From assembly GCF_000518085.1 (NCBI RefSeq), contig NZ_JACX01000005.1, forward strand, positions 24,070-88,069: DNA of 64,000 nucleotides, given 5' to 3'. Positions 1-64,000 of this stretch are shown here, in pieces. The translations under genes were made by a program, and so were the position numbers. The number at the start of each line of letters is the position of its first letter. Position 1 is the first letter of the stretch. The DNA is from Bartonella grahamii ATCC 700132. GTDB lineage: Bacteria > Pseudomonadota > Alphaproteobacteria > Rhizobiales > Rhizobiaceae. Under the pieces are notes generated by a model. The model searched no databases and was not told the origin of the DNA. It saw only the letters and a list, made by a program, of their open reading frames with translations.

Positions 1-1
1 C

Positions 2-157
2 GCTGAAACAACCGATGCCCCCTATGAGGTCGCTGAAACCATTCTAAGTCATACGGTCGGCGGTAAAGTAGAGCGTGCCTATCGTCGCACTGATTATCTA
101 GAACAGCGCCGTGTCTATATGGATAAATGGGCGGCTTATGTCACTGGTCAATCTTAA
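2..157 (+). CDS. Phage-type tyrosine integrase, C-terminal end (partial)
   Basis: The first 51 codons of the window are the 3' end of a gene that starts upstream. The peptide carries the HTVGGKVERAYRRTDYLEQR stretch and ends with a YMDKWAAYV-type tail. This matches the C-terminal end of tyrosine recombinases of P4-like integrases, where the catalytic Tyr lies in the AYRRTDYLEQR segment. It would catalyse site-specific insertion or excision of a mobile element. It sits at the left edge of a region full of phage relics, so it probably belongs to the element that brought them. The upstream part cannot be seen, so intactness is unknown. Confidence 0.8.
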   Translation, partial: AETTDAPYEVAETILSHTVGGKVERAYRRTDYLEQRRVYMDKWAAYVTGQS

Positions 158-367
158 GATATGGGGTGAATAACCCCATTATCTGTGGATAATTTTAGCT
201 CTCTTTTCTCTCATTCTTTCTCAATAAGAGTCATAAATTATCACATCAGAAATTATATGATAAAATATTGTTTTCTATAAATAAAATACCTTCAAAAATG
301 AACAAAAATGTGGTTAATAAATAGTTATGATTTGTTTTCATTTTTTTACTTTTGAAAGGAAATTATT

Positions 368-568
368 ATGACAGAAAATGATATTCTTTTGACAGACCGT
401 GAAAGTGCAAAACTGCTTCATATGAGTGTTTCAACATTCCGCCGTCATGTAACTAATGGCTCTCTCCCAAAACCTTTAAAATTTGGTTTTTTATCGCGTT
501 GGTTACAATCAGATCTTATCAATGTAATCGAGCAAGCGAAACAGCAACGTCAAAGCGACGCGGCATAA
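368..568 (+). CDS. AlpA-like helix-turn-helix regulator
   Basis: A 66-residue protein with a winged helix-turn-helix of the AlpA/MerR-like excisionase type: LLTDRESAKLLHMSVSTFRRHV, then a short basic wing and R-W at about residue 44. Family members are small DNA-binding regulators or excisionases in prophages and islands that control integrase expression. It lies 210 bp downstream of the integrase end in the same direction, which is the usual arrangement. A purine-rich ribosome site (aaagga) precedes the ATG. It appears intact, while the genes after it are broken. Confidence 0.75.
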   Translation: MTENDILLTDRESAKLLHMSVSTFRRHVTNGSLPKPLKFGFLSRWLQSDLINVIEQAKQQRQSDAA

Positions 569-571
569 AAA

Positions 572-606
572 GAAAACCTTGTCACGTAAGGACGGACAAG
601 GCTTTC
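572..606. terminator. Hairpin after the AlpA-like gene
   Basis: Two 12-base arms (GAAAACCTTGTC and GACAAGGCTTTC, one mismatch) separated by an 11-base loop start four bases after the AlpA-like stop codon. A terminator is plausible, but the T tract is short and interrupted (TTTCTC). Confidence 0.45.
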
Positions 607-668
607 TCAAGCTCATCACCCTAGAGAGTGCACAATCCGTCCTATGAGGCAACGTTATAGGATTTAAA

Positions 669-1565
669 ATGATGTGTTCTTTTAAGAATGCGCAGGGCAT
701 TACACGTGCTGTGCGAGGGTTTGGCGTGGGCGTTATGGACCCGTTGCCCTGCTCATGATGATAGGCTACCTAGCTTATCCCTTGCCAATGGACATGATGG
801 GCGTCTCTTACTCTACTATTATGCCGGTTGTTCTTTTAGAGAGATCATACAAACGCTCATTAGAATTGGCTTGCTTGGAAAACAAGCCTTTTTTGATAAA
901 GCTTATGACCAGACGCTCTCTTTCTCAAAACAGTTTTGTGCTGATCTCAAACGAGCAAAACAGAAAGCAGAGAGAGCAAAAGCAATTTGGCAACAAAGCA
1001 AACCAATCGAAAATACTTTAGCAGAAACCTATTTACGTATGCGGGGTATTACATGTGATTTGCCTGCTGATTTACGCTTTTATGACAAATGTTCGCACCC
1101 CTCTGGGGTTACACTGCCCGCGTTGGTTGCTCTTGTTCAGGGGGCTTGGCTCCTTTGCTATTTATAGAACCTTTTTACAAGCCAATGGCTGTACAACAGA
1201 TCAAAGATCAGCAAAAGCCATGTTGGGATCTGTAACGGGTGGTGGGGTGCATTTAAGTCAAGCCAATCCAAAACATCTGGTCATTTGTGAAGGCATTGAA
1301 ACGGGTCTGGCTCTGCTGTCTGGGTTGTTATCAGAGCCCGTTAATTTATGGGCGTCCCTTTCAACCCATGGAATGATGCGTGTGAATTTACCCCCTTATA
1401 AAAGGGCGTCTCACCATTGCAATGGACGGCGATGATGCGGGTCGTAAAGCAGGTTTTAACCTCGCTGCGCGTACCTATAGCCAAGGCTTTGAGGTTTTTA
1501 TCATGCAAGCTCCAAAAGGAACCGATTTTAATAACGTATTACTTTCTCAAAAGAAGGAACTATGA
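669..1565 (+). pseudogene. Phage/plasmid primase (Toprim domain), frameshifted
   Basis: The protein is recoverable only by joining at least three frames. An N-terminal piece begins near 669. A zinc-binding-type segment (RCPAHDDRLPSLSLANGHDG) and a helical part run to about 1,140. A second frame carries the Toprim core (LVICEGIETGLALLSGLL) from about 1,060 to 1,400. A third frame (MDGDDAGRKAGFNLAART) runs to the stop at 1,565. This is the order seen in phage and plasmid Toprim primases (DUF7146-type N-terminus), which make RNA primers for replication. Frameshifts near 740, 1,140 and 1,400 make it a pseudogene. The next reading frame begins with an ATGA overlap at 1,562 but stops after 31 codons. 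Confidence 0.8.
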
Positions 1566-1736
1566 AAGAGAGTCATTTACAAAACAACAATGAAAATACT
1601 CCCGTCAATGATAACGATAATGCTTGTTTACGGTTGGAAAAGATTTATTGTTGTTAGAAGGGAACGATCCGCTGGGACGCAGTTTGCAGGATTCTGGCCT
1701 GCTGCACACGAAACGCTGCGTGCCCAAGAGAGATTA

Positions 1737-1970
1737 ATGCAAGCGTCAAAACAAAAAGCGATAGAAATCTGGGCGCATTAGGCTGGCATGGAAGTCCCAT
1801 GTCGCATGGGGCAGCTTTATGCTGCATCTGGCAGAGGCAAAGAGACTTTTTCTTTTAGTTATGACCAAACTTGGTTGAAGAGCGGGCATAGCCAGCTGTT
1901 TGATCCAGATTTGCAGCTTTATTCGGGGCTGCAATATACTCGGGAGGATCATGACAATTTTGGCCTTTAG
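1737..1970 (+). pseudogene. HipA-family kinase toxin, N-terminal fragment
   Basis: From the ATG at 1,737 the frame reads like the N-terminus of HipA: IEIWAH, a TAG stop at 1,779-1,781 exactly where family members have Trp, then AGMEVPCRMGQLY, FSFSYDQTWL, DPDLQLYSGLQYT and HDNFGL. HipA toxins are Ser/Thr kinases that phosphorylate glutamyl-tRNA synthetase; this subfamily segment precedes the kinase fold. The reading frame loses similarity right after HDNFGL at about 1,967, where an inverted repeat begins. No HipB partner is recognisable upstream. The gene is dead because of the nonsense codon and the loss of the kinase domain. Confidence 0.75.
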
Positions 1971-1984
1971 GTACTGGTAATTTT

Positions 1985-2012
1985 TTAATTAAAAGCAGTT
2001 GCTTTTAATTAA
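1985..2012. repeat. Perfect inverted repeat at the edge of the biosynthetic operon
   Basis: Two perfect 13-base arms (TTAATTAAAAGCA / TGCTTTTAATTAA) around a 2-base loop. They sit between TTTAGGTACTG (from about 1,967) and a near copy, TTTAGGTGGTACTG (from about 2,013). The HipA homology ends at the first of these. It could be an element end, a recombination scar, or a terminator for readthrough from the left. Confidence 0.6.
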
Positions 2013-2134
2013 TTTAGGTGGTACTGCGAAAGTAAGCAGATATCCTCGTCTATATAGTTTCATTGGGATTATGTTTTATCAAGGGTAATTCTGTGCTGGA
2101 AAATTTATAGCATGTTTAAATATAAGGGGGAGGC

Positions 2135-2914
2135 ATGAGTCATAGTTTTGTCGATATCGTAAATAATCCTGCATATAATGAAAAATCGTTGGCGCTGGTA
2201 GTCGCAGGGACTGCTGAGATAGCGCGGAATGTCATAGATTCACTAATTAATGGTGGTTATTTCGTAGTTTTTACATGGTTCAGTAATGAAACCGCCGTTA
2301 GTGATATGAAGCATCGGTACCAAAGTGCTGTCTTGCCAGTTCGCTTGGATTTGACATCTGAGCAAGACGTCGTGCAGTTTTGTGCTGCCTTAGAAAATGT
2401 TAGAATTGAGATAGCTATCTACTGTGCTGGTTATAACCCAGCATGTTTGTGCGATGAGCTGGAACCCGAAAATATTAACGCCATCACTCGTCTTAACTAT
2501 CTGTCAGCCGTGCTGATTTTCAATATGGTAGTCAAAACGATGAAGCAGTATAAAGAAAATGAGACCAAGCTGGTGTTTATCAGTTCGGTGGCCGCAAAAA
2601 AAATCAGAGTGGGTAACTCTTTATATGGCTCGACGAAGGCAGCCATGGAAAGATATCTCTCCGGCATTGCACTGGAAATGGGCCGATTCAATATCAGAAC
2701 GCTGTGCGTAAGCCCTGGTTATATCAAGACAAAGATGCTTCAGGACTATTGTGCGAAAGAAGGAAGAAGTATTGCTAGCATAGAAAAAACCATCCCAATG
2801 AGGAAAATGTTGGCTGCCGAAGATGTTGCGAATGCTGTCAATGCGTTTATTAACGGTAAAATTATTACTACAGGCGTTTCATTAACGATAGGGAATGGTG
2901 AGGGGATTATCTAA
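2135..2914 (+). CDS. SDR-family 3-oxoacyl-ACP reductase (ketoreductase) of the polyketide operon
   Basis: A 259-residue short-chain dehydrogenase/reductase. It shows an N-terminal dinucleotide-binding strand (LALVVAGTAEIARNVIDSL, a diverged TGxxxGIG motif), a catalytic Ser in FISSVAA at about residue 150, and the Tyr-x-x-x-Lys pair in LYGSTKAA at about 164-168. FabG-type enzymes reduce the 3-keto group of ACP-bound acyl chains with NADPH. It is the first gene of the operon, with a strong ribosome site (aagggggagg) just before the ATG. Its stop codon overlaps the ATG of the acyl carrier protein gene (TAATG), pointing to coupled translation. The nucleotide-binding loop is atypical, so cofactor preference is uncertain. 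Confidence 0.8.
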   Translation: MSHSFVDIVNNPAYNEKSLALVVAGTAEIARNVIDSLINGGYFVVFTWFSNETAVSDMKHRYQSAVLPVRLDLTSEQDVVQFCAALENVRIEIAIYCAGYNPACLCDELEPENINAITRLNYLSAVLIFNMVVKTMKQYKENETKLVFISSVAAKKIRVGNSLYGSTKAAMERYLSGIALEMGRFNIRTLCVSPGYIKTKMLQDYCAKEGRSIASIEKTIPMRKMLAAEDVANAVNAFINGKIITTGVSLTIGNGEGII

Positions 2915-3297
2915 TGTATATTACAACAATTAGCCAGATTTTTAAAGATGTCATGTATCTTGATGAGTCAGAAGAGCTTGATCCACACAAGTCGCTATTC
3001 TCTGATTACGGAATGACTTCGATTGATTATATTGATTTTGCCTTCGAGTTAAAAAAGCACTTCAAGGTTGATGTTAGTCCTGAAAGCCTTTGGCCGGTAA
3101 ATAAATGGGCCACTACAGAAGCATTTTACTCATTTGACACCAAAGAGTGGACTAGCGAAGGTGTTGCTAAAATCAATGACCTGCTGGGGTTAAAAGAATA
3201 TGAATCGATTGATAAGAAAATCCAGTTTAAAGAACTCTACTCCTATTTCACGCTGAACTATATCAACCAGCGTATATCAGTTTTAAAGCGCAACTAG
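2914..3297 (+). CDS. Acyl carrier protein (extended, 127 aa)
   Basis: The N-terminal 80 residues look like an acyl carrier protein: an acidic helix, then DYGMTSIDYIDFAFELKKHF with Ser36 in the position that receives the 4'-phosphopantetheine arm (usual motif D-S-L/I-D). At 127 residues it is longer than typical ACPs (about 80), and the C-terminal extension is not recognisable. It would hold the growing acyl chain for the ketosynthase, ketoreductase and dehydratase encoded beside it. The phosphopantetheinyl transferase in the same operon is the obvious activating enzyme. It overlaps the reductase gene by one base and is followed after one base by the next gene. Confidence 0.75.
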   Translation: MYITTISQIFKDVMYLDESEELDPHKSLFSDYGMTSIDYIDFAFELKKHFKVDVSPESLWPVNKWATTEAFYSFDTKEWTSEGVAKINDLLGLKEYESIDKKIQFKELYSYFTLNYINQRISVLKRN

Positions 3298-3298
3298 C

Positions 3299-4366
3299 AT
3301 GACGGAAAGGGTCTATATAAAAAACTATGGTGTGTATCAGCAATTCGCGCCTAATAGTGCAGCGCTGAGCCAGCTGCTCAGCGCTGGGGGTGAGATTAAT
3401 CCTTGTGATATGGACTATTACCATGTTTTGACACCGTCTATGATAGACAAGAAGCTGATCAGCAGAGAAGACCGCTCAGTGCTGAATGATATGTCAAAAA
3501 TGGTAATCAATGCGCTGATAGATTTTCAAAGTAAAGATTGCCTGGCGGAGCATGCAAAAGCTTTTCTATATACTGCATGCGATAGCGAAGACCGCAGCTT
3601 TGATTTGCTTTTTGAAATTTGCCGTAAATATAAAGACGATGGTTCAGTCTGGAAGCATATCCAGCAGTATAAGGAGATAAATAATCCTCTGAATACGTTG
3701 CGATTGTTGCCAACAAATGTGTTGTATCACATCTCAAAATTGTTACTTGATCATGAGGAAGGGACGCCGTTACGTGCCGCATCATTAAGTGGCCTAGTTG
3801 CATTGAAATTGGCTTATGCTGACATCGCTAATATAATTGCAAAAGAGCGAGCGATGGTTGTTAGTGCAGCAAATATGCTGAGCTTCGATAGTCTGACTGT
3901 CTTTAAAAAATTCGGTGAAATTCGACAAAGTGATAAAGATATTTCTGGTATTATCCCCAGTTGGGGGGCGGCAGTGATGTCTTTAGACAATAACAGCTGC
4001 GATGCGCTAGCTGAATTAATCTCTGTAACTATTCATTATTGCCCTAAAGTCAGTTTTGAAGAACGGGACTGGGAAAGCCTGTTGAGTAAACAACGAACAC
4101 AACAGGGGGAACCTGATGTTATTGTTAGTTATAACAACGGTATTCGTATGCAACAAATAGCTGAATATTCAGCGCTAGAGAAATTTTTTCCAGAGATACC
4201 GGTTGTTAACTATAAATCTAAAACTGGGTACACTGGAAAACTCAATAACATACTGGATATTTTATGCTGTCTTAATGATCCTACGATTCCATCGGGGGCC
4301 CGGGTTATGCTGACTGGTGCGGCTATCAATTATGGTATCGGAAATATTTGGATAATTAAACACTAA
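3299..4366 (+). CDS. Ketosynthase-like protein without active-site Cys (chain-length-factor-like)
   Basis: A 355-residue protein with the outline of a beta-ketoacyl synthase: GTPLRAASLSGLVALKLAY aligns with the nucleophile-elbow region, and PSWGAAVMSLD aligns with the PxxGAxAxxLE loop. The active-site Cys is absent (AASLSG instead of xACSSG), and the conserved His residues in HGT and GH motifs are not seen. In type II polyketide and aryl polyene systems such inactive partners (chain length factor, ApeC-like) pair with an active ketosynthase and shape the product cavity. The gene directly precedes an intact ketosynthase gene, which supports a heterodimer. The start one base after the ACP stop suggests translational coupling. 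Confidence 0.65.
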   Translation: MTERVYIKNYGVYQQFAPNSAALSQLLSAGGEINPCDMDYYHVLTPSMIDKKLISREDRSVLNDMSKMVINALIDFQSKDCLAEHAKAFLYTACDSEDRSFDLLFEICRKYKDDGSVWKHIQQYKEINNPLNTLRLLPTNVLYHISKLLLDHEEGTPLRAASLSGLVALKLAYADIANIIAKERAMVVSAANMLSFDSLTVFKKFGEIRQSDKDISGIIPSWGAAVMSLDNNSCDALAELISVTIHYCPKVSFEERDWESLLSKQRTQQGEPDVIVSYNNGIRMQQIAEYSALEKFFPEIPVVNYKSKTGYTGKLNNILDILCCLNDPTIPSGARVMLTGAAINYGIGNIWIIKH

Positions 4367-4379
4367 GGGGAGCTTTACA

Positions 4380-5666
4380 ATGAATACCCATTTTGATGCA
4401 GATACATTATGTATTAGTGCATATGGGGCCGTTACGCCATTAGGCAGCCACTTGGATGAAATTCACGCCTGCTTTATGCGTGAGAAAAGTGGTATACGGA
4501 AGATTGAAAAATTTGATCACCAGTATTTTCAAACTCATGAAGCTGGGATTCCTATAGAAGGTAATGAGTTGCTACGCTGGCCTAAAAAAAAATCCTTCAG
4601 AAACGGCGAGCTTTTTTATGCGGGCTTAGCAGCAAAGAGACTGCATGAACGACTGAATTTGCAGGAATATTATCCAGCAGAAGATATTGGCTGTATTGTA
4701 GGGATTGATGAATCGGCAATCGATATTGAAAAGTCTATCGGTTTTGCGGATAAGGTTCCCGTCGACGCGGATAAGCAATGCTTGGTCGATGTCGCGCTAG
4801 AACATTTTAAAATTGATGAGTTTTTTGATCTCGATACAACCGCGGTTCTAAAAACGATACATGAAATTATCCCGTTTGCGGGCCTCAGCTTTGCCCTTCT
4901 AGGCCTTTGTTCTGCATCAACGCAAAGTATCGGCCTCGCGATGCGAGCCATCCGCAATGGTGAAGTTAAAGCGGCGATTTGCGGCGGTGTTTCTGCGAAA
5001 GTCACCCCGCTGAATCTTGCGCGATTAGAAGAAATGGGAGTGATATCGACTGATCAAAACTACTGTGGACCACGGCGTTCGCGGCCTTTTGACCGGCATC
5101 GCAGCGGATTTGTTTTAGCGGAGGGCGCAGGTCTGTTCGTTATTGAAAAATTATCTAACGTACTGGCGCGGCAGCGTGAGCCGTTGGCCTATTTATTGGG
5201 TTACGGCGGTGCACTTTGCGCACAGCATATTGTAGCGCCGCATAAAGATGATCTCGAAATGCAACTGTCGATGGAACGAGCCATCGAACATGCGGGTATT
5301 GACCGTACCGCTATTGATTTTGTGAATACACATGGGACATCGACACTACAAAATGATCAGCACGAAGCCAGTGCAATCAGAACGGTTTTTGGCGCGCACA
5401 ACCCGGCGATTGTGGCGACAAAATCTTGGCACGGGCATCTGATTGCTGCTGCCGGTGCGATGGAAATTTTGTGTGTACTGGTTTCTTTTCGGAACAATGT
5501 TTTGCCTAAAATTTTGAATTGTGATGAAATCGATCCTCAATTGCCTGCTGGCATTGCGCTTGTGAGGGAGCACCAGTACCGACCGCTTAAATACGCATTG
5601 AAAAACTCATTTGGTATGGGTGGTGGCGCAAGCAGCTTGGTTTTAGGGAATCCACAATATCTGTAA
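4380..5666 (+). CDS. Beta-ketoacyl-ACP synthase (KS-alpha-like)
   Basis: A 428-residue FabF-type ketosynthase. The catalytic triad is visible: Cys177 in GLCSAST, His318 in NTHGTST and His353 in KSWHGHLIAAAG, with Lys348 just before it. GEVKAAICGG and SFGMGGGASSLV near the C-terminus are also family signatures. It would perform decarboxylative Claisen condensation of an acyl starter with malonyl-ACP. It is preceded by a good ribosome site (aaggggag) and follows the inactive KS-like gene by 13 bases, the KS/CLF pairing typical of type II systems. The product cannot be deduced from sequence. Confidence 0.85.
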   Translation: MNTHFDADTLCISAYGAVTPLGSHLDEIHACFMREKSGIRKIEKFDHQYFQTHEAGIPIEGNELLRWPKKKSFRNGELFYAGLAAKRLHERLNLQEYYPAEDIGCIVGIDESAIDIEKSIGFADKVPVDADKQCLVDVALEHFKIDEFFDLDTTAVLKTIHEIIPFAGLSFALLGLCSASTQSIGLAMRAIRNGEVKAAICGGVSAKVTPLNLARLEEMGVISTDQNYCGPRRSRPFDRHRSGFVLAEGAGLFVIEKLSNVLARQREPLAYLLGYGGALCAQHIVAPHKDDLEMQLSMERAIEHAGIDRTAIDFVNTHGTSTLQNDQHEASAIRTVFGAHNPAIVATKSWHGHLIAAAGAMEILCVLVSFRNNVLPKILNCDEIDPQLPAGIALVREHQYRPLKYALKNSFGMGGGASSLVLGNPQYL

Positions 5667-5676
5667 GGGACACCAC

Positions 5677-7086
5677 ATGCTAACAATATATTCCTTATTA
5701 GAAAGAAACTGGCAAGTGATTTATCATCACAGTCATTATTCGGCAGAGGATGTCAGCATGATGACAAAAGGGTGTGCAGATACCGTAGTTAGATATTGTC
5801 GTGATCGCCCGCAAGAGGAGCAAAATAAGCTGTTTGTTTTTGTGATTAGAAATAATTTCGAAGGTCTGATCAGCTATTTTGTTGCGTCTATGCTAAAATT
5901 GAAAGCTTGGATCGTCAGTATTCATGATTTAGACATTGTTGATATGCTAGTTGATGCCGATTGCATTGCCGCTGTTGTAATGAGCCATGAAGTCAGGGAT
6001 ATTAGTATCATCAGTCACCGGATTAATATCGCGTTTGATCACTGTCTTTCAACTGTGAACGAAAATCTGGCTGATTTTACAGCATATCCGTGCGCGCATT
6101 TCTATTTTTGTACCTCCGGAACAACCAGTAAACCCAAGTTGATTCAATATCATGAAAATATTCTGATTGAGAATGCCCTCGCGGTGAGCCAATCTCTTGG
6201 ACTAAGTAATGAAGATTGCTCATTGTGTTATTTCCCGGTGCAGTATATGTATGGTCTCTCTACTATGCTATGTGCCTTCTTATCGGATAGCAAACTGGTA
6301 TTTGAAAAATTTCAAATAAGTAATATTGGTGAACTCGTTTCGCACTATAGCATTACCAACTTGCCTTTAATCGGTGACTGGATGCTGGCAGTAAGCGACA
6401 TTTTTACCAAAAGCCGAATCCATGTGCAAAATATCTTGAATGCATCCGACCGTTTGCTCACCGTACAAGCATCGGGTATCCTCTCATCATGTACGACGTT
6501 ATGGAATAACTTCGGTCAGACCGAATCCGGACCACGCTTGTTTCATAATAAGATCTGCTCGCTACGCGATATTGAAAGAACCAGTAAATATGGCGTTGTA
6601 GCGCCGGGTAAGGCTTTGGTGAGTGATATAAAAATTGATTTGCGCCCCATTGATCGGGCGGATACTTCTGATTCAGTGCGCCGTATGTTTTATAAAACGC
6701 CTTTCGCGTGTGATGGTTATGTTGATAGTTCCTTGCAATTAAAGCCGCGTGATGAATGGTTTGATTCCGGCGACCTGTTTGTTAAAGATGAATCCGAATG
6801 CTATTACTGGATAGCCAGAGCCGTTAATGAATTTAAACACAATGGTAAGTTTATCCCAGTTCAACTGATTTCAAATGACATTATTAAGTATGCCGGATGT
6901 TTAAGGCATTACTTTTCAAAAGCACAGAACGGCGATCTTTATCTCAACCTTGATATGTCGGCAAATAGTGAGCAGGTTAAAGTCGTTACTAAACTATTGA
7001 CTGATAAATGGTATCAGTATGCATTTAAAGTAAATATCAGAAAAATTGCCACGACAAATACAGGGAAAATAAAATGTACCGTGTAG
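5677..7086 (+). CDS. AMP-forming acyl/aryl-acid ligase (ANL superfamily)
   Basis: A 469-residue adenylating enzyme with the phosphate-binding loop TSGTTSKPK (about residues 146-154), an NNFGQTESGP aromatic/Thr-Glu motif (about 287-296), EWFDSGDLFVKD (the GD motif, about 370) and a C-terminal TGKIK with the catalytic Lys. Such ligases activate a carboxylic acid as the adenylate and load it on CoA or an ACP. In aryl-polyene-like clusters the comparable enzyme activates the starter acid. It is shorter than most acyl-CoA ligases (about 500-550). The last codons overlap the next gene by 13 bases. Substrate unknown. Confidence 0.75.
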   Translation: MLTIYSLLERNWQVIYHHSHYSAEDVSMMTKGCADTVVRYCRDRPQEEQNKLFVFVIRNNFEGLISYFVASMLKLKAWIVSIHDLDIVDMLVDADCIAAVVMSHEVRDISIISHRINIAFDHCLSTVNENLADFTAYPCAHFYFCTSGTTSKPKLIQYHENILIENALAVSQSLGLSNEDCSLCYFPVQYMYGLSTMLCAFLSDSKLVFEKFQISNIGELVSHYSITNLPLIGDWMLAVSDIFTKSRIHVQNILNASDRLLTVQASGILSSCTTLWNNFGQTESGPRLFHNKICSLRDIERTSKYGVVAPGKALVSDIKIDLRPIDRADTSDSVRRMFYKTPFACDGYVDSSLQLKPRDEWFDSGDLFVKDESECYYWIARAVNEFKHNGKFIPVQLISNDIIKYAGCLRHYFSKAQNGDLYLNLDMSANSEQVKVVTKLLTDKWYQYAFKVNIRKIATTNTGKIKCTV

Positions 7087-7778
7087 ATAAAGCTCATGGT
7101 ATGAGCAGAGTGTATGTTAATCGCCGTGCAAACAATTATCTGTGCATTGTGAGCCATTCTTTTTATACCTATTTTTTAGCTATTGATAGGCTTCATCGTT
7201 ATTTGCCTGTATCGACGAGACGTACATCGAGAATGATATTGCAACGTGAAATGGCGAAGGTACTTTTTATCGATATATTTAAACGGATTTTGCCAGATGT
7301 AAAGATGTCACACAGTTCTGTGAGCCATGGACGGAGTAAAAGTATTATGTTGGTTAATAACGATCCGCGGATTCGGTCTGTCGGGGTTGATATCGAATTT
7401 ATTCAGAAAAAAAAACTACCGAGACCATTTATGCTAGATTACTGTGAAAAATGCGCGGACTTTCCAGCAGGGCAGGTGCTGGATAATTGGCTATGCACCA
7501 CAATATTTAGCTGCATGGAGAGCTTGTATAAGGCATTATGCGCCATCTCGGCGTGCACTTTTGATATAAATGATTATTTTTTAGTTGAACATGACAGGAC
7601 GCGATGTGTTTTTCGGTACGTTGGGAATATATTTGCGTTTAAAGGGATGACGTTTATTTGTAACTGCTATTATCTTTGTCAATCTGTGATAACCGTTGTT
7701 TTGCTGGATGCATGTTTGCAATCAATTATTTTAGATGACCTCTTATATGAGGACGTAACCGTTTCTATACCCAGTTAG
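7074..7778 (+). CDS. 4'-phosphopantetheinyl transferase (Sfp-like)
   Basis: A 234-residue protein with the three transferase motifs in order: VSHGRSK (about residue 82), VGVDIE with the Mg-binding Asp106 and Glu108, and CMESLYKAL with Glu149 and Lys153. These enzymes move the phosphopantetheine arm from CoA to the Ser of carrier proteins. The likely target is the ACP at the start of the operon, making the cluster self-sufficient and independent of the housekeeping AcpS. The start lies inside the end of the ligase gene. The protein is unusually Cys-rich in its C-terminal half. Confidence 0.75.
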   Translation: MYRVDKAHGMSRVYVNRRANNYLCIVSHSFYTYFLAIDRLHRYLPVSTRRTSRMILQREMAKVLFIDIFKRILPDVKMSHSSVSHGRSKSIMLVNNDPRIRSVGVDIEFIQKKKLPRPFMLDYCEKCADFPAGQVLDNWLCTTIFSCMESLYKALCAISACTFDINDYFLVEHDRTRCVFRYVGNIFAFKGMTFICNCYYLCQSVITVVLLDACLQSIILDDLLYEDVTVSIPS

Positions 7779-7832
7779 TTTTTAACGAGTTTATGGCAAT
7801 GCCATAACTAGCTTCATTTAGAGGAATATGTG

Positions 7833-8495
7833 ATGAATGATTTACTGGTAAATATCACCCCTGAGCACTATAAAAAGTATGCTACTGAAAGTACATCATC
7901 GTGGAATGCGTATTTGATGGAAAGAATTCTGGAAGAAGCATCTGGTGTTATTTCTGCGAAGAAAAAAATTCTCGATATTGGCATGGGAACTGGCCACATG
8001 CTTTTCAAGCTTTACCGCTCCCAAAAACTCACAGACTATTCCTTTTACGGGGTTGATATTGATCCCCGTATGGTTCAGTTTTGTGTTAAAAAATGTACCG
8101 AATTAAAATACCAGCATGCATTCAACATTATTGAAGCCAGTGTCAGCAATTTACCGTTTCCCGATAACTCCTTTTCAATGATTTATGCCCGTTCCGTAAT
8201 TCATCACTGGACTGAACCTAAAAAAGGATTACAGGAGTTGTGCCGTGTTTTAGATCGCGGCGGTCGTATTATCATCCACGAACCCCTAGCTGATTCAGAA
8301 GAAATAGCACTGGGTGTTTTTAACCAATCACGTCGTGAATGCGGTGTGGCAGCTATGTCCACAGAAGAAAAATTTACATTAGCCGGTATCACTGATCTTT
8401 TATATGGCTGCGATCTTAGTGAGATGAGCTGGACAGTGGCATGTGGAGAAGGTCTAGCAGCTCTGGGTTGTGCAATTTTCATTAAAAAGGTCTGA
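7833..8495 (+). CDS. Class I SAM-dependent methyltransferase
   Basis: A 220-residue UbiE/COQ5-like methyltransferase. Motif I is ILDIGMGTGHML (about residues 47-58), followed by the acidic GVDIDPRMVQ, then LPFPDNSFSMIYARSVIHHW and a DRGGRIIIHEP strand. It would transfer a methyl group from S-adenosylmethionine to an O, N or C atom of the pathway product. The ATG at 7,833 was chosen over the GTG at 7,830 because it is better spaced from the gagg ribosome site. A 54-base gap separates it from the transferase gene, the widest in the operon's first half, so a secondary promoter is possible but not evident. Confidence 0.8.
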   Translation: MNDLLVNITPEHYKKYATESTSSWNAYLMERILEEASGVISAKKKILDIGMGTGHMLFKLYRSQKLTDYSFYGVDIDPRMVQFCVKKCTELKYQHAFNIIEASVSNLPFPDNSFSMIYARSVIHHWTEPKKGLQELCRVLDRGGRIIIHEPLADSEEIALGVFNQSRRECGVAAMSTEEKFTLAGITDLLYGCDLSEMSWTVACGEGLAALGCAIFIKKV

Positions 8496-8501
8496 GTTAT
8501 C

Positions 8502-9719
8502 ATGGATTATTTCTGTGCTGAAATGTATGCAAAAATGCAACCACGTATAACGGCAATAACTGGCTGCCATGCACTCGATTACATTGCTTTCCGCGATTCG
8601 GTTAGGATAAGTACACGCGTTTATTCGACCACTGGTGATAGTGGTTCTTTGACTCAAGTGGTCTCTGCGGGTGAACACTTACCGATGCTGATTAGTGCTA
8701 CAAGCGGCATCACCGGGGCGATGAAAATGGCCAACGTTCGTTTAAAATTCTGTAAGGAAGGGATCAGCTCATCAGAGCGCAATTTAATTCGTAACCTGCG
8801 CGCGCGGCAGGTTTTTTCCCCAGGGGATGTTGTTGGCAACCTGTTTACGATTAATCTGTTTTCATCTTTACACTACTTGGCGTGTGAAATTTTAAAAAAT
8901 TGCCGTGCACATGTTGTGCCGGTTGGCGATATTGCTCTGCTGCTGAAGAGTCATTTCGAGTTTCTGGCTGAAATACGGCTTTCGGTACTGTTTGGTGTGC
9001 CCAGCACCATCGTTCAGTTCGTTGAAGCTATGATCAGCCTTGGGGTTCCACTGGCAATTAAAAAAGTGGTCTTTACCGGTGAATCGATGCTGAGCGTGCA
9101 TGAAAACTATCTGCGCGAGATGCTGGGCGCCGATCTGCGGATAATTGGTTTATATGGTTTGTCGGAGTGCGGTTTCATTGGTATGTCCGCCGAAGGGCGG
9201 CTTAATCGGTACCTGCTCTTCAGCGATGATTTCTTCTTTGAATATGAAGATAAGAGAGGGCTGCTAGTGACATCACTGGATCCCGATGCCTCGCGCAAGC
9301 TTATCAGATATTCCGTGGGCGATATGGGCACATTATCCGTTGAAAATGGTGACCTCTATTTTGAAGGTATTAAACGCAATGCTATTGATTTTAATTTCAT
9401 GGGAAATTTGATTAGCCATGAAAAAATATTCAAAATTATTAATCGACGGTTGCCCGATGTAATTGTTCAAATTGTATTGTCCTTATCCGCGGATAGACAA
9501 GAGATTATGGATATTAAAATCTGCTGCGAAGTATTTCACGACCTTGATTTGTCCGAACTAACTGAGGAAATCTATCATTTGCCGGATATTTATGAAGCCT
9601 ATATGAAAAAGCGCGGACGTATTAATGTCACCATCGTCGAATATAGCGATTTGCTTTTCTCATCCAGAGGGAAATACCTGCTAGTTTATGACGCAAGGGA
9701 GTCCTGTAATGCAACTTGA
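8502..9719 (+). CDS. Phenylacetate-CoA-ligase-like adenylating enzyme
   Basis: A 405-residue protein resembling PaaK-type members of the ANL superfamily. ISATSGITGAMK (about residues 63-74) replaces the usual SSGTTGxPK. It is followed by FGVPSTIVQFVEAM, KKVVFTGESM, then GLYGLSECG with the adenine-pocket Tyr and Glu, and a C-terminal VTSLDPDASRKLIRYSVGD segment. PaaK-like enzymes activate aryl acids with ATP. The P-loop lacks one Thr of the canonical motif, so activity may be altered. It is the second adenylating enzyme in this operon; one could load a starter and the other release, transfer or activate an extender. The end of the gene overlaps a small ORF. Confidence 0.7.
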   Translation: MDYFCAEMYAKMQPRITAITGCHALDYIAFRDSVRISTRVYSTTGDSGSLTQVVSAGEHLPMLISATSGITGAMKMANVRLKFCKEGISSSERNLIRNLRARQVFSPGDVVGNLFTINLFSSLHYLACEILKNCRAHVVPVGDIALLLKSHFEFLAEIRLSVLFGVPSTIVQFVEAMISLGVPLAIKKVVFTGESMLSVHENYLREMLGADLRIIGLYGLSECGFIGMSAEGRLNRYLLFSDDFFFEYEDKRGLLVTSLDPDASRKLIRYSVGDMGTLSVENGDLYFEGIKRNAIDFNFMGNLISHEKIFKIINRRLPDVIVQIVLSLSADRQEIMDIKICCEVFHDLDLSELTEEIYHLPDIYEAYMKKRGRINVTIVEYSDLLFSSRGKYLLVYDARESCNAT

Positions 9720-9810
9720 TAATTTGTGTAATGAAATTGTATCAGGGAATTCGCATACGATAAATGACAACATCAGGTTTTATAGCGTGTCACCGGAGCA
9801 GCAGGAGTAA
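9709..9810 (+). CDS. Small ORF, 33 aa, unknown
   Basis: An ATG four codons before the stop of the PaaK-like gene opens a 33-residue frame that ends three bases before the next gene's ATG, so it fills the gap exactly. The peptide begins MQLDNLCNEIVSG and is acidic and polar, with no motif recognised. The gene-to-gene overlap and a full-length read to the next ribosome site make it plausible as a coupled small protein. It could equally be a spacer, and no strong ribosome site of its own was found beyond aaggga about 10 bases upstream. Confidence 0.4.
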   Translation: MQLDNLCNEIVSGNSHTINDNIRFYSVSPEQQE

Positions 9811-9813
9811 ATC

Positions 9814-10887
9814 ATGTCAGATGATGTTATTGATAATTATGATTTAGATAATAACGCATTGTTTATTCGTGGATGTAATTTGATTGATATTGCCGATGAA
9901 AACCGTTATTTGCAGAACGCATGGTTTGCACTGATTGGCAACCTTCTTAATGAAGAACAGATGGATCTGCTGATTCAGAATACTAACGCCGAACTGCAAA
10001 AGACGGATCCTACAGCCAAACTGCAGGCGATGCATCAACTGATCAATGTATTGCCATCTTTGGGTTTAAAGCAGCGATTTATGATGTTATTATCGCAAGT
10101 TGAGGTTTCGGCGGCTCAGGGTAAGGTCATGGCTCCCGTAAGCGACGGTGATTGTCTTAAAATTATCTTGCTGATGCCGTGGATTATTGCATTGGCGTGC
10201 TCTTCCCAACAGTTTTCCGATTTGCCGGAGATCGGAAATTGCAATACCTTTGAGCGTGCTTTTTGGTTAGCATTAACTAGCAAGGAAGCTTCTTCCGACT
10301 GGGATATTGATGTGCTTTGCCGGTGCATGTCTCTACTGCTGGGCGGGTTTGGTACTGTGATACCCACAACCACCACGGTAAGATTTATTGCCAGTACCAA
10401 GAGCGACGTCATTTCTGCACTAATCGGTGGGTTTTGTGCCACTGTCCCCACGCATATGGGAGCCTGCAAATATGCTATCATGCGACTTTCTGCTGTCCTC
10501 CATGAGATTGAAGCCGGGAATTTTGAGGCGGCGGTAACGCATTATTGCAAAGATAAACTCTGGCTAGGGTTTGGTCATCCGATTATGCAATGGGATGTCC
10601 GGGTTGATTTCTTTTTTTCACGCTTTCAGGTGCCTATGTGCCCCTTCAGTTCGCTTGTGCGATCTATTTCGGACAATACAGGACTGCAACCCAATGTCGA
10701 TTTTCTAATTGCAAGCATCATGAGTAAATATCGGGCTTCTCATGAGCTGGGATTGTTGGCTTTTTTCGTTTGTCGTATGCCGATACTTCTCGCGCACTAT
10801 CAAGCGCGGTTTAGCGCTCATTCCTTCGGTTTATCATCAAAGGATTTAAGAGAAAAATATAAAAAGGTCTCCCAATTATGGCTATAA
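9814..10887 (+). CDS. Citrate-synthase-like enzyme in the polyketide operon
   Basis: A 357-residue protein related to citrate synthase. Catalytic positions are visible: His214 in VPTHMGACK (aligned with the LHGGA loop), His255 in LGFGHPIMQWDVR (aligned with GFGHRVYK-DPR), and Asp296 in QPNVDFLIASIM (aligned with PNVDFYS). The two His residues are 41 apart, as in E. coli citrate synthase (from memory); the Asp is closer than usual. Citrate synthases condense acetyl-CoA with oxaloacetate; relatives use propionyl or longer acyl thioesters. Inside a carrier-protein operon, the natural guess is condensation of the finished acyl chain with an oxoacid. Substrate is inference. It overlaps the dehydratase gene by 10 bases. 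Confidence 0.7.
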   Translation: MSDDVIDNYDLDNNALFIRGCNLIDIADENRYLQNAWFALIGNLLNEEQMDLLIQNTNAELQKTDPTAKLQAMHQLINVLPSLGLKQRFMMLLSQVEVSAAQGKVMAPVSDGDCLKIILLMPWIIALACSSQQFSDLPEIGNCNTFERAFWLALTSKEASSDWDIDVLCRCMSLLLGGFGTVIPTTTTVRFIASTKSDVISALIGGFCATVPTHMGACKYAIMRLSAVLHEIEAGNFEAAVTHYCKDKLWLGFGHPIMQWDVRVDFFFSRFQVPMCPFSSLVRSISDNTGLQPNVDFLIASIMSKYRASHELGLLAFFVCRMPILLAHYQARFSAHSFGLSSKDLREKYKKVSQLWL

Positions 10888-11675
10888 AGCATCGCACCGA
10901 GCCAAATTTCTTGGGTATATGTCAGAGTATCACCTTAACCGCACCGATGCGTGCTTGCGGGCAAATCGATATTTCTCACTGGAAGTTAGCCCATAACTAT
11001 TTGAAACAGGGCTTGTTACTCGAAACCTCGCATCAGTTTTCAGTTCGATTCGCCACTATGGTGGCTAAAAACTCGGATCTCACTTATCGCTATCTCCCTG
11101 TTATGGTTGAACAGTTTTTCTCTACCGCCCATTTTGATAGCGATCGGTTACACGTTGAAGGACATATTGAACGCATTAATGAGGCCTACCGTATTCACTG
11201 TAAGGCTAGCACATACGACAATGGAAAGGCCGTTATTGCGCAGGCAATCATCATGGTCAGTAAGGTCCGCTTCCCTAGCTCGTGTTCTCAGAAAGCCGCT
11301 CTTCCATTACTAGGCGATTTATGTAAGATTTCCTCCGTAACCAGAGATTCTTGTACTTTTTCCTTTAATGCGCATCACCCGCTTTTTGAGGAACATTTCC
11401 CCTCCCGCGCCGTATGTCCTGGTTCACTATTGATTGAGATGGTTCTGGCTTTAGCCACGCAGGGTAGGACAAAAAATATCGCATCTGTTGCGCTGAAAAA
11501 AGTAAAGTTCATTGAAGCAGTTTATCCGGGAAATACCTATCAGTTGACCATTAAACAGGATACAGAGTATGAACCGGGTGGCGTTTTTTATATTCATACG
11601 GAAACTAAAAAACGAAGCACTTGCGGTAAGTTTTCTATCAAATATAAAAAGGAGGATGCACCATGTTTAACATAA
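10878..11675 (+). CDS. Double-hotdog 3-hydroxyacyl-ACP dehydratase (FabZ/FabA-like)
   Basis: A 265-residue protein in two halves. The C-terminal half has the FabZ signature HHPLFEEHFPSRAVCPGSLL, with catalytic His173 and Glu187 (in LLIEM) 14 residues apart, as in FabZ. The N-terminal half looks like a second, inactive hotdog fold (RFATMVAKN...YLPVMVEQFFSTA). FabZ removes water from 3-hydroxyacyl-ACP to give the trans-2-enoyl chain. No enoyl reductase is encoded nearby, so repeated KS-KR-DH cycles would leave conjugated double bonds, as in aryl polyenes. The gene starts inside the citrate-synthase-like gene. Confidence 0.75.
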   Translation: MAIKHRTEPNFLGICQSITLTAPMRACGQIDISHWKLAHNYLKQGLLLETSHQFSVRFATMVAKNSDLTYRYLPVMVEQFFSTAHFDSDRLHVEGHIERINEAYRIHCKASTYDNGKAVIAQAIIMVSKVRFPSSCSQKAALPLLGDLCKISSVTRDSCTFSFNAHHPLFEEHFPSRAVCPGSLLIEMVLALATQGRTKNIASVALKKVKFIEAVYPGNTYQLTIKQDTEYEPGGVFYIHTETKKRSTCGKFSIKYKKEDAPCLT

Positions 11676-12220
11676 TAATCTCTTTTATTCCGTGGAGTAT
11701 TTACTCCTGGGTTATCAACGGAAACGTTTTAACTCAGGTCGAACGCTCTCTCATCTTAACTGTGATTTTATTGTCCATTATTGCTGTGAATATTAAAATT
11801 GTCCGACAGGGAGAACCCGTGATGATTACTAACATTCTAACAGTTATTGTCCTGTTTGTTAATCATTTCGCTGGATGGTCTACACTTTTACTGAACTATC
11901 CCACAGTTTTTTGCTATCTGTCACTTGCTCTGGTTTCATTGATTAGCTTGCTGGTAAAGAAACCCTTTACCATTTTTTATGCCACAGCTAGTATTTCTGA
12001 AGAAAAACGCAAACATATCCTATTTTATCGCATCAATAAATATATTACATGGATTTGGGTAATCATCTTTTTTGCCAATGGTCTTCTAGTGGCTTTTTTT
12101 ACATGGACCCCCCAGATTTGGTTAATCACTATGGGTTTAATTTGTACTGGTATTCTTTTTTCTAAATATCTTCCTAACATCATGCAATATTTTTATCGCA
12201 TCAAACATCATGGAGCATAA
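11663..12220 (+). CDS. Multi-pass membrane protein of the operon, unknown
   Basis: A 185-residue very hydrophobic protein with about five membrane segments (near residues 5-20, 30-46, 52-70, 76-96 and 128-165). Between segments four and five is KKPFTIFYATASISEEKRK, which resembles a recurring RPFTLQYA-type loop of uncharacterised bacterial membrane proteins. A strong ribosome site (aaaaaggagg) lies in the end of the dehydratase gene, and the two genes overlap by 13 bases. Its place in the operon suggests a role in moving or anchoring the product or in membrane assembly of the enzymes; this is inference only. Confidence 0.6.
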   Translation: MFNIIISFIPWSIYSWVINGNVLTQVERSLILTVILLSIIAVNIKIVRQGEPVMITNILTVIVLFVNHFAGWSTLLLNYPTVFCYLSLALVSLISLLVKKPFTIFYATASISEEKRKHILFYRINKYITWIWVIIFFANGLLVAFFTWTPQIWLITMGLICTGILFSKYLPNIMQYFYRIKHHGA

Positions 12221-12221
12221 T

Positions 12222-12725
12222 ATGTCATTGTTTAACATTCTGACCGGAACCCCTAAATGGGCCTGGATTTTACTTATTTTTCTCATCGCGAGGGGAATAA
12301 TCGCATTGAAAGATAGGGAAACGAAGGTTTACCGCCTTTTTCTCTTGCCGTTAGTCTTTCTTTTTTTGGGCGCAAGCGATGTGATTAACCAGCTGGCGTT
12401 CCCACGCTGGGGAGCAATCGCAATGTTGGCAGGGCTGATGATCGGCTTTGGCGTTGGCTGGTTGCTCTGGCATGCCACTCCGCGTTTAAAAATCAAAGAG
12501 GGAACGGATTTAATTATTCTGCCTGGTACGCCGTTGACGCTGACATTTATTCTTATCGCTTTTGTCATCAAATTCACATTGATTGCTTTTCTCAAGATTG
12601 AACCTGATTTGAAATATGCATTTGATTTTAACCTTCTTTTTGGTCTTTTAAGTGGGTTCACTGGTGGTGTGTTGTGGGGCGGCACATTAAATTTATATAT
12701 AGCATTTCGAAAGAATCCAAATTAA
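12222..12725 (+). CDS. Small membrane protein (DUF6622-like)
   Basis: A 167-residue protein with about five hydrophobic segments: KWAWILLIFLIARGI at the start, then LFLLPLVFLFLGASDVI, IAMLAGLMIGFGVGWLLW, PLTLTFILIAFVIKFTLIAFL and a Gly-rich FGLLSGFTGGVLWGG end. The layout resembles the uncharacterised DUF6622/CcdC-like family. The ATG at 12,222 has a ggag site six bases upstream; an ATG at 12,210 overlapping the previous gene is an alternative. It is the last gene of the operon, followed by a hairpin. Function unknown. Confidence 0.6.
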   Translation: MSLFNILTGTPKWAWILLIFLIARGIIALKDRETKVYRLFLLPLVFLFLGASDVINQLAFPRWGAIAMLAGLMIGFGVGWLLWHATPRLKIKEGTDLIILPGTPLTLTFILIAFVIKFTLIAFLKIEPDLKYAFDFNLLFGLLSGFTGGVLWGGTLNLYIAFRKNPN

Positions 12726-12791
12726 TCCCTATACCATTAGCTGTGGGTGCTTCCCATTAGAACTATCTCAATAGAAGCTTATTCCTAATAA

Positions 12792-12817
12792 CAACGCTGC
12801 ATACAAATGCAGCGTTG
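12792..12817. terminator. Perfect 11-bp hairpin after the polyketide-like operon
   Basis: Arms CAACGCTGCAT and ATGCAGCGTTG are perfectly complementary around a 4-base loop, 66 bases after the last stop codon. A T7 tract lies 14 bases further on rather than directly next to the stem, so it may be a terminator with a spacer or an RNA-stabilising 3' end. Confidence 0.6.
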
Positions 12818-13948
12818 CCTCGTAGTTTCAGATTTTTTTATCCCAGCGCGTGAAGAGGTGAGGAAAGTGATATATCTGACTATGCCCCCTTGAGGGAAGA
12901 GCGAGCCTAAAGGTTTAGAATGCTATGAGTTTGAGCTAGCTGGACTTTGAGCAGATGGTTTATCGCTCATGGGAAATCATTTTGTTTTACGATTCAAAAA
13001 GAGGATAGTGATGGTTTCATTGGCGTAGGTGGGCAAGAAAACTGTTAGCTTGGCAATGCGTCAACAATTTGTAGAACTATGTTGTGGAACCCCTACGCAA
13101 AGCCGTTGCTATGATGGCATGATGCTTTTGTCAAGCATTATGATATGGGGTAGGAACCGATGTTTAAGGATGCAACTGCAGTCACTGTACGATCCAGTAG
13201 CATTACGTTTGAGTATTTAGGAGCGGTAGACTCTGTACAGGCTATGCGTACAATATGTGAAGCACGCTTGTGGGAATCAGTGTGTCATTATTGTGTTGTG
13301 CATGCAACCCTCTAGCGAGTACTTCATTGGTAAGGCTGTTTTTTGAAGCTGGTTGTAATTATCTGTGTGTTTTTAAAGAGAACGTTAGCACCGATGTATC
13401 GCGTGCAGTACCGTTTTCCTTTATAAAACTATTCTCATTTCTTTTGTTTCTTTAAGAAATCTGCACTTCTCAGCCTTTTTTGCATATGATCGATAACGTA
13501 GCTCAAGTTCCTTGAGACAGTGATTTTTTTCTCTTTTTGCTAAAAATGCCCAAACCATCTTATTTAGTCGAGACTTCGTTTAAGAAGGGATCTTCTAAAT
13601 TTATTATTTTTTTCAATAGGATATAAATTTCTCGTTTTGGGTGCGCGGTAGACTTATAGCAGTAACAAGCTTAGGCGTATAGTTAGCAGATACCGTCATT
13701 ATTGAGGAGTTTATTTAAATTGTGTTTGATCGATTGAGGTATACAGAAAAACGTGATCAATAAGCTTAGGTTTATTGGTTCTAAGCGTAGAGGGGGTGAG
13801 CTAACCAATGCAAAAGAATAAATTGTTTTTTTGCGCTGAGCGTTGGTTATTTTTCGACATAATTGCATTTTGGTCTAACTTTGTGAACACACACTATTTC
13901 TGGACTAATCGAGGAAATAGAACATTCATGTGTTGAGAGGATTAGACA
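12818..13948. other. Non-coding or decayed stretch
   Basis: No gene can be supported here. Short open frames (for example around 13,029-13,220) show no family resemblance. An 18-base segment at 13,390-13,407 recurs exactly at 28,084-28,101; read on the minus strand both give ARDTSV, so two relics of one coding sequence are likely. Confidence 0.5.
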
Positions 13949-14185
13949 ATGAGTTGTAAACAATTAGAGTAAGAAATAGACACTGTAAAGTATACGTCAA
14001 TGTAGGAGTCCAAAGCTTATGGCACACTTATTTAAGTGACGATTATTTAGGCTAAACGCATCATGTGCTTGTGGTGCCAAAAGGCTATCAATATGAGGGA
14101 AAGATTTACAAAAGCTTGAAAGCTATTGCCAAGCATATTACCGACATCAATTGGAATGGCTATTTATTTTTTGTCCTTTTAAGGC
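13949..14185 (+). pseudogene. DUF2924 phage protein, decayed
   Basis: From the ATG at 13,949 the frame reads MSCKQLE, stop, EIDTVKYTSM, stop, which matches the typical N-terminus of DUF2924 proteins. After an apparent internal deletion, THHVLVVPKGYQYEGKIYKS, LKAIAKHITDINWNGYLFF follows, the hallmark C-terminal block (usual form YKSLSAIAxxITGxxWNGPLFFGL). DUF2924 genes accompany serine recombinases in alphaproteobacterial prophages. Stop codons and frameshifts show it is dead. The next relic, a recombinase, is its usual partner. Confidence 0.7.
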
Positions 14186-14218
14186 GTGGATGAGAGGATG
14201 ACAGGGGACAAGAAAGGT

Positions 14219-14395
14219 GCTTAAACAAGCGATAAAATCAATACGCGGCGCTATATATAGACGTAAATTCACCGAAGAAGGCTTAGAGCAAGAGTTTAGC
14301 TCACTGGACGACAAAAAGAAGCAGGCGAAAGCTTTGTTAAAGCTTATTGTCATGAAGGTTGGCAATTAATACCGACGTTGCTGATAATGTAAAAA
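14219..14395 (+). pseudogene. Serine recombinase N-terminal relic
   Basis: The frames read RGAIYRRKFTEEGLEQEFSS, LDDKKKQAKALL and then, after a shift, AYCHEGWQLIPTL. This matches the resolvase-type start RCAIYTRKSxEEGLEQxFNS LDAQREAC..., followed by HEGWxLIPTxYDDGG. The catalytic Ser is the one in EFSSLD. Only about 60 codons remain. It directly follows the DUF2924 relic, the order known from recombinase-DUF2924 phage modules. Confidence 0.7.
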
Positions 14396-15224
14396 TCATG
14401 CCGCAATATATTTAAGGAGCGAGTGCAAGAGATTAATACATTCCTATGGCAGATTATAAAAGCATGGTTTGCACATGAGCCTAATTATATGATTGATAAG
14501 GCAACACAAATCATTCAGAGACAAAATGGTAAGAGCTATATTTTATTATGAATCTGGCGCACAGTATAAGACCTATAAAGGTAAAGCGTTTTATGGCATG
14601 GGGAGGATTTTCAACATGCTGTCGGGCGTTTGAGGGTGTTCTTACTCTCCGTAAAAGGTATTTTAACAAATCTTGCTTGCACGGACAAGGGAGAACTAGA
14701 AGTGGATGCCGATATAATCCCTTGTGAAATTGGTTTTTATTGCGTCGAAATAAATGATGAAGAAATTTATGTTTTAATTGACAGTGATAGTACTTGTATG
14801 TGCTTGACCAAGCCACATGTGACGCAATTTTTAAATTACCCATGGTGGCATGTCGTCAAATTGACGATACAGCTCTTCGATTTGTCAGAAATATGACAAT
14901 GCTAAAATATAGACATCTTTTGGATGTGTTTGTGACAATTGATAAGCTTACTGATAATGTTTGTAAGTGCCATAATAGCGCACAAGAAAAAATATAAAAT
15001 CGCCGCATGTGGTAATGCGAATTGATCTAGCTGACTTGCGTAAGTAAAAAGAAATAAAACAAGCACAAGAAACTTTAAAAAATAAAGAGAACAGCTTATA
15101 CGACACTTTTCATGAAAGTAAATTTGCAGAGGATACAGAAATAAATAGGATAAAAGGAATTGCGACATACAAAAAAAATATTCATAGACATATTTTATAC
15201 TAAGCGTAACGGAGAAGCGCAAAG
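14396..15224. other. Decayed stretch before the type III R-M genes
   Basis: No recognised gene. An 88-codon frame at 14,630-14,896 lacks a ribosome site and any family resemblance. At 15,015-15,203 a 62-codon frame, interrupted by one TAA at codon 11, reads MRIDLADLRK then KEIKQAQETLKNKENSLYDT and ends 21 bases before mod; it may be the relic of a small coiled-coil gene. Confidence 0.35.
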
Positions 15225-17162
15225 ATGAGTATAATAGCAGGTGAAGATAAAATAGAGGGCATGAGTCAAAGTCCAGTTAATCCAGACATAGAAAAGTTAA
15301 AAGCAGCCTTTCCGCAATGTTTTGCTGAGGGAAAGCTCAATATAGATCAGCTTCTTAATCTATGCGGCGAATATATTGATAATGATTTTGAGAAGTTCAA
15401 ATTTGAATGGAAGGGCAAAGGAGCAAGTTTAAAGCTTGCTCAAAAGCCTTCATTTGCGACATTGCGCCCGAAGCGCGAGGAGAGCGTAAACTTTGATAAT
15501 ACACATAATCTTTATATTAAGGGCGATAATCTTGAAGTGTTAAAACTTATCCAGCGGGCTTATTTTGGCCAAGTGAAGATGATCTATATAGACCCGCCCT
15601 ATAATACGGGTAATGATTTTATCTATGGTGATGATTTTAAAGACCCATTGGCGCGATATAAGGAAGTGACGAGCCAAACGACAAAATCGAACCCTGAGAC
15701 AATGGGGCGGTTTCACACGGCTTGGCTCAATATGATTTATCCGCGCTTGCGTTTGGCACAGACCTTATTGCGTGACGATGGGGTGATATTTATCTCCATA
15801 GATGATCACGAGGTGCATAATTTGCGCAAAGTGTGCGACGAGGTTTTTGGCGAAGAGAATTTTGTTGCTCAATTGGTGTGGAATTTGTCTAGTGGAACGC
15901 AAGCAGGGCATTTCACGCGGTCGCATGAATATATTCTTGTTTACGCAAGATATAAGACAGCCTTAAATTATTTTAAAGATTTAGACGGTGGAGTTATCAG
16001 TGATAGGGCAGTAAAAAAAATCTCGGCTGCAAATCCAGCGAGTGAAGTATTGTTTCCTAAAGGAAGCATTCAATTTGAAGGAACAGATGCAGAGTTTCCT
16101 GATGAGTTGGGGGGCTCAGAGAAGCAATATGTTGTTGCAGGTAAATTGCGCTTTGAGAATGGCTTATTAGCGGAAGATGTAACGATTAAAGCAGGGTGGG
16201 CTATGAAGAACCAGCTTATGTCATGGCTGGGCGGAAAAGAAACTTTTGATAGTAAGGGACAAAGAGTCACTCGATTTTATTTTAATGCGCAAGGTCGTGT
16301 TTGCTATGAAAAAGAAAGAGATACGGTTCATCCGAAAACAGTGCTGCCTCTGGAGATTGGGAGTACCAAAAAAGGCTCTTCGGAATTGATTCAATTGCTG
16401 GGTGCAAAATTATTGGAGTATCCAAAGCCTACTGCGCTGCTTGAGTATTTAATAAAGCACATTTGCACCAGCGACAACGACATCATTCTCGATTTTTTCG
16501 CTGGCTCTAGTACAACAGCGCATGCAGTGATGGCTTTGAATGCCGAAGATGGTGGTAATCGCAAATTCATCATGGTGCAATTGCCTGAATTATGTGATGA
16601 AAAGAGCGAAGCCTATAAAGCTGGTTATAAAACTATCTGCGATATAGGTAGCGAACGTATTCGTCGCGCTGGTACACAAATCAAGCAAAAGCATGAAGCA
16701 GAACTCACAAGCGAGCAGCCTCTAGACACCGGATTTCGCGTTCTAGAGCTCGATAGTTCCAACTTTTCCATATGGGACGATAGCCCGATTGATCCGAATG
16801 CACTTGATGTTAAAGAACAATTGCAAACGCGCTTGGATCATATTTTGCAGGGGGTGAATCCCGAGCGCTCTCATCAAGATATTATCTTCGAAATCATACT
16901 TAAATATGGTTGGCCACTGGATTTAAAAATTTACCCTTTACCAATCAATGGCAAAAAATTCTATTATATAGGCGAGAGCGAAGGCGATGTCTTGGTAATT
17001 ATAGCCATAGACCCGCCCTTTGAACCCGAAGATGCGGAAGAGATGATAAAGTATTTGCCCGTAAAAATCGTAGCGCTTGATGCGGCCTTTAAAAGTGATG
17101 AGGCGCTTATTAATTGCGACTTTATCTTTAAAGACAATGAAGTAAGTTTTGATAAAATTTAA
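15225..17162 (+). CDS. mod: Type III restriction-modification DNA methyltransferase (Mod)
   Basis: A 645-residue adenine methyltransferase. The catalytic DPPYNTG motif (about residues 123-129) precedes the SAM-binding DFFAGSSTTAHAV (about residues 422-434), the order of beta-group enzymes that includes type III Mod subunits. A target-recognition region lies between (about 220-400). Mod sets sequence specificity and methylates one strand; it also forms the complex with Res. The res gene follows after 28 bases. The frame is intact. An internal Met at codon 13 (MSQSPVNPD) is an alternative start. Confidence 0.9.
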   Translation: MSIIAGEDKIEGMSQSPVNPDIEKLKAAFPQCFAEGKLNIDQLLNLCGEYIDNDFEKFKFEWKGKGASLKLAQKPSFATLRPKREESVNFDNTHNLYIKGDNLEVLKLIQRAYFGQVKMIYIDPPYNTGNDFIYGDDFKDPLARYKEVTSQTTKSNPETMGRFHTAWLNMIYPRLRLAQTLLRDDGVIFISIDDHEVHNLRKVCDEVFGEENFVAQLVWNLSSGTQAGHFTRSHEYILVYARYKTALNYFKDLDGGVISDRAVKKISAANPASEVLFPKGSIQFEGTDAEFPDELGGSEKQYVVAGKLRFENGLLAEDVTIKAGWAMKNQLMSWLGGKETFDSKGQRVTRFYFNAQGRVCYEKERDTVHPKTVLPLEIGSTKKGSSELIQLLGAKLLEYPKPTALLEYLIKHICTSDNDIILDFFAGSSTTAHAVMALNAEDGGNRKFIMVQLPELCDEKSEAYKAGYKTICDIGSERIRRAGTQIKQKHEAELTSEQPLDTGFRVLELDSSNFSIWDDSPIDPNALDVKEQLQTRLDHILQGVNPERSHQDIIFEIILKYGWPLDLKIYPLPINGKKFYYIGESEGDVLVIIAIDPPFEPEDAEEMIKYLPVKIVALDAAFKSDEALINCDFIFKDNEVSFDKI

Positions 17163-17190
17163 ACTATAGAGAGACGATTGGGGTGGCGAT

Positions 17191-20100
17191 ATGAAACTTA
17201 AATTTAAACAACAAGAATTTCAAAATGATGCGGTTAAAAGCGTTATTGATTTATTTAAAGGCCAACCACGACGGAATTCTTCTATTTTCTTGCATTCAGA
17301 ACAAGGACAATTAGCGTTAAATGAATTTGGTTGTGGTAATCAATTATTAATTAGTGATGAAAGCATATTAGCAAATTTACAAGAGGTGCAACAGAACAAT
17401 AAACTCTTGGCGAGTAAGACGCTAGAGCAAAAGCAGTTTTCTATTGAGATGGAAACGGGAACAGGCAAAACTTATGTTTATAGCAAGACGATTTTTGAGT
17501 TAAATCAACGCTATGGCTTTACCAAATTTATTATTGTCGTACCAAGTGTTGCTATTCGCGAAGGGGTATATAAATCACTTCAGGTAACAAGGGAGCATTT
17601 TCAAGCAGAGTTTGATAATCTGCCCTATCGTTATTTTATTTATAATTCAAAAGATCTTTCGCAAATTCGCCAATTTGCAAGCTCTACCAATATTGAAATT
17701 ATGATTATCAATATTGATGCATTTAAAAAAGCAGAAAATATTATCAACCTTCCGCAAGATAGACTGAATGGCGAAAGTGCTATGCGTTATATCCAAGATA
17801 CAAATCCGATTGTGATCATAGATGAACCGCAATCGGTGGATAATACAGCAAAAGCGAAGGAGGCTATTGCGAGCCTTAACCCGCTTTGTGTTTTCCGCTA
17901 TAGTGCCACGCATAAAGATGAGATTAATCTTTTATATCGTTTAACACCTGTTGATGCTTATCAAAAAGGACTGGTAAAGCAAATTTGTGTTTCTTCTAAT
18001 CAGATAGAGCAAGATTTTAACCGTCCCTATATTGCCTTGAAATCCGTATCACACAAACATGGCTTTAAGGCGCGCTTAGAGTTGGATATTGCGGGAAAGA
18101 ATGGCACTGTGAGCCGCAAAACAGTTACAGTGAGACAAGGCGATGATCTGTATCGCGTTACGGGCGGGCGTGAGCTTTATAGGGGTTATATTGTTTCGGG
18201 TATCAATTGCATGGCGGGGGATGAAGCCGTTGAGTTTTCTGATACTGAAATTGTCAAGTTTGGCCACGCGCTTGGTGATGTGAATATAGTAGAGCTTAAA
18301 CGCGCGCAAATTTATCGCACTATAGAAACACATTTAGATAAAGAATTGCGGCTTGCGCCTTTAGGGATTAAAGTTTTATCACTTTTTTTTATTGATGAGG
18401 TGGCTAAATATCGTAGCAATGATGAAGAGCCAGCACTTTATAAGCGTATGTTTGAAGAATGTTATGAAGAGCTGTTGGCGAAAAAGAAATATGCCTCCTT
18501 GCGAACTGAGTTTGCGCAAAATGTTCGAAACGTACACGGCGGTTATTTCTCGCAAGACAAGAAAGGCGTGTATAAGGATACAAAGGGCGACAGCCAAGCT
18601 GATGATGACACTTATAACACGATTATGCGCGATAAGGAGTGGTTATTATCTTTTGCATGCCCCTTGCGTTTTATCTTTTCGCATTCGGCATTAAGAGAAG
18701 GCTGGGATAATCCGAATGTGTTTCAAGTGTGTATGTTGATTGAGCAAAAATCGAATTTTACCGCGCGGCAAAAGATTGGTCGCGGTTTGCGTTTGTGTGT
18801 AAACCAACAAGGTGAGCGGGTGGAAGATAAAGATATAAATGTGCTGCATGTCATGGTGAATGAAAGCTTTGCTGAGTTTGTGAGTACATTGCAAAAAGAA
18901 TTAGAGGCGGATATTGGTTATAAATTTGGTACATTGCAGATGGAGGAGTTGGTTGGCCGTATTTATGAAGATGTAAAATATGCAGCCGCTAAAGTGGAAA
19001 TGCCACAAGCACAAAAAATTATTAAAACGCTTGTTGCAAAAGATTTGATTGACGAGGCGGGTATGGTTAAAGCAAATCAAGATTTAGTGGCGAGCGAATT
19101 TGAAGCTATAGGGGCGGAGGAAATGCCACGCGAATTGCGTCAAGAAATTATGAAAAAAATTGATTCAGGCGCACTTATTAATGTTGAGACGCTGCAAGAT
19201 CTGATTTATATGACAGCTGTGACGGAAACAAAAATTCTGTCTTCGCAAGAGGCTGCTGATATATTGGTTGAGTTGCGTGAAAAAGCCTTGCTTACATCAG
19301 CAGGAAAAATCACAGATACATTAAAAGCGCAATGGGCGACTGGGGCGTTGGATTTAAGTGAACGTTTTAGTAAAGGGCAAAAGCAGGCTGTGCTGCAGGC
19401 GCTAGAAGCGAGCCAAGCCATGCCGATTATTCGTAATGCTGCGCGCGAGGTGCGGGTTAAGCTTAAAAAGCAAACAGTGGCTTCGCCCGAGTTTTTGTCC
19501 TTGTGGGAGAAGATCAATAAAAAAACCACTTATCGTGCAAAGCTTAATCGTACAGAGTTTGTTGCCAAAGCAGTGGATGCAGTGAAAAAAATGGTGCCAG
19601 TTGCGCCCGCGCATTTGGTTTATCAGACAGCAGAGATAAAACTGGATAGTGCTGGTGTGACCTATGAAGAGCAGTTATTAAAGCAGAGTACGCTTGATTA
19701 TAGTTTGTGTACACTGCCGAACATTGTACATTATCTGACCTTAAAGTTGAAATTAACCGCAAAGACAATTATTGGTATTTTGACAAAGAGTGGTCGTGAG
19801 CATGAGTTTGTGAAAAATCCACAAGCTTTTTTAGAGCGCATAGAAGAAATACTCAATAAAACCCATGTTAATCTTACAATTGATGGCATTAAATATTTAA
19901 AGCTGGTCGGGAAAGAATATAGTGTGCAAGAGCTTTTTACCAGTGAAGAACTTGTGGCAAATTTAGAGCGTACAGCTGTTGTGAGTGAGAAGAGTGTGTA
20001 TGATCATGTGGTTTATGAAAGCAGTGTGGAGAAAGAGTTTGCACAAAGTCTTGAAAATGATCCTGAAGTCAGATTGTTTTTTAAACTGCCAAGAAGTTTT

Positions 20101-20388
20101 AAAATAGCCACTCCCATTGGTTCTTATACGCCTGATTGGGCGGTCTTTTTAGAGCGGGATGGCGAACAAAAGCTTTACTTTGTGCTGGAAACAAAAGGGG
20201 CAAACAGCGAGTTTGATTTGCGTCTTAAAGAAATGCTGAAAATTAAATGCGGCAAAGCGCATTTTGCTGCACTGCAAACGAGCGTTGCATTTAACGACCA
20301 GCCGGTGACAAATTGGCGTGAATATAAGCGTACTTTGCCCGAAGCGGCGCATGAGTTTCCAAGTGCTGCGGTGGTTGTTGCAGAATGA
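17191..20388 (+). CDS. res: Type III restriction-modification endonuclease/helicase (Res)
   Basis: A 1,065-residue protein. The N-terminal superfamily 2 helicase part has METGTGKTYVY (Walker A, about residues 88-98), IIDEPQSVD (DEAD-like box, about 209), a FRYSATH motif III and ARQKIGRGLRLCV (motif VI, about 527). The C-terminal nuclease has the PD-(x)n-ExK arrangement in TPDWAVFLERDG (Asp982) and VLETKG (Glu1000, Lys1002). Res cuts DNA after ATP-driven communication between two sites left unmethylated by Mod. The frame is intact. A decayed copy of its last 190 codons lies at about 22,194-22,757. Confidence 0.9.
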   Translation: MKLKFKQQEFQNDAVKSVIDLFKGQPRRNSSIFLHSEQGQLALNEFGCGNQLLISDESILANLQEVQQNNKLLASKTLEQKQFSIEMETGTGKTYVYSKTIFELNQRYGFTKFIIVVPSVAIREGVYKSLQVTREHFQAEFDNLPYRYFIYNSKDLSQIRQFASSTNIEIMIINIDAFKKAENIINLPQDRLNGESAMRYIQDTNPIVIIDEPQSVDNTAKAKEAIASLNPLCVFRYSATHKDEINLLYRLTPVDAYQKGLVKQICVSSNQIEQDFNRPYIALKSVSHKHGFKARLELDIAGKNGTVSRKTVTVRQGDDLYRVTGGRELYRGYIVSGINCMAGDEAVEFSDTEIVKFGHALGDVNIVELKRAQIYRTIETHLDKELRLAPLGIKVLSLFFIDEVAKYRSNDEEPALYKRMFEECYEELLAKKKYASLRTEFAQNVRNVHGGYFSQDKKGVYKDTKGDSQADDDTYNTIMRDKEWLLSFACPLRFIFSHSALREGWDNPNVFQVCMLIEQKSNFTARQKIGRGLRLCVNQQGERVEDKDINVLHVMVNESFAEFVSTLQKELEADIGYKFGTLQMEELVGRIYEDVKYAAAKVEMPQAQKIIKTLVAKDLIDEAGMVKANQDLVASEFEAIGAEEMPRELRQEIMKKIDSGALINVETLQDLIYMTAVTETKILSSQEAADILVELREKALLTSAGKITDTLKAQWATGALDLSERFSKGQKQAVLQALEASQAMPIIRNAAREVRVKLKKQTVASPEFLSLWEKINKKTTYRAKLNRTEFVAKAVDAVKKMVPVAPAHLVYQTAEIKLDSAGVTYEEQLLKQSTLDYSLCTLPNIVHYLTLKLKLTAKTIIGILTKSGREHEFVKNPQAFLERIEEILNKTHVNLTIDGIKYLKLVGKEYSVQELFTSEELVANLERTAVVSEKSVYDHVVYESSVEKEFAQSLENDPEVRLFFKLPRSFKIATPIGSYTPDWAVFLERDGEQKLYFVLETKGANSEFDLRLKEMLKIKCGKAHFAALQTSVAFNDQPVTNWREYKRTLPEAAHEFPSAAVVVAE

Positions 20389-20455
20389 TTGGTGCATGAA
20401 ATACTTAACGTGAGCGCGGGGAGGACAGCCAAACTTTTTATATCAAGATAATAAA

Positions 20456-20487
20456 TCGACAAAAGGTAGCTACAAAGTAGCTATAAT
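20456..20487 (+). promoter_or_regulatory. Candidate promoter of the microcin-C-like peptide gene
   Basis: A perfect TATAAT (20,482-20,487) lies 29 bases before the peptide ATG. TCGACA at 20,456-20,461 is a 5/6 match to the -35 box but 20 bases away, longer than ideal. Two copies of GTAGCTA overlap the spacer. Confidence 0.35.
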
Positions 20488-20515
20488 CCACACTTCTAAT
20501 ATAGGAGGTAAAGTT

Positions 20516-20560
20516 ATGAAAACTAAAAATATGTATAAACAACTGAAAAAATCAAATTAA
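20516..20560 (+). CDS. 14-residue peptide gene, microcin C (MccA)-like precursor candidate
   Basis: The ORF encodes MKTKNMYKQLKKSN. It has a strong ribosome site (taggaggt, five bases from the ATG) despite the tiny size, and is followed by hairpins and then an MFS exporter gene and an RRE-like gene. In microcin C systems the precursor is a very short peptide whose last residue is Asn; MccB adenylylates that Asn, MccC exports the product. The terminal Asn, strong ribosome site, position and neighbours all fit. What is missing is a full MccB (ThiF-fold) gene. The ORF is too short for ordinary gene finders. Alternative: a leader peptide for the exporter. Confidence 0.6.
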   Translation: MKTKNMYKQLKKSN

Positions 20561-20588
20561 GCGGGGTGATGTTACTGCGCTCAAAGCC

Positions 20589-20669
20589 CGAGCAAGTGGG
20601 CAGAAAATGGCTGCTCGAAGCTCCCTTCTGAATTGAGGTTTTAGAATATATAAAGCTGGCAGCTTTATA
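20589..20669 (+). terminator. Hairpins between the peptide gene and the exporter
   Basis: Two stems: CGAGCA/TGCTCG (20,589-20,594 with 20,612-20,617), and TATAAAGCT/AGCTTTATA around a 3-base loop (20,649-20,669), the latter a perfect 9-bp stem followed by gctttt. Microcin C operons also carry a partial terminator after the precursor gene, which yields excess short transcript. Confidence 0.5.
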
Positions 20670-20685
20670 GCTTTTGGATATATTA

Positions 20686-21935
20686 ATGACGATAAATTAT
20701 GAAGTTAAAAAATTGCTCTATGGCTGTGCGGCAATGAGCGGGGTTCGGCTGATTACAGGTTCCTTCCATGCTTTTTTTTCTTGTCTATGGGCGTTAGCAT
20801 AACACAGTTAGCTTTATTGCAAATTGTATTTAGCGTAGCTATTTGTATTTTTGAAGTGCCTTGTGGGATTTTAGGAGATAAAATCGGCGTTAAACAAAAT
20901 GTTATCCTATCATGTTTCTTTTTTTCGCTTTTCTTCTTTTTATGTATCTACGCGCCTAATCTTTCTGTCTTAATTCCGGCAGAAATTATTTATGCTTTAG
21001 GCTTTGCTTTATGTTCTGGCGCTGATAGCACATGGATTAAAGGCTTAATCGACGGCGGTGGTTACAAGGGTAGTTTGATCTACCACCAAGTAAACGCCTA
21101 TAAGCGGGAACTAACGGCATTCATGAATACGGTTGCTGGTGCGCTAGGTGTTCTTATTGTTTTGTGTATGGATAATTATCAGTCGGCATATTATTTTTGT
21201 TCTTTCGGGTTTCTCGTGCTTGTATTCTTGTTTAGTCGGGTGACGGGGATAGGTATTGCATCCGTTTCGGATAGTCAGCCAATAAAATCGGGTTCTTTGT
21301 TGCATGCAACAGAAGCTTTTGCTTATTTAGTTACCTCAAAAATCGGGTTATATTATATATTGATATGTGGTTTTATTGTTGCCGCATTGCAGCCAATATT
21401 TCATTTTTGGCAACCTTTTATTTTGGGACAAACAGGAGTATTAGACAATGCAACAGGAAAGACTAAAATTCTTATTCTTGGCCTGTGCTTTGTGTCTTAT
21501 ACTCTCGTAAAATACTTATTTAATCGCTTTGTAATTAAATATCTTATGCAAAAATACGCTCCTATGGCGATAACTTTGTGCTCACTCGTCCTGAGTGCTG
21601 TTGTTATGCTTGCTCTGCTTCTCATTGCAAACAGTTGGGCCCCCATTATTTTATTCACTGTATTTCACAGTTTTTTTTCTGTCCCTGTGACGCAGTTTGA
21701 AGCAGAATTTTTTAAACATATTCAACAAAAGAATGCAAATACGATTTTATCCATTGTTAGTTTTCTTGCACGTATTTTTGGTATTTTAGCGCTTGTGCTG
21801 ATTGGTTTGTTGGCAAACAATGTTTGTATAGAGGCTGCTTTTTGTTTCACCTTGCTTTGTATATGTTTAATTATCCCGCTTAATTTGGCCTGGCTTTGTA
21901 CTGATAAAAAGTTAATAAAAGACGAGGAGGTTTGA
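20686..21935 (+). CDS. MFS exporter (MccC-like candidate), frame broken at a T8 tract
   Basis: A 12-segment major facilitator transporter, about 415 residues if the frame is joined. The first segment (MTINYEVKKLLYGCAAM...) is encoded from the ATG at 20,686; the rest is in another frame (FLSMGVSITQLALLQIVF, then EVPCGILGDKIG). They would join if the run of eight T at 20,772-20,779 had nine. EVPCGILGDKIG matches the MFS loop 2-3 motif. Microcin C operons contain the MFS exporter MccC, and this gene follows a candidate precursor. The single defect lies in a homopolymer, so it could be slippage-based switching, an inactivating mutation or a sequencing error. Confidence 0.65.
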
Positions 21936-21937
21936 AA

Positions 21938-22207
21938 GTGAAGATACAGTTGAACAGGGACTTGCCTGTGACTTACATAAAGACACAGGAAAAAATAGTG
22001 TGTGGGTCATCTTATATGGATTTAGTCGAAATTAATAGCTGTCCATCGTTTTTAGTAGAGATGCTTATCGATTTGAATGCGCCAAATGATTGTGCTGCTA
22101 TTAGCCAGAAATATCGCGAACGAGCATATCAAGAAGCTTGTGATATTGATGTTTTGTTAAATAGTGGGCGCGTATTAGATTTTGCAAAAAAACGCAAGCT
22201 TTTTTAG
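21938..22207 (+). CDS. PqqD/RRE-like peptide-binding domain, possible truncated MccB
   Basis: An 89-residue protein starting at a GTG seven bases after a strong gaggagg site. The pattern DLVEINSCPSFLVEMLIDL, then a short helix and DIDVLLNSGRVLDF, resembles the winged-helix recognition element (PqqD/RRE) that binds precursor peptides; MccB enzymes carry such a peptide clamp before their ThiF-like adenylating domain. Here the frame ends abruptly in AKKRKLF where sequence similar to the res 3' part begins, so the adenylating domain appears to have been cut off. It begins three bases after the exporter stop codon. RRE assignment rests on pattern only and could be wrong. Confidence 0.45.
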   Translation: MKIQLNRDLPVTYIKTQEKIVCGSSYMDLVEINSCPSFLVEMLIDLNAPNDCAAISQKYRERAYQEACDIDVLLNSGRVLDFAKKRKLF

Positions 22208-22757
22208 AGTGCGCGGAGGAAATCCTCGATAAAGCGTATGTCAATCTTACTATTGCTGGTATTAAATATTTAAAACTAGCTGGCCAAGACTATAGTGTGC
22301 AAGAATGTTTTGCAAGTAGCTAACTTTTGGTGAATTTAGAGCGTACAGCTCTGGTGAGTGAGAAGAGTGTATATGATCATGTGGTTTATAAGAGTAATAT
22401 TGAGAAAGAATTTGCGCAAAATTAATGATAATGCCTCCGAAGTAAAATTATTTTTTAAATTGCCAAGGAGCTTTAAAATCGTGACGCTCATAGGCTCTTA
22501 CACGCCGGATTTGGGGGTGTTTTAGAGTGAGATGGCGCGCAAAAGCTTTATTTTGTACTGGAAACAAAAGGAACGAATAGCGAGTTTGATTTGCGTCTTA
22601 AAGAAATGCTGAAGATTAAATGTGGCAAGGCGCATTTTACCGCCCTTGATACTGGTGTGGTGTTTAACGAGGCACCGGTGATGAGTGGGCGCGATTCTAA
22701 GCGGGGGATGGTGGTAGAGAGAGTGGGGGGCTGTGGTAGGAGTGGGCGGCACGAATG
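22194..22757 (+). pseudogene. Second, decayed copy of the res 3' end
   Basis: This segment aligns with 19,826-20,390 of res along its whole length: AFLECAEEILDKAYVNLTIA parallels AFLERIEEILNKTHVNLTID, and the nuclease-core region ETKGTNSEFDLRLKEML parallels ETKGANSEFDLRLKEML. Several stops and frameshifts are present, including one in the PD region. With the intact res copy upstream it brackets the peptide/exporter cassette as an imperfect direct repeat of about 560 bases. Confidence 0.85.
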
Positions 22758-22785
22758 ACGCTGTCTTTAGTTGCGTACCGCCAAG

Positions 22786-23279
22786 CTAATTTTGTGCTTT
22801 GCGAAATTCGCCAAGGCTTTTGGATGTACCGCGTTTACCGCGTAATAAAATCTTACGAATATCATGCAGAAGGCGCGCAGAAATGGGTGATTGCGTGTCT
22901 AGCTTCCCAATGCCGTAATTAAGTACAGCCACATAATGAGATAGCTCTTCAATATCATCAGTTGCACTGATACTTTTCTTTATTTTCAAACAATAATAGG
23001 TCAGATGCTAACGATTATGTCCTTTCTATCTGAGAAAAGAGTAGCACCGCTTGCGTATATGCACGAGTAAAAGTCAATCAACATTGGTCTGAGGTAAAAA
23101 CTGCCAATTATTTCTAATACACCTAAGGATTTCATAGCTTGCTCTAACGGTTTATATAAAGCCGCCCTTTTAAAAGGTGGATTGGGTGGTAAATTTATTG
23201 GGATATAGGCTTTATGAATCTCTTGAACTAAGCTTTCTACTATGCAGGTCCTAAGGCGTGATTGCATATATAGTCGCAT
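22786..23279 (-). pseudogene. Fic-family protein, N-terminal relic
   Basis: Two minus-strand frames together read like the N-terminal domain of filamentation-induced-by-cAMP (Fic) AMP transferases. The first (23,279-23,001) has YIPINLPPNPPF and LYKPLEQAMKSLGVLEII; the second (22,989-22,786) has TDDIEELSHYVAVLNYGIGK, LLHDIRKILLRGKRG and LGEFRKAQN. The Fic catalytic motif HPFxxGNGR is not present, so the catalytic part is missing. A frameshift lies near 22,995. Fic genes are common in Bartonella as toxins and effectors; this one resembles the general chromosomal type. Confidence 0.65.
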
Positions 23280-23715
23280 CTGTTGCTGCGTTGTGTAGAC
23301 AGAGATCTTAAATTAGGAAAGGAGGGCTGCTCTTTTAATTCCAAAGGAAGAATACGGCGCGTAAGTGCAGTAAAATGTATTTTGAGGAGTAGTAAAGGGG
23401 TGAGGCATTTGATGTCCAGCGGGTGACGGATTAACTGGAGTATAAGTGGGCATTGCTAGGGCGGAGTTTTTAGTTAAGAATTGCGCTCTGTACGCTATAA
23501 GCTCTCTGCATCCTTCATATAGGCGTTGAGATCATCGCCCAATGCAACGTAAAAGGGGCTATTTTGCCTTTAACGCTTGTTTAGCTGCTTCCATTATTGC
23601 CTCTGGCTCTATCAGTCATTACGGTTATAATTTCCTCGTCCAAAGAACAGGTCAATCGATTGCGTAATAGGGTATGTGTGCCTTTTTTGACCGTGTCTTT
23701 TTTAAAAGGAAGCTG
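23280..23715. other. Decayed stretch
   Basis: No intact gene. On the minus strand between about 23,690 and 23,490 shifted frames give SLDEEIITVMTDRARGNNGS, EAAKQALKAK and ALGDDLNAYMKDAESL, which could be the relic of a small antitoxin-like protein. The evidence is too thin to name a family. Confidence 0.3.
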
Positions 23716-24936
23716 TTACCTCGTGGCAGGGTTGGGTGTGTCTATATGATCAGCCTGCCAAAGAAACGGAAGCGTTATCGCGATAGCCACCAATAGTAGT
23801 CCAGCGATAAAGGCGGCAGCAAACTGCAATGATATAAAAGAACCAAGGACGCCGACCAAAAAGCTTCCGACCGGCATTCCAGCATAGCCGATCACCCGAA
23901 AAGCAGAATTAGCTCGCCCGAGAAGTTGCTTTGGTGTGAGGCGCTGCCTGAAGGCGGTAACACCAATAAACCATAAGCTTGCTCCAACGCCAGCAATAAA
24001 GGTGACGCCCCATACAACGACAGCACTTTTTGAAAAGGCTGGAACCAGCAGCAAGATAACCGTCCCTAAACCGTCAGTGAGAACAGCTAGGCGCACCGGT
24101 GCATAGCGTATACGTGGCGCAAATAGGGCACCTGCCATTGTACCAAGCGCGTAGGCTGCAAACATCACGCCATATTGGCTGCTATGTAGGCCCAGATACC
24201 GACCGTCGGTAACGAAGAAGATGAACGAGGTTAGGAATGCTCCAAATACCACCGATAGAAAGAATGTGAGTAATGTAAGGGAGGTAAGATGCCGATTTGA
24301 AAAAATGAAACGAAAGCCGGCAATGATATAACGAAAAGTGATGTTTTCTTTATCAGGTGTTGGCGATGTCGGAACAGCACGGCGAGCGGTAAAAATCAAT
24401 GTGATAAAAAGCACGATTAACAGGCCAAGAAATAGCAGTGTGCTATGCGCTAAAATGCTGCTTGTTATGACAGGGGCAAGAAAATAGGAGACCCCGAAAT
24501 CTAAAAACAAGACAATTGAGTAGAAGGTCATCAATCGCTCTCCCTCCATGATAAGTGGTGGAATCGTCATTATATAAGCTTCGGCAGAAACGACGATGAA
24601 TCCAGCAATGGTTGCATAGAAGAAAATTTGTTCGGCTGGAGCAATCTGTATCATGAGCAGTACGAACAGTACAATATGCAGTAGCATGAAGATGAGGAGA
24701 GCCGAGGTGGCAAGTTTTATTTTGTCGCAGCGATCAAGTAAAGCGCCTGCAAGGATGCCGAAAATTGGCCACGCTAATGAGAAGAGACCTTGCGCCCAAC
24801 TTACTCCGACTACGCCATATCCAGATTGTCTTGCTAATAGCGGGATTGCAGTACGCAAAGCACCGCTGAGTAAGGCGAGCAGACTAACGGTTAGGCAAAA
24901 ATAGCGTATGTTCTTATTGGCAAAAAGAGTGAACAT
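23716..24936 (-). CDS. MFS transporter paired with a radical SAM protein
   Basis: An about 406-residue major facilitator transporter with twelve hydrophobic segments. The conserved loop 2-3 motif appears as GALLDRCDKIK (about residue 70), and the N-terminal half has GVSWAQGLFSLAWPIFGILAG. The ATG at 24,936 was chosen because it has an aaggaga site five bases upstream; a longer frame reaches into the upstream gene. It lies 10 bases after the stop of the radical SAM gene in the same direction, so the two are one operon. The substrate is unknown: it may export the product of the radical SAM enzyme or handle a tetrapyrrole-like compound. Confidence 0.75.
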   Translation of the reverse strand: MFTLFANKNIRYFCLTVSLLALLSGALRTAIPLLARQSGYGVVGVSWAQGLFSLAWPIFGILAGALLDRCDKIKLATSALLIFMLLHIVLFVLLMIQIAPAEQIFFYATIAGFIVVSAEAYIMTIPPLIMEGERLMTFYSIVLFLDFGVSYFLAPVITSSILAHSTLLFLGLLIVLFITLIFTARRAVPTSPTPDKENITFRYIIAGFRFIFSNRHLTSLTLLTFFLSVVFGAFLTSFIFFVTDGRYLGLHSSQYGVMFAAYALGTMAGALFAPRIRYAPVRLAVLTDGLGTVILLLVPAFSKSAVVVWGVTFIAGVGASLWFIGVTAFRQRLTPKQLLGRANSAFRVIGYAGMPVGSFLVGVLGSFISLQFAAAFIAGLLLVAIAITLPFLWQADHIDTPNPATR

Positions 24937-24946
24937 TCTTTTCTCC

Positions 24947-26368
24947 TTAAGATGCCACACAGGTTTCCGCTGGTCCATCAAGTACGGCGGTTGTATTCAG
25001 CATGTTTGAGACATAGCCGTCCAAGATATTCCTATCTGCCTGAGGTAGAAGAAAATACATAAGGTTGGAATACCATTGCCAACCACGCTGAGTCAGCTGG
25101 AGATCGTTATCACTTTCTGCGACGAGATCTGCGCCTATGAGCTGTTGTAGGTTATTGTAAACGAAAGAGGGGAGTGCGGTCCAGTCAATTCTTTCTTTTT
25201 TGGCATAACCGTTATAAGGTAGCCTCATACACAAAGCCTTGGAGGCTTGTTGCTCCGCTGATACCCAATTGTAGTATACTTTGGATTTGCCTTTAAGTTG
25301 TATGTCGGTAATGTATCCGCTTCGACTAGGATTGGCTCGTGTGACGAGTGAGCCGAGAATCGACATTGCTGACGCCCCGAAGCCAACCACATAATCGTCA
25401 TGATAACCATGCAAATATTTGTGATAGCGGAAATAATTAGCTGAACTCGTTTTAGCGAGCGTTAGAGGAGTGTTATTGGCAATTTTGATATAGGAATGTC
25501 CATTACACGGCGCATAGCCGCAGCTGCGCATAACGATGTCGCTAAATAAGCGAAGCATCTGTCGATGTTGTAGGCTGGATGGCTTTAGCCCTTTTTGTGC
25601 GTAAGACTTATGCAGTTGCGACGTGATAGCCAGATTGTTGATTGCATAGAGGTTGATGGTTTCAGGATGAAGCTCGCTGGCTTGCTTCAAATCGTATAAT
25701 AGTTCTTCAGTTTGCTGGCTGTGCATGCCATATAGTAGGTCGAAACCGACATGTCCAATGATCTCTTGTGACCAAGCCACGGTATTGTTGATTTGTTCAC
25801 GTGTTGAGGTGAGGTTAAACAATGATCGGAAACGCTCAATGAAACTCTGTATACCGAAGCTGATCCGGTTAACGCCGATCTCACGGGCAGCATAAAGTTT
25901 ATCACGTGTGATGCTCTTCGGTTCGCTTTCCAGTGTAAACTCGGTTAAGGAAGAGAGCTCAAATTCGCCATGCAATACTTTTCCGATGTGTCGGATATTA
26001 TCTGCGGACAAAAGCGACGGTGTGCCGCCCCCTATATAGATGCTGCGGATGGGCCCTCTAAGCGAGCGAATGAAATTTCCTTTGGTTCTGATCTCTGTGG
26101 TAAGCGCTGACATATAAGATTCGATTTGCTTAACGTGCTTGTAGGCCCCTTTCTGAAAGGGACAGAAGGAACAGATGGTTTCGCAAAAGGGAATATGCAA
26201 ATAAAGAGAAATGGTACGCGCTTGTGGAATCTGCTTACTTTGCGCTAGTTTATTAAAGTCTAGGTAATCGTAAAATTCATTTGAAATAGTGCGAAATAAC
26301 GGATACGTGAAGTTGTAAATCGGCTTGAGTTGATCGAACTTCACAAAAGGATGATCCACGAGTTGCAT
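24947..26368 (-). CDS. HemN/HemW-like radical SAM protein
   Basis: A 473-residue radical SAM enzyme. The iron-sulfur motif is HIPFCETICSFC (Cys62, Cys66, Cys69, the CX3CX2C pattern), followed by SIYIGGGTPSLLS, which binds SAM, and by LESEPKSIT, GVNRISFGIQSF and GFDLLYGM, all HemN-family landmarks. The C-terminal part has VVGFGASAMSILG, like the HemW GxGA motif. The family includes oxygen-independent coproporphyrinogen oxidases, heme chaperones, anaerobic heme-degrading enzymes (HutW/ChuW) and class C methyltransferases of natural-product pathways; which one applies is not clear. A gggaggt site precedes the ATG. It leads a two-gene operon with the MFS gene. Confidence 0.75.
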   Translation of the reverse strand: MQLVDHPFVKFDQLKPIYNFTYPLFRTISNEFYDYLDFNKLAQSKQIPQARTISLYLHIPFCETICSFCPFQKGAYKHVKQIESYMSALTTEIRTKGNFIRSLRGPIRSIYIGGGTPSLLSADNIRHIGKVLHGEFELSSLTEFTLESEPKSITRDKLYAAREIGVNRISFGIQSFIERFRSLFNLTSTREQINNTVAWSQEIIGHVGFDLLYGMHSQQTEELLYDLKQASELHPETINLYAINNLAITSQLHKSYAQKGLKPSSLQHRQMLRLFSDIVMRSCGYAPCNGHSYIKIANNTPLTLAKTSSANYFRYHKYLHGYHDDYVVGFGASAMSILGSLVTRANPSRSGYITDIQLKGKSKVYYNWVSAEQQASKALCMRLPYNGYAKKERIDWTALPSFVYNNLQQLIGADLVAESDNDLQLTQRGWQWYSNLMYFLLPQADRNILDGYVSNMLNTTAVLDGPAETCVAS

Positions 26369-26442
26369 AGCTTACCTCCCCCAATTTCTTAACTTGCACT
26401 ATATTATTGACGGGCGACTGGTGACCCAATCACCCGAGTGTA

Positions 26443-26466
26443 TTACCAAAGATTTTCACGGAACAT
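26443..26466 (-). CDS. Heptapeptide ORF (MFRENLW) upstream of the radical SAM operon
   Basis: A 7-codon frame with a near-perfect ribosome site (aaggagg at 26,474-26,480, seven bases before the ATG). It lies between an operator-like palindrome and the radical SAM gene, with a small hairpin (GGTGA/TCACC) in the 74-base gap after it. Such a strong site before so short a frame suggests either a leader peptide controlling the operon or a mini-precursor peptide. It does not end in Asn, so the microcin C adenylylation chemistry would not fit it. Confidence 0.45.
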   Translation of the reverse strand: MFRENLW

Positions 26467-26487
26467 AATGAATCCTCCTTTTGTAGA

Positions 26488-26512
26488 AGTTATATGTATT
26501 ATACATATAACT
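26488..26512 (-). promoter_or_regulatory. Perfect palindrome overlapping a -10 box
   Basis: AGTTATATGTA and TACATATAACT form a perfect 11-base inverted repeat around three bases. Read on the minus strand the centre contains TATAAT, so a dimeric repressor bound here would cover the promoter of the heptapeptide and radical SAM operon. The ribosome site begins eight bases downstream. The binding protein is not encoded nearby as far as can be seen. Confidence 0.55.
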
Positions 26513-26689
26513 TATTATATGAACAGGCTAGCTTGTTTAAGAGGCAAAGTAAAGATAAAAATATAAAAGAACGTTCTCTTGCAGCCTTATGGTCTGATAT
26601 TGTAATTGGTATCCTGTTTTACGTGGGCGGGCTATGAATGCCTAGGGCGAGAAAAAGCAGGGTATTTTAATGGACGTGCGGGGCATCAT

Positions 26690-27620
26690 TGTTATGTTGC
26701 TGGGACTTGGAATTTGTGTCTGATTATGAAATATCATTAGCGCAAAAAGATGGTTTTAAAGGTAGAGATATATTTTTTAATCTCCCTGTAAAACTTCGAG
26801 AAGAGATAGAATGATCTATTAGAAAACATATAAATGTCCAGTGTGATAATATTATCCAATTACATGACATCATCGCTCTTGCCCGCCATTTTGACATATT
26901 GCCTAAAATCTCATTGAGATTGTGCCATGTACTGGCAAACGGGGATAGATCGCGTTTTGGTATGACTGCGGTGGAGTTACGTGCCGCATTATCTTTGCTA
27001 GAATCCAATAGGATTAGGCTTAATGGGGTGCCTTTGCATGTGTGCTCTAATTTGAATTCGACTGAGTTAATAGTATCCACCTTAACTAAGGCTGGAAAGG
27101 ATATTTACGCATTGAAGGATCAAAAAAGTTTTATCAGTCTAGGGGGGATATCCGACTTCCACAGCGTTCTGCGATGCCGTAACGGTTAATGACGAATACT
27201 TTCGTAAAATTTATGAGGCATTATCACAATTGGGTTGTGATTTACATAAGCTTACAGTAATTATTGAACCTAGGCGTATTATATCTGAAGATTATGGTTA
27301 TTTATTTTCAAATATTAGCTCTATAAAAGAGCAGAATGGTACGAACTTAATTACAATCTGGGCTCTGGGGATGTGTACTCAATCTGCATAGTATTACTAG
27401 ATCATAAGTCAAAGTATGTGAAAGCAACTGATACAAAAAAGATTTTACGATGGTGGAAGATCGACGATGAAGGACGTTAGTTCAAAGGAAATTGATATTA
27501 TTGTGTTCTCATATCCTGATTTTTTGGCTTTTTAGATATAAATAACACACCTCCTGGTGAGCTGGAGACTATCAAATGTTGGATCCCGCATGGCGCAATT
27601 AGCAAAAAATCCTATCTACT
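26690..27620 (+). pseudogene. PLP-dependent (LysA/ODC-type) decarboxylase, decayed; MccE-like candidate
   Basis: Fragments in several frames follow the fold III decarboxylase order: SDYEISLAQKDGFKGRDIFF, IIQLHDIIALARHF, ISLRLCHVLANGDRSRFGMT, ELRAALSLLESNRIRLNGVP and LHVCSNLNSTELIV (the HxGS loop, with His kept but Gly changed to Cys), then VIIEPRRIISEDYGYLFSNI (family form EPGRxxV) and a C-terminal IPHGAIS. The PLP-binding Lys region is missing at the 5' end. Family enzymes decarboxylate diaminopimelate, ornithine or related amino acids. In microcin C systems the N-terminal half of MccE is such a decarboxylase, which fits the nearby cassette. Stops and frameshifts show it is dead. Confidence 0.65.
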
Positions 27621-27639
27621 GTATTTTCAGCTCTAAATA

Positions 27640-27815
27640 TTGTGTGCGAAGTGCAATGTCAAGCGGTGGGAATTGATATAAGTGCAGAGTCTATAGGTAT
27701 CCGCTCAGAACAAGGTTGATAGCTCTGTTATGCAGGGGATGGTTAAGTTTCATGTCGGAAATGTTGAGCGTATATCTTATCCTGAAAATACATTTACGTA
27801 TATTACGGCGGGGTG
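27640..27815 (+). pseudogene. SAM-dependent methyltransferase fragment
   Basis: About 55 codons read QAVGIDISAESIGIRSEQG, two stops, then MVKFHVGNVERISYPENTFT YITAG. This is the motif I-acidic loop to motif II-III part of a class I methyltransferase (usual form GVDxSxExIxxA ... GxxExLPFPDxSFD). It follows the decarboxylase relic. MccD of microcin C also has this fold and works with MccE, so the pair may be the relic of an aminopropylation module. Confidence 0.5.
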
Positions 27816-27899
27816 AGTGTTTGTAAGCACTAGCTGTAAAGGCTACTCACCATCCTAGGGTGTTTACTTCTATGTGGATAACAATAGAGTTACAAAACT

Positions 27900-27944
27900 T
27901 GCTTCATATTAAAAGAAAAGAAACTTTTCTTTTAATATGAAGCA
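27900..27944. repeat. 21-bp perfect inverted repeat
   Basis: Perfect complementary arms at 27,900-27,920 and 27,924-27,944 around an AAA loop. The arms are AT-rich (TGCTTCATATTAAAAG at the outside). It follows the decayed methyltransferase and precedes the core-genome junction. It could be a bidirectional terminator, or the fused ends of a small mobile element. Confidence 0.7.
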
Positions 27945-28277
27945 TTGCTACAACCAAAAGGAAATTAAATATCTCGCCTTTATTATTCTCGCCAATGTTT
28001 GCTTATATATGATTATTTGAATCGGAATTAGGTTACGTCCACCATGGTATTTCTCGCTGTTTTATATTAAGGAGAAGGTTCGTACCGATGTATCGCGTGC
28101 AATATCAATTTTTTCAACTATGGTTGATAGGATAGCTTGTTGAGCGTAAAGTTCTTTTACCTTGATGGATCTTATAGTATTCTTTAAAAATATCAGTTGA
28201 TAAATTTTTTTCGTGTCGTTTATGCAGGGGCTGATACTATAAGAATAGAGCTTGATTGTTTGTAAAGTTGGTATGTT
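27945..28277. other. Junction between island and core genome
   Basis: No intact gene. A minus-strand frame (28,301-28,062) ends in IARDTSVRTFSLI; its DNA at 28,084-28,101 is identical to 13,390-13,407. From 28,278 onwards gene order and spacing become ordinary core genome. Confidence 0.5.
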
Positions 28278-29705
28278 ATGGCTATAAAAAATGGTAAACA
28301 AACGAAAAGTAAAAATTTTAAACCTGTCTCTCTTTTTCTCAAAAGTTTACGTGGTGTGCACAATTGGGAACAAGTTTCACAATGGCTTGCTTTCCGTAAG
28401 GTAGAGGATATTGAATGTATTACGCCTGATCAAGCAGGGGTACCACGGGGCAAGATGATGCTTTCTAAAAAATTTACATCGGAAACATCATTAGCATTGC
28501 CTTCAGCAGTTTTTATGGCAACAATTTCAGGGGATTATCCTGAAGATGGTCATGGTTTTGAATATCCTAAAGCAGATGGTGATTTACGCCTTGAGCCTGA
28601 TCTTTCTACGTTAAGCATTGTTCCATGGGAAGATGCTCCCACAGCACAGGTGATTTGTGATCTTGTGTATCAAAATGGTCAGGTTGTGGATTACACACCA
28701 CGCAATGTTTTACGAACGGTGGTTCATTCTTACACAAAAATGGGTTTAAGCCCTGTTGTTTCACCAGAAATTGAGTTTTATTTGGTACAAAAAAATCCCG
28801 ATCCTGATTATCCGTTAGTTCCACCGGTTGGTCGTTCTGGGCGTTCAATTGGTGGTGGACAGGGGTATTCCATTGCTGGTGTTAATGAGTTTGATGATTT
28901 GATTGATGATATTTATCAATTTTCAGAGGCACAAGGATTGGAAATTGATACCCTCATTCATGAAGAAGGAGCAGGTCAGTTTGAAATTAACTTACGTCAT
29001 GGTGATCCTATTGAATTAGCGGATCAAGTTTTTATGTTCAAACGAACAATTCGTGAAGCAGCTCTAAAACATAATATGTATGCAACTTTTATGGCAAAAC
29101 CTATTCAAGGGCAGCCGAGTTCTGCTATGCATATTCACCAATCGGTTGTTGATAAGAAAACCGGTATGAATATTTTTACACAGGAAAATGGTGAAGAAAG
29201 TATCTGTTTTCGCCATTTTATTGGTGGATTGCAAAAACATATGCCAGGGGTACTTGTGATGCTTGCGCCTTATGTGAATTCTTATCGACGTCTTGTCCCT
29301 GATAATTCGGCTCCTGTTAATTTGCGATGGGGATATGATAACCGTACTACAGCTTTTCGAGTTCCCCGTTCTGCTCCTCAAGCGCGGCGTGTTGAGAATA
29401 GACTTCCTTCATCAGATGCGAATCCTTATTTAGCCCTTGCAGCTTCTCTAGCGTGTGGTCTTATTGGTTTGCAACAAAAAATTGAGCCGGATGAGCCAGC
29501 AACAAATAATGTAAACGCTGATAATATTGAGTTACCGCGTGGACTCATTGAGGCAGTCAATTTGTTTGAACAAGATACAGCGATACGTGCTATTTTAGGG
29601 GATGTGTTTGTCAGTACTTATGCTGCAATCAAACGACAAGAGTTTGAAACTTTCATGGAAGTAATTAGTCCGTGGGAGCGTGAATATCTTCTGCTGAATG
29701 TTTAA
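28278..29705 (+). CDS. Glutamine-synthetase-family protein (gamma-glutamylputrescine synthetase-like)
   Basis: A 475-residue member of the glutamine synthetase family. Landmarks are SPEIEFYLV (metal-binding Glu, about residue 160), EEGAGQFEINLRHGDP (about 230), MAKPIQGQPSSAMHIHQSV (the ATP/metal loop with His, about 272) and NLRWGYDNRTTAFRVPRSA (Arg-rich phosphate site, about 350). Family members of this length act on amines; PuuA joins glutamate to putrescine. The oxidoreductase gene six bases downstream matches PuuB, which oxidises gamma-glutamylputrescine, so the pair may degrade polyamines. True glutamine synthetase GlnA is less likely given the partner. Confidence 0.8.
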   Translation: MAIKNGKQTKSKNFKPVSLFLKSLRGVHNWEQVSQWLAFRKVEDIECITPDQAGVPRGKMMLSKKFTSETSLALPSAVFMATISGDYPEDGHGFEYPKADGDLRLEPDLSTLSIVPWEDAPTAQVICDLVYQNGQVVDYTPRNVLRTVVHSYTKMGLSPVVSPEIEFYLVQKNPDPDYPLVPPVGRSGRSIGGGQGYSIAGVNEFDDLIDDIYQFSEAQGLEIDTLIHEEGAGQFEINLRHGDPIELADQVFMFKRTIREAALKHNMYATFMAKPIQGQPSSAMHIHQSVVDKKTGMNIFTQENGEESICFRHFIGGLQKHMPGVLVMLAPYVNSYRRLVPDNSAPVNLRWGYDNRTTAFRVPRSAPQARRVENRLPSSDANPYLALAASLACGLIGLQQKIEPDEPATNNVNADNIELPRGLIEAVNLFEQDTAIRAILGDVFVSTYAAIKRQEFETFMEVISPWEREYLLLNV

Positions 29706-29710
29706 ATTTT

Positions 29711-31000
29711 ATGACGATGATTGATTATAATTCAATTTCTCCAGGAATTTCTTGGTATGAAGATACTTTAAAAGAACGTCCCTCTTATCCTTCTTTTTGT
29801 GAAAACAGACAGTGTGATGTGGTCATTATTGGTGGCGGATTTACGGGTTTGTCGGCTGCTTATCATTTAGTCAAGGCTGGAGTAGATGTTGTTTTATTTG
29901 AAGCATCACGTTTTGGTGATGGTGCTTCAGGGCGCAATGGTGGACAGCTGGGAACAGGGCAACGGCAATGGGTAGAAACATTAGAAAAAAAGTATGGTTT
30001 TAAGCGAAGTAAGGCTCTGTTTGATTTAGCAGAAGAAGCTAAAAGAGATATTTTATCTTTATGCGCGATGCCTAATTGTTCGTGTGATTTGATAGGAGGA
30101 CAGCTTTCTGTGACACATAAAAGGCGTGAGCTTCTCTCTTATCAACGGCATGTTGAGGCGATGCAGCGTTATGGCTATCATGCGCTTACTTTTATGGATA
30201 GGGCAGAAACATCTAGGCGACTTGGATCGTCTTTTTATTGTGGTGGTATTTATGATGCGGATACCGGCCATATAAATCCCTTAAAATTGATTATTGGATT
30301 GGCAAAAAAAGCTAAAGATGCTGGTGCTAAGCTTTATGAGAAGTCACAAGTAACGACAGTAAAGCGCAAGGGAGCCCATTGGAAAGTGATAACAGAAAAA
30401 GGCAGTGTAACAGCAGAGCATGTTTTACTTGCAACAAATGGGTATAAACTTGGTCTGGAGCGTTTTATTGAAAAAAATATTGTTTCTATTCGTTCTTATA
30501 TTGGAGCAACGGACCCATTACCAAAGCACAGTTCAATTCTCGCAGGCGGGGAATCGGTTGATGATTCCCGTTTTATGGTTCGCTATTTTCGCAAAAGCAT
30601 TGATAATCGTCTCTTATTTGGTGGCGTAGAAAGTTATGATAATAAACATCCTTTGAATTTAGATGAACGTATAAAACGGCAAATTGCTGAAATTTATCCT
30701 CAATTACATTCTATCAATTTAAGCCATTGTTGGGGAGCAACGGTTGCCATCACAGTTGAGCGCATGCCCTATGTTCGACAACTTTTCTCAAGGATGACTT
30801 ATTGTGGTGGTTATTCAGGGCATGGCGTTATGCTGGCTCCTTTCATAGGAAAATTATACGCAGAATGGTTGACTGGAAAATATGAACGTTTTTCCTATTT
30901 CCAAGACTTAAAGATTTCATCTTTTCCGGGGGGAGGAGTTTTGCGTTATCCGCTTATATTTTTAGCAATGCGTTGGTTTTCTTTAATGGATCGCCTTTAA
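29711..31000 (+). CDS. FAD-dependent oxidoreductase (PuuB/DadA-like)
   Basis: A 429-residue DAO-family flavoenzyme. The N-terminal FAD-binding motif is VVIIGGGFTGLSAAYHLVKA (about residues 36-55), followed by FGDGASGRNGGQLG, which is typical of gamma-glutamylputrescine oxidase. The C-terminal part has YCGGYSGHGVMLAPFIGKL. The likely reaction is oxidative deamination of a glutamylated polyamine, giving an aldehyde, ammonia and peroxide. It begins five bases after the synthetase-like gene and is co-oriented, so the two are an operon. Exact substrate is inferred from the pairing. Confidence 0.8.
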   Translation: MTMIDYNSISPGISWYEDTLKERPSYPSFCENRQCDVVIIGGGFTGLSAAYHLVKAGVDVVLFEASRFGDGASGRNGGQLGTGQRQWVETLEKKYGFKRSKALFDLAEEAKRDILSLCAMPNCSCDLIGGQLSVTHKRRELLSYQRHVEAMQRYGYHALTFMDRAETSRRLGSSFYCGGIYDADTGHINPLKLIIGLAKKAKDAGAKLYEKSQVTTVKRKGAHWKVITEKGSVTAEHVLLATNGYKLGLERFIEKNIVSIRSYIGATDPLPKHSSILAGGESVDDSRFMVRYFRKSIDNRLLFGGVESYDNKHPLNLDERIKRQIAEIYPQLHSINLSHCWGATVAITVERMPYVRQLFSRMTYCGGYSGHGVMLAPFIGKLYAEWLTGKYERFSYFQDLKISSFPGGGVLRYPLIFLAMRWFSLMDRL

Positions 31001-31120
31001 TGGAAACATTGCTTGAAATGAAGAAAATTAATGGCTTATTTAGTATCTGTCTGCTTTAATAATGGAAGCTTTTATAAGTGATATGGGATTTCATAATCGA
31101 ATAGAAAAATAAACAAGTTC

Positions 31121-32593
31121 ATGGTGCGTAAAATTATTCCAGTTTCTTCCTTTGATTGTATTGTTTTTGGTGGCAATGGTGACTTGGCGTCGCGCAAGCT
31201 TTTGCCGGCCTTGTATCATTGTCAGTGTGTTGGTCAATTCAGTGAGCCAACACGTATTATTGGGGCTTCTCGCACTTCCTTAAGTCATGAAGAATATCAA
31301 AATTTTGTCCGCACTTCTTTAGAAAAACATATCCATCCAAAAGATCTCAATTCAACAGAACTCAATCGTTTTCTTGCACGTTTAAGCTATGTTTCTGTTG
31401 ATGTTTCCTCAAATCGAGGGTGGGAGGATTTAGCTCTCCTTCTGTCACAAGATTCAGCGAATATTCGAGCTTTTTATTTGGCTGTTAGTTCGTCACTTTT
31501 TGCTGATATTGCGATGAAGTTGGGAAAAAATGATTTGGTGACACCACAAACACGGATTATCATTGAAAAACCAATTGGTCGCGATGTAAAAACAGCTGTT
31601 TCACTTAATGATGCATTTGCAAGCGCCTTTAATGAAGAGCAGATCTTTCGTATTGATCATTATCTTGGGAAGGAAACTGTTCAAAACTTAATGGCATTGC
31701 GGTTTGTTAATACACTTTATGAACCGCTATGGAACTCCAACTATATTGATCATGTTCAAATAACCGTTGCTGAATCTTTAGGGTTAGAGGGGCGTACAGA
31801 ATATTATGAAAGCACTGGTGCTCTACGCGATATGGTTCAAAACCATATGCTACAATTACTTTGTTTGGTTGCGATGGAAATACCATTTACCAACAGTGCT
31901 AATGCTGTGCGCGATGAAAAACTTAAAATTTTACATTCTTTAACACCGCTTGATGTCCATAATGTAGGGCAGCATACTGTACGTGGGCAGTATCTTTCTG
32001 GTCTATCAAATGGTATATCCGTAGAGTCTTATTTGGATGATCTGGGAAGAGCGAGTAAGAGTGAAACATTTGTAGCGCTTAAGGTTAAGATTGATAACTG
32101 GCGTTGGGCTAATACGCCTTTTTATTTACGAACAGGTAAGCGCCTGTTCACGCGAATGTCTGAAATTGTTGTGGTTTTTAAACCGATTCCTCATAATATT
32201 TTTAATGTGGATTTAGATGAAATTTTTTCTAATCGGCTTGTGATTCGTCTCCAACCTGATGAAGGTGTAAAACAATGGTTGATGATTAAGGATCCAAGTT
32301 ATGGCGGTATGCGGTTTCGTCACATTCCATTAGACATGAGTTTTGCTTCCACATTTTCTGAACGTAATCCTGATGCTTATGAACGTTTATTAATGGATGT
32401 TATTCGTGGAGATCAAACGCTGTTTATGCGTCGTGATGAAGTTGAGGCTGCTTGGCGTTGGATTGATCCAATCATTGAGGGATGGGAAGCAATAAAACAG
32501 CCTTTTCACAGTTATAGCGCTGGTTCGTGGGGGCCATCTGCTTCGACGATTCTCATGGAACGTGATGGGCGTATATGGAACAATTTAGTTTAG
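31121..32593 (+). CDS. zwf: Glucose-6-phosphate 1-dehydrogenase
   Basis: A 490-residue enzyme with the NADP-binding FGGNGDLASRKLLPALY (about residues 17-33), IIEKPIGRD (about 148) and the active-site RIDHYLGKETVQN (about 177-189). It oxidises glucose 6-phosphate to 6-phosphogluconolactone, producing NADPH. It heads the zwf-pgl-edd block: pgl follows after 10 bases and edd 56 bases after that. Together they convert glucose 6-phosphate to 2-keto-3-deoxy-6-phosphogluconate (Entner-Doudoroff). The aldolase gene eda is not in this window. Confidence 0.95.
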   Translation: MVRKIIPVSSFDCIVFGGNGDLASRKLLPALYHCQCVGQFSEPTRIIGASRTSLSHEEYQNFVRTSLEKHIHPKDLNSTELNRFLARLSYVSVDVSSNRGWEDLALLLSQDSANIRAFYLAVSSSLFADIAMKLGKNDLVTPQTRIIIEKPIGRDVKTAVSLNDAFASAFNEEQIFRIDHYLGKETVQNLMALRFVNTLYEPLWNSNYIDHVQITVAESLGLEGRTEYYESTGALRDMVQNHMLQLLCLVAMEIPFTNSANAVRDEKLKILHSLTPLDVHNVGQHTVRGQYLSGLSNGISVESYLDDLGRASKSETFVALKVKIDNWRWANTPFYLRTGKRLFTRMSEIVVVFKPIPHNIFNVDLDEIFSNRLVIRLQPDEGVKQWLMIKDPSYGGMRFRHIPLDMSFASTFSERNPDAYERLLMDVIRGDQTLFMRRDEVEAAWRWIDPIIEGWEAIKQPFHSYSAGSWGPSASTILMERDGRIWNNLV

Positions 32594-32603
32594 AGCAATA
32601 AGT

Positions 32604-33356
32604 ATGTATAGAATGAATATTGACCGTTTAGATTTTGAAACCCCTCAGACTTTAGCCTTGGCATTAGCAGATCGAGTAGCCGCAGAACTTAGTGTATCTG
32701 TTCTTGAGCGTAAGAGAGCAGTTTTAGCGGTGTCTGGTGGTAAAACACCAGAATTGTTTTTTCATTATTTGTCAAAAGCGGATATTGATTGGCAAAATAT
32801 CATTATCACTTTGGTCGATGAACGTTTCGTTCCTACACACGATGAACGTTCAAATGAGCATATGGTACGGTGTCATTTGTTACAAAATTTTGCCGAAAAA
32901 GCGCGTTTTGTAGGGCTTTATCATAAAGCGATTACTGCTGAACTTGCTGCTTTTTCAGCGGCGAGTCGTATTAATACTTTGCCTAAACCCTTTGATGTTG
33001 TTGTTTTAGGAATGGGGGGTGATGGACATACGGCTTCTTTTTTTCCTGATGCTGATCGTTTAAAGCAAGCGCTTGATCTGCGAACACAAGCACTTGTTTT
33101 GCCCCTTCATGCTAAGAGTGCTGTTGAGCCAAGACTCTCACTAACTTTGCCAGTTATTATGCAGTCTCGTTGTATTATTCTCCATATCGAAGGTTTTCAG
33201 AAACGCGATTGTTTTGAAAAAGCTTGTCAAGATGGATCTGAAATAGAAATGCCTATTCGAGCAGTTTTGCGTAACTCCCCTCATCTTGTGCAGGTTTATT
33301 GGTCGCCTGCAGATAATGAAATAAGTGAATTAGAATATGAGAGACAAGGTGAATAA
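32604..33356 (+). CDS. pgl: 6-phosphogluconolactonase
   Basis: A 250-residue protein of the NagB/6PGL fold with LAVSGGKTPELFF (about residues 43-55), TLVDERFVP (about 74) and VVLGMGGDGHTASFFPD (about 135-151). It hydrolyses 6-phosphogluconolactone, the zwf product, to 6-phosphogluconate. It lies between zwf and edd in the same direction. An ATG three codons later is a possible start. Confidence 0.93.
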   Translation: MYRMNIDRLDFETPQTLALALADRVAAELSVSVLERKRAVLAVSGGKTPELFFHYLSKADIDWQNIIITLVDERFVPTHDERSNEHMVRCHLLQNFAEKARFVGLYHKAITAELAAFSAASRINTLPKPFDVVVLGMGGDGHTASFFPDADRLKQALDLRTQALVLPLHAKSAVEPRLSLTLPVIMQSRCIILHIEGFQKRDCFEKACQDGSEIEMPIRAVLRNSPHLVQVYWSPADNEISELEYERQGE

Positions 33357-33412
33357 AAACGTAATCTCTCTCAATGAATGAGGGGAAGCAACAATGAAAG
33401 AGGGAGGGGAAT

Positions 33413-35236
33413 ATGGCACTTTCCAAGACAATTGCCACAGTTACACGAAGGATTTATGAACGTTCTCGATCAACACGAGAAATTTACTTAGATCGTATTG
33501 CGAAAGCACAAGTTCATCGTCCCAAACGAAGTTTTTTAGGATGTGCCAATCAGGCTCATGGTTTTGCTGCTTGTGGTGCAATAGATAAAGAGCGTTTGAA
33601 GGGAAATATCGTTGGGAATATTGGCATTATCACGGCATATAACGATTTACTTTCAGCTCATCAACCTTTTGAAAAATTTCCTCACTTAATTAAAGAGTCG
33701 GCACGTATGGTTGGTGGTGTTGCACAGGTTGCAGGTGGTGTTCCCGCGATGTGCGATGGTGTTACGCAGGGAAATGCGGGGATGGAGCTTTCCCTTTTTT
33801 CGCGTGAAGTAATTGCAATGGCGACAGCTATAAGCTTATCACACGATGTCTTTGATGCAGCATTGTATCTTGGGGTGTGTGATAAAATTGTACCAGGTTT
33901 ATTGATTGGTGCACTAACATTTGGTCATTTACCAGGAATTTTTATACCAGCTGGTCCTATGACAAGTGGTCAAGGTAATGATGAAAAAGCGAAGATACGT
34001 CAACTTTACGCGGAAAATAAAATAGATCGCCAAACACTTCTAGCATCAGAAGCACGTTCTTATCATGGACCAGGAACATGTACATTTTATGGAACCGCTA
34101 ACTCTAATCAGGTGATACTGGAGATGATGGGGCTTCATATGCCGGGAGCTTCTTTTGTTAATGCGAATACACCGTTGCGTGATGCTTTAACAAAAGAAGC
34201 CACGAAACGTGTACTTGAAATGACAGATCTTGGTGATCATTATAGGCCACTTGGTATGATCATTGATGAGCGTTCTTTTGTAAATGCCATTGTAGGATTA
34301 AATGCAACAGGAGGTTCTACCAATCACACGATTCATTTGATTGCTATAGCTGCTGTTTGCGGTATTAAATTGACATGGCATGATATTGCAGAAATTTCAT
34401 CCGCTGTGCCTCTTTTAGCGCGCATTTATCCTAATGGTTTAGCGGATATCAATCATTTTTATGCTGCTGGGGGGATGGGATTTATTATTCGCGAGCTTAT
34501 CGAGGCAGGTTTAGTACATGAAGATGTTTCTACGGTTTTTGGTAAAGATCTCACTGCTTATGCAATTGAAGCAAAGCTTTCTGCTGATGGTCATGTGGTG
34601 CGTGAAGCGGCTCTCAAGGAAAGTGGTGATCATAAGGTGTTAGCAGGGTGGAGAAAGCCATTTCAGCCTGACGGTGGTCTTCGTGTTTTATCGGGAGATT
34701 TGGGAACAGCTATTATAAAAGTTTCCTCTGTTAAACCAGAGTATTGGCAGATTAAAGCACCAGTCTTTGTTTTTAATGATCAAGAGGAACTACAAAAATC
34801 TTTTAAATCTGAAGTGTTGTATGATAAAGATTTTATCGCTGTCATTCGCTATCAAGGACCAAAAGCCAATGGTATGCCAGAGCTTCATAAATTAACGACC
34901 ATTTTAGGCGTTTTACAAGATCGCGGTCAAAAGGTAGCATTGATAACCGATGGGCGTATGTCAGGGGCGTCAGGAAAAATTCCTGCTGCCATTCATGTGA
35001 CACCGGAAGCAATGGATAATGGCCCCATTGCACGTTTGCAGGATGGTGATATTGTTTTTCTTGATGCTCATGAGGGTAAACTAACTCTTTTGGAGGATTT
35101 AGCAAAATTTAACGCGCGAAAAATCATACCTCCTGATCTTTCAAACAACGAACATGGTGTTGGACGCGAACTTTTTCATGTTTTTCGTCAATCCGTTAAT
35201 CGTGCAGATCAAGGGGCATCTGTTTTTATGACATGA
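33413..35236 (+). CDS. edd: Phosphogluconate dehydratase
   Basis: A 607-residue IlvD/Edd-family iron-sulfur dehydratase. Cluster-binding and signature segments are visible: GVPAMCDGVTQGNAGMELS (about residues 110-128), SEARSYHGPGTCTFYGTANS (about 210), GLNATGGSTNHTIHL (about 300) and DGRMSGASGKIPAAIH (about 515). The length fits Edd (about 600) rather than IlvD (about 560-610) mainly through the zwf-pgl context. It forms 2-keto-3-deoxy-6-phosphogluconate. A strong gggagggg site precedes the ATG. Confidence 0.93.
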   Translation: MALSKTIATVTRRIYERSRSTREIYLDRIAKAQVHRPKRSFLGCANQAHGFAACGAIDKERLKGNIVGNIGIITAYNDLLSAHQPFEKFPHLIKESARMVGGVAQVAGGVPAMCDGVTQGNAGMELSLFSREVIAMATAISLSHDVFDAALYLGVCDKIVPGLLIGALTFGHLPGIFIPAGPMTSGQGNDEKAKIRQLYAENKIDRQTLLASEARSYHGPGTCTFYGTANSNQVILEMMGLHMPGASFVNANTPLRDALTKEATKRVLEMTDLGDHYRPLGMIIDERSFVNAIVGLNATGGSTNHTIHLIAIAAVCGIKLTWHDIAEISSAVPLLARIYPNGLADINHFYAAGGMGFIIRELIEAGLVHEDVSTVFGKDLTAYAIEAKLSADGHVVREAALKESGDHKVLAGWRKPFQPDGGLRVLSGDLGTAIIKVSSVKPEYWQIKAPVFVFNDQEELQKSFKSEVLYDKDFIAVIRYQGPKANGMPELHKLTTILGVLQDRGQKVALITDGRMSGASGKIPAAIHVTPEAMDNGPIARLQDGDIVFLDAHEGKLTLLEDLAKFNARKIIPPDLSNNEHGVGRELFHVFRQSVNRADQGASVFMT

Positions 35237-35302
35237 AAAATGCAAAAATAAACAAGCTTAATCATGTACAATAAAACCATATACAAGGAATTGTTACAAT
35301 TC

Positions 35303-36202
35303 TTAGAATTTTGGTATAGGCAGATTGTGTGATCGCGCAGCGGCTTTGAGTGTATTAACCATAAGCATGGCAATTGTCATTGGTCCAACGCCTCCTGGAA
35401 CAGGGGTAATCGCAGCAGCTTTTTCTTTTACGTTTTCAAAATCGACATCACCAACAAGACGTGTTTTCCCTATACCTTTTTCTGGTGCAGCAACGCGGTT
35501 AATACCAACATCAATAACAATTGCACCATTTTTTATCCAGTCTTTTTTAATCATTTGTGGGCGGCCTACAGCTGCTACTAGAATATCAGCGCTTCGACAC
35601 ACATCATCAAGGTCACGGGTACGGCTATGGGCAATTGTCACAGTGGCATTGGCTGCTGTTAAAAGGGCAGCCATAGGTTTTCCAACAATATTAGAGCGTC
35701 CAACAACGACAGCATCAAGTCCAGATAAATCTTGCCCACAGTGTCGTTCAATCATCATCATAGCACCAGCTGGTGTGCAGGGAATAATCGCATCTTCAAG
35801 TGCATTCGCCGCGAGTTTTCCTATATTAATATAATGAAAACCATCAACATCTTTTTGGAAAGCAACGGCTTGTGTTATGCGATTTGTATTCATATGAGCA
35901 GGGAGAGGCAGCTGTACCAAAATACCATGAATTTTTGGATCAGAATTTAATGTTGCAATAAGTTGAAGAAGTTCTTTTTCTTGCGTTTCTTTGGAAACGA
36001 CATGTTTGATTGAAAGAAATCCACATTCTTCGGCTTTTTTATTTTTTGAGGTGACATATACTTGACTTGCGGGATCATCTCCAACGATAATAACAGCGAT
36101 ACTAGGTTGTATATTATAGTGATGGCGGAGCTTTATTGTTTCGGCCTTAACTTTCGCAATAATCTCTTCAGCAAGTTTTTTTCCATCGATAATATTATTC
36201 AT
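35303..36202 (-). CDS. folD: Methylenetetrahydrofolate dehydrogenase/cyclohydrolase
   Basis: A 299-residue bifunctional enzyme. [16 protein letters not shown] holds the catalytic Lys at about residue 56, [13 protein letters not shown] is the folate-site loop (about 95), and [17 protein letters not shown] binds NADP (about 166-182). The ending [15 protein letters not shown] is also a family signature. It interconverts methylene-, methenyl- and formyl-tetrahydrofolate for purine, Met and thymidylate synthesis. It faces edd tail to tail with only 66 bases between the stops. Confidence 0.95.
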
Positions 36203-36516
36203 TCAGAGATCCTTTCGGTAAGGCTGTTTGTTTTTTTGTAAAGCATTTTCTAATAATACGATAGAGTTTTATAGCAATATTCATATGAGAACAGTAAGAA
36301 TGGTTTTATAATGTTGTGGATTTATAGTTTTGAAGACTTTTAAATAATTGCTTTATAAAGAAGCAGCAACATTGCTGTTTGAATAAATTTTGGATAAAGA
36401 ACAAAAATAATGAAGGTACAAAGTGGATATAGTGAATTATAGGGTTATAAAAACTTTTTATGATCATTTAAGTTTGTTTTTAATCTGTTATAGGGGGATA
36501 AATATAGAGGGATATT
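36203..36516. other. Divergent promoter region between folD and the AsmA-like gene
   Basis: The two genes point away from each other, so both promoters should lie here. The stretch is very AT-rich; no operator or RNA gene was recognised. Confidence 0.4.
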
Positions 36517-38397
36517 GTGCGCATCAGAATAATAAAATTTTTGAGCGGAATTTTTATTACAATTATCTTTTTATTTGGAGTGGGGATTCTCGTTTTACCT
36601 TATCTTATCTCTACAGATGCGATTCGTATTCGTTTAGCGCAGGATTTGAGTGCATGGACCGGTTACAATGTGCAATTGCGTGATCCACCGCGGTTACATC
36701 TTTTTCCTTATCCTAAAGCATTTCTTTCTGGCGTTACTTTAACATCAAAAATGGATGATGTTGCGCCATTAATGGAAGCTGAATCAATAGAAGTTGATCT
36801 TTCTGTCGTCGATCTTCTTTGGGGACATGTTTCTTTTTCAGAGACGCGGATTATGCGTCCTCAATTTGTTATGGAAAAGCCTGTTAAAACAATAGCAGAT
36901 TTTTTTGATCGGTTTTCTCGCTCACAAGGTGCATTAGGGTTGGCAATACGCAATACGCGTGAAATATTAAAACATAATCCTGAACATCCAGAGATAGAGC
37001 ACCTTTTAAAACAACCTTTTGGGCGGATTGTCATTAAAAATGGTGTTCTTGTGTATCACGATAGTTTTTCGGGGATGGCAGAAAAAATAACAGGATTAAA
37101 TGCGACTTTAGATTGGCCGGAATCGACTCAGGAAGTACGGTTACGTGCAGATGCGCGTTGGCGCGGAGAATTTACAAAGTTATCAATTGATGCTTCTCAA
37201 GCATTGCCGCTTCTTGCAGGAGGAAAAAGTCATATTAGGGCAAGTCTCAATTCTGTACGTGGGGGAATAACTTTTACAGGAAAGGCTCGGTTATCTGAAT
37301 ATTATATTTTTGACGGAAAAGTATCGATGCGTTCTCCGGGATGGAATCAGACATTGTCTTGGGTTGGTGGAAATCAGTTTTGGGGACATAAATTTAAAAT
37401 ACCCATTGTATGGGAATCTCATTTTTTAGCGCAGCCAATGCATATTCAAATGAACAATGTTACATTTACGATGGGGAAAGCCAATGCGCGAGGAGCTTTA
37501 AAACTCGATTTTCAAGATTATGTACCAAATGTTATGGGCTCGTTAGCCTTTGATAAACTAGATCTTCGCCTCTTGGGTTCAATGTTTTTTTCAGGTAAAA
37601 AGAAAAATTCCTTCTTTGATATGACATTTTTTGATCGTATTGGCGTGGATATACGACTTTCTGCGCCACAAGCTAAAATAGGAAATATTTCCCTCACAAA
37701 TTTAGCTGCTGCAATACAAATAAGAAATGGGCATGGTATTTTTGATCTTGGACATGCGAATATTTTTGGTGGATCCGTGCAAAGTAATATTGAAGTTACG
37801 CCAGCTGGACAGAAAGTGCGTATAGGAGGAAATATTTCAGGTGCTTCTATTGATATGCAGGAGACTTTAGAAACCTTGGGATTTATTCCATTTATACAAA
37901 GCAAAACGAATTTTACTGCAACGATACGAACACTTGCTGATTCTTGGCGAGAAATTTTTACGCAAATGCAGGGTGAATTAACACTGAAGATGTCTTCTGG
38001 TCGGCTCTTAGGATATGATTTGAATGAATTACAAACAAGACTTTTAAATAAACAACAATTTCTTTTAATGACTAATGATACTTTTTCAACAACATTTGAT
38101 CACTGGGATATTCAGACAAGCTTTTCAGAAGGTATGATGAAGGTGACAGAGTCATTAATGCGTACAGCAGACTTGAGCTTATCCATTCAAGGAACCGTTG
38201 CAACTGATATCGCGCAAGGGAAGCAGAATGAATTGATATTACAGGCACAACTACGCAAAAACTATAGATCAGAAACTTTATGTAAAGATGTCCAATGTCT
38301 CGCTAATAGCCTTGCATGGCCTTTTACATTTTCTCTAAGCTCTAAAGGGCAAAACCATGGTAATTTTTGGGTTACAAAAGACATTGACGCAGATTGA
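36517..38397 (+). CDS. AsmA-family envelope protein
   Basis: A 626-residue protein with one N-terminal membrane anchor (about residues 8-30: FLSGIFITIIFLFGVGILVL) and a large, beta-rich part typical of AsmA/YhjG family proteins. The LQLRDPPRLHLFPYPKAFLSGVTL-like opening and the C-terminal GELTLKMSSGRLLGYDLNEL block are family hallmarks. AsmA-like proteins are bridge-like lipid-transfer or outer-membrane assembly factors in the envelope. The GTG start was chosen because it follows an agaggga site by five bases; the next Met is far downstream. Stands alone, no operon partner. Confidence 0.8.
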   Translation: MRIRIIKFLSGIFITIIFLFGVGILVLPYLISTDAIRIRLAQDLSAWTGYNVQLRDPPRLHLFPYPKAFLSGVTLTSKMDDVAPLMEAESIEVDLSVVDLLWGHVSFSETRIMRPQFVMEKPVKTIADFFDRFSRSQGALGLAIRNTREILKHNPEHPEIEHLLKQPFGRIVIKNGVLVYHDSFSGMAEKITGLNATLDWPESTQEVRLRADARWRGEFTKLSIDASQALPLLAGGKSHIRASLNSVRGGITFTGKARLSEYYIFDGKVSMRSPGWNQTLSWVGGNQFWGHKFKIPIVWESHFLAQPMHIQMNNVTFTMGKANARGALKLDFQDYVPNVMGSLAFDKLDLRLLGSMFFSGKKKNSFFDMTFFDRIGVDIRLSAPQAKIGNISLTNLAAAIQIRNGHGIFDLGHANIFGGSVQSNIEVTPAGQKVRIGGNISGASIDMQETLETLGFIPFIQSKTNFTATIRTLADSWREIFTQMQGELTLKMSSGRLLGYDLNELQTRLLNKQQFLLMTNDTFSTTFDHWDIQTSFSEGMMKVTESLMRTADLSLSIQGTVATDIAQGKQNELILQAQLRKNYRSETLCKDVQCLANSLAWPFTFSLSSKGQNHGNFWVTKDIDAD

Positions 38398-38710
38398 GAA
38401 TTGTTTTTTATCTATATAGCACTCTATCTTATAATAGTAATTCGTCTTTTTGCAACTTAAAATTGTCTTTTAATTTAAATCAGAGGTCCCACTCTATCGG
38501 AAGATTTTCTCATTTTAAATCCGTTCGTGGTGAAGCAGTAAAAATCGTTCTCTCCGTCATAAGTGTGGTTGATATAGATAAATGATTGAAGAGAGGAATA
38601 AAAATCCTTCTTATGGAATCTTTCAAATACAAGAAATTCATAATATTGATGTAAATCTTATAAAAGTTTCTAAAAAACATTAAATTTTTAAGGGGGATGT
38701 CGGCTAGTGC
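38398..38710. repeat. Intergenic stretch with a diverged repeat (copy 1)
   Basis: From about 38,505 to 38,625 the sequence resembles 53,735-53,835; the best part is GAAGAGAGGAATAAAAAT followed by a CTTCTTATGGAATCTT-like run. The first 30 bases (TCTCATTTTAAATCCGTTC) also match 51,288-51,310. No gene seen. Confidence 0.5.
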
Positions 38711-38854
38711 TTACTGAATCCCAGAAGAAATACCATAACCATCTTTGGTAATTGTATGCTTCCCATCTGCTCCAACAGAACCAATTCCCACTGTAATCAA
38801 AATAAAGGCTAAGAGGGTTGTAATCGTAATAATTGTAGCTTTTTTAGCAGACAT
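38711..38854 (-). CDS. Small membrane or exported protein, 47 aa
   Basis: A 47-codon frame with a strong ggagg site (eight bases before the ATG on the minus strand). The peptide starts MSAKKAT, then has one hydrophobic segment (IITITTLLAFILITVGIG, about residues 8-25), and ends with a polar tail (GADGKHTITKDGYGISSGIQ). It may be a single-pass membrane protein or an exported peptide with a signal-like start. No family recognised. A distant relative of its layout is the 44-residue gene at 42,065. Confidence 0.6.
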   Translation of the reverse strand: MSAKKATIITITTLLAFILITVGIGSVGADGKHTITKDGYGISSGIQ

Positions 38855-39059
38855 ATTTTTCCTCCACGGATGCATCAATGACTGAATGCAAAGATGAATG
38901 GTGCATTATTTAAACTTTTATGAAAGTAGAATCACTTAAGGATCTATAAGTTCCTATTATTATCTCATAAAGCTAAAAAAACTCTATAATTCTTTAATAT
39001 ATTATAGTTCTATAGATATAATTTTTTCTTTTTGCTATATATTTTTCTTTATTTTCTCG

Positions 39060-39833
39060 ATGATGATAGTGAGCATTGGCAAAATTTTTATGCGCATAAA
39101 TTATAAACTTAAAAGATTATTTATACGGCAGACATTGGCTTTGAATGAAGAAATAAAGATAGAGGGGGCACAAGCTTCTTATCTTGTGCATGTTTTGCGT
39201 ATGAAAGAAGGAGCAGAAATTTTACTTTTTAATGGACAGGATGGTGAGTGGCTTGCTAAACTTATCATTGTTAAGAAGAAATTTGTTGTGGTTCAGCTTA
39301 TCCATCAAGAAAGATTACAAACGACGCATTCCAATCTTATTTATTGTTTTGCTCCACTCAAAAACGCGCGGTTGGATTATATGGTGCAGAAAGCTGTTGA
39401 AATGGGGGTATCGATTTTGCAGCCTGTTATAACGCATCATACGCAGGTTACGCGTATCAATATGGCGCGTATGGAAGCCAATGTTATTGAAGCTTCTGAA
39501 CAGTGTGGCATTTTATCTCTCCCTGAATGCGTATCTGCTCTATCATTAGCAGAACTTTTAGCACGATGGGATGAGACACAGCCTTTATTCTTTTGTGATG
39601 AAGAGCATAAATCGCATAATCCATTACCTTCTTTTAAAAAGCGTGACGTTACAACACCTGGTATTCTTATTGGACCGGAAGGTGGCTTTAGTGAAGAAGA
39701 GCGGAGCTTTTTAAAAAAACATCCTTTTGTGGTTCCAATATCATTAGGTCCGCGTATTTTACGCGCTGACACTGCCGCTGTTGCTGCTTTGGCTCTTCTT
39801 AATGCTACCGTGGGGGATTGGGCAATGGATTGA
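39060..39833 (+). CDS. rsmE: 16S rRNA m3U1498 methyltransferase
   Basis: A 257-residue SPOUT-type RNA methyltransferase. Its trefoil-knot SAM-binding parts are ILIGPEGGFSEEE (about residues 200-212) and SLGPRILRADTAAVAALALL (about 228-247); the N-terminal part has the PUA-like HVLRMKEGAEILLFNG. It methylates N3 of U1498 in 16S rRNA. A Met at codon 11 (MRINYKLKRLF, 39,090) is the likelier start by family length. It precedes gshA by 68 bases. Confidence 0.93.
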   Translation: MMIVSIGKIFMRINYKLKRLFIRQTLALNEEIKIEGAQASYLVHVLRMKEGAEILLFNGQDGEWLAKLIIVKKKFVVVQLIHQERLQTTHSNLIYCFAPLKNARLDYMVQKAVEMGVSILQPVITHHTQVTRINMARMEANVIEASEQCGILSLPECVSALSLAELLARWDETQPLFFCDEEHKSHNPLPSFKKRDVTTPGILIGPEGGFSEEERSFLKKHPFVVPISLGPRILRADTAAVAALALLNATVGDWAMD

Positions 39834-39901
39834 GAAATCTGTAAAATCATTCTAAACAATTCATTTAAGATGATGATACCAATGATAGGATACGATAAGT
39901 T

Positions 39902-41275
39902 ATGGCGCTTGATATAACTGATGAAAGTGAAATTTATAACTTAGATTCCTTGGTTAGTTATTTCCAAGGGGGGTATAAAGCAGAAGATGATTGGCGTATT
40001 GGTACAGAACATGAAAAATTTCCGTTTTATAAAGATGGTTTTCACCCTGTTCCATATGAAGGAGAGAGGGGAATCCGAGCGCTTTTAGAGAGGATGCAAA
40101 GCGCCTTAGGATGGAAACCTATTTTAGATGACGAGAATATTATTGGGCTCGTAGGATCAGTTAATCAGGGAGCCATTTCTTTGGAACCTGGAGGACAATT
40201 TGAATTATCTGGTGCACCATTAAAATCAGTAGGCCATACATATCACGAGTTGATGGAGCATTTAACTCTTCTCAAAAAAATTGCAGAACCATTGGGTATA
40301 GGTTTTCTAGGTCTTGGAGCTAGTCCAAAGTGGACTTTAGCTGAAACGCCACGAATGCCTAAATCACGTTACCAGATTATGACTGATTATATGCCTAAAG
40401 TGGGGCATAATGGTCTTAATATGATGTATCGCACATCAACAGTTCAGGTTAATCTTGACTTTTCATCTGAAAGTGATATGCGGCGAAAAATGCAAGTGTC
40501 CATGAAATTACAGTCCATTGCAACAGCATTATTTGCAAGTTCACCTTTTACAGAAGGACGCCCAAATGGCTTTTTGTCGTGGCGTTCTGAAATTTGGCGT
40601 AATACGGATAATCAGAGGGCAGGCGTTCTTCCCTTTATATTTTCTGAGCGTTTTGGTTTTGCTGATTATGTTGAATGGGCTCTTGATGTTCCAATGTATT
40701 TTGTTGTGCGGGATGGTCGTTATTATGATTGTACACATATAACATTTCGTCAGTTTATGAATGGAGCATTAAAAGGACAAGTTGCAAATTCAATTCCAAA
40801 CATGGGAGATTGGATTAATCACTTATCGACGTTATTTCCTGAAGTCCGCTTAAAAAGATTTTTAGAAATGAGAGGAGCTGATTGCGGTTCTTGGAAGCGC
40901 ATTTGTGCGTTGTCGGCTTTTTGGGTCGGGCTTCTTTATGATAGGGAAGCACTTAATGAGGCTGAAGCTTTGACAAAAGATTGGTGTTTTGAAGAAGTTT
41001 TAGATGTGCGCCAACGCGTTCCTAAAGAAGGGTTAAGAACTCCTTTTCGTCAAACTATTCTTTTAGAGTTAGCACGACAAGCTCTTGCTATTGCCCGCAA
41101 AGGCTTAAAAAATCGCAAACAGTATGATACGAATGGTTTTGATGAAACAAATTTTCTTAATCCTTTAGAAGAGGTTGTTGCAATGGGACAAACAGATGCT
41201 GAAAAATTTTTGTCTCACTACTATTCTATTTGGAATGAATCTGTAGAACCTTTATTTTTAGAATGTGCCTATTAA
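39902..41275 (+). CDS. gshA: Glutamate-cysteine ligase (plant/alphaproteobacterial type)
   Basis: A 457-residue enzyme joining glutamate and cysteine with ATP in the first step of glutathione synthesis. Recognisable parts are RIGTEHEKFPFY (about residues 36-47), EPGGQFELSGAPLKS (about 97-111), MPKVGHNGLNMMYRTSTVQVNLDF (about 164-187) and FSERFGFADYVEWALDVPMYF (about 249). These define the class found in plants and alphaproteobacteria. The glutathione synthetase gene gshB is not in the window. Confidence 0.92.
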   Translation: MALDITDESEIYNLDSLVSYFQGGYKAEDDWRIGTEHEKFPFYKDGFHPVPYEGERGIRALLERMQSALGWKPILDDENIIGLVGSVNQGAISLEPGGQFELSGAPLKSVGHTYHELMEHLTLLKKIAEPLGIGFLGLGASPKWTLAETPRMPKSRYQIMTDYMPKVGHNGLNMMYRTSTVQVNLDFSSESDMRRKMQVSMKLQSIATALFASSPFTEGRPNGFLSWRSEIWRNTDNQRAGVLPFIFSERFGFADYVEWALDVPMYFVVRDGRYYDCTHITFRQFMNGALKGQVANSIPNMGDWINHLSTLFPEVRLKRFLEMRGADCGSWKRICALSAFWVGLLYDREALNEAEALTKDWCFEEVLDVRQRVPKEGLRTPFRQTILLELARQALAIARKGLKNRKQYDTNGFDETNFLNPLEEVVAMGQTDAEKFLSHYYSIWNESVEPLFLECAY

Positions 41276-42064
41276 ATTTGAAGAAAAGAGACTTCTTACT
41301 TTTTAAAAAATGCATATCACCGTGGTGGCTCATTCACTCATTTGCTCTAGAGAGCATATCCTGCCTTTCTTTTAATATTTCTCATAAAGGGTACAATACA
41401 AAAATCTCTTGGGCAGTGTGATTTTTATACCCAATAATATCACGATATTTCCGTAATCTTAATGTTGTACCTTTGTGCTAAAGATAGCTCATAAAAGATA
41501 TACTTAAGCCTATTATCAAACATTTTTTATTCACATAGCTCATCCCACTTATGAATAGGTCTGAAAATAATATTTTTCACTTTTAAAAGGGATTAAAAAA
41601 TATAATTTTCGTTTAAAGGAGGAGATATGCCAAAGATCATTTTTAATAGGTAATTTCTTGAAATTATGTTGCTAATATGAATATTTTTTATGTCTTATTA
41701 TTCTCACTCCATGTATTTGATTATATTATATCAATATGTGTTATTCTTTTGTTACAAGAGTAAAGTATGGAATAAAAATAAAAAATTTCAGTTTTTGCAG
41801 AGACGGGCAACAAAAACTTTTTTGTTAGCTAAACATATCTAGTGCGCTTTTAAATTTTTCTTCTTCCATTTTTTAGTAGCCAGATCTCAAGGGGCTTTTA
41901 TACCTTTTTTTACCATTATACGATATAGTTATACAGTCATCATGAAGGCAATAGATGTATTTTTAAAACGGGTAGGAAAATTACAGGAGATCATTTTCTC
42001 TATACAGATAATTTATTCTTTTGCTATTTCCTCTTTTTAGCGATATTCTGAATTTCTATAGTTG
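41276..42064. other. Long AT-rich intergenic stretch
   Basis: No gene or RNA supported. All frames are short and none shows a family motif. Confidence 0.4.
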
Positions 42065-42199
42065 TCATTTGAGGTATGACTGATAAAGTTCGTTGTACGG
42101 ATAGAGATCATTCACTTTGGTATATCCAAGTGATATTAATACAGCAAACAAAACGATCAATAGAGAAGATAAAACAATAAATGTTACGGTACGTTTCAT
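42065..42199 (-). CDS. Small membrane protein, 44 aa
   Basis: A 44-codon frame with aaggag about 11 bases before the ATG. The peptide begins MKRTVTF, then has one hydrophobic helix (IVLSSLLIVLFAVLISLG, residues 8-25), and a polar tail (YTKVNDLYPYNELYQSYLK). The basic start, helix and Tyr-rich tail suggest an inner-membrane single-pass protein with its tail outside. No family recognised. It stands alone in an otherwise empty region. Confidence 0.55.
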   Translation of the reverse strand: MKRTVTFIVLSSLLIVLFAVLISLGYTKVNDLYPYNELYQSYLK

Positions 42200-43518
42200 G
42201 AGTGATTTAACTCCTTATCTTCGATAAATAGGCCGGTATTGAATAGGGGCTATTACGACGGTTGATATCATTTAATTTGGTTATATCAATGGTATATGTG
42301 ATATTTTTGTTGGTATTGTGTTTCAAATTATATGGAATGATATGTAGATTACCAGTGGCGTTGCATTTCCCATAAAAGGGTATTGTATGGCATAGCTACA
42401 CCCAACAAAGTACTCATATACTAACAAAAGCATAAAAGACAATCAGTATTTTAAAGGTATGGAAAAGGCTTTTTCGTAACATATACACTAATATATCTAG
42501 AATTTATGTAATACGATACGTATTTATTGTAAATAAATATTTTACAATTTTATATATTTTAAATATATTATGTGTAAATATTGTTTATATGCTTATTACT
42601 TGATTATTTTTTATTATGTCTTTTAAAGATATATTGTGTAATTCATTAAACAATTGCGTTATTTATTATCTATAACATTAATAATATTTATAAACGCTCT
42701 CATTATGCGTATTTTTAGCTTTATAACGTATCAGTTTTTTACTAAATGGTTTTAATGATTTTTGTAGATTTTGTTTATAAGGTGCTCTAATTTGAACAAC
42801 TTTAATAGGCACCGCGCTCTTTATAACCAACGCGTTCATTTGCATTGTGATTATGAAAACTTGCTTTTTTCACGCATGCTCTATAGCTATTATATTTTTA
42901 TAGTCATGGCACCATTTTTCATTTTCATAAGATAAATGATAAAGATGATAATGCGCTTTATTGCCTTTTATAAAAACATCTAAAGAGAGACTGATAATTA
43001 TAGAGGTCAGCAAACTCCCTTTTAATAGACTTTTGTCACTTTTGTCAGTTTTCTGTCAGTAAATTGAACCGACAAAATAGATCATTTTAGTGAGTGATTA
43101 AATATACCTTATGAAAAGCATGTGATTCTTTAAAGCCATTTCAAAAGATAGGTTCTAGTCATAAAAAATGCTATTAAGACCATTATAGTTATTAGTTTTG
43201 AGGTTCTTGAAGATTTTTAGGATTTTAGACACCTTCAAAATCTATAAGTAAAATGAATACATAAAGCTCTTTTTCAACAGAGTTTTTCAAAACAATAAAG
43301 CTATCATTTTAGATTACGATATAATCTTTTAAAAGCAATCCAAATAACAGTATTTAAAAGTGCAAAGATTCTTTTTTAGAATAACGCATGATAAGCTATC
43401 CTTTTAAGATTGTAGGTAATAAACTTAATAAGATGATTAAAGTTATAGACTGCCGTTTTAAAGCAATACACAAGAGACCTTTATGAGGTGTGTTAACCTC
43501 ATAAGTCTATTCGGTTTC
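42200..43518. other. Long AT-rich intergenic stretch
   Basis: No gene supported. At 43,026-43,056 TTTTGTCA-like units occur three times close together, but too few and irregular to call an iteron array. Confidence 0.4.
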
Positions 43519-44780
43519 TCACACTTCTAATTTTGGTAGTTTCTTAACAATTTTCATTGTTTCTAAACTTATAGTATGATCCTTTGAAACAACTCTAATG
43601 GATAAGCAGGGTTACTAATGGTTCCAATAGCATAGCGATTGGCATCATTAACAATGCCACTCTTTTTATCTGTCTTTACACATTGACGCTCCATAACCCA
43701 TTCAAGAGAGGGGTTGCCATTAACGATATACTCATAAGCTTCAAGAAGGATGTCTGTCATGATGATATTGCTGTTGTAAATAACAGTAGATTTATCCTTT
43801 TCCTTACTATTTTTAATTTTTGCGAATTTCATTTCTGTCACGTAATAAAAATTTTCGGGATTAGAGATGTCAGTCAGTTTTGAATTACCCTTTTTAAAAG
43901 GTCACAAGATAAGGCTCCACACTTTCATAATTCATGTGCAAGTGATCAAATTCACACTCTGTTGTCACAATATCCAGAAATCTTCAGCGCTTATTTACAC
44001 AAGGGATACGAGGCAATTCTTTGCATAAATTTTTCATCAATTATGAGCATAGCGAGTACGGTAATCTTTTGAATGTAATAATCCGTAAGCGTAATAGAAT
44101 AGATCATCTTTAGTTATGGTCTCACTAGGATAAGCAGCTTAAAATGCGCTAATCCTTTATCAGTGATGGCATCACGCCTCTGTAAACCAGATGTTTTTCT
44201 TTCCTTTATTGAATTTGTAAACAAATGGGATTGTTTCTCATCATGATCAGTTATAGAAGATTCAACATTTTTATAAAGATACCGTGGAAAGCATTGGCCT
44301 GTATCTATTGCATCTAGATTAGGTAAATTCTTAGCTATCAACACAGAAAAATCGCTTCGTGCTCCTATGCTTGTAATTTCTATGACTCTATTTTCTACTG
44401 CTTGCCCCATAGGGAATACATGTGGTATCTGATAAACTCCGTCATTGAAGATACGATTATAATAAAGCCATAGTCGTGTAAAAGAACGATACGAACTTTG
44501 CATGAGGCATGTCTTTTCAAATTCAAAAACCCTTCCTCTTATTAGTTCTTGCTTAACATTATAACTACAACTTTATATCTAAAGTGATAAAATTATCTAC
44601 GGCACATACACGTGTTGTTCGATCAGCATATAGATATGTATCGTTAAAACGTTTTACTGCGCTATTATAAAAAGCAATCATATTATTTATATTTTCTGCC
44701 CAAGCTCCGTCCTCCAATGTTGCGACAGCTCTTGCATTAAGACGTTTCATAAGAGGTATTTCTACTCCTTTCTTATACAT
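43519..44780 (-). pseudogene. Type ISP restriction-modification/helicase protein, C-terminal relic
   Basis: Read on the minus strand, broken frames line up with the C-terminal third of large DEAD-helicase/methyltransferase type ISP enzymes: ARAVATLEDGAWAENINNMI AFYNSAVKRFN, then SYRSFTRLWLYYNR, DAIDTGQCFPRYLY and GLQRRDAITDKGLAHF, then DDLFYYVYGLLHSKDYRTRY, CKELPRIPCV, HMNYESVEPY, EWVMERQCVKTDKKSGIVND and NRYAIGTISNPAYPLELFQR, ending SLETMKIVKKLPKLEV. The helicase and methylase parts are gone. Frameshifts separate the pieces. It is a decayed defence gene. Confidence 0.75.
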
Positions 44781-45433
44781 TTTTTATCTACACGCCAGCC
44801 CTGCTTGCGACGTGCAAGAAAATGATTTTGATTGATTCAAGCATAAACAGGTTTGAAATGAGAGAATCTTACGTTATTCGGAACTCTCATTTTATATGCA
44901 AAACAGTAAATTATTTATTATAAATCAATGTATTGCCGTTCAATAGGCATTGTGACTTTCAAAGTCTTTTTTATGACTATAAAAAGAATTTCGAAAAATA
45001 AAAAAGCGTTCATTGAAAGCAAAGAAAGAATCTATGAAAGGTATTTTCTAGAAAAATCATGAATGTTCGATTGTTAATTCATCCTTTCTTGAAAAGCTCG
45101 CTTCAGTTCAAATAGCAAAAGAGAGAGGTAAGGATATTGATAGGATAAGATATGCTGGAATTGTTCGGTATTAAGATGCAATGAATGTTGTTTATATTTC
45201 TCTTTTTTAACTATTTTATGAGAGCATAAATTTAAAGAATAGGAAAATAATTTTATTTATTTTCTTTAAACAGTTATTAGTAGATAAAAAATTCTCTTTT
45301 AATCTATAAATTAAAAAAATAATGATTTTGTAAAAGCCTAGTAAGCTTTATGTTAATTTTAAATATCATGCATTGATTTTGAATTATGCAGATTATTGAC
45401 GTCAATCATAACAATAGTAAGTGAGCATAGACA
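44781..45433. repeat. Intergenic stretch with a diverged direct repeat (copy 1)
   Basis: Bases 44,807-44,940 resemble 53,353-53,475. Shared runs are GACGTG(C/T)AAG, then TTGATTGATT, ACAG(G/A)TTTGAAATGAG, AATCTTACG and ATTATAAATC. No gene is seen; the rest should hold the promoter of the downstream symporter. Confidence 0.55.
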
Positions 45434-46789
45434 ATGACATTTAATTTTTTCGTCAATTTATTTCTATTTGTTATTTTTTTATTGTTTGTTTCTCAAAGTA
45501 AGAGAATGCAATGGAGTCTTTCACTACGTGTTATGCTAGGGCTTATCCTTGGCTTGATTTTTGGAAGTGTTTTGCAGTTTATTTATGGAGAGGGTGAAAG
45601 CACTTTATTGAAATCCGTTGAATGGTTTAACATTGTTGGTGAGGGCTATATCTTATTGTTGCAAATGATTGTTATGCCACTGGTTTTTATCTCTATTGTT
45701 TCAGCAGTTGCTCATTTACATTCTGTTTATGCTGTTGGAAAGATGAGTATAATAACAATTTCAATATTGCTTTTTACAACGGCTCTTTCAGCATTGGTTG
45801 GTGTTCTTGTGATTAATTTTTTTGGATTAACAGCCGATGGTTTAGTGCATGAAGGGCAAAATGTTTCTGCTATTCTTGAAGGTCATATTTCTAAACTTGG
45901 AGATATGAATATACCAAAGATGATTTTGTCTATGATTCCTAAAAATCCATTTGCTGAGTTGAGTGGAGCTAAACGTACGTCAATTATCAGTGTTGTTATT
46001 TTTGCGTCATTTTTAGGTGCAGCGGTTCTTCTTTTAAAGAAAGATGAGCCAGAAAAAGGAGAAAAAGCGCTTTTATTTATTCAAGTGGGACAAGCTTGGA
46101 TTATGCGGTTAGTCCGTATTGTGATTGCTTTGACGCCTTATGGTATTTTTGCACTTATGACGAAAGTAGGAGCAATATCGCGTATTGCAGATATTTTAAA
46201 TTTACTGGTTTTTGTCATTGCCTCTTATGTCGGTATTATTTTAATTTTTGGAATTCATGGTGTATTGCTTGGTATTTCTGGGGTTAATCCCTTTCGTTTT
46301 TTCAAAAAGGTTTTACCTGTTTTAACATTTGCTTTTAGCAGTCGTTCAAGTGCTGCAAGTATTCCTTTGAATATTGAAGCGCAAACACAGTGGATAGGTG
46401 TACCACAACCCATTGCGAGTTTTGCAGCTTCTTTTGGGGCAACAATTGGACAAAATGGTTGTGCTGGTCTTTATCCAGCGATGCTTGCGACCATGATTGC
46501 ACCATCTATGGGTATTAACCCTCTTGATCCTACTTGGATTGCTACGCTTATTGGGGTTGTGACATTGAGTTCTATTGGTGTTGCTGGTGTAGGGGGAGGC
46601 GCTATTTTCGCTGCATTGATTGTGTTACCAATTATGGGGCTTCCTGTTACTTTGGTTGCTGTACTTATCTCTATCGAACCGCTAATTGATATGGGACGGA
46701 CCGCTCTAAACGTGAGCGATTCAATGATAGCTGGAACGATCACCAGTCAAATGTTACAGACAACAGATAAAAGTATTTTTAAAAAATGA
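45434..46789 (+). CDS. L-cystine/dicarboxylate-type sodium symporter
   Basis: A 451-residue transporter of the dicarboxylate/amino acid:cation symporter family. The Ser-rich re-entrant loop is [17 protein letters not shown] (about residues 297-313), followed by [17 protein letters not shown] (about 336), and there are eight or more membrane helices. [21 protein letters not shown] early in the protein is typical of the TcyP L-cystine branch. It takes up cystine or a related substrate with cations. Some members instead carry dicarboxylates; the branch call is by resemblance only. Confidence 0.8.
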
Positions 46790-46796
46790 TTTTAGG

Positions 46797-47675
46797 TTAT
46801 GTTTTTTGGGGTTGTAAAACATCTGTAAGAGATATTTGCGCTGAACCAGGTTGTAAGGGTTTTTGTTGATTGGGATGAGGAGCCCAACCAGAGAGCCAGA
46901 TGAAAGAAAAATGTGCACGAATACGTCCATCAGGATCACTAAATCGTTGTGCATAGATTTCAGCTGCGCGGAGAAAAAAACGTTTGGATACAGGGCGTCG
47001 TGAACGATTGATGAGTGCATTTTGCATTCCCATAGCTTTAAGATCGTGCATAAGGTCAAACATTGTATTATAACGTATTGTGATATCTTCAACGTCTGCT
47101 ACAGGCAGAGCAAAGCCAACACGCTGTAAGAGAGCGCCTGCATCACGAATGTCAGCAAAAGGATAGATCCTAGGGCTTGCTCCACCATAAATTTCACTTT
47201 CAGCTTGCAGCAGGCTTTCACGCAATTCTCTTAATGTACCAGCTCCTGCCATAACAGCAAGAAATAAGCCATCTGGTTTAAGGGTGTTTTTTATCTGGCT
47301 TAGAACACCAGGGGTATCATTGGTCAATTGTAATGAAAGAAGTGAAACAATAAGGTCACAGTAACTTTGAGGTAAATCAAGAAATTCTCGATGACGTAAA
47401 TGAAATTTTTTATCATGGCTTTGGTAAAGCGTATCGGTCTCAATACGTTCTATGGAACAAACTTTTCCAGATTTCATTAAAGCTTGCGCAGCAAGGTCTG
47501 TATGGCTGTGTAAATCGAGAGCTAATGTAAAGAGGCGATCAACAGTGCTAAGACGTTTATAGAGATCTTCTGCCATGTGAGAGAGTAAAAAGTCGTATCC
47601 TTTTTTTGCTTTTTGAAAGGCACGTTTTCGGAATTGTTCAATGCGGTTATGATCAAAAATTAAAGGATGCGACAT
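46797..47675 (-). CDS. SAM-dependent methyltransferase (BioC/NDUFAF5-like)
   Basis: An about 292-residue class I methyltransferase-like protein. It contains LFTLALDLHSHTDLAAQALM in place of the usual glycine-rich motif I, LPQSYCDLIVSLLSLQLTND (motif IV region) and LKPDGLFLAVMAGAGTLREL (post-motif). This arrangement matches the alphaproteobacterial BioC-like/NDUFAF5 group rather than UbiG. Motif I lacks the usual Gly residues, so activity may be altered. The ATG at 47,675 is preferred over a GTG four codons upstream. It faces the symporter gene tail to tail with 7 bases between the stops. Confidence 0.7.
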   Translation of the reverse strand: MSHPLIFDHNRIEQFRKRAFQKAKKGYDFLLSHMAEDLYKRLSTVDRLFTLALDLHSHTDLAAQALMKSGKVCSIERIETDTLYQSHDKKFHLRHREFLDLPQSYCDLIVSLLSLQLTNDTPGVLSQIKNTLKPDGLFLAVMAGAGTLRELRESLLQAESEIYGGASPRIYPFADIRDAGALLQRVGFALPVADVEDITIRYNTMFDLMHDLKAMGMQNALINRSRRPVSKRFFLRAAEIYAQRFSDPDGRIRAHFSFIWLSGWAPHPNQQKPLQPGSAQISLTDVLQPQKT

Positions 47676-47872
47676 ATTATGGAACACTTTCGATCTATGA
47701 AAGAATATATTTTGAAAAGGTTCATTATTTGTGCAAGCTCTGTCAAGTTTATAATATAAAAGAAAAATAAATTTATAGAAGGTAAGAGTTTTTAAAGGAA
47801 TTAAAATTATAAATTGAGGAAATACAAAGGAACTTTTGTTCTGAGGGAAACTTGTAAAAGCCTAAATTTATA

Positions 47873-48658
47873 ATGTTGTATTTTCGAGAAGCGGCGTTAA
47901 GTAGTGGGGATATACTAAGTAAGTTCATTGAACGCTTGAAAACGGTGCTTTATCCACCAATTTGTCCTGGATGTAAGCAAAATGTTTCTACTTATGGCAC
48001 GATTTGCTCCGAATGTTGGAAAGACCTTCAATTTATCACTAAACCTTATTGTCCTGTTATGGGGACTCCCTTTGTTTGTGATATGGGGGATGGTTTTCTC
48101 AGTGGTGAAGCTCTTCGTAATTCTCATCCTTTTTCACGTGTCCGTTCTGCTATTGTTCATAAAGGGCTTGCACGAGCTTTAGTAACGCGCTTAAAATATG
48201 GTGATCATATAGAATTGGCATCATTTATGGCCAACTGGATGATGTTTGCTGGACGCGAGGTTATTGATGATTGTGATGTTATTATTCCCATTCCATTGCA
48301 TTTTCGTCGTTTTTGGGAGAGACGTTATAATCAATCTGCTGAGCTTGCACGTTATATTGCAGCATCACAAAAAAAGCTTTTAAAACCGAGTTGGCTTGTT
48401 CGTTGTCGGCATACCCGTCCGCAGGTTAGTCTTTCTTCGAGAGAGAGAAAACTTAACGTAAAAAATGCTTTTAAGGTTTCGCATAAGGTTAAAAAATATC
48501 TCAAAGGATGTTCTGTTTTGCTGATTGATGATGTATTTACAACAGGTGCAACAGTTACAGCAGCAGCTGCTGCATTAAAATATGCAGGTGCACGACAGGT
48601 TGATGTGCTAACATTTTCGCGTGTTCTCAAAGAAGATTCTATTTTTCCCTCCTCGTAA
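47873..48658 (+). CDS. comF: ComF-family phosphoribosyltransferase-like protein
   Basis: A 261-residue ComF protein. The N-terminal zinc-binding pair is CPGCKQNVSTYGTICSECW (about residues 27-45), and the C-terminal phosphoribosyltransferase signature is VLLIDDVFTTGATVTAAAAA (about 221-240), with RRFWERRYNQSAELAR between. ComF proteins help DNA uptake in competent bacteria; in others the role is unclear. The glutaredoxin gene follows after 47 bases. Confidence 0.88.
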   Translation: MLYFREAALSSGDILSKFIERLKTVLYPPICPGCKQNVSTYGTICSECWKDLQFITKPYCPVMGTPFVCDMGDGFLSGEALRNSHPFSRVRSAIVHKGLARALVTRLKYGDHIELASFMANWMMFAGREVIDDCDVIIPIPLHFRRFWERRYNQSAELARYIAASQKKLLKPSWLVRCRHTRPQVSLSSRERKLNVKNAFKVSHKVKKYLKGCSVLLIDDVFTTGATVTAAAAALKYAGARQVDVLTFSRVLKEDSIFPSS

Positions 48659-48705
48659 GAGGAATTTAAAGTGAATATTATTAAAAAATATTGGAGGATA
48701 ATACT

Positions 48706-48960
48706 ATGAAAGAGATAATAATTTATACACGCCCTAACTGCCCTTTTTGCACAAAAGCACGTGATTTGCTTAATAAAAAAGGCGTAAAGTATACAGATAT
48801 TGATGCTTCCACATCCCTTCGCCAAGAAATGGTACAACGTGCAAATGGACGTAATACATTTCCACAAATTTTTATAGGTGATTATCACGTTGGCGGTTGT
48901 GATGATCTTTATGCTTTAGAGGCTGAGGGAAAGCTCAATTCTTTATTACAAGGCGTATAA
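48706..48960 (+). CDS. grxC: Glutaredoxin 3
   Basis: An 84-residue dithiol glutaredoxin with the active site CPFC (residues 11-14: RPNCPFC), NTFPQIFIGDYHVGGCDDL as the glutathione-binding part, and the usual alpha/beta fold length. It reduces disulfides with glutathione, which gshA supports in this genome. The ATG at 48,706 sits eight bases after tggagg; an upstream TTG in frame is less likely. Confidence 0.93.
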   Translation: MKEIIIYTRPNCPFCTKARDLLNKKGVKYTDIDASTSLRQEMVQRANGRNTFPQIFIGDYHVGGCDDLYALEAEGKLNSLLQGV

Positions 48961-48980
48961 TATTTGTAAATTACATATCC

Positions 48981-49724
48981 TTAAGACCGTTTTGCGAGAA
49001 GGAGATAGTTAACGCTCATGTCTTTTGAGCGATTCCAGCTGTCGTTTAATGGGTTATAAGTAATCCCTATCTCATCAATGACAGTTAGGGCGTTTTTTGA
49101 TAAGAAACTTTTAAGTTCTAGAGGTTTTAGGAATTTTTTATAATCATGTGTTCCTTTAGGAAGCCAACGTAGAATATATTCAGCGCCTACAATAGCAAGC
49201 CCCCATGATTTCCACGTGCGGTTGAGTGTTGAGACAAACATTAACCCTTGTGGTTTCAACATTTTTGCTGTAGCTGCTATGAAGAGATTAACATCAGCGA
49301 CATGTTCAACAACTTCCATATTAAGGATGATATCAAATTTTTCTCCTTCATTGGCAAGAGCTTCTGCTGTCATCGTGCGGTAATCAATGGAAAGATCATT
49401 TTGAGCTGCATGGGTTTTTGCGACTTCAATATTTGTTTGTGCAGCATCAACGCCTACGACCATAGCGCCAAGACGTGCCATTGGTTCACATAACAAGCCT
49501 CCTCCACAGCCAATATCAAGAATTTTCAAATTGTCAAAGGGCGTAAATGAACAAGGGGCACGATTAAACTCTAAACAGATTTTTTCTCTGATGTAAGCAA
49601 GGCGCGTTGGGTTAAATTGGTGAAGAGGTCGAAATTTTCCTTGTGGATTCCACCATTCTGTAGCAATACGTGAAAAATGATCAATTTCACTTTGATCAAT
49701 AGTTGTTTGTGTTTCATCTATCAT
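48981..49724 (-). CDS. ubiG: Ubiquinone biosynthesis O-methyltransferase
   Basis: A 247-residue methyltransferase with [19 protein letters not shown] (about residues 23-41), the SAM-binding [19 protein letters not shown] (about 69-87), and [13 protein letters not shown] (about 128-140), all strong UbiG signatures. It performs both O-methylation steps in ubiquinone synthesis. It is transcribed opposite to grxC and away from lysC, which starts 190 bases further on. Confidence 0.95.
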
Positions 49725-49913
49725 GTTGCCTGCCTTTTATTTTTAATGATCAAGTCCAGTAGATTTTATACAAAGTCAAGAGAAATTAATATAATCATAA
49801 TGAAACTTGCACAAATGATAGATATTCGCTATGTCGAGAAAATGGTTAGTTGATACAGCATCTAATTCTCATTACCGTTTGAGATAAGAGATGTAAAGGT
49901 AAGAGTGTTATTA

Positions 49914-51170
49914 ATGGCGCGCATTGTCATGAAATTCGGTGGAACATCTGTAGCAAATATTGAATGTATTCATAATGTTGCACGGCATGTCAAAAGAGAG
50001 ATTGATGCAGGCAACGAGGTTGCCGTTGTCGTATCTGCGATGGCTGGTAAAACCAATGAGCTTGTTCAGTGGACGTGTGATGCTTCCTCCAAGCATAGAG
50101 ATGCTCGTGAATATGATGTTGTGGTTGCTTCTGGTGAACAGGTTACTTCAGGTTTGTTGGCTTTGACACTTCAAGAAATGGGTGTGAATGCACGTTCATG
50201 GCTTGGTTGGCAAATTCCTATTCATACAGACAATGCGCATGGACGTGCACGTATTACTGATATTGATGGATCTTTTTTAATCGAGTGTTTTCAGGAAGGT
50301 CAGGTTGCCGTTATTGCTGGTTTTCAAGGGTTAGCTCCAGATAACCGGATTTCTACCTTAGGGCGTGGGGGATCAGATACAAGTGCTGTTGCTATAGCCG
50401 CGGCTGTACAAGCTGATCGCTGTGATATTTATACGGATGTAGATGGTGTTTATACAACGGATCCACGTATAGAACCGAAAGCGCGTCGTTTACCAAAAGT
50501 AGCTTTTGAAGAAATGCTGGAAATGGCTTCTCTTGGTGCAAAGGTTTTACAGGTTCGTTCTGTTGAATTGGCAATGGTTCATAAGGTTCGTACCTTTGTG
50601 CGTTCAAGTTTTGAGGATCCTGATGCGTTAGGCATGGAGGATCCAATGAGTTCTTCTGGAACACTTATTTGCGATGAGGATGAAATCGTGGAACAACAAA
50701 ATGTTACTGGTATTGCTTTTGCTAAGGATGAAGCGCAAATTTCCCTTCGTCGGCTTGCCGATCGTCCAGGGATTTCGGCAGCAATTTTTGGTCCCTTGGC
50801 TGAAGAGCGCATTAATGTTGATATGATTGTGCAAAATATTTCTGAAGATGGCTCAAAAACTGATATGACTTTTACTGTACCATCATCAGATGTAGAAAAA
50901 GCCGTTGCACTTCTTGAGAAGAATCGCAAAGAAATTGGATTTGATGTTCTCCAATTTGAAAGTGATCTTGCCAAGGTATCTGTGATTGGTATTGGAATGC
51001 GTAGCCATGCAGGTGTTGCCGCTACAGCATTTAAGGCTTTGGCTGAAAAGGGTATTAACATTCAAGCAATTACGACCTCAGAAATTAAAATTTCTATTTT
51101 GATTGATAGTGCTTACACTGAACTTGCGGTTAGAACATTACATGCTGTTTATGCACTTGATAAGGGATAA
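49914..51170 (+). CDS. lysC: Aspartate kinase
   Basis: A 418-residue monofunctional aspartokinase. MARIVMKFGGTSVA at the N-terminus is the ATP-binding signature; LGRGGSDTSAVAIAAAV (about residues 149-165) and DIYTDVDGVYTTDPRI (about 174) complete the kinase core. Two ACT domains follow (about 265-340 and 345-418), which bind Lys or Thr for feedback control. It opens the lysine, threonine and methionine pathway. The ATG at 49,914 fits the family; an upstream GTG (49,905) is in frame. Confidence 0.95.
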   Translation: MARIVMKFGGTSVANIECIHNVARHVKREIDAGNEVAVVVSAMAGKTNELVQWTCDASSKHRDAREYDVVVASGEQVTSGLLALTLQEMGVNARSWLGWQIPIHTDNAHGRARITDIDGSFLIECFQEGQVAVIAGFQGLAPDNRISTLGRGGSDTSAVAIAAAVQADRCDIYTDVDGVYTTDPRIEPKARRLPKVAFEEMLEMASLGAKVLQVRSVELAMVHKVRTFVRSSFEDPDALGMEDPMSSSGTLICDEDEIVEQQNVTGIAFAKDEAQISLRRLADRPGISAAIFGPLAEERINVDMIVQNISEDGSKTDMTFTVPSSDVEKAVALLEKNRKEIGFDVLQFESDLAKVSVIGIGMRSHAGVAATAFKALAEKGINIQAITTSEIKISILIDSAYTELAVRTLHAVYALDKG

Positions 51171-54020
51171 GCATTTTTTAGTTTCAACAAAGTTTCAATA
51201 ACATAAAGCTTTAATATATATTAATAATTTTTGTTAAGGACAATTTATATTTTTAACTTAAATAGAATATTTAATACAGCAAAACTCTCTCATTTTAAAT
51301 TTGTTCATGATGAATTTAAAAATGATTACTTATACATAACAAGAGAAAGATGTTTGTGTAAAAAAATGTTTAAGAAGGGATATAAAATATGCCGTCTATA
51401 AACGTTTTAAAGCCTATAGAGAGGGATAGAGAAGTCTTCACAATAAACTTTAATAGAATAAGGAACAAATCACTGCGTTTATTCAAAGGATGCATGTGAC
51501 ATGAGGGACAGCCTTGTGAATACAGATTTAATATTATAAATCTTAGAGAAATTTGAGCTCATTGGATTAGTGACGGAATTATCAAAAATAGAATCGAAGA
51601 TGTATTTTCTAGAGATATTTAGCTTGTCTCAAATGGTTGTTTATGGCTTTATGTGTATCTTGTAAATTTATTTCTTTCCTTATTATGAGGCAATAAAAAT
51701 ATATCTTTATAGACAATATTTATGTTGCGCTATAAGTTGTAGAATTACTATATCTTATGCGTTTACGGCTTATAGCTCTTCAGAAGCACTTTTCATAAAA
51801 TCATGTAACGATAGATCAAAATTAAATGATAATATTATAGCGTGCTGCTTTCATGATTTCATTACTTAAATTTTTTCTCATGTCTATTTATTTTTTTTGA
51901 ATTATGACTAAGATTTTCAGAGTTTTCGATACCTCTATATGTTCTTTAGGTTAACTTTCTTCCCTTAAATACTCTATTACAAGTATTTTCTTTGTCATAC
52001 TGTCACTCACGCATGAAATACATTCTCTCGTTTGTGCCGTATATCGTGCTAGTTTCTTATCATGCTTACATATTTTTCAAATGGTCGTTTTTGTAGGTAA
52101 AACTCTTCTTGTAAGAAATATAGCCATTTTTATTATTCTAATTTTGTTAAATATTTTTTCTCACAAGTTGTTTTTATTCAGTATATAAATGCGAAACGTA
52201 TTCTCTTGTTTTGTAATTACTTTTTAATAGCATAATGCATTCGAATGGGGATATCCATTTGAAGTGAATATAAGATATGTTATCAAAGTGCAGTAATTAA
52301 TACAATTATTCCCAATAAAGATATTTTTATAAATATTATTTTACTCTTATTGTATTTAATGTGGCGTTGTATAATTCGAAAGTCTCGGAAATATTGTTTT
52401 TTAAATTATCTGTAAAGAGTATTTTATGGTATCAAGAAATATAGAGCTAACTCTGTAAACAAAAAGAAAATAAATATCAACTAAGAGCGGGAAAAGGGGA
52501 GTGCAACGATATATATGCTTTATTTTTCCACTGATCGTATGTTTTAGAATAGTCTAAATGACTAGGGTTTTCTTTTTTCCCGCGAGTTAATTACGTAAAC
52601 TAGAGCGCTCCCTATGGAAGAATGCTTCAAGCTTAATTCTTTCATGGAGGGAAACAAGCGATGTGTCTATGATAAAAAACGAGGATATTTTTTCTCTCCA
52701 TTGTCAATCGAGTAGTGATTTTATGACGTTGTTATTCCAAATAAATCTTTTGTTTTTTGTTACCTGTATCAATATCTAATGTCAGCGCAGATGCACGTTT
52801 GACGATATATATATATTGAGACGGATAAGGGGACTACGAGCAACTCCTGTTTTTGTATGCCAGATAGGAACAAGGATGTTGCGTATACTTGTTGGGGGAA
52901 TCTCTGAAATGGAGATAAAACCTAATTGGGGGAGAATATGAAGCCATAAAAGTGAAAACCAGTTTCCATTTTACAACTTCCTTTTAATTCTGCTTTACAA
53001 CTTTCAAAGATATTGACAGAAATATCTTTTAAATAATGGATATTACATATTGGTTCACGGTTTGTTTATTGCGTTATTTAAATCGTATATGCCTTTCACG
53101 TAAAACAAAACGCTATTATATTGCCAATTTACCGCTTGTTTTAAAGAAATATTTCTCCCCAAGCCCATTACGGCGCTTGTGGATGGTGTAACGTAAAATT
53201 TATTGGGGACCATCTCCTTTACTTAGATCAAAGGTGTCAGTTGGTCGTCATCATTTTATTTTTAGTTTTCGTGTTGAACAGCTCTTGTGTTGATATGAAG
53301 CATTCTTATTTCTTTCTTCAAATAATGTGACTCCATATTCCTCTTTGGCTGGTGACGTGTAAGGGAATAGTCTTGATTGATTGATCATGTACAGATTTGA
53401 AATGAGCAAATCTTACGATATTTGAAGTCCATTCAAGATTTATAATGATAAATTATCATTATAAATCGAATATTTTTACCAAAAAATAATGTGCCTTTTA
53501 AGAAGATAAAAATTAAAGTTTTTAGAATACCGGCAATAAAATCAGTAACGAGGAGGGTGGTTTATTGGGAAAAAATAAGCCATGGAATTACTTAACTGAT
53601 TACGGAATTTTGCTTATTCTTATCTGTTTCGTATAATTAAACATAATATATTGATTTATAATAATTAAATTTTTCTTTATAGTGAATAATTTCCCGACGA
53701 AAGGCAGCTTCTCTGAAACCATGAAGCCTTTTATATTGAAACAATTAAAATCATTCCTGTGTATATCACGATTGGAGTTAGTGTATGAATAAAAGATTAT
53801 TGAAGAAAGGAATAAAAATATTTCTTATGAATCTTCTTAAGTGTCAAAGGTGTTGCGACATTAGAGGCTAGTAAATAGTATGATGATATTAGTTTTCTCC
53901 TTCATAAGTGTAAAGATGAGGTGAGATAACGGATTTCACATTAAATATTGTCCGAATCCAACAAATGAGCAAAATCACTTTTTAAGAGTTTTGCATAAAA
54001 ATGTATTCTCAGTTAGTTTG
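51171..54020. other. 2.85-kb low-coding stretch with repeat copies
   Basis: No gene could be supported. A 36-codon frame at 51,389-51,499 has a weak ribosome site and no family. Bases 53,353-53,475 and 53,735-53,835 are diverged copies of 44,807-44,940 and 38,505-38,625. The region looks like decayed coding DNA beyond recognition. Confidence 0.45.
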
Positions 54021-55379
54021 TTAGGAACTATGAGAAATTCCTTTATTGCGCTTAATATAAATAAATCCATATCCCAGACCGATAAGAGCAGATAAACCAG
54101 AGCCACAAAGGACCCCAATTTTTGCAGCATCAAGCAGAATAATATCTTTAAAAGCGAGCATTGAAACAAAGATAGACATTGTAAAGCCAATTCCTGCTAA
54201 AAAACCAATGAGTAAAACACCTGTCCATGTCATATGAGGGGGTAGGCGGCATAGCCCTGATTTTACGGCTATATAACTGGCTGTGATAATACCAAGAGGC
54301 TTACCAACGAAAAGACCAATGACAACACCCAAAACAATCAAGAATGATTTGTCAGAAGAAAGATCAAAGTTTGCAAAACTTACTCCTGCATTCGCGAAGG
54401 CAAAGATTGGCATGATACCGTATGCAACCCATGGATGCAACGCTTTTTGAACACGTGTTACTGGAGCAATCATGGCCCGTTGTCCTTTGCGCATTTTTTT
54501 CAATGCGGTTGAAATATGATGCAGATCTGTTTTTGTATTTTTTTCTTGAAGAATTTGCATAGCGTTACTGAGCATGGTGAGTGGCGCCACAAGAGTACGG
54601 GTAGGAAGAACGGGAGTCATCATTCCTAAGATTACACCAGCAAGTGATGGGTGAACACCTGTTACCATTAAACCCCACCAGATGATTGCACCAGGTAAAA
54701 TGTAAAGCCATGCTGATGCAAGTCCGATCCACTGAAAAAATAGCACCAAAGCAATACCTGCTCCTGCAATCATTAAACCGCTAGGATCAATGTTTGTTGA
54801 GTAGAAAAAAGCAATAATAAGAACAGCGATAATATCATCAATAATCGCTAATGATAGAAGAATAATATGAAGATTAGAAGGAATTTTTTTTCCAAGAAGA
54901 GCAAGAATACCTAGAGCAAAGGCAATATCTGTTGCTGTTGGCACAGCCCAACCGCGTATATGCCCCTCGTTAAAGTTGAAGATAAAGTAAATAATTGCGG
55001 GAACACAAACGCCTCCTATTGCGGCAACAATTGGTAAGATTGCTTGTCTAAAATCGGCAAGAGCACCTTCATGAATTTCGCGTCGAATTTCCATTCCTGC
55101 GACGAGAAAGAAAATAGTCATAAGAGCATCATTAACCCAGAAATGTAAATCCCATGAAAGAGTGAAATGACCCAAATTAAAGCCAAGAGGTGTATGCCAA
55201 AAAGATTCATAGAAAGCAGCATATTTAGAATTGGCAAAAATAAGTGCAGCAGCAGCAGCTAATAAAAGAACAATACCACTAAGAGCTTCAATATGGAGAA
55301 AACGCTCGATCGCAGAAAGCGCTTGATTGGTGACACGAGAAGCGCGATTAGGCAGGCGATTTGAAGATAAATCAGACAT
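54021..55379 (-). CDS. nhaA: Na+/H+ antiporter NhaA
   Basis: A 452-residue antiporter with about 11-12 membrane helices. The ion-binding Asp pair is in LLSLAIIDDIIAVLIIA (about residues 160-176), and VPTATDIAFALGILALLGKK precedes it. It exchanges sodium for protons and helps pH and salt balance at the inner membrane. The ATG at 55,379 has ggag eight bases before it; a TTG four codons upstream is in frame but less likely. The C-terminus is longer than E. coli NhaA (388) through the central loop. Confidence 0.93.
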   Translation of the reverse strand: MSDLSSNRLPNRASRVTNQALSAIERFLHIEALSGIVLLLAAAAALIFANSKYAAFYESFWHTPLGFNLGHFTLSWDLHFWVNDALMTIFFLVAGMEIRREIHEGALADFRQAILPIVAAIGGVCVPAIIYFIFNFNEGHIRGWAVPTATDIAFALGILALLGKKIPSNLHIILLSLAIIDDIIAVLIIAFFYSTNIDPSGLMIAGAGIALVLFFQWIGLASAWLYILPGAIIWWGLMVTGVHPSLAGVILGMMTPVLPTRTLVAPLTMLSNAMQILQEKNTKTDLHHISTALKKMRKGQRAMIAPVTRVQKALHPWVAYGIMPIFAFANAGVSFANFDLSSDKSFLIVLGVVIGLFVGKPLGIITASYIAVKSGLCRLPPHMTWTGVLLIGFLAGIGFTMSIFVSMLAFKDIILLDAAKIGVLCGSGLSALIGLGYGFIYIKRNKGISHSS

Positions 55380-55525
55380 GAACAACTCCAAGCATCGACA
55401 TTTTAGGATTCTATATTCTCTGTGTAAATGACCTTATATGATACCTTCTGTATCATATAAAAGCAAAAAGAGGAATAAAGTTCTTAATTTATAGACAAGA
55501 TCATCATATTTAAAGCACAAAATGT

Positions 55526-57241
55526 TTAAGGTGATGCTTCATTTTTAATAGTGAGATGTACTTTGTTTAAAGCCTTGGATAGATCATTTTGTAGAGCTGA
55601 TTCGAGATCAACCATTGTGAGCCCTTTATTATCTTTTGCTTTAATTTTAACAATCAATGTTTGTGGATTTTTAGCAAATTCCCCTAAGGATTTTGAAATT
55701 TTTTCTGCTTCGTCATGATTTTTTAGCAGCATTTTTGGGGTCTGCGTCATCATTAGATAGAAATCGTCATAGAGTTCCTTTTTAAGATCATGTTGGTTGT
55801 CATTAAGATTTTGCGCAAGATAAGAAAAAAGCTTCTCAATGAAACCTGCATCCCTATATCGCACATCAATTTCATTGATGCCAAAGTCTTGAGAAGCAGC
55901 AATCATTACATTTTTCTGACCAGAAAAAAGCTTTTCATCAACATCAATAACCTTAGCCGATATGTTCCCAGATCCAACGTCTTTCATATTGAAAGACATT
56001 GCATCAAGAAGGAGCATACGTTTTTTTTCATCGTAAGAAATATCAATTTTTCCTGAAATGTCAAAGCGCTCAAAGTTCATATTTTTGAAGAACTCTAAGT
56101 CTTTTTCATTCATTTTTTTAGGTAAAACAGAAAGGTTATTGAGAGAAAGAAAAAGCTTTTTGGGGATAGGTTGTTTCCACAAGGTTGGTTTAAATTGGAG
56201 TGATTCGAGTGTTGCTTTCAACTGCGGTATATCAACGGTGATATTATCAATTTTGGCATCCGCTGAGGTAATAGCGAGCAGTATGTTTAGAAGAAGACCA
56301 TTTTGTGCTATTTTTTCAGCGATTTTATTATTCTCTTTTCTTGCATTAAGATAAGCTTTGATCAATTTTTCAGGAGTTTGTTCAAGCGGCTTCATTTTTA
56401 AACCAGATGTTTTAAACTGTCCGAGGAAGAAAGAACTGCTTTTTTCCGCTTCTTCTAAAACATCGACACTTACATTATTCAGAGAAATGGGGCCAGTAAC
56501 GGTTTTACCTTGGTTGAGAGCATTGTTTTTTCCAAAAATGATAGAATAGGCATAGTTGATGTCGATATCATGAGCTTTTATTGTATCACTTTTAGCCATA
56601 AGCTGCATCTGTTTGGCACCATTTACTGCAACTGTTTTAAGATCCATATTTTTAATACTAACTGAACGGATATGGCCATTTTTAAAATCAGAAAGCTGGA
56701 AATTCTTGACTTCAACCGTTTCTATTCGGTTATTTTTATTTTCTATAGAAAGTTGTATATTGGGAGCAATAATTGAGGAAAGCTCAATACGCATCATTGA
56801 CTGTAAAAGCCGTGATGTTATCGTTCTATCTTTTTCTTTTAAGGATACACTCCGAAGAGAAATTTGGGGAATTTGCACATGAATATTATTATGCTTTAAA
56901 TCAACATTATAAAATGTAAAAGTTCCGGGAATAAAGGAAAGGGGAGGACGGGCAGAAATGGCACCAATTCTAAGTGATGTACCAGCTGGAACAGGTAATA
57001 TCACATTCTTCAAATTGACTCTACCTAGAATGCTTACTTCAGATGTTCGGGCTTTTATGCCACGACGGGCTATTTCTTGTTTTACAAAACTGTCAAGATA
57101 GGGTTTTGCGATATAAAATCCACCAGCAATTATAATTGCCAAGATAGCAACAAATCCAATAATGCAAGTGAGCCAATATCTGAGGTTACTTTGATACCCA
57201 CTATTAAGATTGATCATTCTTTCTTCTTTCATTTTTATCAC
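55526..57241 (-). CDS. Membrane-anchored envelope protein, unknown (AsmA/DUF-type)
   Basis: A 571-residue protein with one N-terminal membrane segment (WLTCIIGFVAILAIIIAGGF, about residues 23-42) and a long periplasmic part of repeated short beta strands (IQLSIENKNNRIETVEVKNF and alike) similar in style to AsmA-like and DUF945-like proteins. A helical C-terminal part follows (about 480-560). No catalytic motif is seen. It stands between nhaA and an SLC13 gene, with no obvious operon. Starts at codons 4 or 9 are possible alternatives. Function unknown. Confidence 0.6.
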   Translation of the reverse strand: MIKMKEERMINLNSGYQSNLRYWLTCIIGFVAILAIIIAGGFYIAKPYLDSFVKQEIARRGIKARTSEVSILGRVNLKNVILPVPAGTSLRIGAISARPPLSFIPGTFTFYNVDLKHNNIHVQIPQISLRSVSLKEKDRTITSRLLQSMMRIELSSIIAPNIQLSIENKNNRIETVEVKNFQLSDFKNGHIRSVSIKNMDLKTVAVNGAKQMQLMAKSDTIKAHDIDINYAYSIIFGKNNALNQGKTVTGPISLNNVSVDVLEEAEKSSSFFLGQFKTSGLKMKPLEQTPEKLIKAYLNARKENNKIAEKIAQNGLLLNILLAITSADAKIDNITVDIPQLKATLESLQFKPTLWKQPIPKKLFLSLNNLSVLPKKMNEKDLEFFKNMNFERFDISGKIDISYDEKKRMLLLDAMSFNMKDVGSGNISAKVIDVDEKLFSGQKNVMIAASQDFGINEIDVRYRDAGFIEKLFSYLAQNLNDNQHDLKKELYDDFYLMMTQTPKMLLKNHDEAEKISKSLGEFAKNPQTLIVKIKAKDNKGLTMVDLESALQNDLSKALNKVHLTIKNEASP

Positions 57242-57586
57242 TCTTTGAATTGAGAGTGAAGATAAATTCTTTTAAGCAACGACAAAGGTTTAAATATAGC
57301 GTGTACCAGTTTCAACAATTATCTACTCTCTATATTAGAGTTATTCTCATCTTTTTTGCAATATAGCTTTATCAACTTTTATCAATTTTCTTTGAGTTTA
57401 GCTCTTTATAGAAAATAACGCATAATAAGGAGAGGTAAGTTTATGCGCATCATAATTTTTTATCATTTTAAAATTATCCTAAAATATTCCGATGTCTGTT
57501 TTTATCTTGCTGCTGTTTATAGGAATATTTAAAACATAAAAAATATGTTTTTGTGCATTATAATTTAATGGGGAGAGGTGAGTGTT
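57242..57586. other. Divergent intergenic stretch
   Basis: Promoters for the genes on both sides should lie here. No recognised operator or RNA. Confidence 0.35.
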
Positions 57587-59359
57587 ATGACAGAAAATCA
57601 AATAATGGCTTTTTCGATCATTGGTCTCATGATGGTTGTTTTTATTTGGGATCGATTTCGTTATGATCTTGTTGCTATTTGTACGTTATTAATAGCTTGT
57701 GCTCTTGGTCTTGTCAGTCCGAAGGAAGCTTTTAGCGGTTTTAGTAATGATATTGTTATTATCGTGGGGAGTGTGTTTGTTGTCAGTACGGCCGTATCGC
57801 GCTCTGGTATAATGGAATTTATTATTCAACGGATATGGCCAGACGTGAAATCTGTGCGTCTTCAATTAGCCTTTTTAGTTCTTTCTGTTGTCGTATTATC
57901 AATGTTTGTTAAAAATATTGGTGCTTTGGCTATTATGCTTCCGATAGCTTTTCAGTTTGCACGTCGTTCTCAGGTTTCTCCTTCTGTCTTTTTGATGCCC
58001 ATGGCCTTTGGTTCTTTGTTGGGGGGGCTTATGACACAGATAGGAACATCTCCCAATGTTGTTATTTCAGCGATGCAAGAACGTTTAGCAGGAACACCTT
58101 TTACTATGTTTGATTTTACACCAGTTGGTGCGGTTATTGCGGCGGCTGGTGTTGTATATTTAGTCTTTTTTTATTGGCTTTTGCCTGTACGTGTGCGTTC
58201 AGGTGTATCATTTGATGATGCCATTGATATTCGTAATTATGTTGCAGAAGTGCGTATTCCAATAAATTCACCGATTATAGGGAAAAATATTGTTGATTTG
58301 GTTAAGCCATCAAGTGGTGACGTTATGGTGATTCAAATCATCAGAAACAAAGTATCTATTTCACCGTTACCAGATTTTGTTTTGTCTGAAAATGATATTA
58401 TTTTGCTGGAAGGGTCGCATACAGGGTTAGATAGCGTGATGAACTCTGCTCGTTTAGAGTTTTCTAAGGGGCGAACTATTGCTGCAGGTGATAAGGACAG
58501 TGACATCGATATTATTGAAGCAGTCATCACCCATAATTCACCTCTTATTGGTATTAGTGCGAAAGAGTTTTCCCTATTTGATCACTATAATGTAAATTTG
58601 CTTGCATTAAGTCGTCAACATGAAAGGGTGCGGGGAAGACTTGATGATATTATTTTCCATCTTGGCGATGTGATTGTTTTGCAAGGACAGGATGCAGTTA
58701 TTCCAAATTTATTAAGAGAATTGAAATGCCTGCCCCTAGCAAAACGAAATATTGTGTTTGGAAATTTACGACATGGTTTCATCTCTTTAGCTGTTTTATT
58801 TATAGCAATTATTTTTACAGCTTTTCATATTGTTCCCGTTGCGTTTTCTTTTTTTTCTGCTGCTGCAGCAATGGTTATCTTTCGCGTTTTGCCCGCGCGT
58901 GATCTGTATCAGGCATTAGATGGCCAAATATTAGTACTATTAGCGGCTCTTATTCCAGTGAGTGAAGCGTTAGAGAAAACAGGATGTACGGATCTCATTG
59001 GTCAATGGCTGAGCCAATTGGCAATATTTTTCCCACCATCTGGTGCCTTAGCACTTATGTTGGTGACAGCTATGTTGGTCACGCCATTTTTGAATAATGC
59101 AGCAACAGTGATGATGGTAGCACCAATTGCGTCAAGTTTTGCTCATTCCCTACATTATAAGCCTGAAGCTTTTTTGATGGCTGTTGCAATTGGTGCGGGC
59201 TGTGAGTTTCTTACACCTATTGGACATCAAAGTAATATGCTCGTGATGGCACCAGGAGGATATCGTTTTAGTGATTATCCACGTTTGGGTGCTCCATTGG
59301 CGGTGTTGATCGTTATTATTGCTGTTCCAATGCTTATGTGGGTTTGGCCCCTACAATAG
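57587..59359 (+). CDS. SLC13-family anion permease with two TrkA-C domains
   Basis: A 590-residue transporter. Two blocks of membrane helices, each with an SNT-like motif (KNIGALAIMLPIAFQFARR near 110 and TPFLNNAATVMMVAPIA near 505), flank a cytosolic part with two TrkA-C-like domains (about 205-285 and 305-385: ...ENDIILLEGSH and ...LGDVIVLQGQD). This layout marks the SLC13/ArsB-like permeases that carry sulfate, carboxylates or similar anions. The ATG at 57,587 is well spaced from ggggagagg; the GTG at 57,578 abuts that site. Confidence 0.85.
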   Translation: MTENQIMAFSIIGLMMVVFIWDRFRYDLVAICTLLIACALGLVSPKEAFSGFSNDIVIIVGSVFVVSTAVSRSGIMEFIIQRIWPDVKSVRLQLAFLVLSVVVLSMFVKNIGALAIMLPIAFQFARRSQVSPSVFLMPMAFGSLLGGLMTQIGTSPNVVISAMQERLAGTPFTMFDFTPVGAVIAAAGVVYLVFFYWLLPVRVRSGVSFDDAIDIRNYVAEVRIPINSPIIGKNIVDLVKPSSGDVMVIQIIRNKVSISPLPDFVLSENDIILLEGSHTGLDSVMNSARLEFSKGRTIAAGDKDSDIDIIEAVITHNSPLIGISAKEFSLFDHYNVNLLALSRQHERVRGRLDDIIFHLGDVIVLQGQDAVIPNLLRELKCLPLAKRNIVFGNLRHGFISLAVLFIAIIFTAFHIVPVAFSFFSAAAAMVIFRVLPARDLYQALDGQILVLLAALIPVSEALEKTGCTDLIGQWLSQLAIFFPPSGALALMLVTAMLVTPFLNNAATVMMVAPIASSFAHSLHYKPEAFLMAVAIGAGCEFLTPIGHQSNMLVMAPGGYRFSDYPRLGAPLAVLIVIIAVPMLMWVWPLQ

Positions 59360-59942
59360 GATATTTTTAGAAACTTTAAGGATCAATTACAAAAGGTTGT
59401 TAATCGTATAAAGATAAGTTGAAGGGATACATTTTGTATAAAGAGCTTTAACTGAAGATTTGAAATTATACCACACTTTGATTATGGTACTTCGGTATTT
59501 TTGATACAGATCAGATTTATCTATTTGGTTTTAGTAGGTATTCGTGGGAATTTATTTTTTGTTCAAGTTTTTAAAAGAATTGTCTTTTCTATTATAATTC
59601 TATAATCCAATATTATCAATGATTGCGTTGAAGACTCTAAAAGATTATCTCCCTATATAATGGGGAGAAAGTCCGTTTGAGATGATAGGCAATCATGATA
59701 AATATTAAAACAGTGAATTTTTTATAAGACTCAAAACAATATATAAAAGCTGTAATGTGAACAAACAGGGCGGTTACATCATTTTCGATTAAGACTGTTG
59801 TAAAAATTCGATTGATTTGGCTACATGTTGATTTAAAATAAATAAACGAGCAATTTAAAGATTTTTAGTTAATTAGGACTACCATCTTTGTCCATTTATG
59901 CGTAAAAGCACAGGGAAAGTAACTTTTTTCAAGGTATGATAT
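59360..59942. other. Intergenic stretch
   Basis: No gene, RNA or repeat recognised in these 583 bases. Confidence 0.35.
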
Positions 59943-60614
59943 ATGTCGTATGATAGTTTTATTGCTGAAGTGAATGCAGAATTTCGTCAGGAAAAGGCGC
60001 TTGCTTTTTGGAGGCGGTATGGTTTTTCAATTATTGGAGCAGCTATTCTTTTTATACTCATGATAGTTGCTTATCAAATTTACCATCATCAGCAAATAAA
60101 GAAAGCCGGTTATATTGGTGATGCATTTGTAAAAAGTCTTGATTTTGCGGATACACGTCATTTTGATAAAGCGATAAAGCAATTAGAAACTGTTAAAACC
60201 TCTCATTTTGGGGGGTATCCTTTTCTTGCTCGTTTACGTGAGGCTTCTTTACTCATGGAGAAGGGTGACATTATTAAGTCAGTGGAGATTTTTGATTCTG
60301 TTGCAGCGGATGAGAAAGCACCAGAGATTTTGCAGAAAGTTGCAAAAATTCGGGCGGCTTATATCCTAGTTGATACAGGGACGTTAGCTGATGTTGAAAA
60401 GCGTATCAAAGATATGACAAGTGATACCGATCCTATGCATATGTCTGCAAGAGAGGCTTTAGGTTTAGCTGCTTATAAGGCGGATAAAATGGATGAGGCG
60501 GTTTATTATTTTAAGAAAATTTCTGAAAAAGGTGCTTTGGGTTCAAAAATAACAGATCGGGCTCGAATAATGCTTGAGCTGATACAAGCTGAGGGCAAGG
60601 CAAATAAGGAATAA
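59943..60614 (+). CDS. YfgM-like tetratricopeptide protein
   Basis: A 223-residue protein with one N-terminal membrane helix ([22 protein letters not shown], about residues 26-47) and a periplasmic TPR-like part ([40 protein letters not shown]). It matches YfgM, which binds the SecYEG translocon and works with periplasmic chaperones. It is followed four bases later by der, the same neighbour it has in many Proteobacteria. An aagg site precedes the ATG. Confidence 0.8.
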
Positions 60615-60618
60615 ATCG

Positions 60619-62043
60619 ATGAGCCTTACCATTGCTATCGTTGGTCGTCCCAATGTTGGGAAGTCAACACTATTTAATCGTTTGGTTGGGCAAAAATTGG
60701 CTTTGGTTGATGATAAGCCTGGTGTAACACGTGATCGACGTATTCATGCGGCAAAACTTCAAGATCTACGTTTTGATGTGGTTGATACGGCTGGGCTGGA
60801 AGAAGCAGGTGATCATACACTTGAGGGGCGTATGCGTTCTCATACAAAAGCTGCAATTGATGAAGCGGATCTTATTTTATTTGTATTTGATGCAAAGAGC
60901 GGGATAACACCAAGTGATTTAAATTTTGCTTCATTGGTTCGCAAATCAGGAAAGCCAATTGTGCTTGTTGCTAATAAGTCTGAGTCAAGAGCGGCAACAG
61001 GAGGAGAGTATGAGGCGTGGTCATTAGGTTTGGGGGAGCCGTGCCTAATATCGGCTGAACATGGTTTGGGACTTAGTGATCTGCGTGATGCAATTATAGA
61101 TGCTGTGGGGTCAGAGCGTGCTTTTGGCAACAACAAAGAAGAAGATATTACGATACAGCCTGCATCTGTTAGTGATGATGTAAACGATTTGGAAGAAGAG
61201 GAGCTTATTTACGATGAAAGTAAGCCCATTAGGATTGCAATTGCAGGGCGTCCCAATACAGGAAAATCCACTCTTATCAATAGCATGTTGAAACAAGAGC
61301 GCTTGTTAACAGGACCAGAAGCAGGACTTACGCGTGATTCTATTTCTGTAGATTGGGAATGGCGTGGTCGTCATATTAAACTTTTTGATACTGCAGGTTT
61401 ACGTCGAAAATCGAAAATTCAAGAAAAATTAGAAAAACTATCTGTTGCAGATACTTTGCGTGCTATTCGTTTTGCAGAAGTGGTGGTCATTGTTTTTGAT
61501 GCAACGATACCTTTTGAAAAGCAAGATTTACAAATTGCTGATCTCGTGATTCGTGAAGGGCGTGTTCCAGTTATTGCTTTCAATAAGTGGGACCTTATTG
61601 AAAATAGTCAGACCACATTGATTGATTTGCATGAAAAATGTGCGCGATTTCTTCCTCAAGTTCGTGGTTTGAGAGCTGTTCCTTTATCAGGACAATATGG
61701 TCAAGGGATTGATAAACTGATGGAAAATGTCATGATGATGCACCGTGTATGGAATCGTCGCATTTCGACGGCTAAATTGAACCAATGGCTTGGAACTGTT
61801 GTTGCACATCATCCACCTCCTGCGGTTTCTGGGCGTCGACTTAAGGTTAAATACATCACACAGGTTAAGACACGTCCTCCTGGATTTATGATTTCTTGCT
61901 CGCGCGCCCAAAGTATGCCACAGTCGTATTTGCGCTATCTTGTCAATGGGTTACGTGAAAAATTTGATATGTCTGGTATACCCGTTCGCATATCATTACG
62001 AGCCTCTGATAATCCTTTTGCGACACGTTCCAAAAAGAAATGA
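60619..62043 (+). CDS. der: GTPase Der (EngA)
   Basis: A 474-residue ribosome-assembly GTPase with two GTP-binding domains in tandem: [12 protein letters not shown] (residues 8-19), DTAGL and NKSE for the first; [12 protein letters not shown] (about 210-221), DTAGL and NKWD for the second. A C-terminal KH-like domain ends the protein ([19 protein letters not shown]). In the first domain the base-specificity motif reads NKSE rather than NKxD, an unusual Asp-to-Glu change. Der acts in 50S subunit maturation and is essential. Confidence 0.95.
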
Positions 62044-63138
62044 TAACTCTTTAATTTTTTAAGTGATGAAATCTATACTTAAGAATCTTAAAAATAAGTT
62101 TTTTCAATGATCGTTCTTTTCATAAAAGAAAAAATTTTTATTTGCTAAAGTTTTAATTTTATTGATAATCATTTACCATGAGCGCTATTGAATAGAGTTC
62201 TCTCATCTTGATAAAGATCATTTATTTGCATGTTATGAGAAGAGTTTAATAGGGAGTATTTAAGAAAGAGTACATCATCCTCTCAATGGGTTATTTAAAT
62301 GCAAGAATAGATGCAAATATGAGGGTAGGGAAATACAATTATGATGCTCGTTTGAAAAGAAGCATTAAATTATCGTTTTATAAAAATAAAGGTTATAAAT
62401 AAGCGCTTTTGCTTACGATAGTTTGTCTAAATAAAAAGCAAAAATATTTGCTGAATCTACCGATATTCAATTGTAAAGGGCGAAATTCAAAAAAGTGGAT
62501 TAAAATTGTATAAAGTAGTATGGTGATCTTATTTAAAATTTATTGTGTTCTATTGGCTTGACCTATTTGAAATTTTAGATTTATTAATATCTCGTATTTA
62601 AAGAAACCTCTCTTAATACCCTCAAGCTCATTGAGTGATGGGTTCTGTGATGGCATATGTAAAATACTTTGCGAATAGGATCATATAAAAACCATTGATT
62701 ATTATCATTTTCATAAAATAAAAAGTGCAAGTTTATTTGAATAAAAGGAACAAAAAACGCTCTCATACTGTTTTTAGCTTTCTATGTTCTCTTTCAAAAC
62801 TATAATTGATATAACATTGGGAGCTGGAAAATAAGATCGTATCAGTTTACACCTTTTGTTAAGCGTAAAAATGTAAAAATGGCTGTTCTATGAGTTTTAT
62901 ATCATTCACGGGAACTTTTCGTTATATATTCACGGGTGCTGTCGTGAAATCAGTTTAGGTGCTCAGAATATCTTTTTAAGAAAGATGTAAATTAAAAAAT
63001 ACGTTATTTATACAATAAAATTTATACGATAATTTGTGATAGATTTCTTTTAGTATCTTGACGAATAAATTCGGGAACAATATGATGCACACGGTTTTAT
63101 GAAATGCATTCTTACGTTGCTTTTTAATTAAGGAGCCA
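62044..63138. other. 1.1-kb AT-rich intergenic stretch before the ATP synthase genes
   Basis: No gene supported; frames are short and lack motifs. It should hold the promoter of the F0 operon. Confidence 0.4.
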
Positions 63139-63576
63139 ATGATGGCGATGGGCGAGAAACCCGTTATAAGCCGTAAGGAGGCTGAAGAGGAAAAGCAAGG
63201 AGAGTGTCTTCATTCAGAGGATTTGGAATGTCGTAGTAGGAACTTAAGCGTAGCTTTAGTGCGCAAGCAGGCATTAAAGAAGCGGGAGCATGAGAATAAG
63301 CGAGAGAAATCACAAGGAGGGATGGCAAATGCAATTAAGCTTTCCAGTGAATTTCTGGCGAGTGTTATAGTTGGTGTTATTTTAGGGTTAGGGTTTGATA
63401 AGTTAGCAGGTTCGTATCCTTGGGGATTGGTATTTTTTCTCTTCTTTGGATTTGCTGCTGGTGTAGTGAGTATTCTTCGGTCTGTAGGGTATGTTTCCTC
63501 CAGTCAATTAGGAAAAAAAGGCGTATTGCGCCAAGATAAACAAGATAAAGGGGCCAATGAGAGGTCCGATAAATGA
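63139..63576 (+). CDS. atpI: F0F1 ATP synthase subunit I (AtpI-like)
   Basis: A 145-residue protein with a charged N-terminal part and two membrane helices in the second half ([18 protein letters not shown], about residues 75-92, and [19 protein letters not shown], about 95-113). AtpI helps assembly of the c-ring and is usually the first gene of the F0 operon. The next gene, atpB, starts 20 bases before its stop, which supports the call. Several Met codons near the start are possible; an aaggag site lies just before. Confidence 0.85.
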
Positions 63577-64000
63577 GGTTGAAGTGACAGCGCACGCTCC
63601 AGATCCTATTCATCAGTTTGAGGTTTCAAGGCTGATTAAGATTTCCATAGGAAATATGGATTTATCGTTTACAAATGTATCATTGTTTACAGTCCTCACG
63701 GTTGTTGTAACTTCTATTTTTCTCTTCATTTCATCATCAAGTCGTGGATTGGTTCCAACGCGGATGCAGTCTCTTTCGGAAATGGCATATGAGTTTGTAG
63801 CATCGACTCTGCGGGAATCATCTGGTGTACAGGGAATGCAGTTTTTTCCTTTAGTTTTTTCTCTGTTTACTTTTATTTTGGTTGCTAACTTTATTGGTCT
63901 TTTTCCTTATTTTTATACGGTTACATCGCAGATCATGATCACGTTTTCGTTAGCAATGGTGGTAATTTTGACGGTGATTGGTTATGGCTTTTATAAGCAT
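63557..64000 (+). CDS. atpB: F0F1 ATP synthase subunit a (partial)
   Basis: The first 148 codons of the a subunit; the gene runs past the window end. The N-terminus ([14 protein letters not shown]) and helix sequences ([55 protein letters not shown]) are typical. It forms the proton half-channels next to the c-ring. The ATG overlaps the end of atpI by 20 bases, indicating coupled translation. Confidence 0.93.

What the first reader, a model, noticed from the sequence alone, without database searches (positions are those of the whole stretch)
2135..12725. Compact highly reducing type II polyketide-like operon in a Bartonella-like genome
Twelve co-oriented genes, many overlapping, encode a full KR-ACP-CLF-KS-ligase-PPTase-MT-ligase-CS-DH set with no enoyl reductase. 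By established knowledge, KS/CLF+KR+DH without ER yields conjugated polyenes (aryl polyenes, ishigamide-type products). All frames are open and key catalytic residues are present, while the flanking phage genes are dead, so selection seems to keep it. GC content appears higher than the surrounding genome, a sign of transfer. It lacks the glycosyltransferase, thioesterase and MMPL-type genes usual in aryl polyene clusters, so it is probably a different product class.
Basis: partly seen in the sequence, partly recalled or inferred. Interest (0 to 1): 0.88.

Follow-up and report, generated by a model that had tools for sequence, protein, structure and literature searches.

The report
Rare mobile polyketide operon in Bartonella
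A Bartonella genome carries a 12-gene operon, shared in the same order with Kosakonia and Rahnella, that encodes a rarely found type II polyketide-synthase-like gene set plus a citrate-synthase-like protein; it is predicted to make a small unsaturated acid of an unknown class, and may already be decaying in Bartonella.

The parts
2135..2914 (+). KR, SDR ketoreductase (259 aa)
   Evidence: PF13561/PF00106 over cut-off; S...Y164-GST-K168 motif; 85% identical in Kosakonia
2914..3297 (+). ACP with long C-terminal extension (127 aa); Ser36 in GMTSID
   Evidence: PF00550 38.7 bits; Ser by eye
3299..4366 (+). CLF-like, KS-fold partner without the catalytic triad (355 aa)
   Evidence: AF2 pLDDT 88; Foldseek/VIA to KS and KS/CLF structures; S162, N280, Y311 at the Cys/His/His positions (mapping by eye)
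4380..5666 (+). KS, FabF-like ketosynthase (428 aa), C177-H318-K348-H353
   Evidence: PF00109/PF02801; residues 6 of 6; tree
5677..7086 (+). LIG1, acyl-AMP ligase (469 aa), likely loads the starter on the ACP
   Evidence: PF00501 37.7 bits over 29.9
7074..7778 (+). PPTase-like (234 aa)
   Evidence: PF01648 19.3 bits, below cut-off 25; the PPTase gene of the E. asburiae locus is over it (42.6)
7830..8495 (+). SAM methyltransferase, UbiE/BioC-like (221 aa)
   Evidence: PF08241 79 bits
8502..9719 (+). LIG2, PaaK-like acyl-AMP/CoA ligase (405 aa); P-loop TSGITG instead of TSGTTG
   Evidence: PF00501 25.3 bits, below cut-off; NCBIfam PaaK-type, far below cut-off; A5; Kosakonia orthologue over cut-off
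9709..9810 (+). 33-codon in-frame stub of the 13th gene (NAS/methyltransferase-like, 281 aa in Kosakonia); 708 nt missing against Kosakonia
   Evidence: same stub in G017
9814..10887 (+). CS-like, citrate synthase superfamily (357 aa), H214-H255-D296 kept, G211V
   Evidence: PF00285 69.3 bits; A4
10878..11675 (+). DH-like double hotdog protein (265 aa), H173 and E187
   Evidence: PF07977 23.1 bits; A6; AF2 and fold search
11663..12220 (+). TM1, membrane protein (185 aa), 5-6 hydrophobic stretches
   Evidence: no Pfam match; hydropathy
12210..12725 (+). TM2, membrane protein (171 aa), DUF6622-like, 4 hydrophobic stretches
   Evidence: PF20327 23.2 bits, below cut-off 27; Kosakonia orthologue 33.5, over it; hydropathy
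368..1167 (+). remnants upstream: AlpA-like excisionase (368-568) and part of a phage-type primase (688-1167)

Best explanation
The operon encodes a ketosynthase, a partner predicted to share the ketosynthase fold but lacking the catalytic residues, an ACP, a ketoreductase, a predicted hotdog enzyme and a citrate-synthase-like protein, and it likely works as a highly reducing type II polyketide synthase whose unsaturated chain would then be joined to a 2-oxo acid. Predicted order of steps: the PPTase-like protein arms the ACP; LIG1 loads an unknown carboxylic acid; KS-CLF extends it with malonyl units (the host's FabD would supply malonyl-ACP and FabI any enoyl reduction; for cispentacin FabI was shown in vitro and FabD proposed); KR and the hotdog enzyme reduce and dehydrate, leaving double bonds; after release LIG2 would re-activate the acid as a CoA ester, the CS-like enzyme would condense it with oxaloacetate or a similar 2-oxo acid, and the methyltransferase would cap it; TM1 and TM2 would export it or protect the cell. 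Shown: gene content, order, sequence families, residues, distribution, the deletion in the 13th gene. Predicted: the folds of CLF and hotdog protein. Inferred: every chemical step and the product. In this Bartonella the second half (LIG2, stub) may be impaired.
Confidence: 0.5

Rival explanations
1. It is a cispentacin/coronafacate-type system: LIG1 loads a 2-oxo acid, the KS adds one C2 unit and the CLF-like protein acts as a cyclization factor giving a five-membered ring, with the hotdog protein as decarboxylase.
For: Weak NCBIfam matches to AmcB, AmcF, AmcH and AmcE; AmcG is also a motif-less, reduced CLF-like protein, and Lonsdalea, which also holds CLF and CS-like homologues here, is named among carriers of amcG-type clusters (PMC10698177, sections 7 and 9; whether the same cluster is meant was not checked).
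Against: KS scores 151 bits on the AmcF model against a cut-off of 325, less than a ketosynthase of another Bartonella genome (209.6 bits, G015); 0 of 297 genomes of Bartonella's order pass that cut-off; LIG1 scores 28.7 against 370 on AmcH; a KR is present and no aminotransferase. No true AmcF or AmcG sequence was at hand.
Confidence: 0.13
2. In this genome the operon is a recently acquired, decaying relic with no product; open frames reflect recent arrival rather than use.
For: 13th gene deleted in frame, also in G017; changed LIG2 P-loop; export/regulatory half not found; KS in 1 of 61 Bartonella genomes at E 1e-60; in 24 Bartonella loci (own one included; 6 second pieces left out) DH is whole in 2, TM1 in 7, TM2 in 16; dN/dS among Bartonella copies about 0.6 (TM2) and 0.4 (TM1) with nearly flat codon-position profiles; dN/dS window-Kosakonia exceeds Kosakonia-Rahnella in 10 of 12 genes.
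Against: All 12 frames open over 10.6 kb; window-Kosakonia dN/dS 0.09-0.31, though this averages over the donor lineage; CS G211V is weak evidence, since 8 of the 13 other rows also have private changes at otherwise invariant places, and the window CLF has none; other Bartonella hold full-length CLF and CS proteins.
Confidence: 0.36
3. It is a dedicated fatty-acid-synthase-like set that makes a modified lipid acyl chain for the envelope, the hotdog protein being an acyl-ACP thioesterase.
For: Hotdog model nearest to TesB and FatA; LolA-like and FtsX-type ABC genes in the Kosakonia/Rahnella unit, as a LolA family gene occurs in the APE cluster.
Against: A KS-fold partner without catalytic residues is typical of polyketide, not fatty acid, synthases (general knowledge); FabA/FabZ-like His and acid kept in 5 of 5; CS-like enzyme unexplained.
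Confidence: 0.17

Closest known systems
Highly reducing type II PKS (ishigamide Iga11-Iga12; aryl polyene ApeO-ApeC)
   Same: Discrete KS plus CLF, ACP, KR, hotdog enzyme, ligase; no ER; fold match to the ishigamide KS/CLF
   Different: KS in its own clade, apart from ApeO and ApeR (no ishigamide KS in that tree); CLF without detectable sequence similarity; CS-like enzyme and second ligase; no glycosyltransferase, MMPL or LolA gene among the 12
Cispentacin/coronafacate KS-CYF system (PMC10698177)
   Same: Motif-less CLF-like partner, adenylating enzyme, ACP, FabZ-like protein; relies on host fatty acid synthase enzymes
   Different: KS and ligase fail the Amc family cut-offs; KR present; no aminotransferase
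Fungal maleidride/alkylcitrate pathways (PMC9890510)
   Same: Reducing PKS clustered with a citrate-synthase-like enzyme that keeps the catalytic triad
   Different: Discrete bacterial proteins instead of a fungal highly reducing PKS; ligase instead of hydrolase; no alkylcitrate dehydratase or dimerising cyclase
AntDE:AntF type II PKS (Photorhabdus anthraquinone, organism recalled)
   Same: Best Foldseek match of the CLF-like model; short KS-fold chain (355 residues)
   Different: KR, hotdog and CS-like proteins here; 13% identity

Membership tests
Highly reducing type II PKS | KS with Cys-His-His | tested here: met
   C177, H318, H353 in 6 of 6
Highly reducing type II PKS | KS-fold partner without catalytic Cys (CLF) | tested here: met
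   AF2 and fold search; S162 in 23 of 24, N280 in 23 of 24 (one gap), Y311 in 24 of 24; residue mapping by eye; profile comparison with the KS negative
Highly reducing type II PKS | KR and ACP in the cluster, no ER | tested here: met
Highly reducing type II PKS | dehydratase | tested here: inconclusive
   FabA-like at cut-off and His/acid pair kept, but fold nearest to thioesterases
Highly reducing type II PKS | KS groups with known HR type II KS | tested here: inconclusive
   Apart from ApeO and ApeR (15 sequences); ishigamide KS not in the tree
Highly reducing type II PKS | polyene product | not testable with these tools
   needs expression
Aryl polyene cluster | glycosyltransferase, MMPL and LolA genes beside the KS/CLF | tested here: not met
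   none among the 12 genes; reference CFT073 cluster has them
Cispentacin (Amc) system | AmcF and AmcH above NCBIfam cut-off | tested here: not met
   151 vs 325 and 28.7 vs 370 bits
Citrate synthase superfamily | PF00285 with catalytic His, His, Asp | tested here: met
   69.3 bits over 27; H214, H255, D296 in 14 of 14; both His align with the genome's own citrate synthase, the Asp assigned by its PNVDF motif by eye
Citrate synthase superfamily | condenses an acyl-CoA with oxaloacetate | not testable with these tools
   needs assay
Alkylcitrate/maleidride pathway | alkylcitrate dehydratase (2-methylcitrate dehydratase-like) | tested here: not met
   no such family among the 12 genes

The most novel reading that the evidence does not exclude
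A bacterial counterpart of the fungal alkylcitrate/maleidride logic: a new, tiny type II PKS lineage (its own KS clade and a sequence-invisible CLF family) builds a short unsaturated acid that a PaaK-like ligase re-activates and a dedicated citrate-synthase-like enzyme fuses to oxaloacetate, giving a polyenyl-citrate type metal-binding or membrane-active compound; the 18 kb cassette moves between enterobacteria, and most of it reached a blood-borne Bartonella.
Probability: 0.22. Interest if true: 0.82.

Novelty: new variant of a known kind. Interest (0 to 1): 0.6.

Why it matters
It defines a rarely found type II PKS-like lineage that sequence searches miss: the CLF has no family model or PDB sequence match, and every source name seen for it is 'hypothetical' or 'uncharacterized'. 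In all six loci read (window, L021-L025) it comes with the same KR-ACP-CLF-KS core, and in four of them with a citrate-synthase-like enzyme. It supplies testable enzymes from Kosakonia and Rahnella. For Bartonella, it shows a secondary-metabolite-type cassette shared with enterobacteria and largely worn away in the relatives searched. The listings of five full-text searches (one search showed 15 of 467 papers) showed no paper describing it; the library lacks most subscription journals.

Tried and rejected
Cispentacin reading: suggested by NCBIfam hits, put second after the cut-off test and the 297-genome search. Housekeeping or aryl polyene KS: rejected by the tree (15 sequences); one planned sequence (L005) gave no usable ORF and was left out, and L023 was not put in. 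Operon on known plasmids, phages or E. coli genomes: CLF and CS-like proteins have no match in the plasmid collection, the operon DNA none in E. coli (near mode only), the CLF and CS-like alignments no confirmed relative in viral contigs, and the KS only ketosynthases under 60% identity in phage records. Profile-profile comparison of CLF and KS gave nothing (1.1% probability), although the predicted fold is KS-like. Retained immunity by TM1/TM2: TM2 is whole in 16 of 24 loci and TM1 in 7 (four more TM1 are single open pieces lacking the first 7-13 residues), but dN/dS is about 0.6 (TM2) and 0.4 (TM1) and codon-position profiles are nearly flat, so the idea has only weak support. CS G211V as a sign of decay: weakened, because the same test finds private changes in 8 of the 13 other rows. 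Promoter scan: 30 promoter-like sites against 29.3 expected; 6 terminator-like against 10.4, uninformative. PDB sequence searches for LIG2 (none) and the 13th gene (no convincing hit) led nowhere. CFT073 first slice missed the APE cluster; the second had it. Bartonella comparative genomics paper PMC3610622 (term search of the main text only) and the type II PKS catalogue PMC10132072 (term search): no mention of polyketide in the first, of Bartonella, Lonsdalea, Pantoea or Xenorhabdus in the second.
Full report
CHECK. The window lies in a 2.2 Mb genome whose closest named homologues are Bartonella. Twelve + strand ORFs at 2135-12725 are open and tightly packed. Pfam and NCBIfam give SDR, ACP, KS, AMP ligase, methyltransferase, a second PaaK-like ligase, citrate synthase and a FabA-like protein; PPTase and ligase 2 are below the Pfam cut-offs.

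KS. Cys177, His318, Lys348 and His353 are kept in 6 of 6. In a 15-sequence ML tree the five cluster KSs form one clade (support 100) on a long branch, apart from three of the genome's own KSs, ApeO and ApeR of E. coli CFT073 and five AmcF-model hits from Bartonella's order.

CS-LIKE. It belongs to PF00285 (69 bits; in the genome search 68, against 470 for the housekeeping enzyme on another contig). H214, H255 and D296 are invariant in 14 of 14; the two His align with those of a solved citrate synthase and of the genome's own enzyme; the Asp is assigned by motif.

DISTRIBUTION. 28 CLF clusters were found in 5.8 billion proteins; only the 7,999 candidates sharing most words were scored, so 28 is a lower bound. 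One genome-contig scan with two peptide patterns gave five loci: Kosakonia sacchari, Rahnella ecdela and an uncultured Enterobacteriaceae MAG carry all 12 genes in the same order at 71-86% identity; Enterobacter asburiae has KR-ACP-CLF-KS-LIG1-DH plus PPTase, an MDR reductase and an aminotransferase; Erwinia aphidicola KR-ACP-CLF-KS with a divergent DH and a PPTase-like gene. 2 of 392 genomes of the Kosakonia genome's family match; one is that genome itself and the other a contig of the same length as the MAG locus.

THE UNIT. Kosakonia 2348-20234 and Rahnella 2344-20250 (locus coordinates) align over 17,911 columns at 94.9%: ABC ATPase, FtsX/MacB permease, LolA-like, a family-less 417 aa protein (perhaps an outer membrane protein), histidine kinase, LytTR regulator, then the operon with a 281 aa NAS/methyltransferase-like gene (below the Pfam cut-offs) between ligase 2 and CS. 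In the window that gene is a 102 nt in-frame stub, 708 nt shorter, and the same stub is in Bartonella G017. The export/regulatory genes give no tblastn match in the window, and none over 40% identity in the 11 fetched stretches L026-L036.

BARTONELLA HISTORY. The CS-like query finds matches in 10 of 36 other same-genus genomes, all partial or interrupted; the protein database, however, has a full-length CS from B. taylorii (94%) and a 352 aa one from B. heixiaziensis (90%), and full-length CLF from other Bartonella. A tRNA-His gene lies in 10 of the 11 fetched stretches. In G001, G028, G033 and G034 its end GTACCA runs straight into the CS sequence at window 10394; in G000, G002, G011 and G019 an insert of 4.9-5.9 kb lies between; G010 and G027 are arranged otherwise. 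G017 has MT to TM2 with broken frames between phage endolysin/tail genes and a primase/helicase, and a second tail remnant at tRNA-His on another contig. The KS is in 1 of 61 Bartonella genomes at E 1e-60, TM2 in 23 of 61, the window's genome counted. So the cassette, or its tail, has been at tRNA-His for long, and fuller copies travel with phage debris (inference). A 10-N assembly gap sits just upstream of the window, so the head of the element is incompletely known.

SELECTION. NG86 dN/dS window-Kosakonia is 0.09 (KS) to 0.31 (DH); Kosakonia-Rahnella 0.05-0.28, lower in 10 of 12 genes. The first averages over time spent in the donor lineage. Among Bartonella copies the median is 0.60 for TM2 and 0.41 for TM1. 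Private changes of the window at places otherwise invariant: CLF none, CS G211V, KS 4; 8 of the 13 other CS rows have such changes too, so this alone does not show decay. LIG2 T70I in the P-loop is against 3 of 3 orthologues.

MECHANISM. As stated in Best explanation; recruitment of host enzymes is taken from cispentacin work (PMC10698177, sections 7, 9 and 10 read; FabI shown in vitro, FabD proposed), skipped enoyl reduction giving conjugated bonds from PMC8358021 (passages), CS-like plus reducing PKS from PMC9890510 (passages).

VERDICT. Real, rarely found and well defined by comparison; a new variant of reducing type II PKS with an unusual citrate-synthase-like partner; product unknown; possibly impaired in this Bartonella.

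Noticed in passing
L026:13673-13749 and window 10391-10394: tRNA-His hotspot: the tRNA end GTACCA recurs inside the CS-like gene and is the junction of the tail remnants in several Bartonella genomes, directly or with a 4.9-5.9 kb insert between.
   Followed up: partly
L027, L041 (G017): A partial, broken copy of the operon lies between phage endolysin/tail genes and primase/helicase genes, so it sits inside prophage remains.
   Followed up: partly
L024:9766-12418: Enterobacter asburiae version is followed by an MDR-type reductase and a class I/II aminotransferase, hinting at a different, perhaps amino-bearing product.
   Followed up: no
window 19770-20330 and 22144-22703: A 78% identical direct repeat of about 560 bases: the end of a large restriction-type gene (my reading, no family search) recurs downstream.
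   Followed up: no
L026:14275-18513: Run of membrane-protein-like ORFs in the insert after tRNA-His, shared with Bartonella G017; function unknown.
   Followed up: no
P0033: 620 aa protein in which the CS-like and DH-like proteins are fused (85% to the window DH); may be a real fusion or a frameshift.
   Followed up: partly
L026:19061-19070: Ten N just before the window start: assembly gap between an older CS fragment and the operon's phage-like head.
   Followed up: no
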